37,098 nt of DNA. Source: a virus. The notes beneath the pieces were generated by a model, which saw only the letters and a list, made by a program, of their open reading frames with translations, ran no database searches and was not told the origin of the DNA. The DNA is taken from the IMG/VR virus record IMGVR_UViG_3300048837_002269, positions 1-37,098 of that record. One strand, given 5' to 3'. The translations under genes and the position numbers were made by a program. Of the stretch, positions 1 through 37,098 are shown piece by piece (the stretch's first letter is position 1; every line of letters begins with the position of its first letter).

Positions 1-1602
1 ATGCCGAAAAAAACGGCTCCCCTGCCCGCTTACGAGCATCCCCAATTCCCTCTGCAACAACACAAAGGAAGTGGACAGTGGGCGAAGAAAATTCGCGGCC
101 GTCGCATATACTTTGGATCGTTCCGCGCCGATCCATCCGGCGCGGCAGCATGGGAACGATACAGGCAGGAGTCGCCCTTCTGGGAAGCTGGCCAAGACCC
201 TCGCGCCATGGCGCGAGATGCGGCCAGGGCGTCGGACGCAAAGCCGCTTTTTGAGATTGCTGACCGCTGGCTGGTCTATCGGTGGTCACTGACACGATCA
301 ACCGATCCAGACATCCAGATCAAAACACGGACCTACGATGAGTCGAAATACGCCGTGGCCCGAATGCTGGAAATTATGGACCGCAACAGCGATCCGATGC
401 GCTGGACACCCGGCGACTTTGAGCGGTTGCGGTCGGAATTAGGGGAGAGCCGCAAGGCCGATGGAACCGCCGCCCCGGTGTCGCCAGCCACCAAAGGTAC
501 GCGAATTGTCAACCTTCACATGATGTTTAATTGGGCGGTGCAGAATAACCATATCCTCCGCTTACCCAACTGGGGATCGTCGTTTTCGACAGTCGGCAGT
601 GAAACGAAAGAGGAATACCGATACGACTTCCAGCGCCAGCATGGCCAGCGGGTTTTCGATGTGGAGGCGGCACGCCTAATTCTGCGCACTGCCGACAATG
701 CGGCCGCACGGGGTGGTATGAATGCGAATAACACCAGCGGCCACCGCGGAGTGTCGCAACGGGCGGATGGTCGCTTCGAGGCATATATCGTGCATCGCCA
801 CCACGGCAAACGAACCAAACACCACCTCGGCGAATTTGCAACGGCCGATGAGGCGGCAGCGGCTTACCGCGTGGCCGCTGAATCCAGTGGACTGAGGATG
901 CAGGATCGGATGAAAATCGGATCGTTGCTGTTTCGGGCGGTCTCATATTTGGCCGCAAACACCGGCGCGTACTCAAAGGACATAGCCACCCTTCAGGTTA
1001 ATGATTTGGAATTGGCCGAATCGTACCTGGAGCGTAAGCGGTCCAAGACCGGCGTGCTTTGGCAGGTCATTCTATGGCCCGAAACGGTCGCGGCGATACG
1101 GGATTATCTGGCGGTTCGTCCCGCGCCGGCAAAGCCAGATTGGTCCGGGCTGGTCTTTCTGAGCAGCACGGGTATGCCCGTGAATTACGATGCGCCGAGC
1201 TACGATGCCCACGGCAGATACCACCACACGAACCGGAAAGACATTCTGAAGGCCGCGATGCGAAAGATGCTCATCGACCTCGGAATTAAGGACAAGGGAC
1301 TTAACTTCGGGGCGTGGCGGCATACTTTCCGCTCGTTGGCCAGCAGCGCCATGGGTGTGTCGCTCGAAGGGCTGAAGAAATTCGATGCCATCAACCGAAC
1401 CATGGCACACCGCATCCCCGGTAGCGCAAATCGGTATGTGAAGCTGAGCCATGCCCAGTTAAAGCCGGTCACAGATATCGTCCGCGAGCAACTCTGGCCG
1501 GACCTCATCACCAAAGAACGGGAAGCAGCAGAACAGCAGCGGCTGGACGCTGAATCCACAAAGAAGGTCAAGCTAAACCAGAATCTGCGGCTTGTATCTT
1601 GA
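1..1602 (+). CDS. int: Tyrosine recombinase (phage integrase) with an inserted AP2-like DNA-binding domain
   Basis: This site-specific recombinase of 533 residues would integrate and excise the element. The N-terminal part (about 1-210) carries arm- and core-binding segments. The catalytic domain shows WRHTFR (His441, Arg444), a His470 in MAHR and the probable nucleophile Tyr479 in ANRYVK. The usual catalytic Arg I position (TGxR) reads TGAY (321-324), and a Lys-containing RSKTG follows. That substitution resembles planctomycete recombinases I know with NCGF-type sequences there, so it need not mean inactivity. Residues about 245-297 form an inserted AP2-type module (GHRGVSQRADGRFEAY, then LGEFATADEAAAAY), which is unusual inside the catalytic half. 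The ATG is the first base of the window, so a start further upstream cannot be excluded. The 3' end overlaps the convergent HTH gene by 30 bp. Confidence 0.9.
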   Translation: MPKKTAPLPAYEHPQFPLQQHKGSGQWAKKIRGRRIYFGSFRADPSGAAAWERYRQESPFWEAGQDPRAMARDAARASDAKPLFEIADRWLVYRWSLTRSTDPDIQIKTRTYDESKYAVARMLEIMDRNSDPMRWTPGDFERLRSELGESRKADGTAAPVSPATKGTRIVNLHMMFNWAVQNNHILRLPNWGSSFSTVGSETKEEYRYDFQRQHGQRVFDVEAARLILRTADNAAARGGMNANNTSGHRGVSQRADGRFEAYIVHRHHGKRTKHHLGEFATADEAAAAYRVAAESSGLRMQDRMKIGSLLFRAVSYLAANTGAYSKDIATLQVNDLELAESYLERKRSKTGVLWQVILWPETVAAIRDYLAVRPAPAKPDWSGLVFLSSTGMPVNYDAPSYDAHGRYHHTNRKDILKAAMRKMLIDLGIKDKGLNFGAWRHTFRSLASSAMGVSLEGLKKFDAINRTMAHRIPGSANRYVKLSHAQLKPVTDIVREQLWPDLITKEREAAEQQRLDAESTKKVKLNQNLRLVS

Positions 1603-1890
1603 CCGACGCAATGTGATTGTTGGGGCAGAATAGGGCTGCGGTAACATAGTGACGCTGCCCCTTCTCATGTAATCATCCAGATCGGTGTGCCGAATCCGCC
1701 ACATCACACGTTGCCGCCCCACTCCAACGGATATCGCCGCCAAGGCTTTTGCGCGAATTAGCCGCCGCACGTTACGCACGGAACAACGCAACAGGGCTGC
1801 GACTTCGTTCACCGTCAACAGTGTTTTCCCGCCGTCCATTCGATTTCCCGCATAAAACTGCGGCCCGTCGGTTGTCTGTTGTGGCTCCAT
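1573..1890 (-). CDS. Excisionase-like helix-turn-helix protein (HTH_17 type)
   Basis: This 105-residue protein has a central winged-helix/MerR-like domain (LTVNEVAALLRCSVRNVRRL, followed by a basic wing with GRQRVMWRI). That pattern is typical of small excisionases and recombination directionality factors. The start at 1890 is chosen because GGAGG lies 10 bases ahead of it; the reading frame stays open further upstream but overlaps the preceding gene. It is the last gene of the leftward operon and ends inside the 3' end of the integrase gene, a position that fits a role in excision or in controlling the integrase. It is similar in pattern to the HTH gene at 27961-28290 (both have CSVRxxxRLIxAKxLxA). 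The exact role is inferred. Confidence 0.75.
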   Translation of the reverse strand: MEPQQTTDGPQFYAGNRMDGGKTLLTVNEVAALLRCSVRNVRRLIRAKALAAISVGVGRQRVMWRIRHTDLDDYMRRGSVTMLPQPYSAPTITLRRSRYKPQILV

Positions 1891-1891
1891 T

Positions 1892-2158
1892 TTATTCGCC
1901 GCCTCCACGGCCGTGCATTGCCTGCACCGCTGCGGCGAACTCCGTGGCCAGCCTGATTGTGGTTGCATCGACCGGACCACCAGAGTAGTCGTAGGCGGTT
2001 TTCGTGTAATGCGTGTTGCCAATGATGGCAACGAACGTAAACATGCAATCGGCTTCGCGACGGCAATAAACCGCGCCGGCGCCCGTCAGTACCAATTCGC
2101 AGTCCGGAATCCGACAGATGGTCGGGAGAATCCGAACTTCGATCGTCGCATCAATCAT
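1892..2158 (-). CDS. Hypothetical phage protein, 88 residues
   Basis: No family was recognised. The product begins MIDATIEVRILPTICRIPD and has two cysteine positions (CRIPDCE, VYCRREADC) that could bind metal or form disulfides, followed by a Gly/Arg-rich tail. The start at 2158 has GGAGG seven bases upstream; an in-frame ATG at 2191 lacks this and would overlap the upstream gene more deeply. It lies between two small genes of the leftward operon with gaps or overlaps of only a few bases, so it is co-transcribed. It is probably an early accessory protein of phage 1. Confidence 0.6.
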   Translation of the reverse strand: MIDATIEVRILPTICRIPDCELVLTGAGAVYCRREADCMFTFVAIIGNTHYTKTAYDYSGGPVDATTIRLATEFAAAVQAMHGRGGGE

Positions 2159-2160
2159 GT

Positions 2161-2346
2161 CTAATCCTCCCGTGTGACAGTGACTTCGCACGCTATTTCC
2201 ATGCGACAGATCGTTTTCCCCTTTTTGCTCGCATCCTTGGGGTCGTCGTAAAAACCATTGAGGTGTAAAACAGCGACATCATTCACATCGGAATTTTCGA
2301 CGATCCACCCGACAGCGCGACGATTTATCCGTTTCACTTCACTCAT
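2161..2346 (-). CDS. Hypothetical small protein, 61 residues
   Basis: Not recognised. The product starts MSEVKRINRRAVGWI and is a compact, probably beta-rich polypeptide without membrane segments. GGGAG ends six bases before the ATG at 2346, whereas the ATG at 2352 touches that site directly, so 2346 is preferred. The 5' end overlaps the methyltransferase stop by 8 bp and the stop sits two bases from the next start, the tight packing expected of a phage early operon. Confidence 0.55.
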   Translation of the reverse strand: MSEVKRINRRAVGWIVENSDVNDVAVLHLNGFYDDPKDASKKGKTICRMEIACEVTVTRED

Positions 2347-3106
2347 ATTCATCTCCCGTAAACGCCTTTATGAACTCCACCGCGACTTGCGGCACGATCG
2401 CGTTGCCATAGCCGCACAACGCCCCCACACGGCCGGGTATCCCATCAGCCAGCGGGCTAATTCGGGGTTCAAGACGCCTCGATTTGCCATCAGCGAAATG
2501 GGCGACGATGGAGTCATCCCACACATTGCCGCAAGAACGTTCAGTGATGGGCTGTTGCGTCGAAATTGCGCCGGCCCGGCCGTGTTCTCTGAATCCTGAA
2601 CCGTCGGCGTTGGCCACCCAGAACAGCCTCTGTCGCATGTGCGGCGCGCCGACGCTGTGTGCGCCCAGTACCGCCGCCCCGCAGGTGTAACCTTCATTCT
2701 CCAGGTCATCGAATACTCCATCGAGCCAACCGTGGCTAACTGCCGGCACAACCTGCTCGCCAAACACCGTGACAGGTCGTCGCTGGCGGATGAGCCGGAA
2801 CATATCTGGCCAGAGGTGGCGCGGGTCGTTTTTGCCCTGGCGTTTTCCGGCGACGGAATATGGCTGGCAGGGGCAACTTCCTGTCCAAACAGGCCGGTCG
2901 TCTGGCCATCCGGCGAGCCGGAGCGCGTGAGACCATCCGCCGATTCCGGCGAATAGGTGGACTTGGGTGTAGTCGCGCAATTCTTCAGCATCAATCTTCT
3001 GTATGTCGCGTTCATCTATGTCGCCCGGCACAATCTGGCCGTCCTCGATTAACTCGCGGAGCCATGCGGCGGCGAACCGATTGTGTTCGTTGTAGTAGGC
3101 GGCCAT
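2339..3106 (-). CDS. DNA (cytosine-5)-methyltransferase
   Basis: This 255-residue enzyme would transfer methyl groups from S-adenosylmethionine to C5 of cytosine in DNA. Seen are motif I (HLFAGIGGWSHAL, about 50-62), the catalytic motif IV PCQPYS (Cys about 80), a motif VI variant (FGEQVV where ENV is usual), motif VIII (RQRLFWVA) and motif X (YGNAIVPQVAVEFI). It is on the short side for the family, with a small target-recognition region. The start at 3106 overlaps the previous stop as TGATG, which supports coupling; the longer frame back to 3262 lies within the upstream gene. No cognate restriction enzyme is obvious, so it is likely an orphan phage methylase protecting against host restriction (inference). 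Confidence 0.9.
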   Translation of the reverse strand: MAAYYNEHNRFAAAWLRELIEDGQIVPGDIDERDIQKIDAEELRDYTQVHLFAGIGGWSHALRLAGWPDDRPVWTGSCPCQPYSVAGKRQGKNDPRHLWPDMFRLIRQRRPVTVFGEQVVPAVSHGWLDGVFDDLENEGYTCGAAVLGAHSVGAPHMRQRLFWVANADGSGFREHGRAGAISTQQPITERSCGNVWDDSIVAHFADGKSRRLEPRISPLADGIPGRVGALCGYGNAIVPQVAVEFIKAFTGDEYE

Positions 3107-3549
3107 CAGGCCCCCAGGAACTTCCCGATTTTTCCATGAATCCATGTCGCCACGACCTGGATGGCCTTTTCGAGGATGATGAACGCATTGACGCGCCACA
3201 GCACAAACACCACCCCGCCGACGATGCTGGCGATGATTCCCCATTTGAGGATCGACGCCCACCAGGGGACAACATCCTGAACCTGTGTGACGGCCTTATG
3301 GATGGTGCTGGCGGCGTTTTGTATTTCGACGGCCTTGCCGTCGATGGTGTCCAGGTGCTTATCGACGGCCTCCGGATCGTTGTTGCCAAGTGCCTGTTTC
3401 GCCCCTACCACTTCGGTACGAATGTCGGTGGCCGCATCGTGTGCAATCGTGGCGCTACCGGCGATGCGGGTTGCCGCCGAACATCCCATCATTAAAAGCA
3501 CGACTATCAGGACCGCATAGAACACAACCAACCACATATATGAACGCAT
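3106..3549 (-). CDS. Membrane protein with two transmembrane segments
   Basis: The product has 147 residues. An N-terminal hydrophobic helix (about 5-25, VVFYAVLIVVLLMMGCS) could be a signal anchor or a poor lipoprotein signal ending at the Cys. A polar, helical middle rich in Asp, Ala and Gln (about 30-95) follows, then a second helix (KWGIIASIVGGVVFVLWRV, about 102-120) and an amphipathic C terminus. GGAGGTCG lies just upstream of the start. The arrangement is compatible with a holin or spanin-like lysis protein or an envelope protein, but no family was recognised. No endolysin was found nearby, which weakens the lysis reading. Confidence 0.6.
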   Translation of the reverse strand: MRSYMWLVVFYAVLIVVLLMMGCSAATRIAGSATIAHDAATDIRTEVVGAKQALGNNDPEAVDKHLDTIDGKAVEIQNAASTIHKAVTQVQDVVPWWASILKWGIIASIVGGVVFVLWRVNAFIILEKAIQVVATWIHGKIGKFLGA

Positions 3550-3565
3550 GATCGACCTCCATTGG

Positions 3566-4282
3566 TTAAAACTTGCGAACGATTTCCGAACGGAATTTGC
3601 TTCGGTGATATTTCTCGCCCGGCCCCATCGGCATCACGAAGTGCTGCGGGATGCCATCCAGAATCACGCCAGCGCCCAAGATGGATCGTAGTTTCTGGTG
3701 ACGGCCATAGGCGAACGCAACGGCACGATCATCTATTCCACAACCGGTATCCATGCCGAATATTCTCCGGTTGGGGTTGGCCTTCCACTTGACCCCGGCC
3801 GCAGAATGCACATGGCCCTGTACCACACTCATCAACAGCTTGCCCATCGCGTTGTAAGCGGGGTGGATGCCGCCGCTGCCTGTTCCGTGAAAGTAGTACA
3901 CGCCGTCAATGGTGTGGTCGGTGTCCCAGTGCCAGCCGGGCGTAGACCAAATCTCCCGATAGTCACGCAGAAAACGGGCCGGAATGTTCACGCTTTCGGC
4001 CAGTCGCACAAGCCGCTCATCGTGGTTGCCGATGCAAACCCGCGCATTCGGGAACGCCTGTGCCCATCGCCTGATGCCGAGTGCCGCAAGCTCATATTCA
4101 TCGTGCGGGCCGGGTGAATCCGGGTGGTGGGCGTGGAAGCTCACGGCGTGCCAGTCGGCAACGTCGCCGATAAACACCGTGGTGTCACAACGCCAACGTT
4201 GCCGCAAGTCGCGGCAAAACGCCAGGTATCCGGGGTGGGACACGGGTTCATGGATATCACCGATTACCAGTACGCGCGCCAT
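3566..4282 (-). CDS. Calcineurin-like metallophosphoesterase
   Basis: The 238-residue product carries the full metal-ligand set of the calcineurin-like superfamily: GDIHEP (8-13), GDVADWH (39-45), GNHDER (85-90) and GHVHS (156-160). It should use two divalent metals to hydrolyse a phosphoester; the substrate (protein, nucleotide or DNA end) cannot be told from sequence. The N terminus has no signal peptide, so it is cytoplasmic. Its start overlaps the stop of the upstream DUF5664/DUF4406 gene by one base (TAATG), so both are likely translated together. Phages often carry such enzymes in early nucleotide-metabolism blocks. Confidence 0.85.
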   Translation of the reverse strand: MARVLVIGDIHEPVSHPGYLAFCRDLRQRWRCDTTVFIGDVADWHAVSFHAHHPDSPGPHDEYELAALGIRRWAQAFPNARVCIGNHDERLVRLAESVNIPARFLRDYREIWSTPGWHWDTDHTIDGVYYFHGTGSGGIHPAYNAMGKLLMSVVQGHVHSAAGVKWKANPNRRIFGMDTGCGIDDRAVAFAYGRHQKLRSILGAGVILDGIPQHFVMPMGPGEKYHRSKFRSEIVRKF

Positions 4283-5265
4283 TAAGCGTTCACCTCTGCC
4301 AAATACGAACGAATCGAATCGAGCAGGGCGGCCGTGTTAATGCACTTATAATCCATTAACCGAAGCGTCTTGGCGTCCAGGACCGGCAGACCCAACCAAC
4401 GTGCGATCATAAACTCGGCGACGGCGCCAACACTCGATTCCCATCCGGGCAACATCGCAATAAACCCGTCGTGTTCTCGCGTGGCGATGAAATACAACGC
4501 AAAGAAGTCGCGCAGGCAGAAAATCCCCTGGTCTAGCCTGTTTTTGTCGCCAATGGCCCGGTCGATATCGGCGGGCGATATCACGCCATAATCCAGCTCC
4601 AGGAGCCGCTGGCGAGCGTCATCGAACGCCGGAAAATTAAATTCCGGCAGGCCCCGCATTGGTCCAGCGATATACACGAATCGCCTCCACCAAGCTGCTG
4701 GCGAATAGCTCATACCGGCAACGACTTGGCGCGCAACAGCACCACTCGCGCCGAGCGACAACAGGTCGTCGTAGTTTATCCTGTCCTGGCCCACCAATCC
4801 GCCTTGAGGTGGGCGAGTCACTGCGGGCAACGGCTTGGCATCGGTAGACGGCGGCGACACCATGACGCCGCCCAGTCCATCAACCCCAAGCGATAGGGTT
4901 GGTGGGCATTGATTCTGATATTTCGGCATGTCGTTCAGGTTGGCGGGTAACACGCCGCGCTTAATCATTTCCTCAAAGTGCAAGAGTGCATCCGCGTTCC
5001 ATCCGAGTTGGGCCAAGTGGTCCTCGGTCGTGTCGCCCTGCATGTAGGCCATGAGGTGGCGACAGATTGAGGCGACAACGCGGGAAAACGGCATCCCCTG
5101 CTCCCAATTCCTGTCTCCATAGTTGGCCGCGCCGTGCGAATTAACCCAACCCTTGCGCTCCATCGCGAATGGGCTGGTAAGGTCGGGCCGGCACTTGGCG
5201 GCTTGGCTACCGCGCTTTGCGCCGGTCGAAAATGATTCATCTGTTTCGGTGAATATCGGCTTCAT
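4282..5265 (-). CDS. DUF5664 (dATP/dGTP diphosphohydrolase-type) and DUF4406 fusion protein
   Basis: The product has 327 residues. The N-terminal third matches the phage DUF5664 pattern (TGAKRGSQAAKCRPDL, then NYGDRNWEQGMPFS, then CRHLMAYMQGDTTEDHLAQL), a helical metal-binding fold related to nucleotide pyrophosphohydrolases. The C-terminal third begins VYIAGPMRGLPEFNFPAFD and ends in a GWESSVGAVAEFMIARWLGL block, the signature of DUF4406, a nucleoside deoxyribosyltransferase-like Rossmann domain. A Pro-rich linker joins them. A role in nucleotide pool control is inferred. The start at 5265 is used because the GGAGG ahead of it lies inside the ATG codon at 5277, which therefore cannot be the start. 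The 5' end overlaps the previous gene by 29 bp. Confidence 0.75.
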   Translation of the reverse strand: MKPIFTETDESFSTGAKRGSQAAKCRPDLTSPFAMERKGWVNSHGAANYGDRNWEQGMPFSRVVASICRHLMAYMQGDTTEDHLAQLGWNADALLHFEEMIKRGVLPANLNDMPKYQNQCPPTLSLGVDGLGGVMVSPPSTDAKPLPAVTRPPQGGLVGQDRINYDDLLSLGASGAVARQVVAGMSYSPAAWWRRFVYIAGPMRGLPEFNFPAFDDARQRLLELDYGVISPADIDRAIGDKNRLDQGIFCLRDFFALYFIATREHDGFIAMLPGWESSVGAVAEFMIARWLGLPVLDAKTLRLMDYKCINTAALLDSIRSYLAEVNA

Positions 5266-5581
5266 GCTTACCTCCATTGGTGCAGTGCCTGATTATCGGT
5301 TCGATTGAATCGGCCGTGAGCAACCGGCCGGTTAGACGAAACACGGTCCAGCCCAACAATTGGGCGGCATTGTATTTTTCGCAGTCGCCTTCAAACCCAG
5401 TGCCGCGCGTGTGTCGGCCACCACTCCATATACCGCCCTCCAGTTCGATGGCCACCCTTGCGGACGGGAGTGCCCTATCGAACCGCCATCGCCGCGACGG
5501 ATGGAATCGGAACTCCATAGCCAGCGCCGGGCCGCGCAAGGCACGCCATAGCGTGTCGAATTTCAATTCAAGCCGGGACAT
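5237..5581 (-). CDS. Endonuclease-like protein (Vsr/PDDEXK-type fold)
   Basis: This 114-residue protein has EFRFHPSRRWRFDRALPSAR, then VAIELEGGIWSGGRHTRG and a Lys-containing CEKYNAAQLLGW. This is the D-(x)n-ExE-like arrangement of small phage nucleases related to Vsr and resolvase-type PDDEXK enzymes. Asp in RRWRFD, Glu in IELEGG and His/Lys residues are the probable metal and catalytic positions. It may nick or cut DNA during replication, recombination or packaging (inference). The start at 5581 has AAGGTGG upstream; the longer open frame reaching 5890 runs through the preceding gene. It overlaps the gene before it by 14 bp and the one after it by 29 bp. Confidence 0.75.
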   Translation of the reverse strand: MSRLELKFDTLWRALRGPALAMEFRFHPSRRWRFDRALPSARVAIELEGGIWSGGRHTRGTGFEGDCEKYNAAQLLGWTVFRLTGRLLTADSIEPIIRHCTNGGKHEADIHRNR

Positions 5582-5939
5582 TCGCCACCTTCTCAACCCT
5601 TGCCCACCCAAGACCATGTCGCAATCGCCTATGGATGGCCGGTCCCGACACGCCCAACCACCGGGCGGCCGCCATAATGGACGCGAACTCCCGGCCGCTC
5701 TCCTGGTGAACGATTCGTTGTTCGGCACGGCCACCCGCATGGGTGGGCGCGTGCTGCACAATGCCATCGCGCTCGAACTTGTTGCGAACACGCGCCGGCG
5801 CGTCAACCAGCCATCCAAGTCGCCGCTCGATGGCATTCCACTGCTCGCGGTATTCGCGGACCCGGCGGGCGCGCTCCATGTCTGGATCATCCGGATACAT
5901 AACGTCCGTCACATATTTGAGTGCGGCCGGGTTGTTCAT
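5568..5939 (-). CDS. Helix-turn-helix / NUMOD1-like DNA-binding protein
   Basis: The product has 123 residues. The C-terminal part (GREFASIMAAARWLGVSGPA, then IHRRLRHG) looks like the NUMOD1-type HTH module that accompanies homing and HNH nucleases. The N-terminal half is charged and helical (ERARRVREYREQWNAIERRL). The start overlaps the stop of the HNH gene as ATGA. Next to an HNH protein upstream and a Vsr-like nuclease downstream it could act as a targeting or regulatory partner, but this is only contextual. It may alternatively be a stand-alone regulator. Confidence 0.6.
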   Translation of the reverse strand: MNNPAALKYVTDVMYPDDPDMERARRVREYREQWNAIERRLGWLVDAPARVRNKFERDGIVQHAPTHAGGRAEQRIVHQESGREFASIMAAARWLGVSGPAIHRRLRHGLGWARVEKVANVPA

Positions 5940-6262
5940 GCCGCCCCCCGCGCCGGGGCCTTCAGGGCCGAGTTTTCCGACAGGTCCAGTATTTCAAGAT
6001 GCTCGGGGTTGACGCATGACGGATTGAAGCATGTATGGTGAATCGTCGTGCCGACGGGGATGGTCCCGCGAGCGAACGTATATGCGAAGCGGTGCGCCAA
6101 CACCTTGCACTTGCGATACCAGAATCCACCATAGCCCTTGTGATTGCGCGTACCATTCCATTGCCAGCACGGCGAACAATTGCCTTTGTGCTTTACATGG
6201 GACAGGAAACGCACGACCTCTTGCGCCGACGGGGCTGGGAGCGGCTTGCCGTATTCAAACAT
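5936..6262 (-). CDS. HNH endonuclease (homing-type)
   Basis: The 108-residue product has the HNH_3-type pattern found in phage homing nucleases: CWQWNGTRNHKGYGGFW, AHRFAYTFARG and the catalytic HHTCFNPSCVNPEHLE with its Zn-binding cysteines. It would make site-specific nicks or double-strand breaks using a divalent metal. The start at 6262 has GGGAGGG nine bases upstream and lies inside the 3' end of the DnaC-like gene; the frame extends to 6328 but without a comparable site. As a free-standing HNH gene between replication genes it may be a selfish insertion. Confidence 0.8.
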   Translation of the reverse strand: MFEYGKPLPAPSAQEVVRFLSHVKHKGNCSPCWQWNGTRNHKGYGGFWYRKCKVLAHRFAYTFARGTIPVGTTIHHTCFNPSCVNPEHLEILDLSENSALKAPARGAA

Positions 6263-6899
6263 TGGTTCCCTCCCGGAACGACCACCCGAACGCGCGAACA
6301 ACCCCGCCCGTTTGACGTAGCCGATCAAACAGGGGGCCTATTCCATCCCCGCCGGGTCCATCAAGAATCGTCTGCAGCTCATCGGGGTCGGCAACGTTGC
6401 CGATCAGGAGTGTCGGCAGCACTTGGCGATATCGTTTATCAAGGATTCGGTGCAACAGTCGCTGTTCCGCATCCGTACCGCCGCGCTTGTCGATTTCATC
6501 CAGGACCAGAAGATGCGGTGTGGTGTAATCACGGATGATGCTCATTTCGGAACGTGTGGCGGCTGGACCATACGCCTCGCGACAGGTGGCGAACAGGTCG
6601 GCCAGCACCTCATAACGTGCAGGCTGTGCATGGGTTAAAATATCGGCCTTCAGAACCTCCACGCCGATTTGTGTCTTGCCGCTCCCTGGGGAACCGATCA
6701 GGGCAACCATGCCCCACTGTTGAATTTTGTGGTTCACCTTCACGATTGCGCTACACCAGCCCGCGTGCTGGATCAGGCCGCGCTTGGATTGCTCAATATG
6801 CCTCACTGGTGCGCCGGACAGGCGGAACATGCGCCCAACTTGCTCGTTGCGGCGCGCGCGGGCGTGTTGTTCGCGAATCTCCTCATAGGATAGCGCCAC
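6255..6899 (-). CDS. DnaC/IstB-like ATPase, putative helicase loader
   Basis: This AAA+ protein of about 214 residues has Walker A GSPGSGKTQ and Walker B HLLVLDEIDKRGG, then a sensor-like TLLIGN. The closest known type is the DnaC/DnaI helicase loader, which would place a replicative helicase at the phage origin. No helicase gene lies in the window, so it probably recruits the host enzyme. The start is uncertain: the frame is open to 7205, but upstream sequence is the overlapping 127-residue gene. The GTG at 6899 fits a 17-bp overlap with that gene but has no clear Shine-Dalgarno site, which suggests coupled re-initiation. Confidence 0.75.
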   Translation of the reverse strand: MALSYEEIREQHARARRNEQVGRMFRLSGAPVRHIEQSKRGLIQHAGWCSAIVKVNHKIQQWGMVALIGSPGSGKTQIGVEVLKADILTHAQPARYEVLADLFATCREAYGPAATRSEMSIIRDYTTPHLLVLDEIDKRGGTDAEQRLLHRILDKRYRQVLPTLLIGNVADPDELQTILDGPGGDGIGPLFDRLRQTGGVVRAFGWSFREGTNV

Positions 6900-7266
6900 T
6901 CGTTGAGCCGGTGGCGCGCCGGGCGGGGCTGGCGTTGCCGCGCCTGGATGCGGTGACGCGGGCGCGGAATCGTTCGCGGTCTCGCCAGAGGCTGGCGAGC
7001 CTGTGCCCGTCGTATCCCCGCCACTTGTCGGCGAGATAGGCCGCATAGATGGCATCGAGAATTTCAACGCTTCCGGCCCATTCGAGCAACTGGCTGACGT
7101 GCCGATTGCATCGGCCGTGCCAGGGGTAGTCGTAGGGATAGACGACCCTGAATCGTCTTGCCCACCGGGCGGATGCTTCACGGTACTCGGTTGCCTCTGG
7201 TGCATTTTCTCTCCTATTTGCCACTTCCGGGCCGAACAGCCCCGCAGTGACGGGTTTTGGTGTCAC
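6883..7266 (-). CDS. Small replication-associated protein, function unknown
   Basis: The 127-residue product has a helical core (RRFRVVYPYDYPWHGRCNRH, then SQLLEWAGSVEILDAIYAAY) and a basic, low-complexity C terminus rich in Arg, Ala and Ser. No family was recognised with certainty. The position directly before a DnaC-like loader, overlapping it by 17 bp, is where phages often keep an origin-binding or primosomal protein, so a replication role is inferred. No ATG fits: a GTG at 7266 preceded by GAGG with a seven-base gap is the best start, while the ATG at 7401 would overlap the Sak4-like gene. Confidence 0.55.
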   Translation of the reverse strand: MTPKPVTAGLFGPEVANRRENAPEATEYREASARWARRFRVVYPYDYPWHGRCNRHVSQLLEWAGSVEILDAIYAAYLADKWRGYDGHRLASLWRDRERFRARVTASRRGNASPARRATGSTSGAIL

Positions 7267-7295
7267 GGAACAGCCTCGCTGGTTTATCGTTGTGG

Positions 7296-8174
7296 TTATG
7301 CCCCCGCCGCCGGCAGTCGGCCCTTCACGAACTCGATGCACTTGGCCAGTGCATCGGCTGGCATATCCTCCCATTGGTCCACGCCAGCCTTGGCGAACCA
7401 TTTTTCGGTAGTCCCCTCCGGTAGCCGGACCACCTCCATGAGGGACTTGATTTCGGCAATGTCCGCCGGGCGTGCCAATTCAATCGCGGCCGCTTCACGC
7501 TCCATCACCTTGGGGTCGTGCCGATCTTTGAATGCCTGGTATGACCACTCGAACACATCCAGGTCAGGAAAGCCCGTAAGGCGAGATTTTTCCACGCGGG
7601 CGTATCGCTTGGGGCCACGCGCCTTCGCCTGAGCGCCATCAAAGCTGGTGCTGCGCCCAAGCTGTAGAACGAGGTCAAACCAGTAGTCCAACTGCTTCCA
7701 CCCGTCGAATGTGTTGCCCAGTTTTTTCAGGTTATCGCCATATTCGGCTTTGGCATGGGCCGTCACGATGACATTCATATCGAGAGCGTTCAGCAGGTTG
7801 GCCAGGCGTTTCATTTGTTTGTTCGCCTCGCCGTAATGACGCCCGAAATCACTGCCTACCTTGGCCTCGCATTTTTCCAGCAGGTCGTTGTACGCAGTGG
7901 TAATTGGATCAATCACCAGCGTTCGATATTCATGGCGTTCGGTGAGCAGTGATTTCACTTCGGCTATGAGTTCGCCCATTTCGGTCGTCTGAAACACCAC
8001 GCCGCCCACAGAGTCGATCTCCGAACCGTAATTGTCTGTTCCTCGCTCCGTGTCGATGATGTACGGTCGTGGGAATTGACGCGCGGCCGTGGTTTTGCCG
8101 ACTCCGGCCGGGCCAAACATGAACAATTTGAGCCGCTTCTGCGACTGGTCGGGTTTTTTGGCTCTGAGTGCCAT
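7296..8174 (-). CDS. Sak4-like recombination ATPase (RecA-fold, AAA_24 type)
   Basis: The product has 292 residues. It begins with the compact P-loop domain of phage Sak4/AAA_24 proteins: Walker A GPAGVGKTT (21-29), DTERGTDNYG, Walker B-like TLVIDPITTAYNDL and a sensor segment VIVTAHAKAEYG. These proteins bind single-stranded DNA and promote strand annealing together with the phage SSB, whose gene lies just upstream in the same operon. The C-terminal 80 residues are acidic and helical and may contact SSB. It is probably the recombinase of phage 1; element 2 on the right instead carries Bet. Confidence 0.8.
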   Translation of the reverse strand: MALRAKKPDQSQKRLKLFMFGPAGVGKTTAARQFPRPYIIDTERGTDNYGSEIDSVGGVVFQTTEMGELIAEVKSLLTERHEYRTLVIDPITTAYNDLLEKCEAKVGSDFGRHYGEANKQMKRLANLLNALDMNVIVTAHAKAEYGDNLKKLGNTFDGWKQLDYWFDLVLQLGRSTSFDGAQAKARGPKRYARVEKSRLTGFPDLDVFEWSYQAFKDRHDPKVMEREAAAIELARPADIAEIKSLMEVVRLPEGTTEKWFAKAGVDQWEDMPADALAKCIEFVKGRLPAAGA

Positions 8175-8198
8175 CTATGTAACTCCTCTGGTTTGTGG

Positions 8199-8720
8199 TT
8201 AGTTGTTACTGGGGTTGGCGTATGCGCGAACCTTGTGCTCTGCGTCCGCTCCGAACAGTTCGCCAATCCGCGCCAGGATTGCCTCCCGGCCGCATTCACA
8301 CTCACCATCCGCTTCGCGGACATATAATCGTGGGACAGACATTGGGAGCAGCGTATCGGCGTTAAGGACCGGAATTCCGGCCGCGCCGGCGATGGCGACA
8401 AATAGGCGGGATTCACGATTAAACTGCCAGCCGTGCATTGCCGCCACAACGCGAGCGTTCAACAGGTGGGTCAATGTGATATTCCTGGACCAGTTGTCCC
8501 GTCCCGCCAATTCGCCTGAATACACTGCGTACCCACGCCGCCGCAATCCAGACGCGACATCACTGGGCTTTCCCGCCAGGCTTAATCCCGGTACGAGAAA
8601 CAGGCGAACGGGTTGGTTGGAAACACACACACCACGCTCCGCCAGCCCGGCGCACCGAGCCAACGCAAGCGAGTACAACACGACCAGCGCCATGGCGACA
8701 ACGATTATGAGTGACAGCAC
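8199..8720 (-). CDS. Membrane-anchored DUF4406-like (nucleoside deoxyribosyltransferase-type) protein
   Basis: The product has about 173 residues. An N-terminal membrane helix (SLIIVVAMALVVLYSLALA) is followed by a soluble domain with RLFLVPGLSLAGKPSDVASG, RRRGYAVYSGELAGR and HGWQFNRESRLFVAIAGAAG. The order of these blocks mirrors DUF4406, including the GW-x-x-S-x-x-A-x-x-E/A segment, and so resembles the C-terminal domain of the gene at 4282-5265. The first block is degenerate (VPGLSL instead of AGPM). GTG at 8720, five bases after GAGG, is the preferred start; a TTG at 8741 overlapping the ssb stop is an alternative. Function is unknown; a membrane-tethered nucleotide-binding role is only a guess. 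Confidence 0.55.
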   Translation of the reverse strand: MLSLIIVVAMALVVLYSLALARCAGLAERGVCVSNQPVRLFLVPGLSLAGKPSDVASGLRRRGYAVYSGELAGRDNWSRNITLTHLLNARVVAAMHGWQFNRESRLFVAIAGAAGIPVLNADTLLPMSVPRLYVREADGECECGREAILARIGELFGADAEHKVRAYANPSNN

Positions 8721-8737
8721 GATTACCTCGATTCGTT

Positions 8738-9163
8738 TCAAAACGGAATGTCGTCAGGGCTAAAGTGTGACTGGTTGCCAATCGCGTCTGGTTGGGGCTG
8801 GCGTGGCGAGTTGCCGCCCTGGTGGGCGTCTGAGCCACGATCATTCATAAACTGGAACGACTCAACGACCACCGTGATTTTGCTCCGCTTAGCCCCATCC
8901 TTGCCCTCCCACTGGTCGAACTTCAGTCGCCCCTCAATCAGGATGGCGCGGCCCTTAGCCAAATGTTGGTTGATAACTTCGGCTGTCTTGCCGAATGCGA
9001 CACAATCCACGAACGCCACTTCTTCGCGACTCTCACCGGCCGGGGATTTCCACTTGCGATTGATTGCGATGCCAAAATCAGCAACGCACAATTGTGACGG
9101 CAAGTGCTTTAGCTGCGGGTCGCGCGTCAAGTGGCCCGCCAGAATGACCTTGTTGTAGTTCAT
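8738..9163 (-). CDS. ssb: Single-stranded DNA-binding protein
   Basis: This OB-fold protein has 141 residues. It opens MNYNKVILAGHLTRDPQLKH, has the family segments VADFGIAINRKWKSPAGE, VDCVAFGKTAEVINQHLAKG and LIEGRLKFDQWEGKDG, and ends in the acidic tip DDIPF that binds partner proteins. It should coat single-stranded DNA during phage replication and support the Sak4-like protein two genes downstream. The start at 9163 has GGGAGGT upstream; an in-frame ATG at 9280 would add a tail unlike SSB. Linker residues are Gly, Gln and Pro rich, as usual. Confidence 0.95.
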   Translation of the reverse strand: MNYNKVILAGHLTRDPQLKHLPSQLCVADFGIAINRKWKSPAGESREEVAFVDCVAFGKTAEVINQHLAKGRAILIEGRLKFDQWEGKDGAKRSKITVVVESFQFMNDRGSDAHQGGNSPRQPQPDAIGNQSHFSPDDIPF

Positions 9164-9344
9164 ACCTACCTCCCAAGCCGGTCCAACGCCCTTCGGCACT
9201 GGTCCGGTGTGTTCGGCCGTCGATAATGCGGACCCCGCGAACAGGTCGGGGCGGCTCGTTTCCGCGTGCCGCTGGTTCATGCGGCCCGAAGTCGTACGGC
9301 TGCTTCGGCTGTCAGTAGTTATTTCGGTATCGCACAGTGGGACT

Positions 9345-9410
9345 TTAGGCGATGCCACCGAGCCACATGGCCAGGGTGATGAGTATTGCCAAGTTGAATG
9401 CCTTATACAT
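9345..9410 (-). CDS. Tiny membrane peptide, 21 residues
   Basis: This short reading frame, MYKAFNLAILITLAMWLGG plus two residues, is almost entirely one hydrophobic helix. GAGGAA lies nine bases ahead of the ATG, and the Shine-Dalgarno region sits next to the stop of the upstream coiled-coil membrane gene, so it is positioned as a coupled partner. Small phage membrane peptides of this size can modulate holins or envelope proteins, but nothing here identifies a role. Existence is supported only by the ribosome site, context and composition. Confidence 0.45.
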   Translation of the reverse strand: MYKAFNLAILITLAMWLGGIA

Positions 9411-9421
9411 GGTCGTGTTCC

Positions 9422-9685
9422 TCATTTAGATGGGCGACTCTCAACAATCCCCAGTCGCTCTTTAATCTGCGACAAATCATCCAGAATTCGTTCCCACCGC
9501 TCATCCGTTTTGTCTTGGCGCGTGCGGAGTTCGTCCACGCGAGCCTCGATAGCCACGACGCGCATTCGTATGGATGAAATCTCTTGGCCCGGAGCATCAA
9601 TCGTCCGAACAATCGGGATCGTGACGGCCACCGCCGCCAGGAGGCTTCCCAGTGAAACCAATGTGTTCCTTCCAACCTGCTTCAT
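9422..9685 (-). CDS. Membrane-anchored coiled-coil protein (XhlA-like layout)
   Basis: The 87-residue product has an N-terminal membrane helix (TLVSLGSLLAAVAVTIPIV, about 8-26) followed by a heptad-rich helix (VVAIEARVDELRTRQDKTDE, then RWERILDDLSQIKERLGI). This layout resembles haemolysin/XhlA-type accessory proteins of phage lysis cassettes, though with the membrane segment first. It is the first gene of the leftward operon. There is no Shine-Dalgarno sequence; instead its ATG lies 7 bp after a TATATT hexamer, so a leaderless mRNA is predicted. The open frame to 9817 would run back through the promoters and is rejected. Confidence 0.65.
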   Translation of the reverse strand: MKQVGRNTLVSLGSLLAAVAVTIPIVRTIDAPGQEISSIRMRVVAIEARVDELRTRQDKTDERWERILDDLSQIKERLGIVESRPSK

Positions 9686-9692
9686 GCTGGCG

Positions 9693-9730
9693 AATATACT
9701 GGCCGTCCGTGTGGTTACATTGGTGAAAAA
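9693..9730 (-). promoter_or_regulatory. Leftward early promoter with 17-bp box and TATATT -10
   Basis: Read on the minus strand, the box ACCAATGTAACCACACG (9724-9708) is followed by exactly 9 bases and then TATATT (9698-9693). The ATG of the coiled-coil membrane gene begins 7 bases later, which places the probable start of transcription on the start codon. There is no TTGACA-like -35; the box covers that region instead. This is seen directly in sequence; promoter function is inferred from four copies with the same spacing. Confidence 0.7.
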
Positions 9731-9752
9731 TATCGACCAATGTAACCACACG
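9708..9752. repeat. Perfect 17-bp inverted repeat at the divergent control region
   Basis: The left arm 9708-9724 and the right arm 9736-9752 are exact reverse complements (ACCAATGTAACCACACG on the right), separated by 11 bp (9725-9735). Each arm is the upstream box of one of two back-to-back promoters. An arrangement like this is typical of an operator bound by a dimer or two cooperating dimers. Confidence 0.9.
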
Positions 9753-9767
9753 AAGGCCCGATATAAT
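9736..9767 (+). promoter_or_regulatory. Rightward promoter with 17-bp box and TATAAT -10
   Basis: The box ACCAATGTAACCACACG (9736-9752), 9 bases, then a consensus TATAAT (9762-9767). An ATG opening a 12-codon frame (MSWPNGDATLNK, 9774-9812) starts 6 bases later. The transcript would run into a region with no convincing gene and reach a terminator near 10020. Confidence 0.7.
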
Positions 9768-9773
9768 GTGGGC

Positions 9774-10025
9774 ATGTCGTGGCCGAATGGGGATGCGACA
9801 CTAAATAAATGACCCAACCCCGGATACCGGATACCTCGCCATATGGGCTGGTGTGCGCTGTCCGCTCAATCCGTAAGCCGCCCGCGAAATAACGGGCGCG
9901 GGACGTTCCCTCCCTGGTGCGCCGTGTGTGGCCAAAGCCGGAGTTGGGGAACAGCACAAACGGACAGCCATTCCGATTGTGCCGAGCTTTCAACAGGGCG
10001 CTATGTTTCGCCCTGTTATTTTCCC
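9774..10025 (+). ncRNA. Candidate small RNA or attenuated leader between promoter and terminator
   Basis: This stretch is bounded by the rightward box promoter and the terminator at 9992-10024 and would give an RNA of about 250 nt. It contains an initial 12-codon frame and a GC-rich hairpin around 9876-9902 (CCGCCCG and CGGGCGCGG arms, imperfect). The 117-codon frame from 9843 and a minus-strand 92-codon frame lack ribosome sites and recognisable content. It may be an antisense or regulatory RNA, a leader read through into the late genes, or simply a spacer. Confidence 0.35.
9992..10024 (+). terminator. Rho-independent terminator
   Basis: Perfect 9-bp stem AACAGGGCG (9992-10000) and CGCCCTGTT (10009-10017) with an 8-base loop, followed by ATTTTCCCTTTT. 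It would stop the transcript from the promoter at 9736-9767 before the HNH-terminase genes, which have their own box promoter at 10168. Confidence 0.7.
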
Positions 10026-10167
10026 TTTTGTGGGGGGAACCTTAGGAGGGGGGCCTACCTCCGTATTCCGCTTCCTGCCTCTGGGCTGATGATAGTAAAC
10101 ACCACACAACACAAAGACGATGAATCTGGCATGAATAACAGAGCCGATTTTCTCAACTGGAATTTTC

Positions 10168-10199
10168 ACCAATGTAACCACACGGATATTGGATAACAT
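10168..10199 (+). promoter_or_regulatory. Rightward promoter with 17-bp box ahead of the packaging genes
   Basis: The box ACCAATGTAACCACACG (10168-10184), 9 bases, then TAACAT (10194-10199), and 7 bases later the ATG of the zinc-ribbon gene at 10207. The -10 is weaker than in the central pair but the geometry is identical. A 24-bp stretch ending at 10185 is identical to that at the capsid promoter (14673-14696). Confidence 0.65.
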
Positions 10200-10206
10200 C
10201 GCGCCG

Positions 10207-10383
10207 ATGAGCAGGGTATGTGAAACTCCGGGCTGCGGGCGCTGGCGAGTGAAGGGCGAGCGATATTGCAATGAATGCCGCGTGACCATCATCGAAAAGC
10301 TGGAGGCTGATGGGTATCTACAGTCCAACGATGAGATTAACCAGCGCAGGCCCAAGGAGGTTCGATGCCCACGAAAGCAGTGA
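10207..10383 (+). CDS. Small zinc-ribbon-like protein, 58 residues
   Basis: The product starts MSRVCETPGCGRWRVKGERY and continues CNECR, giving a CxxxxGC...CxxC arrangement likely to bind one zinc ion. The rest is helical and charged. It is the first gene of the rightward arm. No Shine-Dalgarno site precedes the ATG, but the ATG lies 7 bp after a -10-like hexamer, so it is predicted to be translated from a leaderless mRNA. It overlaps the HNH gene by 19 bp. Small zinc proteins at this place may help packaging or regulation, but the role is unknown. Confidence 0.7.
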   Translation: MSRVCETPGCGRWRVKGERYCNECRVTIIEKLEADGYLQSNDEINQRRPKEVRCPRKQ

Positions 10384-10691
10384 GCTTCAGTCAGAGACAA
10401 CCGCGCCGGCGCACTGTTGACCGCAGGGCGTCTACGGCGGAACGCGGCTACGGCGGGCAGTGGCAGAAGCTGCGTTTATGGCACTTGAGGCACAATCCAT
10501 TATGTGTTTTTTGTGATTCAGCAGCATCAATCGTGGACCACATTAAACCGATTACCGCAGGCGGCGAACCATTGAACCCATACAACCTTCGGTCGGTGTG
10601 TCCCAATTGTCACGCCCGGCTGACCGCGAATTACCGGCGCACGGGCGTAAACGAGATGGCCGGGATCGTTCGTTGTGGGGTAGGGGGCTGA
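10365..10691 (+). CDS. HNH endonuclease of the packaging module
   Basis: This 108-residue HNH protein has CVFCDSAASIVDHIKPITAG, NPYNLRSVCPNCHARLT, that is, the two CxxC zinc ligands around the catalytic DHI. HNH proteins encoded next to terminase genes are known to stimulate terminase cutting in HK97-type and related phages. AGGAGG lies four bases before the ATG. It precedes TerS by 74 bp with no recognisable terminator between them. A packaging role therefore follows from both family and context. Confidence 0.9.
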   Translation: MPTKAVSFSQRQPRRRTVDRRASTAERGYGGQWQKLRLWHLRHNPLCVFCDSAASIVDHIKPITAGGEPLNPYNLRSVCPNCHARLTANYRRTGVNEMAGIVRCGVGG

Positions 10692-10765
10692 AAATGTTTC
10701 AGTTCCATGACCCAATGACCGAACCGCCAGCTTTACGTTAATTTGCCTCAAATTGGGATTTTTTT

Positions 10766-11194
10766 ATGCGCGGTCGCAAGCCCACAATCAATCATGGACG
10801 ACGGCCGAACACGACGGCCGATGCTCCCGCCCTTCCCGATTGGCTGTCTCCCGATGCCCGCCAGGAATGGAGTCGCGTTTTGGGCCTCATCGCCACCGCC
10901 GGGGCGTTGTCGCGGCCGGATGCTGATGTTTTGTCGGCCTACTGTGAGACGCTGGTTTTGTTTCGGCGAGCCATCGCGATGCTTCATCGGGACGGCATCA
11001 CGTTTGTTTCAGACGACCGCATGATTAAGCGTCACCCGGCCGTAGGCATTGCATCAGATGCGCGTAAAGACCTGGTTCGCCTTGCCGCCGAACTGGGCAT
11101 GACGCCGGTGTCTCGCCAGCGGCTGAATGTCGGCGTGGAGCAGGTGGATGATTTGCAGGATTTCCTGAACGGCGGAATGAAGCTGGCGAAATGA
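10766..11194 (+). CDS. terS: Terminase small subunit (P27-type)
   Basis: The 142-residue product has the P27-family layout: an N-terminal basic stretch (RGRKPTINHGRRPNT), then ALPDWLSPDARQEWSRVLGL and an LSRPDADVLSAYCETLVLF helix, and ends with a C-terminal KDLVRLAAELGMTPVSRQRL block. It recognises phage DNA and hands it to the large subunit. The ATG follows a T-rich stretch with only a weak GGGA site. The stop overlaps the TerL start as ATGA, so the two are coupled. Confidence 0.85.
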   Translation: MRGRKPTINHGRRPNTTADAPALPDWLSPDARQEWSRVLGLIATAGALSRPDADVLSAYCETLVLFRRAIAMLHRDGITFVSDDRMIKRHPAVGIASDARKDLVRLAAELGMTPVSRQRLNVGVEQVDDLQDFLNGGMKLAK

Positions 11195-12867
11195 GCGACG
11201 AAGCCTATCCATCCTTTTGCCTCACCGCCAGCGCCCGCGCCGCGTATGATGCTGCGCGTGCCGGTGGCTGGTCGGAATGGGTGGTGGGCATGGCCGATGT
11301 TCATGCCATCCATGAAGGATGCTATTTTGATTTGCCCGCCGCCGAACGAGTGCGAGAGTTTTTTGAGAAACATTTGCGTCACGCCACGGGGGATTTTAAG
11401 GGCAGGCCGTTTACCCTGCTGGACTGGCAATGGCGGGATGTTATTGGCCCACTGTTCGGTTGGAAGCGGGGGGATGGCCGACGCCGGTTTAATCGTGGGT
11501 ATCTGTCGTGCGCCAAGAAAAACGGCAAAAGTGGCCTGAGTGCCGGTATTGCGCTCTACCTGCTGTTGGCCGATGGTGAAGCCGGCGCCGAGGTTTATTC
11601 CGCTGCGGCGGATCGGGATCAGGCGTCGTTGATTTACCGCGAAGCCGTCAAAATGATCCTTGCGAATCCGTCGCTTGGGCGGATTTGCGGCCACGTCGAT
11701 TCAAGCAAGACCATCACAGGGCCAGGTCGATGCTTCTATAAAGCCCTGAGCGCGGAGGCTCCCACAAAAGAGGGATTGAACGCATCAGCCATCATCTTCG
11801 ATGAGCTACACGCACAACCACACCGTGAGTTGTGGGACACACTGCGTTACGCCGGGCGTGCCCGTCGTCAACCGCTATTGCTTGCAATCACTACGGCGGG
11901 ATCGGACAAGGAATCCATTTGCGGCGAGCAGTACGAATATGCCAATCGCGTCCTGTCGGGCGAAGTGGCGGATACGTCGTTTTATGCCAGGATTTACGAA
12001 GCTGGCATGGATGATTGGGGCTTAGAAGAGACTTGGCGCAAGGCCAATCCAAGCCTTGGCGTCACGGTTCAATTGGACCAGTTTCGCGCGGACTTTCTGG
12101 AGGCGCGGGAGTCGCCCGCCAAAGAGGCCACGTTTCGCCGGTACTCACTCAATCAATGGGTGCAGACGGCGGATGCGTGGCTGTCGATGGATCAATGGGC
12201 GGCGTGTGGTGCTGATCCGGTTGCCCCGGCCTCTCTCTCCGGCCGGAAATGTTGCGGGGGGCTGGACCTGTCGGCCACCGACGACACCACCGCGTTGGTG
12301 CTGCTGTTCCCGGCGGACGATGGATATATCGACGTGTTGCCGTGGTTCTGGTTGCCATCGGGAAACGCGCACAACCTCGAGCGCAAGCACCGCGTACCAT
12401 ACCGGGCTTGGGCGAAGAAGGGCTTCATCACGCTGACCGAAGGGAACGTGGTGGACTATGACGCCGTGCGCGGCCAGATTAACGCGATTGCACAGCAATA
12501 CGATATCCAGAAGCTGGCGATTGACCGCAAGTTTCAGGGACAGGCCCTCGAAAACGACCTTATCGCCGATGGTTTTGATGTTGTCCCGGCTGGCCAGGGG
12601 TGGATAAGTCAAGACCTTCCGGCAAAGGAACTGGAGCGACTGCTGAAGGCTGGCCGCATTCGCCATGGCGGAAACCCAATCCTGTCGTGGCACGCCTCAA
12701 ACGTGGTCGTTGATATCGACAAGGCTGGTAATTATTCGATCAACAAGCGTAAGAGCCGGAGCAAAATCGACGGCATCGCCGCGTTTTTAATGGCCCTGCT
12801 CTGCCATATGAATGGTGGCCGGTCCAGCACCGTTGAGGCGTCCGGAGAATTGATTGTGCTTTCGTAG
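11191..12867 (+). CDS. terL: Terminase large subunit
   Basis: This 558-residue packaging motor has an N-terminal ATPase with a Walker A variant (SCAKKNGKSG, about residue 106-114) and Walker B (SAIIFDELHAQPH, about 200-210), followed by the TTAGSDKES coupling segment. The C-terminal RNase H-like nuclease shows acidic positions in GLDLSATDDTTALVLLF, KLAIDRKFQG and KSRSKIDGIAAFLMAL. It drives DNA into the prohead and cuts concatemers. Its length and motif order match P27/HK97-type TerL proteins. It overlaps TerS by 4 bp and precedes the portal gene. Confidence 0.95.
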   Translation: MSDEAYPSFCLTASARAAYDAARAGGWSEWVVGMADVHAIHEGCYFDLPAAERVREFFEKHLRHATGDFKGRPFTLLDWQWRDVIGPLFGWKRGDGRRRFNRGYLSCAKKNGKSGLSAGIALYLLLADGEAGAEVYSAAADRDQASLIYREAVKMILANPSLGRICGHVDSSKTITGPGRCFYKALSAEAPTKEGLNASAIIFDELHAQPHRELWDTLRYAGRARRQPLLLAITTAGSDKESICGEQYEYANRVLSGEVADTSFYARIYEAGMDDWGLEETWRKANPSLGVTVQLDQFRADFLEARESPAKEATFRRYSLNQWVQTADAWLSMDQWAACGADPVAPASLSGRKCCGGLDLSATDDTTALVLLFPADDGYIDVLPWFWLPSGNAHNLERKHRVPYRAWAKKGFITLTEGNVVDYDAVRGQINAIAQQYDIQKLAIDRKFQGQALENDLIADGFDVVPAGQGWISQDLPAKELERLLKAGRIRHGGNPILSWHASNVVVDIDKAGNYSINKRKSRSKIDGIAAFLMALLCHMNGGRSSTVEASGELIVLS

Positions 12868-12881
12868 GCTGGAGGATTGTA

Positions 12882-14084
12882 ATGGGTTGGCTGACAAGGT
12901 TTTTTTCGCGGGATGTTCCGATGAACATCGCATCGCCGGAAATGTGCGGCGTGTTCGTCGGCGGAACCGACGCCGGTGTAAGCGTCACACACCAGACCGC
13001 GCTATCGGTTAGTCCTGTCTGGCGGGCCGTGCAGATTCTTGCCGATGCGATTGTTGGCCTGCCCATCCAGGTCAAAGACGACGGCAATGACAAGCTGCGC
13101 GGACATCCGATTTCGCGGCTTCTCCACAATGACGGAGAGGCCAATGAATTTATGACCGCCGTGGCGGTGAAGTCGGCGATGATGAGCAATATTGCCCTGT
13201 GGGGCAACGGATACGCCTACATCCAGCGGGACAATACCGGCCAGCCGACGGCCCTATACCCGCTGCCATCCAGCCATACATATGCCCGGCGCACGGGCGG
13301 ACAGGTGAACTATGTTACGCGGGTTGGCCTGACAACCCACACACTGGGGGCACAGGATGTTCTGCATGTCCTGGGGCCACTGACACTGGATGGGCTGTGC
13401 GGTGTTTCACCCATTGAGTACGCCAAGCAGACCATCGGAATTTCAATTGCGTTGCAGAAATTCGCGGCCAAGTTCTTTGGCCAGGGCGGCAATATCGGTG
13501 GCATCATCGAAACGCCACCAATGAAAGAGGAAGCACAGCGGAACTTTCTCGAATCGTGGCGGCGGACCTATACCGGCCCCGATGCCGCATTCAAAATCGC
13601 CGCACTGACCGGCGGCATGAAGTTCATTCGCACCACCGCCGATCCAAAAGAGTCACAGTCACTTGAAAGCCGCACGTTTCAAGTGCGCGAGGTGGCGAGA
13701 ATATGGGGCATCCCTCCACACATGCTTGGCGACATGGAGAAGTCCAGCTACGCCAGCATTGAAGCGCAGAGCATGGATTTTTATCAGGGCACAATCCAGC
13801 CATACGTCATTCGTTGGGAAGCGGAGATTTCACGCAAGTTGCTGGCTGAATCAGAGAAGGGCCGGTTGGCCGTGCGGCTCAATATGGACGCCAAGCTGCG
13901 CGGAACGACCAATGAGCGATATGACGCATACACCAAAGGGCGACAGGGTGGATGGCTTTCGATCAATGATATTCGTCGGCTGGAAAACCTACCGTCGGTT
14001 GACGGCGGCGACACTTACCTACAGCCGTTAAACATGACGCCCACCGATTCGGATGGTGCGTCCAATACGGAGGAACAGAAGTGA
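12882..14084 (+). CDS. Portal protein (HK97 gp3 family)
   Basis: The 400-residue product has the family pattern: SVSPVWRAVQILADAIVGLP near residue 42-61, a GNGYAYIQRD segment, ARIWGIPPHMLGDMEKSSYA and a C-terminal SINDIRRLENLPSVDGGD. It forms the dodecameric ring through which DNA enters and to which the tail joins. GGAGGATTGTA precedes the ATG. It lies between TerL and the protease in the standard order and shares its stop with the protease start (TGATG). Confidence 0.95.
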   Translation: MGWLTRFFSRDVPMNIASPEMCGVFVGGTDAGVSVTHQTALSVSPVWRAVQILADAIVGLPIQVKDDGNDKLRGHPISRLLHNDGEANEFMTAVAVKSAMMSNIALWGNGYAYIQRDNTGQPTALYPLPSSHTYARRTGGQVNYVTRVGLTTHTLGAQDVLHVLGPLTLDGLCGVSPIEYAKQTIGISIALQKFAAKFFGQGGNIGGIIETPPMKEEAQRNFLESWRRTYTGPDAAFKIAALTGGMKFIRTTADPKESQSLESRTFQVREVARIWGIPPHMLGDMEKSSYASIEAQSMDFYQGTIQPYVIRWEAEISRKLLAESEKGRLAVRLNMDAKLRGTTNERYDAYTKGRQGGWLSINDIRRLENLPSVDGGDTYLQPLNMTPTDSDGASNTEEQK

Positions 14085-14704
14085 TGGAAACGAGAATCAT
14101 TGACGTTTATGAGGGCGAACCGCTCGCGCTGCGCATCGAGCGAGAGGCGGACAAGCCGCCGCGTTTGGCGGGCTACGCCATTCGGTTTAACAGTTTGTCG
14201 AAAGACCTTGGCGGCTTCCGCGAGCGTGTGATGCCGGGCGCTTTGGATGCGGCAATCGGGTCCGGCGGCGACATTCGGGCCCTGATGGACCATGACGCGG
14301 GAAAATTACTGGGTCGAACGAGCGTCGGAACGCTGCGTGTCGGCATAGATGAACTTGGGTTGTGGTTCAATGTCGATTTACCCGACACACAATACGCCCG
14401 CGACCTCGAATCCCTGGTGGTGCGCGGCGACACAAGGGGGATGAGCTTCGGATTTACAGTACCGCGCGACGGCGGGGAGCGTTTCGTTCGGGAGAATGGC
14501 GGGGCCGTGCGGGAGTTGTTGCGCGTTGACCTCAAGGAAATCACTGTTACGTCCATTCCCGCATACACTGAGACCAGCCTGTATTTGCGTGTTGACCCCG
14601 AACTTGCCCGACGCATCCCGCCCGCTCCAACCCCGAAGCGCGATGCTGCCGGTCGAAAATTAAAATGTGCGGATTTTCACCAATGTAACCACACGGCAAT
14701 CTGA
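14084..14704 (+). CDS. Prohead protease (HK97 family, peptidase U35/S78)
   Basis: The 206-residue serine protease matures the capsid by removing the scaffold domain. Seen are the substrate/beta core PPRLAGYAIRFNSLSKDLGG, the catalytic His region RALMDHDAGKLLGRT and the Ser region VRGDTRGMSFGFTVP, then a typical LKEITVTSIPAYTETSL. GGAGGAAC lies ahead of the ATG at 14084. Oddly, the last eleven codons (ADFHQCNHTAI) are written over the promoter box that serves the capsid gene, so the C-terminal tail is partly dictated by a regulatory sequence. Confidence 0.92.
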   Translation: METRIIDVYEGEPLALRIEREADKPPRLAGYAIRFNSLSKDLGGFRERVMPGALDAAIGSGGDIRALMDHDAGKLLGRTSVGTLRVGIDELGLWFNVDLPDTQYARDLESLVVRGDTRGMSFGFTVPRDGGERFVRENGGAVRELLRVDLKEITVTSIPAYTETSLYLRVDPELARRIPPAPTPKRDAAGRKLKCADFHQCNHTAI

Positions 14705-14710
14705 TACAAC
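14679..14710 (+). promoter_or_regulatory. Capsid-gene promoter with 17-bp box, inside the protease gene
   Basis: The box ACCAATGTAACCACACG (14679-14695), 9 bases, then TACAAC (14705-14710). Unlike the other three it has a normal leader: the capsid ATG at 14757 has its own GAAAGGA ribosome site. A dedicated promoter ahead of the most abundant virion protein makes biological sense. Confidence 0.65.
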
Positions 14711-14756
14711 GTGGCTCTAGACACAGAAACAATCATCGCTGAAAGGAAAATCGTCT

Positions 14757-15965
14757 ATGTGGCAGAAGATCAAGGCGTTGCGCGAGGAACGAGGCGTGAT
14801 TTTGGCCGACATGAAGGCCATCTTGGATAAGGCTGAAGCCGAAAAGCGGGAACTTGTTGCCGATGAGTCGGCCAGGTTCGATGAGTTGTCTGGCAAGGCC
14901 GAGGCGAAGCTGACCGAAGTGAATCGCTATGAAAAGCTCCACGGCCTGGAACGGGCCGGCGCACAGGACCAGAATCAGGCCGGTCCCGGACGGCACGACA
15001 TTGATCCGGAACGACGCGACGAGGAAGACGCCGGCAAGGGTGAGACTCGTTCTGAGTTTCTCGCGTATCTGCGTGGGAAGCCATTGGCGGAACTGCGGGC
15101 CTTGACCGTTGGCGGCATGGGCGTTGTGGGTGATCGACCCTTCTACAGTCAACTCGTTACGTCCATGAAGGGGTTTGCGGGCGTGCGCGAGGCCGGGGCC
15201 ACAGTGTTGCCCACGGTCAACGGAAACCCCCTGTCCATTCCGATGGCTGACGATACCGCCAACGTCGGGCAGATTGTGGCCGAGGGGGCGACCGACAACA
15301 CCGCCGTCGATGCCACAGTGACTACGAAAACCCTCAATGCGTACAAATTCGACTCGAAGTGGATCAAGATTTCCACCGAGATGTTGCGGGACTCGGAGTT
15401 TCCGATTGAGAAATTCATTCTCGATATCGCCGCCGAACGGATCGGCCGATATTTTAACGCCGAAACGACCAATGGCGACGGCACGGGGGAACCGGAAGGG
15501 TTTTTGGTTGGCGGGACCAGCGGCGCAACGTCGGCCAGCAACAACGCGATTGACTACGAAGACCTTCTTGACCTTGTGCATAGCGTTGACCCCGCCTACC
15601 GTGCCAGCGGGCGATGCGTGTTCATGTTCAGTGACCTGACGTTGGCCGCAATCCGAAAGCTCAAAGATGGCGATAATCGCTATGTCTTTTCGCCGGGCGA
15701 AGCGGGTGTGCCCGGTTCGATCTTGGGCTATCGGTACATCGTGAACAACAACATGCCCGAACTCTCTGCGGGTGTGAGCAGCAAGGTTGTCGCGTTCGGC
15801 GATTTCTCCAAGTATTTCGTTCGCGACGTGACCACGCCGGATATCGTGGTGGCCAGGGAACTGTTCGCAGGCGACGGACTGGTCGGCTATCGCGTGCTGT
15901 CGCGACACGACGGCAAGCTGACAGACGCGAAGGCCGTCAAGTACCTGAAGTTGGCCGCTTCATAG
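14757..15965 (+). CDS. Major capsid protein (HK97 fold) with N-terminal scaffold domain
   Basis: The product has 402 residues. The first about 100 are a charged helical delta/scaffold region (KALREERGVILADMKAILDK, KAEAEKRELVADESARFDEL) that the neighbouring protease should remove. The rest is the HK97 capsid fold: GATVLPTVNGNPLSIPMADD, KISTEMLRDSEFPIEKFI (start of the long spine helix), then GTGEPEGFLVGG and FGDFSKYFVRD near the end. AAAGGAAAATCGTCT precedes the ATG. A box promoter starts 47 bp upstream, and an 11-bp-stem hairpin follows the stop. Confidence 0.95.
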   Translation: MWQKIKALREERGVILADMKAILDKAEAEKRELVADESARFDELSGKAEAKLTEVNRYEKLHGLERAGAQDQNQAGPGRHDIDPERRDEEDAGKGETRSEFLAYLRGKPLAELRALTVGGMGVVGDRPFYSQLVTSMKGFAGVREAGATVLPTVNGNPLSIPMADDTANVGQIVAEGATDNTAVDATVTTKTLNAYKFDSKWIKISTEMLRDSEFPIEKFILDIAAERIGRYFNAETTNGDGTGEPEGFLVGGTSGATSASNNAIDYEDLLDLVHSVDPAYRASGRCVFMFSDLTLAAIRKLKDGDNRYVFSPGEAGVPGSILGYRYIVNNNMPELSAGVSSKVVAFGDFSKYFVRDVTTPDIVVARELFAGDGLVGYRVLSRHDGKLTDAKAVKYLKLAAS

Positions 15966-15980
15966 TCGCACTCTCCTCGT

Positions 15981-16014
15981 TGGCTGGCCGGTGGGTCGTA
16001 TCGCCGGCCAGCCA
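15981..16014 (+). terminator. Strong hairpin after the capsid gene, no U-tract
   Basis: TGGCTGGCCGG (15981-15991) pairs perfectly with CCGGCCAGCCA (16004-16014) across a 12-base loop. No run of T follows, so it is more likely an mRNA 3'-end stabiliser or processing structure than a full terminator. It sits between the capsid stop and a tRNA-like element. Confidence 0.5.
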
Positions 16015-16019
16015 TTCAT

Positions 16020-16090
16020 TGCGGGATAGCACAACAGTAGTGCGCCGGGTGGGCAACCCGGAGGCGGCGGTTCGCATCCGCCTCCCGTGA
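16020..16090 (+). tRNA. tRNA-like cloverleaf, possibly degenerate (anticodon position GGC)
   Basis: The sequence folds as a full cloverleaf: acceptor TGCGGGA with TCCCGTG (7 bp, two G-U), TA at positions 8-9, D stem GCAC/GTGC, anticodon stem CCGGG/CCCGG with the 7-base loop TGGGCAA, a 4-base variable loop, and T stem GGCGG/CCGCC around TTCGCAT. D-arm pairing GCAC/GTGC looks like a compensated variant of the common GCTC/GAGC. Against function: position 33 is G not U, position 58 is C not A, the D loop lacks GG, and no CCA is encoded. It is either a decayed phage tRNA or a tRNA-mimicking RNA. Confidence 0.5.
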
Positions 16091-16092
16091 TT

Positions 16093-16152
16093 ATGTGGCC
16101 ATGGGATGATGATTGGGAAGATGACGTTCCCGGCGCGGATGAAACGGTGTGA
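16093..16152 (+). CDS. Tiny acidic Trp-rich ORF, 19 residues
   Basis: The frame reads MWPWDDDWEDDVPGADETV, strikingly acidic with three Trp. It lies between the tRNA-like element and the connector gene. No Shine-Dalgarno site precedes it (the upstream bases are the end of the tRNA-like element), so expression is uncertain. It may be translated from a processed transcript starting near its ATG, or be spurious. Confidence 0.3.
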   Translation: MWPWDDDWEDDVPGADETV

Positions 16153-16160
16153 GGCGGTAA

Positions 16161-16736
16161 ATGGGATTGGCGGTCGTTACATCTTCAGCCCCGCCGATTA
16201 CCGCCGATGAGGTAGGCGACTTTTTGCGACTGGATGATTTTGATGCCCAGTCCGATCTACTCGATAGCCTCATCGCCGCCGCCGTGGAGTATTTCGCCAA
16301 CGAAACACGCCAGCAACTGACGCAGGCAACGCTACGGATGACCTCTGATGCGTTCCCGTGCTGCAACACGATCCGCCTACCGCGTGGTCCGCTTCAATCA
16401 GTTACGTCCATCAAATACTTGGACCGGGAAGGCGCACAGCAAACGCTCGCCGCCGGAACGTACACCGTTGATGCTGACGCCCGCCCCGGCCGGATCGTGT
16501 TGAACGACGGTGAATCGTGGCCAGACACACTCGACCAGGCGAATGCGGTTGAGGTGACGTATGTTGCGGGCTACGCCACGACGAATTTGCCGACAGCACT
16601 GCGGATCGGGATCATGCTGCTGGTGGGCCACTGGTATGTAAATCGCGAAGCGGTGGTAACGGGAACCATCGCGACGCAACTGCCGCTGTCCGTTGAGTCC
16701 ATCATCAACCAACACGCCTACCCGGAGGCGGTGTAA
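16161..16736 (+). CDS. Head-tail connector protein (gp6-like)
   Basis: The 191-residue product matches the phage gp6/PhiE125 gp8-type adaptor pattern: PPITADEVGDFLRLDDF followed by a long helix (LLDSLIAAAVEYFANETRQQ), TLRMTSDAF and LPRGPLQSVTSIKYLD, then a beta segment with YTVDADARPGRIVLNDG and a C-terminal ALRIGIMLLVGHWYVNREAV helix. It forms the ring below the portal. GAGGCGGTAA precedes the ATG. The stop overlaps the next start as TAATG. Confidence 0.88.
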   Translation: MGLAVVTSSAPPITADEVGDFLRLDDFDAQSDLLDSLIAAAVEYFANETRQQLTQATLRMTSDAFPCCNTIRLPRGPLQSVTSIKYLDREGAQQTLAAGTYTVDADARPGRIVLNDGESWPDTLDQANAVEVTYVAGYATTNLPTALRIGIMLLVGHWYVNREAVVTGTIATQLPLSVESIINQHAYPEAV

Positions 16737-17800
16737 TGTCCAGCATCAACCTACAACGTGAGGCCCCGGCAACCACCGACGAATTACCCGAAGGCGTATC
16801 CGCCGAACACCGTTATTACACGACTGCGCGGGAGCAGGCGGTGTCTGACGCCATTGCCGATGCCACCACAACCGATGCGGGCGATCTAATCACTGGCACG
16901 CTGGACGACGCCAGGTTGTCCGCCGACGCACAGGACGCCATCGCATTGCGGCATGACGCTGTCACCATCGGCGGGGCCAATGGGCTGTCTCTGGGTGGCC
17001 AACAAATCTCGCTGGTGTTGGCAACCGGCTCAAGTGCCGGCGCAATGTCGGCAGTGGACAAGGCGACGCTCGATGCGGCAACGGCTGCGAACACGCTCGA
17101 AACGCTGGTCAGGCGCGACAATGTCCTGGGCGGCATTTCCGTGGGACCGATTAGCACACTAAACGTGGCTGGCGTTCCGTCGCTCGGCGTCTATTGCGGC
17201 ATTGGCGGAACTGTCACGGTCGGCAACAGCGGCCAGATCAAAGCCAATTCCACTGGTCTTGGTTTTTTCAACACAGCCCCCATCGCCAAGCCATCCAGTG
17301 GGACAGACATGCGCGTAGCCCTGATCAATTTGGGCTTGCTGAATGGCGGGGCGACGCCACTGAATTTGAACAACGGGGCGTTGACGTGTGGCCCAATAAA
17401 CATGGGTGCGGGCAGCCTTACGGGTTATTCATTTTTTCATACAGGAGCGGTCTTTTCATTGGAGAATGGTCAGGGCCTTCGATTGGGTAACAGCATCGGT
17501 GTGAGGTTCGCGAGTGGGGCCGCGTACAGCAGTGCGGATGCCGCCGTTTTTCAATACTCCACGACCAACACCATCAAGCTGGTCACGGGCTTAAACGGCT
17601 CCACGAGGGCGCATCTGCAAATGGGGTCGTTGAACGCGACGGGTCCGCAATACACTGGTGCACCATCATCCGCGCCAATGGATGCCGATATCGCTAACAA
17701 TCAGATCAGCGTGTATCTCGATGAATCGGGGAATAACCTAAAATTCCGCATCCGAAAATCGGATGGGACGTATAAAACCGCGACACTCGCAATGACGTAA
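16736..17800 (+). CDS. Fibre- or appendage-like structural protein
   Basis: The 354-residue protein has an N-terminal helical region with AEHRYYTTAREQAVSDAIAD, a pattern widely seen where phage fibres attach, then glycine- and asparagine-rich beta sequence (VAGVPSLGVYCGIGGTVTVG, NGALTCGPINMGAGSLTG) typical of trimeric appendages, and a compact end (YLDESGNNLKFRIRKSDGTY). Such genes usually lie at the end of the tail module; here it sits between connector genes, so it could be a head decoration or neck fibre. It is translationally coupled to the connector gene. Specific function is inferred. Confidence 0.6.
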   Translation: MSSINLQREAPATTDELPEGVSAEHRYYTTAREQAVSDAIADATTTDAGDLITGTLDDARLSADAQDAIALRHDAVTIGGANGLSLGGQQISLVLATGSSAGAMSAVDKATLDAATAANTLETLVRRDNVLGGISVGPISTLNVAGVPSLGVYCGIGGTVTVGNSGQIKANSTGLGFFNTAPIAKPSSGTDMRVALINLGLLNGGATPLNLNNGALTCGPINMGAGSLTGYSFFHTGAVFSLENGQGLRLGNSIGVRFASGAAYSSADAAVFQYSTTNTIKLVTGLNGSTRAHLQMGSLNATGPQYTGAPSSAPMDADIANNQISVYLDESGNNLKFRIRKSDGTYKTATLAMT

Positions 17801-17811
17801 AGGAAGCGTAC

Positions 17812-18129
17812 ATGGCAGACATGATATTGGACGCGCCGGTTGCAATAGTCCCGCCCTCAAAAGCGGTGACGATTGATCGTCTGATTATCAATCGCCTGTG
17901 GATCGAATATCAGGACGGCAAATGGCCCGCGCGGTTGAACCTGAGCTATTTCGGGCGGGACGATCAGGGACAGAAGGTTTTCGCGCGCAACGCCGATGGA
18001 TCGAGGGTGGCCGAGGAACTGGCCGTGGAGGATATTTTCGCCACGGGCAATAACGATCTTGATGCGGGGATTGCGTCGATCATGCGCGGATTGCTAGAGT
18101 TGTATTTGGCGTCTAAGAGCCAGGGATAA
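17812..18129 (+). CDS. Hypothetical virion-module protein, 105 residues
   Basis: Not recognised. The product starts MADMILDAPVAIVPPSKAVT and contains RLNLSYFGRDDQGQKVFARN followed by a helical C terminus (DLDAGIASIMRGLLELYLAS). AAGGAAGCGTAC gives a good ribosome site, and the stop overlaps the next start (TAATG). Its place between a fibre-like gene and a beta-rich protein suggests it belongs to the same appendage or neck structure, perhaps as a chaperone or small fitting protein (inference). Confidence 0.6.
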   Translation: MADMILDAPVAIVPPSKAVTIDRLIINRLWIEYQDGKWPARLNLSYFGRDDQGQKVFARNADGSRVAEELAVEDIFATGNNDLDAGIASIMRGLLELYLASKSQG

Positions 18130-18767
18130 TGCCCACCATTACGAAGCCAATTTCGATCAGTGGCGCACCAGCCAACACGCCGTTGTTCATCACCGTGACC
18201 GACACTGCCGGCGCGGGCCTTCTCGCGCGGACCAGCATCGGCACAACGGATGCCTACGGCCGACTCAATGCGTCCGTGGCGGGGTGGGACTTGGCGTGGC
18301 GCGGATTCGCAACCATTGATGGCACGGGATATCTGCGGTCGATTGCGTTTGATCCAGAGTCGTACGACTGGACCGACACCGAGCGGGCGCAAATCCGTTA
18401 TCGACTTGGCCTCGATGGTGACGCCATCGAACCAACATCGCCCGCGAGCGATCCGGTTATCATTTTGCCGCCCGACGATCCGGCCCAATGCGCGATTTAC
18501 ATCGTCACCCGTGACACCAGCGGCGAGGCGGTTGGCGGCAAGACGATTCATTACCGGTTGCGATCCGGCCCCGGTGATACGGGGGCCAGCTATCCCCGCA
18601 CGATCCTGTCGGCCGTCAGTGACTCCAATGGACTGTGGCAAGCCACCGTGCCGCGTGCGTCGGTGTTTGATTTTTGGCGTGACTCCGTGGCGGGTGCGCC
18701 GGTACGGGTTGAGATTGATGCCGCCGCCACAATGGAGCTACCGGAAATTCTGGGCGCGTTCACTTAA
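18129..18767 (+). CDS. Beta-rich structural protein with a Transthyretin/Ig-like half
   Basis: The 212-residue product begins with a beta domain (ANTPLFITVTDTAGAGLLAR, TTDAYGRLNASVAGWD) and a linker YDWTDTERAQIRYRLGLDGD of a type I associate with structural proteins of planctomycete phages. The second half (AIYIVTRDTSGEAVGGKTIH, then GLWQATVPRASVFDFW) resembles an Ig/CarboxypepD_reg-like sandwich. No enzyme motif is seen. Coupled to the preceding gene; probably part of a neck or tail decoration. Confidence 0.55.
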   Translation: MPTITKPISISGAPANTPLFITVTDTAGAGLLARTSIGTTDAYGRLNASVAGWDLAWRGFATIDGTGYLRSIAFDPESYDWTDTERAQIRYRLGLDGDAIEPTSPASDPVIILPPDDPAQCAIYIVTRDTSGEAVGGKTIHYRLRSGPGDTGASYPRTILSAVSDSNGLWQATVPRASVFDFWRDSVAGAPVRVEIDAAATMELPEILGAFT

Positions 18768-18775
18768 ACCCCACA

Positions 18776-19114
18776 ATGACGAAAGACGAAATATTGCTGG
18801 CGGGCGAATTATCGCACCGGGTGAAGTTGCAGAGGCCCGTTCACACCTTGAATTCCGCCGGCGAAACGGTGGAGGGGTGGGACGATGTTCGTGAGGTATG
18901 GGCCTCTGTCCGGCCGGTTCGTGCGTATGAACAGGAGCGGGCCAAACAAGTTGAGCGGCCGGTGAGCCACGTTGTCCGGCTGCGGTATGCGGCGGACGTG
19001 GCCGGTGACTGGCGAATACGTTTTGGTGGGCTGGTGCTGAACGTTGTCGGCGTGGTGGACATCGGAATGCGGCGTGTCACGCTGGAACTGGCGTGCCAAC
19101 AGGTGTCGGAATGA
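18776..19114 (+). CDS. Head-tail joining protein (SPP1 gp16 / phage_H_T_join family)
   Basis: The 112-residue product fits the head-closure family: LLAGELSHRVKLQRPVHTLN, AGETVEGWDDVREVWASVRP, VSHVVRLRYAADVAGDWRI and VLNVVGVVDIGMRR. The small beta barrel closes the connector after packaging. There is no clear ribosome site eight bases after the previous stop, so coupling is likely. Its stop overlaps the next start as ATGA. Confidence 0.88.
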   Translation: MTKDEILLAGELSHRVKLQRPVHTLNSAGETVEGWDDVREVWASVRPVRAYEQERAKQVERPVSHVVRLRYAADVAGDWRIRFGGLVLNVVGVVDIGMRRVTLELACQQVSE

Positions 19115-19542
19115 AGCTGTACGGAACTGGATTCGACAAACTTCTCCGCAGGCTGGAAGGGCTGGAAAAGTCCGGAGCGCGCCGCGCCCAGCGCCGGGCG
19201 GTGCGTGCGGGCACGGCCATCCTGTTGAAGGCCGTCAAGGCCGCCACGCCGGTTAATGAGGGTGTACTGAAACGGATGCAGGCCAGCCGGGTATACGGGC
19301 GCGGCCTCAATCTGGCCGGGGTTGTGGGCGCGGACGCGGACAAGCTGAAACAGGCGGAGGTATCCGGCAAACGTCCAAGCAATATTGATTGGCTGGTGGA
19401 GAATGGCCACATGACGCCAGGCGGTACGTTTGTGCCGCCAAGCGGGTACATGCGTCGCGCTGCGGACCAGGCCATGCCGGTGGCCGAAGCCGCGTATGCC
19501 CGCGTGCTGGCTGAGTCCATCGAGGCGGAGGCATCGCGATGA
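19111..19542 (+). CDS. Tail-completion/neck protein (HK97 gp10 family)
   Basis: The 143-residue product begins MKLYGTGFDKLLRRLEGLEK and has the basic helical stretch ARRAQRRAVRAGTAILLKAV, then TPVNEGVLKRMQ and a C-terminal MRRAADQAMPVAEAAYARVL, as in HK97 gp10 proteins. It joins the neck to the tail. The ATG at 19111 overlaps the previous stop (ATGA), preferred over the earlier in-frame codon at 19093. Confidence 0.85.
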   Translation: MKLYGTGFDKLLRRLEGLEKSGARRAQRRAVRAGTAILLKAVKAATPVNEGVLKRMQASRVYGRGLNLAGVVGADADKLKQAEVSGKRPSNIDWLVENGHMTPGGTFVPPSGYMRRAADQAMPVAEAAYARVLAESIEAEASR

Positions 19543-19934
19543 TCGACGTTGCCCTGGTGTCGCTGTTGAACGGCGTGGGCGGTGTTACCGCCTATGCGGG
19601 TGGAGAGGTGGCGAAGGTGTCTCGCACCCTACCGAGAGTCGCCTACACACTCATTGGCATCGTGCGCCGGTATTGCGACGACGGCAATGCGGGACTGACG
19701 CAGGCCCGCTACCAGCTCGACATTTTCGCCGCTCTGCCGTCCACCGCCAGGGGGTTGGCCGATGCCATCCGGGTGGCGCTGGATGGATACGCCGGGACTG
19801 CGGACGGCACGCGAATTGAGCGAATATATTTTGAGTCAGAACGGCATGAATCGCCGGAACGAATGGACGGTGAGGCGGTGAGCGTTTCCCGCTTCAGCCA
19901 GGACGTGATTATCGAGTATCGCGAACCAGTTTAA
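19539..19934 (+). CDS. Tail terminator / DUF3168-like protein
   Basis: The 131-residue product is placed and shaped like the tail-terminator family: MIDVALVSLLNGVGGVTAYA, PRVAYTLIGIVRRYCDDGNA, RYQLDIFAALPSTARGLADA and a terminal beta strand VSRFSQDVIIEYREPV. It caps the tail tube and interacts with the neck. Start and stop of neighbouring genes overlap by 4 bp. Family assignment rests on pattern and gene order. Confidence 0.8.
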   Translation: MIDVALVSLLNGVGGVTAYAGGEVAKVSRTLPRVAYTLIGIVRRYCDDGNAGLTQARYQLDIFAALPSTARGLADAIRVALDGYAGTADGTRIERIYFESERHESPERMDGEAVSVSRFSQDVIIEYREPV

Positions 19935-19948
19935 TTGGAGGAATCGCA

Positions 19949-20401
19949 ATGGCATTTGATCGTGATGAAGTCATTATTGGGCACGGGAAACACATCGCTT
20001 ATAGCGACGATGGCGTTACCTACACAACCGTCGACGGAACGGTGGATATCAGTTTGCCCGAGCGCGAGCTTGGCGCAACCGAAATCACCAACGACGACAG
20101 CCCCAACTTTCACAAGGACTACATCCCTGGGCTGTATGAGCCAGGGAAGGTGAACTTCACCTACCGCTACACCAAGACGCAGTTTGCGGCACTGGAAACG
20201 ATTTATCAGAAGGCGAACACCGCCGCCACTCGCGGCGATGCAACCAAAACGTGGAAGGTCACATTGCCCGACGCCAGCACTGCCGTGTTTAACGGATTCC
20301 TGACATCACACAATCTGCCGATTGATGGCGGTGAAGATTCTCCGGTGGTGGAGGGCGAGATTCAGGTGATTGGCCTGATGACCTGGACCAACGGAGCCTA
20401 A
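19949..20401 (+). CDS. Major tail tube protein
   Basis: The 150-residue beta-rich protein, directly ahead of the tail chaperone pair, contains DGVTYTTVDGTVDISLPERE, VNFTYRYTKTQFAALETIYQ and a C-terminal SPVVEGEIQVIGLMTWTNGA, the general layout of lambda gpV-type tube subunits. GGAGGAATCGCA precedes the ATG. It polymerises around the tape-measure protein. Confidence 0.85.
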   Translation: MAFDRDEVIIGHGKHIAYSDDGVTYTTVDGTVDISLPERELGATEITNDDSPNFHKDYIPGLYEPGKVNFTYRYTKTQFAALETIYQKANTAATRGDATKTWKVTLPDASTAVFNGFLTSHNLPIDGGEDSPVVEGEIQVIGLMTWTNGA

Positions 20402-20461
20402 TCGCCTACGGCATCAACGGAAACACTTTGACACTGCGGCCACGGCTGCAAAGGATAACCA

Positions 20462-20770
20462 ATGAACCGCGAAGAATTCTTTGCGCGAACCAGCTCTACG
20501 CGCGAGATTACATTGTCCGATGGACACACACTGAAAATCCGCAAGCTGAAACAGGCGGACGTGGAGACAATCACCCGCCAGTATTCCACTGAATCGAAGG
20601 CCCTGGACGGCTTCAGATACATCGTGTCGCGGTGTGTCGTTGATGCCGTCGGCAATCGCGTCTTTTCTGATGAGGATCAGGCCAGGCTTGCGGACGTGTC
20701 GGCCGACGACATTAAGCACATTGCCGAGGAAGTGATTGAGTTTTCGGGATTGAACTCAAAAAAAGCATAA
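20462..20770 (+). CDS. Tail assembly chaperone, short form (gpG-like)
   Basis: This 102-residue helical protein starts MNREEFFARTSSTREITLSD and ends SGLNSKKA. It sits between the tube and tape-measure genes, where lambda-like phages encode gpG. It coats the tape-measure protein during tail assembly. AAAGGATAACC precedes the ATG. The last codons run over an A7 slippery site used to make the longer product. Confidence 0.85.
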   Translation: MNREEFFARTSSTREITLSDGHTLKIRKLKQADVETITRQYSTESKALDGFRYIVSRCVVDAVGNRVFSDEDQARLADVSADDIKHIAEEVIEFSGLNSKKA

Positions 20771-21087
20771 GCCGTCTGCGGCCAAACCGTAAACAGGCGA
20801 TGCGAATCGCGCTCGCCTTTGGCCGCCCCGACGTGGATGCGCTGCTGAATGAACTGGACCACGATCAATATGTTGAATGGTGTCAGTTCTTTGGCGGTGA
20901 ACCACACGGGTGGCAGGCCATGCGAATCGCGACGACGCGACTGGCTTACGTCGTGGCCCAATCTCAATCACGCAGACGGCTGAAGGAACGGGACTTCGAT
21001 TTACGACTTGACCGGGAACAGCACGGGCCATCGGTGGAGAAGGCCCGATATGAGGCCATGAGCGTCCGAACGACGATGGCGGGTTGA
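20462..21087 (+). CDS. Tail assembly chaperone, frameshifted long form (gpGT-like)
   Basis: A -1 shift at the A7 tract (20758-20764) would read past the short-form stop into an open frame that begins SISRLRPNRKQAMRIALAFG and runs to 21087. The added part has QYVEWCQFFGGEPHGWQA and AYVVAQSQSRR, the kind of sequence found in gpT/DUF4035 extensions. There is no separate ribosome site for the downstream frame, though an ATG exists at 20800. Ribosomal shifting here is inferred from the slippery site, the correct -1 relation and the universal G/GT arrangement. Confidence 0.82.
20758..20764 (+). promoter_or_regulatory. Programmed -1 frameshift site (A7)
   Basis: In frame 0 the codons are TCA AAA AAA GCA TAA; the heptamer A AAA AAA fits the X XXY YYZ rule and the stop follows one codon later. 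The -1 frame is open for more than 100 codons downstream. Confidence 0.8.
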
Positions 21088-21088
21088 T

Positions 21089-23176
21089 ATGGCGAAGAAA
21101 ATCAGTTCACTGCATGTGGTCCTGGGCGGCACGATCAAGCCGTTTGTGTCGGCGTTTCAGGGCGCAAAATCCACACTCACGGGCTTTGTCTCCAGCATTA
21201 AGTCCGCTTCCTCCACGATTGTGAAGTTTACAGGCATCGCGGGTGGGATCGGCGCTGTATTTGGCGCATTAAAGGGCGCTGCATCCGGCATCACGCTGGC
21301 AGCACAACTCGAACAGGTGGGCGTGGCGTTTGAGACGATGTTGGGATCGGGCCAAGCCGCCAAGGCCCTGATGGACCAACTGACGCAATTCTCCTCGCAG
21401 ACCCCGTTCGAGTTCCCGGAAATCGCCAGCAGTGCGAAAAAACTGCTGGCGTTTGGTGTTGGCGCGGGAGACATGACCAACAAGCTGCGGATGTTGGGCG
21501 ACATTGCCGCCGGTGCCGGCGCGCCGCTGGAGGAAATCGCCTCGATTTACGGCAAGGTCAAATCGCGCGGCCAACTGACCGGCGAAACACTGAACCAGTT
21601 GGCCGAAAAGGGCATCCCCATCTATTCGGCGCTGGCGCAAACCATGGGGGTTGCCGAAACACAGGTGGCGGGCCTTGTGAGCGCCGGCAAGGTTGGCTTT
21701 GTTCAGGTGGATGCCGCCCTGGGTAGCCTCACCAAAACCGGTGGCCAGTTCGCCGGGATGATGGACAAGCAGAGCCAGACCATGGCGGGGCTGTGGTCCA
21801 CTCTCACGGACAACATCGGCCTGAGTCTGGCGGGGCTGGTCACGTCGATGGTTGATGCGTTCAGTCTGCGGGATGCGATGAAGGCCCTCTCCGGGGCCAT
21901 TGGCAACATTGGCGGATGGCTGAACTCGGTGACGGCAACCTATGCACCGGTGATTGTTGCCGGGCTAAAGGCGGTGGGGAGTGCCATCGCAAACACATTC
22001 AGCAGCATCTATGAATTTATCGCTCCAATCGTTGGCGCGTACTACGACGTGGTGTCGCGGAACTGGCAGGCCATCCTCCAATCCACCATCGGTTTTGGGC
22101 TTGGCGTCTGGAATGCCGTTTCGTCGGCGTTTGTCGCGGTGTGGCAGTTCGTGGGCGCAGTCGGCGAGTACGTCGCTACCGCATGGAACTGGGCGATGAA
22201 TGCCATGGGGGTTCAGACCGCCGACACAGGTACGACCATCGGCGATATTTTTCAATCGCTGGTGGATTGGGGCAGGTGGCTGGCGGATGGCATCACAACG
22301 CCAATGAATACCATCGCGTATCTGTTCGCCCACTGGCAGGACGTTGTGGATTTGGCGGCAACCAACGTGCTGTTGGGCGTGGTTCGCATCGGCAACCAAA
22401 TCGCATACACATTCACCGAGGCCATTCCCGCATTACTCAATTGGTTCGCCGGAAACTGGCGCGACATTTTCACGTCGATGTGGAACTACACCACCACCGT
22501 TTTCACGAACATGGCCAAAAACATCGGTGGATTTTTCGCCGCCGTGTGGTCCGCACTGAAGGGAGGCGGGTTTAATTTCGAGTGGACCGGCCTCCTGGAT
22601 GGTTTTGAATCGACACTAAAGGAACTCCCGAAAATCGCCGACCGGCAGATTGGCCCACTGGAGCAGGCATTGAGTGACCGCGCTGCGTCACTGAGCACCA
22701 GCTTGGGCGTCGGCCTGGGTGAATATCTAGCCAAGCAGCAGCAGGCCGCGAAGGATGCCACCAAGTCGCTTCGGGGTGGGCTTGAAATACCCAAGCCACC
22801 AGCCCTGGAAGCGCCGACAATGCCGCCTGTCAAAGTCAATGTTGATTCGAGCGAGATTGATGATATCAGCCAGGCCGCAACGAAGGCGTCGGCCGACCTG
22901 AAGGCCCTGTTTTCCAACAGTGCTGAATCCCAGAAGGCGCGTTTCGAGGCCATCTTTGATGCCCGTGCCCAAGGGGTTGACGGCATGGGCGGGGCGAATG
23001 CCGCCGCCCCACTGCCAGCGCCAGTGCCCGCCAATGCCACAAGGGCCATGCGGGAAAAAAACGACGTGGCTGGCCTGTTGCGTGAGATTCTCGCACTGGA
23101 TAAGGACCGAAACCGATACCTGTCCGACATTGCCGACAATGATGGGGGAATGACTCTGGCCGAGGCGGATTTCTGA
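21089..23176 (+). CDS. Tape measure protein
   Basis: At 695 residues this is the longest gene of the arm and sits after the G/GT chaperone genes. The N-terminal third has the tape-measure domain (VAFETMLGSGQAAKALMDQL, FEFPEIASSAKKLLAFGVGA, YGKVKSRGQLTGETLNQLAE). The middle has several hydrophobic helices (about 260-460), and the C terminus is polar and helical. By the usual 0.15 nm per residue rule the tail would be about 100 nm long. It determines tail length and helps DNA enter the host. It starts one base after the GT stop. Confidence 0.95.
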   Translation: MAKKISSLHVVLGGTIKPFVSAFQGAKSTLTGFVSSIKSASSTIVKFTGIAGGIGAVFGALKGAASGITLAAQLEQVGVAFETMLGSGQAAKALMDQLTQFSSQTPFEFPEIASSAKKLLAFGVGAGDMTNKLRMLGDIAAGAGAPLEEIASIYGKVKSRGQLTGETLNQLAEKGIPIYSALAQTMGVAETQVAGLVSAGKVGFVQVDAALGSLTKTGGQFAGMMDKQSQTMAGLWSTLTDNIGLSLAGLVTSMVDAFSLRDAMKALSGAIGNIGGWLNSVTATYAPVIVAGLKAVGSAIANTFSSIYEFIAPIVGAYYDVVSRNWQAILQSTIGFGLGVWNAVSSAFVAVWQFVGAVGEYVATAWNWAMNAMGVQTADTGTTIGDIFQSLVDWGRWLADGITTPMNTIAYLFAHWQDVVDLAATNVLLGVVRIGNQIAYTFTEAIPALLNWFAGNWRDIFTSMWNYTTTVFTNMAKNIGGFFAAVWSALKGGGFNFEWTGLLDGFESTLKELPKIADRQIGPLEQALSDRAASLSTSLGVGLGEYLAKQQQAAKDATKSLRGGLEIPKPPALEAPTMPPVKVNVDSSEIDDISQAATKASADLKALFSNSAESQKARFEAIFDARAQGVDGMGGANAAAPLPAPVPANATRAMREKNDVAGLLREILALDKDRNRYLSDIADNDGGMTLAEADF

Positions 23177-24075
23177 TGATGACCGTAACCGAAACAACCT
23201 ACCGCGCCGGCGGCAGCAGTAGCCGTAGCACAACCGAACGGCGGGCTAAACGCTCATTCATCGTTCGCTATGATGCCGTGTCGCCCCCAAGCAGTCTTGC
23301 GGCCGTCGAAACGGCCGACGACGGCACGACGGCCATTCCCGCATTAGGTGATGCACTGGCGGGCGATTCGGCCAGGCTGGCGACATCCATCGACGTGAAG
23401 CCGCGCGGCGACAGTGGGCATCTATTCGATGTTGAGGTTGGGTACTCCACAAGCGACACGGGGCTTGAGGTTTTTGACAATCCGCTGTCGGACCCCGTGG
23501 GGTTCGAGTGGGACTTCAGCACCAGCAGTCAGACGTATTTCAAGGATGAGACCACGCCCACCGCCAAATATACGCTCACGTCCGCCGGTGAGCCGTTCGA
23601 TAACCTGCTTGAGCGCGAGGTGGGCGAAATCACCGTCACTGTAACGCAGAACATCGCCCCGGCCGGGTGGAACCCCATCACCGCCGCCAGTTATTTATCC
23701 CCGGCCACGGCCGTCAACAATGCGTCGATGACCATTGACGGCGCGAGCATTGCCGCTGGCCAGGCGAGATTATCCGGCGTGACCTGTAGCGCCACAAAAA
23801 CACGCGCGGGCGTGAGCTATCGCACGCGAACCATCACCATCAAGTTGCGGTCGTCGTGGGATCAAACCATTGACGATCGTGGATTCAACGAGGCCGACCC
23901 GGACCATTCCGGCAAGGTTCGCGAAATCACAAAGGGCGCGCCACCGGTGAAGGTCGATAAGCCGTGGCCCCTGAATGGATCGGGAGCGGCAAAGCCGAAC
24001 GCCACGGATGCCCCGGCCGTGTTGACGTTTAAGCCGTATCCCGCGAAGGACTTTTCGGTTTGGGGGATCGTGTAA
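23176..24075 (+). CDS. Putative distal tail protein, function unknown
   Basis: The 299-residue product has a Ser/Thr/Arg-rich start (TYRAGGSSSRSTTERRAKRS) followed by beta-rich sequence without enzyme motifs (DVEVGYSTSDTGLEVFDNPL, EVGEITVTVTQNIAPAGWNP, SYRTRTITIKLRSSWDQTID). Position directly after the tape measure fits a distal-tail or tail-tip component. Two ATG codons in tandem (23176, 23179) overlap the preceding stop. No homologous family was recognised. Confidence 0.65.
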   Translation: MMTVTETTYRAGGSSSRSTTERRAKRSFIVRYDAVSPPSSLAAVETADDGTTAIPALGDALAGDSARLATSIDVKPRGDSGHLFDVEVGYSTSDTGLEVFDNPLSDPVGFEWDFSTSSQTYFKDETTPTAKYTLTSAGEPFDNLLEREVGEITVTVTQNIAPAGWNPITAASYLSPATAVNNASMTIDGASIAAGQARLSGVTCSATKTRAGVSYRTRTITIKLRSSWDQTIDDRGFNEADPDHSGKVREITKGAPPVKVDKPWPLNGSGAAKPNATDAPAVLTFKPYPAKDFSVWGIV

Positions 24076-25223
24076 TGTCCGATGAACTGTACGGATTGAC
24101 CGCCGACCAGGTGGCCCGTGTCGGCAAAATTGTCGGCGGGATTGAGCGCCAACCCCCACCCCCGGCGCGCAACAAATCGGCAACGAACGCACCACCCGCA
24201 ACATTTTGGGCCGAATTAACAGCCGAGGATCACGCCCACCCCGGCAACTACAAATGGAAGATGGTGAAAATCGACGACCGCACATTCGTTGATGCTGACC
24301 CGGCGGTAGATTCAGGGGATAACTTCAGTGCGCTGGAGCCGACGCTTCATTCGGGCCTCATCGGCAAGCGCGTTGAGCTGATGTACTACGGGCTGGACTC
24401 CACAGCCACGCCCAGATACATCATCCAAGCCACGCCGACATATGGAATGGTCCTGGTCTGGCTAACGAGCAAGATGCCTAGCTATGGCTGGTATAATGGT
24501 GTGATGCTCAAGGGGTCCAATGTGAATGACGCGGCCACCTACTTGGATGCGTTTCACAATAAATCGGGCGGAAATCTTTCGGTGGGCCAAAGCTGTCTCG
24601 TCATGAATCTGGACGAAAATTATTCTCCCACCAACCACCTCTCAACAAATGACTTTGGTGACGCGCGGAGTTATTCGGGAAAGATGCGATTCCATTTAGG
24701 GCTAATCATCGGAATCAGCAATGAGGGGCCACCACGGCCAATCGTCGCTATATCCGCCCACCAAATCAACCCGTGCGCGGTTCAGATCACAGATGGAGTA
24801 ATCGACCCCGGCGGAAACTACAGGGGGGCGTATAAGGGGAAGCTGTTGGAGGGGCGGGGGTCGGGATATCCGCCGAACATGCGGGTAGCGACGAACAAGG
24901 TGGACGTTATAAACCTATTCGAGCTACCGATGCCGCTTGCGTCCCTGTCGCCCAGACTGAAAACCGACGGAACGTTTTATGTGCACGGGGTGTTTATGGG
25001 TGGGTATTCCCCGGCCGGGACTGGCGCGGTACATATTTGCTACCCTGTCGCCGCTGATTCGCCGGGAACCAGTCCGTCCGTCACCACCACCGAGACGGCA
25101 GACGCCGACTACGATATCAATGAAGCCAACATGCTGAACCACCTCAAGGCGGACGTAACAGCAATGAACACGTTCGTGGTCAATATGTACACCAGCCTAA
25201 AGAATGCGGGGTATATTAAGTAA
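24075..25223 (+). CDS. Putative tail-tip or appendage protein
   Basis: The 382-residue product starts MSDELYGLTADQVARVGKIV, has a Pro-rich linker, and then a long Gly/Asn/Tyr-rich beta region (FHNKSGGNLSVGQSCLVMNL). The end is a helix (INEANMLNHLKADVTAMNTF). The N-terminal LYGLTADQ..RV motif looks like a docking segment. The ATG at 24075 overlaps the previous stop as TAATG and is preferred over 24060. It is the last gene of the rightward structural operon and could bind the host, but no receptor-binding or depolymerase motif was recognised. Confidence 0.6.
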   Translation: MSDELYGLTADQVARVGKIVGGIERQPPPPARNKSATNAPPATFWAELTAEDHAHPGNYKWKMVKIDDRTFVDADPAVDSGDNFSALEPTLHSGLIGKRVELMYYGLDSTATPRYIIQATPTYGMVLVWLTSKMPSYGWYNGVMLKGSNVNDAATYLDAFHNKSGGNLSVGQSCLVMNLDENYSPTNHLSTNDFGDARSYSGKMRFHLGLIIGISNEGPPRPIVAISAHQINPCAVQITDGVIDPGGNYRGAYKGKLLEGRGSGYPPNMRVATNKVDVINLFELPMPLASLSPRLKTDGTFYVHGVFMGGYSPAGTGAVHICYPVAADSPGTSPSVTTTETADADYDINEANMLNHLKADVTAMNTFVVNMYTSLKNAGYIK

Positions 25224-25228
25224 TGCAG

Positions 25229-25975
25229 TCATCCCCCCAGAACAACAACCCCGCCAGCGGGAATGACTACATGGATTAGCTCCGTACCCCCGATGTTCGC
25301 GCCGGGCAACTCCATGTCCAGTGTAGTGGCCTTGCTCACGGGAACCTCGAATACCAGAACATCGGAAATCGTATCGCCGGGATAGATTGAAGCCGCCCTG
25401 GTTCGGCCGACGATATCGACCAGGCCAAACGACACGCGATTGTATTCGTTACCCAGTTCGTCCTTTAAGGTGGCATAGTCATGGCCAATCGCGAGGTCCG
25501 CCCCCGCCCACGTTCGGTATGACAATTTTTGCGTGTCGCTGAGATTTTTGATTGTGAGTGAAATCATCAACAGGCTGTGATTGGAATGAGATGGCTGGCC
25601 GAATTGCAGCAGTGGGACACGCCCAACCCGCGCGCCGGTAATCACGAATTCCGCGTTTCCCACCCGAATCGGCCGCATCATGCCGTCTGTCGCATCGGTA
25701 GTGGCGGAGGTTGGTGATGTTGTTGGCCCGGCCGGGGCACTGGTGGCCGAATCCCTCATTTTCGACAGTTCGAGTTTCAGAGACTGTATCTCGGCCACCA
25801 GCGCGGCGACTTGTTCGCGCAGGGCTTGGTTGTCGGCTTTTAACTGGCGATTCTCCGCCTCGATTGCCGGCGCTCGTTCGGCGCGTCGCTGCTCCATGTT
25901 CCGCGCCGCCTCATCGGGCGACACTTGCCCCATCGCCACCCCCGCCAACACCACCAGAACAAATGCGATCCGCAT
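25229..25975 (-). CDS. Secreted coiled-coil protein with C-terminal Ig-like (DUF4352-type) domain; possible moron
   Basis: The 248-residue product has a signal peptide (MRIAFVLVVLAGVAMGQ), a charged coiled coil (EAENRQLKADNQALREQVAA, LVAEIQSLKLELSKMR), a Thr/Ser/Pro-rich linker and a beta domain with LLMISLTIKNLSDTQKLSYR and YPGDTISDVLVFEVPV, resembling DUF4352/Ig-like folds. GGAGG lies ahead of the start. It is the only leftward gene in the rightward half, placed head-to-tail against the tail operon end. That is the usual place for a cargo gene expressed from the prophage, perhaps modifying the host envelope (inference). Confidence 0.7.
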   Translation of the reverse strand: MRIAFVLVVLAGVAMGQVSPDEAARNMEQRRAERAPAIEAENRQLKADNQALREQVAALVAEIQSLKLELSKMRDSATSAPAGPTTSPTSATTDATDGMMRPIRVGNAEFVITGARVGRVPLLQFGQPSHSNHSLLMISLTIKNLSDTQKLSYRTWAGADLAIGHDYATLKDELGNEYNRVSFGLVDIVGRTRAASIYPGDTISDVLVFEVPVSKATTLDMELPGANIGGTELIHVVIPAGGVVVLGG

Positions 25976-26130
25976 GTGAAGCCTCCATTATCGGACTATC
26001 AGCCGTGATAAACCCGACGCATCCGCCAGACGAAATAAATACCATGAACACGATCAATCTACCAAACTCCTATAGCCAAGCCAATGATTTGTGGTTACAA
26101 TTTGCGCGTCCGGCCGATAAAGAGGTCCAT

Positions 26131-26732
26131 ATGAGCGGACACAAAGGCTTACTGCTGCGCAAAGAGGGGGGGGGGCGCGCTCCTTCTCCCTTGTTGCTGA
26201 CAACGAGCCATTCCTGATATTCCATGCCGATGGGCGGATTAAAATCCGCACATGCGGGCGCAATGGATTCGCCGCAATCTGCCGCATCAATCGCTGCCTC
26301 CCCCCGCCCTACTGGCTCATCCGCGAGGGCTACCACCTCCAGCTAATCGACCGCCGTAGGCCACATTCACTGGTGGCCGAATTCCTCACGGCGACAACGT
26401 TCACGCCCGATGACAACCCGCCACCGCCGGACACGGATGTAGACCCCCTCGATGCCGCATATCGGCTGGCGCAACTCGCAACGGACGACCCCGCGAACGG
26501 CCACCACGACCAAACAACACGGTTCATCATCCGTTGGTGTCGCGAGTTGCAGGCGGCGTCGCCGGGCACGCCATTTGCGCTTTCGTCGCGTGCAATCGCC
26601 GAGCGAATGTGTATAGACCACAGTGTTGCCAGCGGGCGGCTGCGGGCGCTCTGTGGTCGTGGCATCATCCGGGTTGTCGCGGCCGGATGCCGAAATCGTT
26701 CCGCGCGATACCGATTTATCACGGAGGAATAA
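26131..26732 (+). pseudogene. Winged-helix protein gene interrupted by a G10 tract (frameshift or phase-variable)
   Basis: The start ATG at 26131 has AGAGGT five bases upstream and opens MSGHKGLLLRKEGGG, but after the ten-G run the frame ends at 26217. In the neighbouring frame an obviously coding stretch continues from the run to 26732 (SLVADNEPFLIFHADGRIKI, then LIREGYHLQLIDRRRPHSLV). It ends in a winged-helix domain: FALSSRAIAERMCIDHSVAS followed by GRLRALCGRGIIRVV. Eight or eleven G would join both parts into a protein of about 200 residues. As read, the gene is off. A GTG at 26373 could also give a 119-residue C-terminal product. It may be a regulator or replication factor. Confidence 0.65.
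26166..26175 (+). repeat. Homopolymeric G10 tract
   Basis: Ten consecutive G after AAAGA, inside the 5' part of the winged-helix gene. Such tracts change length by slipped-strand pairing; ten puts the gene out of frame, eight or eleven in frame. Sequencing error in the run is the main alternative. Confidence 0.85.
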
Positions 26733-26735
26733 CCC

Positions 26736-26996
26736 ATGCCCACAACAACACAGGACGCGGTGTTTGTCGTCGTGACCATCGACCCGGCCGGGCAGGAACG
26801 GATTATACGTTTGGCCGACGGGCCGCTGGTTGCCACCACCCACAAGGAATTGGCGCACCAGATTAGACGCGCCGCCGCCCATTGCGCGCGGGCCGGGGTG
26901 CGATGGCGGGTTGTCGCATTTTCGCGATCCTACGCCATCCGTGATACGTCGCTATGTGGGAGCGCGCGACACAAAACGGAGCCAGCCCATGTATGA
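26736..26996 (+). CDS. Hypothetical protein, 86 residues
   Basis: Not recognised. The product has a beta-type N terminus (DAVFVVVTIDPAGQERIIRL) and a helical, basic middle (THKELAHQIRRAAAHCARAG). GGAGGAATAACCC precedes the ATG, three bases after the stop of the winged-helix gene, so both would be on one mRNA. The next gene starts inside its 3' end. It belongs to the accessory block between the tail genes and the right boundary of phage 1. Confidence 0.55.
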   Translation: MPTTTQDAVFVVVTIDPAGQERIIRLADGPLVATTHKELAHQIRRAAAHCARAGVRWRVVAFSRSYAIRDTSLCGSARHKTEPAHV

Positions 26997-27330
26997 ACCA
27001 ATGGAGCTTTTCGCCATCATTGTCGAAATCGAAATGGACGAATGGGGCATCCTGGAGCTTGGCCGATCCGAGCGCGACGCACAGCCGCTTATCGCCAGAA
27101 ATCTGGCCCACCTGGAGCGGTTCGAGCATGTGGCCGTGGAAATCTGCGAAGCTCGCGGGTGGTCGTGGAAATACCAGCGATTCGTGCCGGCCGTCCACGC
27201 GCCCGAGCCACCCGCGCCAACGCCAGACACCCCAATGGACTTCACGGCCGGACGCAAGCGGACCATGTTGCGGCGCGGAGGCCCGGCCCCACTTTTCATT
27301 ACTGCTCTCACCGGGGTAGACTATGAGTGA
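26989..27330 (+). CDS. Hypothetical protein, 113 residues
   Basis: Not recognised. The product starts MYEPMELFAIIVEIEMDEWG, has a charged alpha/beta core (RNLAHLERFEHVAVEICEAR) and a Pro-rich, basic tail. CGGAG lies eight bases before the ATG. It overlaps both neighbours by 8 bp. Overlapping small genes of this kind are typical for phage accessory regions; the function is unknown. Confidence 0.55.
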   Translation: MYEPMELFAIIVEIEMDEWGILELGRSERDAQPLIARNLAHLERFEHVAVEICEARGWSWKYQRFVPAVHAPEPPAPTPDTPMDFTAGRKRTMLRRGGPAPLFITALTGVDYE

Positions 27331-27667
27331 GTCGTTGGAACAATTCGCGGCCACGGTTAAGCGCTCGCTGGAACATCCGGACCCCAGTCCACCAGCTACC
27401 GCCCATGCCTATCGGATCATCGGACCCACCCATGCGGGCAATCTCCTGGTCATGGATGGGAATCAGTGCATCGCCCGCATGGAATATGATCCGGCGCGTG
27501 ATGCTGAATGCCGAAAACAGGCCACCAGGATGGCCAGGGCCGAACATCGAACCCAACTTCTCCGCCACCTGCTGGCCGAACTGGACGCGGACGAAGGGCG
27601 GTGGCGGGCTGAATGCGAATTGATCCGCACAGAACTCCGCACGTCGGGGGATGAGCCTCATGCTTGA
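27323..27667 (+). CDS. Hypothetical protein, 114 residues
   Basis: The product starts MSESLEQFAATVKRSLEHPD. Its middle RIIGPTHAGNLLVMDGNQCI looks like a small beta hairpin, and the C-terminal half is one long charged helix (MARAEHRTQLLRHLLAELDA). No family was recognised. It overlaps the preceding gene by 8 bp, which implies translational coupling, and overlaps the next frame by 8 bp. Confidence 0.5.
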   Translation: MSESLEQFAATVKRSLEHPDPSPPATAHAYRIIGPTHAGNLLVMDGNQCIARMEYDPARDAECRKQATRMARAEHRTQLLRHLLAELDADEGRWRAECELIRTELRTSGDEPHA

Positions 27668-27944
27668 ATCACCGGACAGCCCACGGCTGGCGTTTTTGGC
27701 TGGCCGGTTGGCCGCACACCAACCGAATGCCACATGCCCATTTACCCAACCCACCCTACGCCGATTCTGGGAACGCGGGAGAACCATGGCGTTGGACGCT
27801 GGCCGTCCGCTGGATGATCCAGCCCCCGCCCCGCCGCGACTCGCGCCCAGCGCGTCGCCATCTCCCCGCCCGTCCACCACCACGCGACGACTGAGCCGCC
27901 GATTGCGGGATGGGATCATCGGCCATGGTTGGCGCGGCGGATAA
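27660..27944 (+). CDS. Hypothetical protein, 94 residues, Pro/Arg-rich
   Basis: The product starts MLESPDSPRLAFLAGRLAAH and has TQPTLRRFWERGRTMALDAG, then a low-complexity Pro/Ser/Arg segment. The ATG at 27660 is nine bases after GGGGG and overlaps the preceding gene by 8 bp; the ATG at 27651 touches the site directly. Existence is supported mainly by packing and ribosome site. Confidence 0.4.
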   Translation: MLESPDSPRLAFLAGRLAAHQPNATCPFTQPTLRRFWERGRTMALDAGRPLDDPAPAPPRLAPSASPSPRPSTTTRRLSRRLRDGIIGHGWRGG

Positions 27945-27960
27945 TTCAGAGACCTCGCCC

Positions 27961-28290
27961 ATGACACCACCTCAATTCTTCACCATTGAACAAACGGCCG
28001 AAATTCTAGCCTGTTCAGTCAGACACATTAAACGGCTGATCGAGGCCAAGCGGCTTGTCGCCGTTGACATTGGCATTGGCAGCACACGCGAATGGCGCAT
28101 CTCCGGCCAGGCGATCCGCGAGATGGGTTCAGCACTGAAGACCACTGATAAGATCGAAACACACAACAGCCGGCGCGGGCCTCGCATCGTCAAAATGATC
28201 ATACCCGACGCATTTTCTGACCCTCTTCCTCCTCCACGCCGACGAAGGATGGAAACCCGCCCTCCCGAACCCTACACCCATCAGGGGTAG
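27961..28290 (+). CDS. Excisionase-like helix-turn-helix protein
   Basis: The 109-residue product has a MerR-like/HTH_17 domain (FFTIEQTAEILACSVRHIKR, then LIEAKRLVAVDIG with TREWRI in the wing) and a basic C-terminal tail. It is similar in pattern to the HTH protein at 1573-1890, sharing CSVRxxxRLIxAK, an I-G-x-G loop and WRI. The start is unsettled: ATG 27961, 27925 and 27910 are in frame and none has a strong ribosome site. It lies at the right end of the element, 98 bp from the end of the second integrase, and may be a directionality factor or a regulator. Confidence 0.65.
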   Translation: MTPPQFFTIEQTAEILACSVRHIKRLIEAKRLVAVDIGIGSTREWRISGQAIREMGSALKTTDKIETHNSRRGPRIVKMIIPDAFSDPLPPPRRRRMETRPPEPYTHQG

Positions 28291-28307
28291 CCACCACCGT
28301 AAAAGCG

Positions 28308-28322
28308 GGGGTAGACTACCCC
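28308..28322. terminator. GGGGTAG palindrome, possible terminator of the second integrase
   Basis: GGGGTAG-A-CTACCCC is a perfect 15-bp palindrome. On the minus strand it is followed by CGCTTTT and lies 66 bp past the integrase stop, so it could end that transcript. GGGGTAG recurs at 28284-28290 and 28452-28458, so it may instead be a recombinase or excisionase binding site. Confidence 0.35.
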
Positions 28323-28388
28323 TCTGACGGCCCTAATCGCCCAATGCTGGCCAAACCAGGCCGCTCGGCACCATCGAAAATAAGGTTG

Positions 28389-29654
28389 TCAAGTAAAAAA
28401 CAGGATTTTTATCTCTTTCTCAGCCAGAGGACAGGGGTTCGACTCCCCTTGGGGGTAGTCCGATTTGCCAAGACCCTCAGTTTTCTGGGGGTTTTTGCTT
28501 TTCTGTTCGGATTCTGTCCGGTCTTGTCCGGCACTGACCGCAGCGCCTGTCGCAGCGCGCCCGGTGGCCCGGTCAAAGTGATCGTCGGTGACCTGGAGGT
28601 AATGTTTCATGGCGATGATCTCCGTGTTGCCGATCCAACTACAGACCACCTTCAGAGGGAAGGCGTCGGCCAGGTCGGTCTGGCAACTGGATCGGAGGTT
28701 CTGGAAGAATTTTTTCCAGGGATGCAACCCCGCCCGAAGTGCGATTTTGTGGCCGGTGGTGGAGAGGTTGTCCCCCCGGTGACGGGCGATGACATGCTTT
28801 TGGCCCGGCTCGGCCGCCTCAAACGCGTCCCGCAGGTAGGGGAGCAGTTCCGGGAAGATCGGCACGATCCGATGTTCCCGGCCTTCATGGTGTTCGGTTT
28901 TTGGCGAATGGACACGCATTCGCAGCCTGCCGAAGTCGATGCTCGCCCACGTCAACGCTCGTGTCTCCGACGGTACGCGCAGGCCGGCGAAGCGGGCCAG
29001 CGCGAAGATCAGCCGCCACTCGGCGTCCGGCGAGGCGTCGATGCAGGCTTTGATCTGTTCTGTCGGGACGTAGGCTTGGCGGCTTTCGTTTTTCTGCCCG
29101 CCCGCCTTGACGCCCAAAAATGGATTGTCGCTGATGAGCTTTCGGTCAACGGCATAGCGAAAAATCTGGCGCGCCTTTTTGATGTGCGTGCTGACCGTCG
29201 CCCTGGCCAACGTGCGGAACATCGACTGGTGCCAGTCCTGGGCATCGCCCCGCGTGATGGTGCGAATGTCCCGCGTCTTACCAAAATGCCTGGCCATTTG
29301 CTGGCGAGCCTGCTCCAGATTGATTCGCGTACGCGGTTTGATGTCGGTGCGTCCGTCAATGTATGCATGGCAAAATGCGTCCAGCGACACCGCCGATGTC
29401 TGTTCTCGCGGCTCGATCAATCCTGATTCGGCCAGCCGACGATGCAGGTTGTCGCCCAGGTTGGCCAGCCACCGCGATGTTTCCAGTCGTGGTGAAACGT
29501 TCATGCCGCGGGCGGATACCAGGTCCTCGATCATCGCCAGCATGGTGCGTGCGTTTCGCTCGGTCGTGTGACCAAGCGACAGTGTTTTTCGGTGTCCATC
29601 GCAGCCGGGCCACTGAATATATCTCACGCCATTCCTGGCGTTCAGCGTTGCCAT
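28389..29654 (-). CDS. int: Second tyrosine recombinase (integrase of element 2)
   Basis: The 421-residue product has an N-terminal arm-binding and SAM-like core-binding region. The catalytic domain shows AGLRVPSETRALTW (Arg I), SPKTEHHEGREHRIVPI (Lys), FQNLRSSCQTDLA (the Arg of the second box, with Asn in place of His), VCSWIGNTEIIAMKHYLQV (nucleophile Tyr in KHYLQ). This variant set is one I associate with planctomycete integrases. The C-terminal tail YPQGESNPCPLAEKE is the reverse translation of the T-arm at 28433-28451, so the gene ends on the attachment site. Its start overlaps the HTH gene by 13 bp. Confidence 0.92.
   Translation of the reverse strand: MATLNARNGVRYIQWPGCDGHRKTLSLGHTTERNARTMLAMIEDLVSARGMNVSPRLETSRWLANLGDNLHRRLAESGLIEPREQTSAVSLDAFCHAYIDGRTDIKPRTRINLEQARQQMARHFGKTRDIRTITRGDAQDWHQSMFRTLARATVSTHIKKARQIFRYAVDRKLISDNPFLGVKAGGQKNESRQAYVPTEQIKACIDASPDAEWRLIFALARFAGLRVPSETRALTWASIDFGRLRMRVHSPKTEHHEGREHRIVPIFPELLPYLRDAFEAAEPGQKHVIARHRGDNLSTTGHKIALRAGLHPWKKFFQNLRSSCQTDLADAFPLKVVCSWIGNTEIIAMKHYLQVTDDHFDRATGRAATGAAVSAGQDRTESEQKSKNPQKTEGLGKSDYPQGESNPCPLAEKEIKILFFT
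28433..28451 (+). other. tRNA/tmRNA-type T-arm, probable attachment-site core
   Basis: AGGGG-TTCGACT-CCCCT is a perfect T stem-loop with the conserved TTCGA loop, preceded by GGAC as in many tmRNAs. The sequence after it (TGGGGGTAGTC) does not look like an acceptor 3' end and no matching 5' half lies upstream, so this is a fragment. The last codons of the second integrase run across it, a common arrangement for integrases that target tRNA or tmRNA genes. Confidence 0.55.
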
Positions 29655-29830
29655 TCGGCCTCCAAAACTCCTGCAATTTCCCGCAATTTATGGATCGAGT
29701 AGAGCTTGATGCCGCCGATCCGCTTCCCGCGAATCAGCCCCTTTCGCTCCCATCGCCGCAGCGTGCGATCTGAGACGCCAAAGCGTTTGGAGGCATCGAT
29801 CTGGTTGATGGTTTCCTGTGTCGGCTTCAT
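29642..29830 (-). CDS. MerR-like HTH protein, putative excisionase of element 2
   Basis: This 62-residue protein is almost only a DNA-binding domain: NQIDASKRFGVSDRTLRRWE, RKGLIRGKRIGGIKLYSI, HKLREIAGVL. Small proteins of this kind upstream of and overlapping an integrase gene usually control excision or integrase expression. It overlaps the preceding gene as ATGA, so the three leftward genes form a coupled unit. Confidence 0.8.
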   Translation of the reverse strand: MKPTQETINQIDASKRFGVSDRTLRRWERKGLIRGKRIGGIKLYSIHKLREIAGVLEAEWQR

Positions 29831-30309
29831 TTCGTAAACGCCTCATTCACCGCCAACAGATGTTTCCTGGGTTTGCCCTCTACCAGCTCCACCTTCTCCT
29901 CCACCACAAACAGCAGGTCGTATTCCGCCGGCGGCAGGTCTCGGCGGAGTTGGCCGTGTTTGAATGGTTCGCTGGCAAAAAATTCCACCGCGCGTTCCAT
30001 ATCTCCTCCGGCCGCACGGAAAATAGCTTCCAGTGTGCCGGCCTTGTCCTGGCATTTTGTGACCTTACGCACGCCGGCGTAGTACCGGGTCGTCCCGATC
30101 ACCAGGTCTTCGCCAGTGACCTCGATATGCACCAAGGCTTTTTGCTTTGCTGTGGCTTCAATTTCGCCGGCCAGCTTTTTGAGCGTCTGGGCGGCCATCA
30201 GAACGCTGGCGATTTCGTCGGCCGAATGGACCGACGCTTGCAGCACGCGGACGCGGATCGGCTCGATTGCCTGGGCGACTGATGTTTCAGTGGATGATTC
30301 GTCGTTCAT
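29827..30309 (-). CDS. Hypothetical phage protein, 160 residues
   Basis: Not assigned to a family. The product is mostly helical at the N terminus (SADEIASVLMAAQTLKKLAG, EIEATAKQKALVHIEVTGED) with a beta segment (VIGTTRYYAGVRKVTKCQD) and an acidic C-terminal half. Placement between Bet and the integrase suggests an early recombination or regulatory accessory protein. The start at 30309 has a TAGGAG site upstream. It is coupled to the HTH gene by ATGA. Confidence 0.6.
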   Translation of the reverse strand: MNDESSTETSVAQAIEPIRVRVLQASVHSADEIASVLMAAQTLKKLAGEIEATAKQKALVHIEVTGEDLVIGTTRYYAGVRKVTKCQDKAGTLEAIFRAAGGDMERAVEFFASEPFKHGQLRRDLPPAEYDLLFVVEEKVELVEGKPRKHLLAVNEAFTK

Positions 30310-30331
30310 TGTATGCTCCTACGATTAAACC

Positions 30332-30358
30332 CCTGCGGCAGTTATTCACTGCCACAGG
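30332..30358 (-). promoter_or_regulatory. Intergenic hairpin between bet and the next gene
   Basis: CCTG-c-GGCAGT pairs with ACTGCC-a-CAGG around a 5-base loop: 10 bp with one mismatch. On the minus strand GGTTTAATC follows, so it could act as a partial terminator or RNA-processing site that lowers expression of the integrase part of the operon. Confidence 0.4.
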
Positions 30359-30380
30359 AGGGAAGGGAGAAAATGCGCCG

Positions 30381-31514
30381 TCAGACCTCCGAGAGGGCTG
30401 TTCCCCATGCCACCATGTCCTCACGGATCATGTCCAGCAATTGAACTCGCTGAATGGAGTTCGTGCGATTTGGAGAATTTTCATGCCCCGCCGCCACCAG
30501 CCACAGGTCGATTTCCCGCCGAAAATCAGCGTCTGTCAGGTCTGGGTGCATCCCCTTGGCCAGCCGCCTGGCCTCCGCCAGTGTGCTGTCCCATGATGAT
30601 GATATTTCCTCGATTGACGGTGCGGCTTTTGCCGTGGCTGGTTTTACACTCAGCGACTCGTCGCATCGGCCATCCCTGATCACGTCCAGCGTCTCGCGGC
30701 GTTTGGCCAGCGGCAGGTCAGCCGTCGTCGCCGCATGATTCTTTTTGCACACGGCCGAAAGGAATTTGCGGCCGATCGCGCGGCCGGCCTTGCGCTCCGT
30801 GATGGCCCGGTCGTATTCGGTCAGGAAAGTAGGATCGTGCGACAGGTCCGGTTCGCCGTTGGCATCGACGCGGTATACGTCATCATCACTTCCAGCCTTC
30901 GCCGGCGGTTCGTTTGCGGCTTGACCGCGATGATCGGCCATGGCCATTTCCTCGGCCGTGTATACGCCCGAAAGCTCTGCCGGGAATGCACGCCTAAGCG
31001 CTAATGCCTCAGCGCACTTTGTCAACATCACATGCGGCTTCTCGCTCCACATGCGGGTCGGCCCGCCATCTTTTTTGAACGATGCGTATTCACTGAAATA
31101 TGCATCCGCTTCGATGGTGTGCCACTGGCCGTCCGGCCCCAGTTTTTTTACGGAGGCCGTGGCGGAAACCACGTTGCCCTGGCCATCGTGTTCATAGGTG
31201 GGCTTGGGTCCGGGCATGTATCGGCCGGTGCGCTCGGCGATCAGGCGGTAGCCGTCGATGCCAGTCTGGATGGTCATCCGCTCCACTCGCTTTTGCGCTT
31301 CGGCGTCATATTCCCATCGCTTAATGGCGTAAATTTGCCGTGCGAATGGGTCCAGTCCCGTGCGCTGACTGGCGTGAATGAACAACTCCAGTTCATCATT
31401 GGTCGCACCCTTGCAGATCGTGCGTTTGAGTAGATCAACCTTCTCTTGCGAAAACGTGACGGGGACCAGATTCCCGCCTCGATCCGTCCTGGCCAGTTCC
31501 GTTGCCTGTGTCAT
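30381..31514 (-). CDS. bet: Recombination protein Bet / RecT family single-strand annealing protein
   Basis: The 377-residue product begins with the Bet/RecT core: VDLLKRTICKGATNDELELF, IHASQRTGLDPFARQIYAIK, MTIQTGIDGYRLIAERTG and the C-terminal core block KPHVMLTKCAEALALRRAFP followed by AELSGVYTAEEM. Such proteins anneal complementary single strands during phage recombination. The C-terminal 150 residues are a variable tail. No exonuclease partner is visible, although the upstream region has been cut by the IS. AAAGGAG lies ahead of the ATG. Phage 1 has a different annealing protein type (Sak4), one reason to treat this as another element. Confidence 0.92.
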   Translation of the reverse strand: MTQATELARTDRGGNLVPVTFSQEKVDLLKRTICKGATNDELELFIHASQRTGLDPFARQIYAIKRWEYDAEAQKRVERMTIQTGIDGYRLIAERTGRYMPGPKPTYEHDGQGNVVSATASVKKLGPDGQWHTIEADAYFSEYASFKKDGGPTRMWSEKPHVMLTKCAEALALRRAFPAELSGVYTAEEMAMADHRGQAANEPPAKAGSDDDVYRVDANGEPDLSHDPTFLTEYDRAITERKAGRAIGRKFLSAVCKKNHAATTADLPLAKRRETLDVIRDGRCDESLSVKPATAKAAPSIEEISSSWDSTLAEARRLAKGMHPDLTDADFRREIDLWLVAAGHENSPNRTNSIQRVQLLDMIREDMVAWGTALSEV

Positions 31515-31536
31515 AGCATTCTCCTTTCAAGCCCGC

Positions 31537-31556
31537 CCCGCGCCGTTAAGCGCGGG
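31537..31556 (-). promoter_or_regulatory. GC-rich hairpin in the bet leader
   Basis: CCCGCGC (31537-31543) and GCGCGGG (31550-31556) form a 7-bp stem with a 6-base loop, ending 22 bases upstream of the bet start codon and just before its AAAGGAG site. It may influence translation of bet. The surrounding 31557-31711 region shows no gene. Confidence 0.4.
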
Positions 31557-31711
31557 TCGGGTGTTTGCGTTCGCCGCCTGGGGATCCGGCAGCGAAACAT
31601 TGGGAAGTTCAGTCCCGATCACATGACGGTGGTTATCCCGCCGCGGCCTCCATCTGGTTTCGGCTCCCGCTACCCTCGACCATCCGTGGCCGCCTCTCGC
31701 GTTCGCCTAAA

Positions 31712-31775
31712 ACCGGTGGCTGGAATCGAACCCGCCGTCTCGCTTTCAACCACAGCGGGACGAACCATCACCGGT
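31712..31775 (-). other. tRNA-like element lacking a D-arm
   Basis: On the minus strand ACCGGTG (31775-31769) and CACCGGT (31718-31712) form a perfect 7-bp acceptor-like stem. Directly before the 3' strand is a T-arm-like 17-mer, GCGGG-TTCGATT-CCAGC, with one mismatch. The middle is too short for both D and anticodon arms (64 nt in total); CGCT/AGCG can pair around a nine-base loop. It may be a decayed tRNA, a recombination relic or a mimic. It follows the terminator at 31776-31808 and precedes bet. Confidence 0.4.
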
Positions 31776-31808
31776 AAAAGCCCCTGTGGCCATGGAGAAC
31801 CACAGAGG
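31776..31808 (-). terminator. Rho-independent terminator of the IS-truncated gene
   Basis: On the minus strand CCTCTGTGG pairs with CCACAGGGG (one G-U) around a 10-base loop and is followed by CTTTT. It lies 17 bases after the stop of the truncated gene at 31825, separating it from bet. Confidence 0.65.
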
Positions 31809-31824
31809 CCGGAGGGGAGAAAGT

Positions 31825-32028
31825 CTACGCTTCCCCGTTCGAGTCACACTCAGCCACCCCCGCGACATGAATGTCGTCCATGGCTTGATCCACCGTTCCC
31901 GTTTCCGCCCGATACCGACGAATTTCAGCGATGAGCAGCCCGACGTGGCATGACGCGATGAGCACGTCTGGATTACCCGGATACTCCTTCCGCGCCTGAC
32001 GCCAATATAACTCGATGGCCCTGATCCG
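31825..32028 (-). pseudogene. Remnant of a phage gene cut by ISAs1
   Basis: A C-terminal fragment of about 67 residues: RIRAIELYWRQARKEYPGNP, DVLIASCHVGLLIAEIRRYR, ending DSNGEA. The frame is open across the IS end up to 32133, but those residues come from the IS itself. The original N terminus is missing and not found on the far side of the IS. It was presumably an early gene upstream of bet. Family unknown. Confidence 0.65.
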
Positions 32029-33339
32029 CAGGGCAATCGCATGTTCATCCCGTGAGTAGCCCCAGTAAATAATCGTGGTCCCAGCCGGCGAGCAGCCGCT
32101 TGCTCTTGATGCCGACTTTGCGAGCGGTTTCACGGCGCAGCAGGTTCAACGCGATGCGGCGCAGCCGGGAGAAGTTCTGGGCGGCGTGGCCTTTGCGGAT
32201 GCGGCTGGCGTCTTCGTCGAAGCTCATGTCCAGGCACCAATGCACCTGGTTCTCGATTCCCCAATGGCCCCGGATCGCCTGGGCCGCCTGTGCGGCCGTC
32301 GCATTTTTGTCGCTGCCAATGTAATAGCGTCGCTCGGTGCTGGTTTTGCCGCCGGTCACCTCCCGCGTCGCCTCGACCACCACCAGCGAGCGCGGGGCGG
32401 CCCATTCGCGGCCAAGCTCGCCCAGCCATTTCACCTCCGGCGTGATCCACACGCGCCGTGTTTCGATCCGCCCGTGCCCACCACCGGTCTCCTGGAAGCA
32501 ATCGTGCTTCAGGCCGGCGAAGTCCTCCAGGATCGCTTCATTCAGAAGAGCCGTCACCTTGTGATGAAGCTGCGGCTGGTTCTCCTTCACCGCCAGGTAG
32601 TAGTCTCCTTTGCCGTCGATGATCTTCTGCGCGATGTTCTTCTGACACCCCATCGCGTCGATCGTCACCGTCGCCCCACGCACGTCCAGCAGTTCCAGCA
32701 GCCTGGGGATGGCGGTGATCTCGTTGCTTTTGGTGTCGACGGCCAGTTGTCCGAAGACCATCCGGCTGCCGCTTACAAAGGCGCTGACCAGATGAGCCAT
32801 GCCGATCTTGTCCCAGGCGTGCTCGAAGCTGCGGCGAATGGCCTTGCCGTCGATGCTCACCAGCTTGCCCCCCGTTTCGCCGGCGAGTTCCTGCCCCAGC
32901 GATCGCGTCCAGTTCACGAAGCACGCCTCGAACGCCTCGGGGTTCAGCCGCGCGAAGACCCTGCCGAACGTGTCGTGCGACGGGATGCCGTGGTGAAGCT
33001 CAAGAAAGCTCGCGAAGAACTTCCGCTTGGCTCTGGCGAACATCGCCACCTGCACCCACCCGTCGGCACCGCAGATCACCGCGCAGATCGCCATGACGAT
33101 CATGTCGGTGAGCGAGTGAAGCTTGTTGCCGCCGCGCGGGTCGGGCATGTCTCGAAAAAAGCGCAGAAGACCCCGGTCACTTTGGGCGTCCATGCCAAAG
33201 CTCCTTTCGTTGTTCGAGTGATGTAGAACAACGCGAGATCTCGCGAACGAAATGACCGTCTTACCAGGATCGACCCAACCGCGCAACCCTAACATAAGGC
33301 AAACATCACGCGAGCGTCAATCAACATGCGATTGCCCTG
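32029..33339 (-). mobile_element. ISAs1-family insertion sequence
   Basis: A 1311-bp element with perfect 17-bp terminal inverted repeats: CAGGGCAATCGCATGTT at 32029-32045 and its reverse complement at 33323-33339. It encodes one ISAs1-type transposase leftward, whose stop codon begins in the left repeat. The flanking 8-mers (CTGATCCG left, GGGTTCCG right) are not a direct repeat, so the target duplication normally expected is missing. This indicates deletion or rearrangement next to the element. Confidence 0.92.
32045..33193 (-). CDS. ISAs1-family transposase (DDE)
   Basis: The 382-residue product has the full ISAs1/H-repeat pattern: an N-terminal DDE_Tnp_1-associated part (LLRFFRDMPDPRGGNKLHSL, SHDTFGRVFARLNPEAFE), then the catalytic core with VSIDGKAIRRSFE (first Asp), VTIDAMGCQKNIAQKIIDG (second Asp) and GHWGIENQVHWCLDMSFDED (Glu). 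The length is normal and no frameshift is seen, so it may be active. The start at 33193 has AAAGGAG upstream; the frame to 33295 is only an open extension. Confidence 0.95.
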   Translation of the reverse strand: MDAQSDRGLLRFFRDMPDPRGGNKLHSLTDMIVMAICAVICGADGWVQVAMFARAKRKFFASFLELHHGIPSHDTFGRVFARLNPEAFEACFVNWTRSLGQELAGETGGKLVSIDGKAIRRSFEHAWDKIGMAHLVSAFVSGSRMVFGQLAVDTKSNEITAIPRLLELLDVRGATVTIDAMGCQKNIAQKIIDGKGDYYLAVKENQPQLHHKVTALLNEAILEDFAGLKHDCFQETGGGHGRIETRRVWITPEVKWLGELGREWAAPRSLVVVEATREVTGGKTSTERRYYIGSDKNATAAQAAQAIRGHWGIENQVHWCLDMSFDEDASRIRKGHAAQNFSRLRRIALNLLRRETARKVGIKSKRLLAGWDHDYLLGLLTG

Positions 33340-33388
33340 GGGTTCCGCTCGATCTCCGACTACATGCGGGCGGTGGCCGTGGGGTAAG

Positions 33389-33718
33389 TCAGGCGACGGC
33401 CAGCGCCTTATCGATCTTGGCCAGAATCCGCTTCGTCGGGGCGTGCTTGCCCAGTTCGATCCGGCCGAGCGTCTCGCGGCGGATGCCGGCCCGGCGGGCC
33501 AGTTCCTCCTGGCTCCATCCCTTGGCCTTCCTGTCGCGGATGATGTCGCGGGCGATGGAGGCCCGCACATACTCCAGGGCCGGGTAGTTGCCGCCGGGCA
33601 GCTTCCTGGGCGTCGGCGGCGCGTCGGTGCCATGCACCTTCCGCTTGAGCCAGTCGTATTCCGACTTGGCGATCACCACGAATTTCCGCCCCTCGATGCT
33701 CAATGTTCCGGTTGCCAT
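33389..33718 (-). CDS. XRE-family antitoxin
   Basis: The 109-residue product has a short N-terminal beta part (TLSIEGRKFVVIAKSEYDWL) resembling antitoxins that neutralise a RelE-type partner, and a C-terminal HTH (RKAKGWSQEELARRAGIRRE, TLGRIELGKHAPTKRILAKI). It begins three bases after the toxin stop, the toxin-first order of HigBA-type systems. It should bind the toxin and repress the operon through the inverted repeats upstream of the toxin gene. Confidence 0.85.
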   Translation of the reverse strand: MATGTLSIEGRKFVVIAKSEYDWLKRKVHGTDAPPTPRKLPGGNYPALEYVRASIARDIIRDRKAKGWSQEELARRAGIRRETLGRIELGKHAPTKRILAKIDKALAVA

Positions 33719-33721
33719 GAT

Positions 33722-33970
33722 TCAATCCTCGTAAAAGCCATCCCGATGCCCCGCCTTCTCCACGATCACCCGCGAGCCTTCCACACGGAACTGCACGCGG
33801 TAATGGCCCGTGCGGATGCGGTATTGGCCCTTTAGCCCGTGCTTCAGCGGCTTGGCCCCACTCACATCCGGCCACTTCTCCAATCGCAGGAGAACGCCAT
33901 AAATCGCCAGCTTGACCGCCTTGGCCAGCTTGTCGATCTGTTTGGCCGCCTCCGGTTCGATTTCCACCAT
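33722..33970 (-). CDS. RelE/ParE-superfamily toxin
   Basis: The 82-residue product has the compact RelE fold: MVEIEPEAAKQIDKLAKAVK, WPDVSGAKPLKHGLKGQYRI, then RTGHYRVQFRVEGSRVIVEK and a His near the end (GHRDGFYED). GLKGQYRIRxGxYRV is the typical RelE core. Members are ribosome-dependent mRNA interferases or gyrase inhibitors; the exact activity cannot be assigned. There is no Shine-Dalgarno site and a CACAAT hexamer ends six bases before the ATG, so a leaderless mRNA is possible. Confidence 0.88.
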   Translation of the reverse strand: MVEIEPEAAKQIDKLAKAVKLAIYGVLLRLEKWPDVSGAKPLKHGLKGQYRIRTGHYRVQFRVEGSRVIVEKAGHRDGFYED

Positions 33971-33985
33971 GCGGACATTGTGACA

Positions 33986-34002
33986 ATATTTGTCTCAAAT
34001 AT
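33986..34002 (-). promoter_or_regulatory. Operator/promoter of the first toxin-antitoxin pair
   Basis: ATATTTG-TCT-CAAATAT is a perfect 7-bp-arm inverted repeat upstream of the toxin. It overlaps another, GACAA-TAT-TTGTC (33982-33994), and ATTGT-G-ACAAT (33977-33987). On the minus strand TTGATA, 17 bases and CACAAT suggest the promoter. Such nested repeats fit autoregulation by the XRE antitoxin. Confidence 0.55.
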
Positions 34003-34130
34003 CAAGGGGAAATGTTTGATATGTCGGTGGCGGGCATCGGCAATCTGGCCGACCATGCGGTCAAGGACGAATAGGCCACTCCCCATTGAGCTTCGCCCGC
34101 GCCACGAGAGGCCACCGGACCACGGCCATC

Positions 34131-34331
34131 ATGAGGTCGCTCGCCCAGAAATCGTTCAAGCGTGAGAAGCAGTCGCTGAAGGATCGCATCCTTCGCAAGG
34201 CGATCATCCGCACAGAGGAGGACTATGCGGATGATGCTCAGGCCGAGCGGGAAGTGACCGATACCCTCGGCGAACAAGTTTTTGTGCATGTTTTCCGTGT
34301 TTTCCGCACTTCATGCTTGACTATCCTATAG
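34131..34331 (+). CDS. Doubtful small ORF, 66 codons
   Basis: The frame reads MRSLAQKSFKREKQSLKDRI and stays open to 34331, running through the control region of the next toxin-antitoxin pair. The first 50 residues are charged and helical and have gene-like codon use; the last 15 are probably read-through into the operator. It might be the remnant of a small regulatory gene. No good ribosome site is seen. In 33971-34130 nothing but the first pair's operator is recognisable. Confidence 0.3.
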   Translation: MRSLAQKSFKREKQSLKDRILRKAIIRTEEDYADDAQAEREVTDTLGEQVFVHVFRVFRTSCLTIL

Positions 34332-34342
34332 AATAGTATAAC
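34317..34342 (+). promoter_or_regulatory. Promoter/operator of the second toxin-antitoxin pair
   Basis: TTGACT (34317-34322) and TATAAC (34337-34342) flank the near-palindrome ACTAT-CCTATAGA-ATAGT (34320-34337). The 14-bp spacing is short for a standard promoter, so the exact hexamers are uncertain. The toxin ATG follows within ten bases. Confidence 0.45.
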
Positions 34343-34347
34343 ATGGG

Positions 34348-34698
34348 ATGATGAAGCTGACATTCCTCCAAACGCGGGTTTTTCTTCATGACTGGAAAGC
34401 CATGAGGTTTGGAGACGATGAGCTGCGGTCGCTGGAACTGCTGCTCATGCGGGATCCGCTGGCGGGAAAGGTGATCTCCCATTCCGGCGGCGTCCGTAAA
34501 ATCCGCTTCGCGCCGGCGGGGAGGGGGAAGAGCGGTTCGGCGCGGGTGGTTTATCTTCACTACCCGGCACACGGGAGAATCTATCTCCTGCTGGCGTTCG
34601 GCAAGGATGAGCAGGCCGATCTCGGCCCGGAGGACAAAAAATTCTGCCGCGAAATGACCGATGGAATCAAAAAAGAACTGACGAAAGGAAAATCATGA
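34348..34698 (+). CDS. RelE/HigB-like toxin
   Basis: The 116-residue product has LLLMRDPLAGKVISHSGGVR, KIRFAPAGRGKSGSARVVYL and HYPAHGRIYLLLAFGKDEQA followed by DLGPEDKKFCREMTDGIK. This is the pattern of HigB-2/RelE-type toxins, in which the KxRFAxxGxGKSGGxRV segment is characteristic. It is followed, with a 4-bp overlap, by an XRE antitoxin. Two ATG codons in tandem (34348, 34351) lie just after the presumed -10, and no Shine-Dalgarno site is present. Confidence 0.85.
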   Translation: MMKLTFLQTRVFLHDWKAMRFGDDELRSLELLLMRDPLAGKVISHSGGVRKIRFAPAGRGKSGSARVVYLHYPAHGRIYLLLAFGKDEQADLGPEDKKFCREMTDGIKKELTKGKS

Positions 34699-35126
34699 AC
34701 TCGAAAACCAAACGTCCGGAAGTTTCCACCCGCCTGCGGGCGGCCTTGATCGAGGTTCGGGAGTCGTTGACCGGGGGCCGGCCGCTGACCTCCAGGACAG
34801 TCGAGGTGCGCCAACCGGAACAGTGGGATGCCAGGGGCGTCAAAAAAATCCGTTGCGACCTTGGATTGAGCCAGGCGCCTTTCGCTCGTCTCATTGGTGT
34901 CTCCCCGGAACTGGTCGAGCATTGGGAACAGGACATTGCAACGCCGCGCGGCCCGGCCAGCCGTCTCCTGACGGAGATAGCCCGCGACCCCGTCGGCTAT
35001 CTGGAACGATATGTCATCTGCCGCAGGACATGGCGCCCCGGGAAAAGAACCGTGAACGGCGACGATCATGAGCAAAAAAACAATGGGAAAACTGCCCACC
35101 GTCAATTTCGACGAATACAGCGATGA
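34695..35126 (+). CDS. XRE antitoxin (HigA-2-like)
   Basis: The 143-residue product contains the RTVEVRQPEQWDARGVKKIR segment and an HTH domain (CDLGLSQAPFARLIGVSPEL, VEHWEQDIATPRGPASRLLT). It overlaps the toxin stop by 4 bp. The conserved part ends near residue 118; the final 20 or so residues overlap the next gene and may reflect a lost stop codon. It should neutralise the RelE-type toxin and repress the locus. Confidence 0.82.
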   Translation: MNSKTKRPEVSTRLRAALIEVRESLTGGRPLTSRTVEVRQPEQWDARGVKKIRCDLGLSQAPFARLIGVSPELVEHWEQDIATPRGPASRLLTEIARDPVGYLERYVICRRTWRPGKRTVNGDDHEQKNNGKTAHRQFRRIQR

Positions 35127-35387
35127 GGAAAAGGAGCGGATTTATCAGGAATGCGAGAAGATCGGCCCTGACGATGCCAAGCCGCTGCGCGACGTGGATC
35201 GGAAGCTGCATGCCCTGACGGCGCGTCGCGCCGGTCGGCCGAAGGTCGGCCAGGGCGTCAATCGCATCAGGTGACGATGGAGCCGGCTCTGCTCAATCGC
35301 GTGGATGAACAGGCTGAAAGACTGGGCATGAGCTTCGCCCGCTTCCTGTCGCGGGCGGCCGAGAAGATGCTGGGGAAGGTGGCGTGA
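35068..35387 (+). pseudogene. Ribbon-helix-helix (CopG-like) gene split by a frameshift
   Basis: The first frame (35068-35274, 68 codons) starts MSKKTMGKLPTVNFDEYSDE and ends GRPKVGQGVNRIR. Immediately downstream, in another frame (35277-35387), lies MEPALLNRVDEQAERLGMSF plus ARFLSRAAEKMLGKVA, the missing ribbon-helix-helix core. One extra base near 35270 would restore VTMEPALLNRVD after VNRIR. It is thus probably a single DNA-binding gene, perhaps a third antitoxin-type regulator, inactivated by a 1-bp deletion or misread. Confidence 0.65.
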
Positions 35388-35494
35388 GTTGACGCCACGG
35401 GGTGGGGTCCGCCGGTCAAACGCCAAGGCAGGCCGCCAGTGAGGCGTGGCGCATATTGCCCATTGAGTGATTTCGTCGGCTCATTGCGATCGAC

Positions 35495-35927
35495 TTACGG
35501 CGCAACCGTCCCCCGCCTCACCGTCCGCTCAACCTTGAAGCTGCCATACCCCACTCGCCGCTTCACGTCGCCCTTCCATTCGTCCAGTTCCCACTAATAG
35601 GACTTGGTTGCCGGGCTGGGGGAAATCTGCATCGCCTCGGCCTGCACCACCAACTGCACCTGCACGGTGCCCGAATCGACGATGGTGACGGCCAGGCTCG
35701 CCAGGGTGGCATCCGTGGCCGCCGCCCGGTTGTAGACCCGCAAGCCGTCGCCGCCGTCGCCGGGATTGCTCACGCGCACCACCAGCAGGGCATCATCGTC
35801 GCTGTCGGCATCCGGGTCCATCGGGGTTGTAATACACCGATTGCAGACCGGCCAGCCCCATCCTCCGAAGCGGCGCGTAGGCCGTCGTCTCGCGGTTGTG
35901 TTCCCCACCCACGCCAAAACCTCGCAT
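35495..35927 (-). pseudogene. Broken chromosomal gene with a frameshift and an internal stop
   Basis: Three coding pieces follow each other on the minus strand. From 35927 reads MRGFGVGGEHNRETTAYAPL to YYNPDGP. After a frameshift near 35820 reads DADSDDDALLVVRVSNPGDG to SPATKSY, ending at a TAG at 35594. In the same frame beyond the TAG reads WELDEWKGDVKRRVGYGSFK to a TAA at 35495. Codon third positions are GC-rich in all three pieces, which supports real coding. The middle part is beta-like, possibly an extracellular or pilin-related protein. Family not identified. Confidence 0.55.
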
Positions 35928-36030
35928 CGAATCGCTCCCGGCCGTCCGGCCTCGCACGCATCAGGTCGTGTCGGGGAATATGACAGAATGTGGTGTGAGG
36001 GAAAAAGTTGCCGTATGGAGGCAGGAATAT

Positions 36031-36056
36031 AAAACACCCCGGACCTTCGGCGTTTT
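36031..36056. terminator. Possible bidirectional terminator-like hairpin
   Basis: AAAAC (36031-36035) and GTTTT (36052-36056) flank a CCG...CGG inner stem, giving a bulged hairpin with A- and T-rich ends on both strands. It lies between the broken gene and the 117-residue gene. Pairing is imperfect; the rest of 35928-36130 shows nothing recognisable. Confidence 0.3.
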
Positions 36057-36130
36057 CCGGGAGAGGGTAAGATTGACGGCGGTCAATCCATCCGGTTGTA
36101 CCTCACGATAAACCGCCCCAGATCGGAGAT

Positions 36131-36484
36131 TCAAGCGGATAAATCAATCGTCCCCGGCTGGAAATCGCCCTTCTCGCAGTCAGCCAGGAACCGTCGGGCC
36201 AGATTGACCACGGACGGATCGTCGCTGTAGCCACGCAATTCCATGTCCGCGTTGGGAAGTCCCGGCTGGATGGCGTCTTTGGGCAACCGGATGGCCGGCA
36301 GGCTCTGTTCCCATTCGGCCCCCAGGAAGACCAGAGGCAGGCCGTAACGCAGGAGCTTCTGATCGTTGCCGACACGGGCCACCTTGTCATCCAGGTGCAG
36401 CACCAGCATCGGCCAGCCAAAGGTGCTGGCGGTGGGCTTTCCGTCAGAGTCTATCAGGGCGTACTTGGCGATGGTGACTCGCAT
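36131..36484 (-). CDS. Hypothetical protein, 117 residues
   Basis: Not recognised. The product starts MRVTIAKYALIDSDGKPTAS and has an alpha/beta composition (FGWPMLVLHLDDKVARVGND, YGLPLVFLGAEWEQSLPAIR) with a helical end (VVNLARRFLADCEKGDF). No signal or membrane helix. No strong ribosome site precedes the ATG, but the gene follows 13 bp after the stop of a broken gene with which it may have formed an operon. Codon use is gene-like. Confidence 0.55.
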   Translation of the reverse strand: MRVTIAKYALIDSDGKPTASTFGWPMLVLHLDDKVARVGNDQKLLRYGLPLVFLGAEWEQSLPAIRLPKDAIQPGLPNADMELRGYSDDPSVVNLARRFLADCEKGDFQPGTIDLSA

Positions 36485-36497
36485 GGCAAGTTAAACT

Positions 36498-36608
36498 CTA
36501 TTCCCTGCGAAGCTCGTAATCAAATGGAACTCCGTCGAGCATGGCGACAAACTCGTTTTCGCCGTCGCCCAGGAACATGCCTTGCGGGGCATCGCCGGGG
36601 CTTTGGCC
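36498..36608 (-). pseudogene. C-terminal fragment of an unknown gene joined to a transposase
   Basis: In the frame offset from the transposase reading, the minus strand codes for CGQSPGDAPQGMFLGDGENE, FVAMLDGVPFDYELRRE and then TAG at 36498. The N terminus is missing; the sequence to the right is transposase. It was probably the partner gene of the 117-residue gene just downstream, destroyed by the insertion or a later deletion. Confidence 0.5.
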
Positions 36609-37098
36609 GCACGGCATCGGCCAGGATCACAAGCTTGATGTTCCGCGGGATCATGTCGCGCAGCACCAGCAGCAACGATTCCTCGAAGGCGTTGCGGCTG
36701 CGGTGCCCGTCATAGACGTGGTTGGTGGTGCTGGCCCAGGCGATCGGCGTGCCGCGGCCCTTGAGCACGACGCCGGCCAGAAGCGTCTGAAACCCCTTGA
36801 TGTCCACCCAGTCCAGCGCGACCAGCAGTTTCTTTCTCCTGCTGCGTTTCTTCAGCAGTTTGGCGATGATCGGCCGCATGGCATCGGCGGTCTCGATCCG
36901 CTCGTTGGCGCAGAACCGCCACCCGCGTTTGATCTGGTGTTTGGCGGTGCCCAGCATGTTCCGGCCAATGTTGGCCAGGGAAACTCGCTCGACACGCATG
37001 GCCGAGGCGACTAAGGTTGCAAGGGTCTTGGCCTGAGACAACCGAAGCGAAGCGGCGCAGACCGAAACCACCCACGAAATCGCGTCCATGCGATTCAT
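36520..37098 (-). pseudogene. Truncated IS4-type DDE transposase
   Basis: The frame starts MNRMDAISWVVSVCAASLRL at the window edge and shows the DDE core LLVALDWVDIKGFQTLLAG (first Asp), then SRNAFEESLLLVLRDMIPRN and IKLVILAD (second Asp). After that (about 36612) the sequence departs from the family: instead of the expected GFG-type continuation it enters the remnant of another gene, and the frame ends at 36520. The catalytic Glu half is absent, so the transposase is inactive unless the rest lies elsewhere. Start may be complete, but the upstream side is cut by the window. Confidence 0.7.

Follow-up and report, generated by a model that had tools for sequence, protein, structure and literature searches.

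Which signal controls transcription in a bacterial virus that carries one short element ahead of replication, packaging and capsid genes alike, and what kind of factor would act on it? This question is raised by the IMG/VR record IMGVR_UViG_3300048837_002269, a metagenome-derived bacterial virus. The record was analysed over its whole length of 37,098 bp, and this stretch is called the window in the following. Its plus strand carries a packaging and head module of the HK97 type. The leftward operon encodes SSB, a Sak4-like protein and a DnaC-like loader, and the right part of the record codes on the minus strand for RecT, an integrase and a MerR-like partner. The genes relevant to the analysis are the following:

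9422-9685, minus strand: first gene of the leftward operon (87 aa)
10207-10383, plus strand: first gene of the packaging operon (58 aa, two Cys pairs), overlapping the HNH gene
10365, plus strand: HNH gene of the packaging and head module
11191, plus strand: TerL gene of the same module
12882, plus strand: portal gene of the same module
14081-14704, plus strand: prohead protease gene of the same module
14757-15965, plus strand: major capsid gene (PF05065)

The N-terminal segment encoded by gene 9422-9685 is hydrophobic as judged by eye, and its frame is supported by codon usage. A tRNA-Ala (GGC) at 16019-16091 separates the capsid gene from the head gene that follows it. The record contains two integrases. 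The one at 1-1602 harbors an insert that matches HNH-endonuclease families; the one at 28389-29654 has the MerR-like partner gene, a relative of which adjoins an integrase-like gene in another locus (L322). An ISAs1-family transposase is encoded at 32045-33295. It is adjoined by the genes of an XRE protein and an apparent RelE-type toxin (33389-33970), which are probably a toxin-antitoxin pair.

The 17-bp box ACCAATGTAACCACACG is present in four exact copies in the window, at precisely the positions and on the strands reported in a first-pass annotation of this DNA:

9708-9724, minus strand: box copy A; a 23-bp version spans 9707-9729
9736-9752, plus strand: box copy B, 17 bp only
10168-10184, plus strand: box copy C; the 23-bp version begins at 10163
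14679-14695, plus strand: box copy D, within the final codons of the prohead protease gene; the 23-bp version begins at 14674

Copies A, C and D have the 23 bp TTTTCACCAATGTAACCACACGG in common, and copy B matches over 17 bp only. No further copy with up to three mismatches was found in the window; 0.11 matches are expected at this tolerance, and four copies were reached in 0 of 100 shuffles. Weaker copies are likewise missing from the window, where the best score outside the four sites does not exceed that of shuffled sequence. Copy A heads the leftward replication operon. A and B point away from each other in the interval that separates the leftward from the packaging operon, with 11 bp between them; C precedes the packaging operon, and D precedes the capsid gene. 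The box is asymmetric: its dyad and direct-repeat scores are no better than those of random 17-mers, and an internal palindrome or direct repeat was rejected as not above chance. At C and D the box is in frame with the ends of two open frames (10091-10198 and 14081-14704), which both read FHQCNHT with a stop within a few codons. A shared C-terminal peptide was nevertheless rejected as the reason for the repeat, because A and B are not used in this way and the link to the -10 would be left unexplained. The common reading frame is judged to be a coincidence.

Each copy is followed by a -10-like hexamer:

9693-9698, minus strand: hexamer A, TATATT (5/6 matches to TATAAT), 9 bp from the box
9762-9767, plus strand: hexamer B, TATAAT (6/6), the only perfect one of the four
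10194-10199, plus strand: hexamer C, TAACAT (4/6)
14705-14710, plus strand: hexamer D, TACAAC (4/6), preceded by TGA

The gap between box and hexamer is nine bases at all four sites, as had been claimed. Summed over the sites, this gap gives 19 of 24 possible matches to TATAAT; the next-best offset (12 matches) is a neighbor of the same hexamers. At no offset were nineteen matches obtained, either in 20,000 random sets of flanks from the window or when the flanks of the four sites themselves were shuffled 20,000 times. The flanks outside box and hexamer are hardly conserved, and the hexamers are therefore no by-product of a longer duplication. Because the spacing is fixed, the interpretation of the four sites as promoters is well supported. 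If +1 is placed at the ATG of 10207, the box extends from -39 to -23, and the hexamer lies at -13 to -8. The position of a -35 element falls within the box, and a TTGACA-like sequence is lacking: the best candidate is ATGTAA, with three of six matches at 16 bp. In the control region, no sigma-70 promoter-like site reached a threshold of 9/12. Given the missing -35 and -10 hexamers with only four matches, C and D would require a contribution of the box.

The distances to the next ATG are 7, 6 and 7 nt at A, B and C, respectively, in agreement with the first-pass annotation. The chance of finding an ATG 5-9 nt downstream at three or more of four sites is about 0.003. The annotation had taken these starts as leaderless, a proposal whose plausibility differs from site to site. 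Many genes of the window possess strong Shine-Dalgarno sequences, with about -8 to -10 kcal/mol for HNH, portal, protease, integrase and RecT; the values are poor at 9685 (-1.1), 10207 (-3.1) and 9774 (-1.4 kcal/mol), a pattern compatible with leaderless mRNAs at A and C. Position 10207 lacks a Shine-Dalgarno sequence, no better start was found for this gene, and leaderless translation is plausible here. It is less certain at 9685, where an alternative TTG start 24 nt downstream, at 9661, is preceded by GGAAGG (-5.5 kcal/mol); a leaderless start is perhaps used in this case. At 9774, translation of a gene is doubtful, and a terminated RNA whose 5' end contains the 12-codon frame is the better interpretation. 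For the capsid gene, the proposal has to be dropped: its start at 14757 lies 46 nt beyond hexamer D and has the moderate Shine-Dalgarno sequence GAAAGGA, so that promoter D is not leaderless.

Two features lie downstream of promoter B:

9774-10021, plus strand: putative RNA of about 250 nt from promoter B, beginning with the 12-codon frame MSWPNGDATLNK
9992-10017, plus strand: intrinsic terminator-like hairpin with a 9-bp stem and a T-rich tail

The hairpin is the best (first-listed) terminator-like site in bases 1-20000 and stands between B and C. A promoter with a perfect TATAAT, followed by a terminator ahead of C, would therefore give rise to an RNA of about 250 nt. Its predicted fold of -100.2 kcal/mol is modestly better than that of shuffled sequences (z -2.05), and a search of Rfam with this RNA gave no match. 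The arrangement recalls phage lambda, where PR', the promoter upstream of the late genes, yields a short 6S RNA that ends at the intrinsic terminator tR'. In the phage studied here, a short RNA would likewise end at a terminator ahead of the packaging operon; in contrast to lambda, the separate promoter C follows the terminator. By analogy, antitermination from promoter B into the packaging operon is possible.

Related phages were identified by searches with TerL, portal, capsid, Sak4 and RecT, at protein identities of up to 62-64%; similar DNA was not found in phage records. The box does not occur with up to two mismatches in the six closest records examined, and none of the loci found with the five proteins has a comparable box in at least three copies with a TATAAT-like hexamer. 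An exact box was not found elsewhere in IMG/VR. The GTDB genomes contain seven single exact matches, which corresponds to chance level and is fewer than the about 30 given by a uniform-base estimate for 257 Gb; none of the seven is followed by a good -10. A relaxed pattern of box and -10 matched at least 119 stretches in IMG/VR, and no contig had two matches among the 80 listed. A pair of partial matches that occurs in several related contigs, as read in locus L240, lies antisense within large-phage genes and was rejected.

Taken together, the four sites are best explained as one phage-specific promoter class, at which a DNA-binding activator acts and the box replaces the -35 element; we assign this interpretation a probability of about 0.5. 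A positive contribution of the box is most likely, given that its spacing is strict, a -35 is missing and the -10 hexamers of C and D are weak. This agrees with the initial proposal of a four-member promoter family with the box in place of the -35, serving the leftward operon, the RNA region, the packaging genes and the capsid gene. The activator, a phage product or a host protein recruited by the phage, would bind the asymmetric box of 17 bp, which lies at about -39 to -23. It would hold the host RNA polymerase on the TATAAT-like -10 and thus substitute for the missing -35 contact. In the presence of the activator, the leftward replication operon, the rightward packaging operon, the pre-capsid promoter and the short terminated RNA would be switched on together, with D as an extra promoter just ahead of the capsid gene.

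Some considerations count against an activator. If the replication genes depend on it, its own gene must use a promoter that has no box. Furthermore, with -39 to -23 occupied by such a factor, sigma region 4 would have little space for its usual contact. The DNA-binding candidates in the window are all small proteins of the excisionase, winged-helix or XRE type:

1573-2031: HTH_17 protein
26373-26732: winged-helix-like protein
27910-28290: HTH_17 protein
29642-29830: MerR-like protein
33389-33718: XRE protein

For the 119-aa winged-helix-like protein and the 58-aa protein with the Cys pairs, structure models were of low confidence and gave no useful match in the PDB. A more far-reaching version of the activator hypothesis, namely that a single phage-specified activator unrelated to MotA reads the 17-bp element from -39 to -23 and forms one switch for replication, packaging, capsid and regulatory RNA, and that the operon-head mRNAs are leaderless, appears rather unlikely.

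The best competitor of the activator is an immunity repressor, whose oriented, asymmetric operator would be the box. Located over the -35 region of lytic promoters, it would silence early and late genes in the prophage. We regard this as possible, albeit clearly less probable than activation. The integrases make a temperate lifestyle probable and hence immunity necessary, and a master repressor needs a common element that covers early as well as late promoters. Precedents are C1 of phage P1, whose asymmetric operator of 17 bp is found at 22 scattered sites (PMC8546580), and the L5-type phages with 13-bp asymmetric sites oriented with transcription (PMC9283540). However, occlusion does not demand that the spacing to the -10 is identical at four of four sites. 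Moreover, if the box had no positive role, C and D, with four of six matches in the -10 and three of six in the -35, should be very weak promoters. Among the scanned proteins of the phage part, no CI-like repressor was recognized, and the one clear XRE protein adjoins the apparent toxin gene.

It is improbable that box and hexamer constitute the promoter of an alternative host sigma factor or of a phage sigma factor that is absent from the record. The hexamer TGTAAC within the box resembles the -35 of some ECF promoters; the -10 hexamers look closer to the housekeeping TATAAT than to the -10 elements of ECF promoters. Three phages with related terminases encode Sigma70 region 2 proteins (L124, 5321-6085; L125, 2247-2774; and L129), so that sigma factors do exist in this phage group, whereas the window has no match to Sigma70_r2 (PF04542) or Sigma70_r4_2 (PF08281). 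The extent of 17-23 identical bp also exceeds what a sigma factor needs as a -35 element. The first-pass annotation had left the choice between an activator and an unusual sigma factor; the missing Pfam matches weaken the version with a phage sigma factor. In L124 and L125, a few kb separate the Sigma70 region 2 genes from the packaging genes downstream.

Finally, a recently spread recombination or boundary sequence with no promoter function would account for identical copies that no related phage has, but it is highly improbable, since the -10, at its fixed offset, is all that the flanks have in common and the copies stand at operon heads, oriented with transcription.

The fixed combination of box and -10 thus suggests that one virus-specific regulator jointly governs the early genes, the late genes and a small RNA. 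If the activator interpretation is true, early and late genes belong to one promoter class instead of following the usual cascade. The result would be a compact master switch in an uncultivated, probably temperate phage that has no close relative in the collections searched, and the box would offer a handle for fishing out the regulator.

That a phage box can replace the -35 element is known in general. In the middle promoters of phage T4, which are used through sigma appropriation by MotA and AsiA, a phage-specific box also substitutes for the -35 and keeps a constant distance to a -10 of the sigma-70 type. The MotA box is centered at -30, 12 +/- 1 bp from the -10, with the consensus (a/t)(a/t)(a/t)TGCTTtA (PMC2988021). 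It is about 10 bp long, differs in sequence and tolerates changes, whereas the present sites have 17 identical bp and a gap of exactly nine. Relatives of MotA or AsiA were not recognized among the proteins scanned, which comprised part of the ORFs. A divergent promoter pair resembling A and B is found in the Cluster O mycobacteriophage Corndog, whose promoters PL1 and PR2 are predicted to give leaderless mRNAs (PMC4351075). These promoters are SigA-like, however, and the 17-bp repeat of the Cluster O phages is a palindrome with more than 30 copies that are not tied to promoters. The operator of P1 C1 is likewise a repeated asymmetric element of 17 bp. It has a different sequence and is dispersed over 22 repressor sites, in contrast to the four sites with one spacing to the -10 described here. 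The operators and stoperators of L5-type mycobacteriophages share the short asymmetric element that is oriented with transcription; they are 13 bp long and occupy more than 20 sites, many of which lack a promoter, whereas in the present phage every copy of the box is accompanied by a -10.
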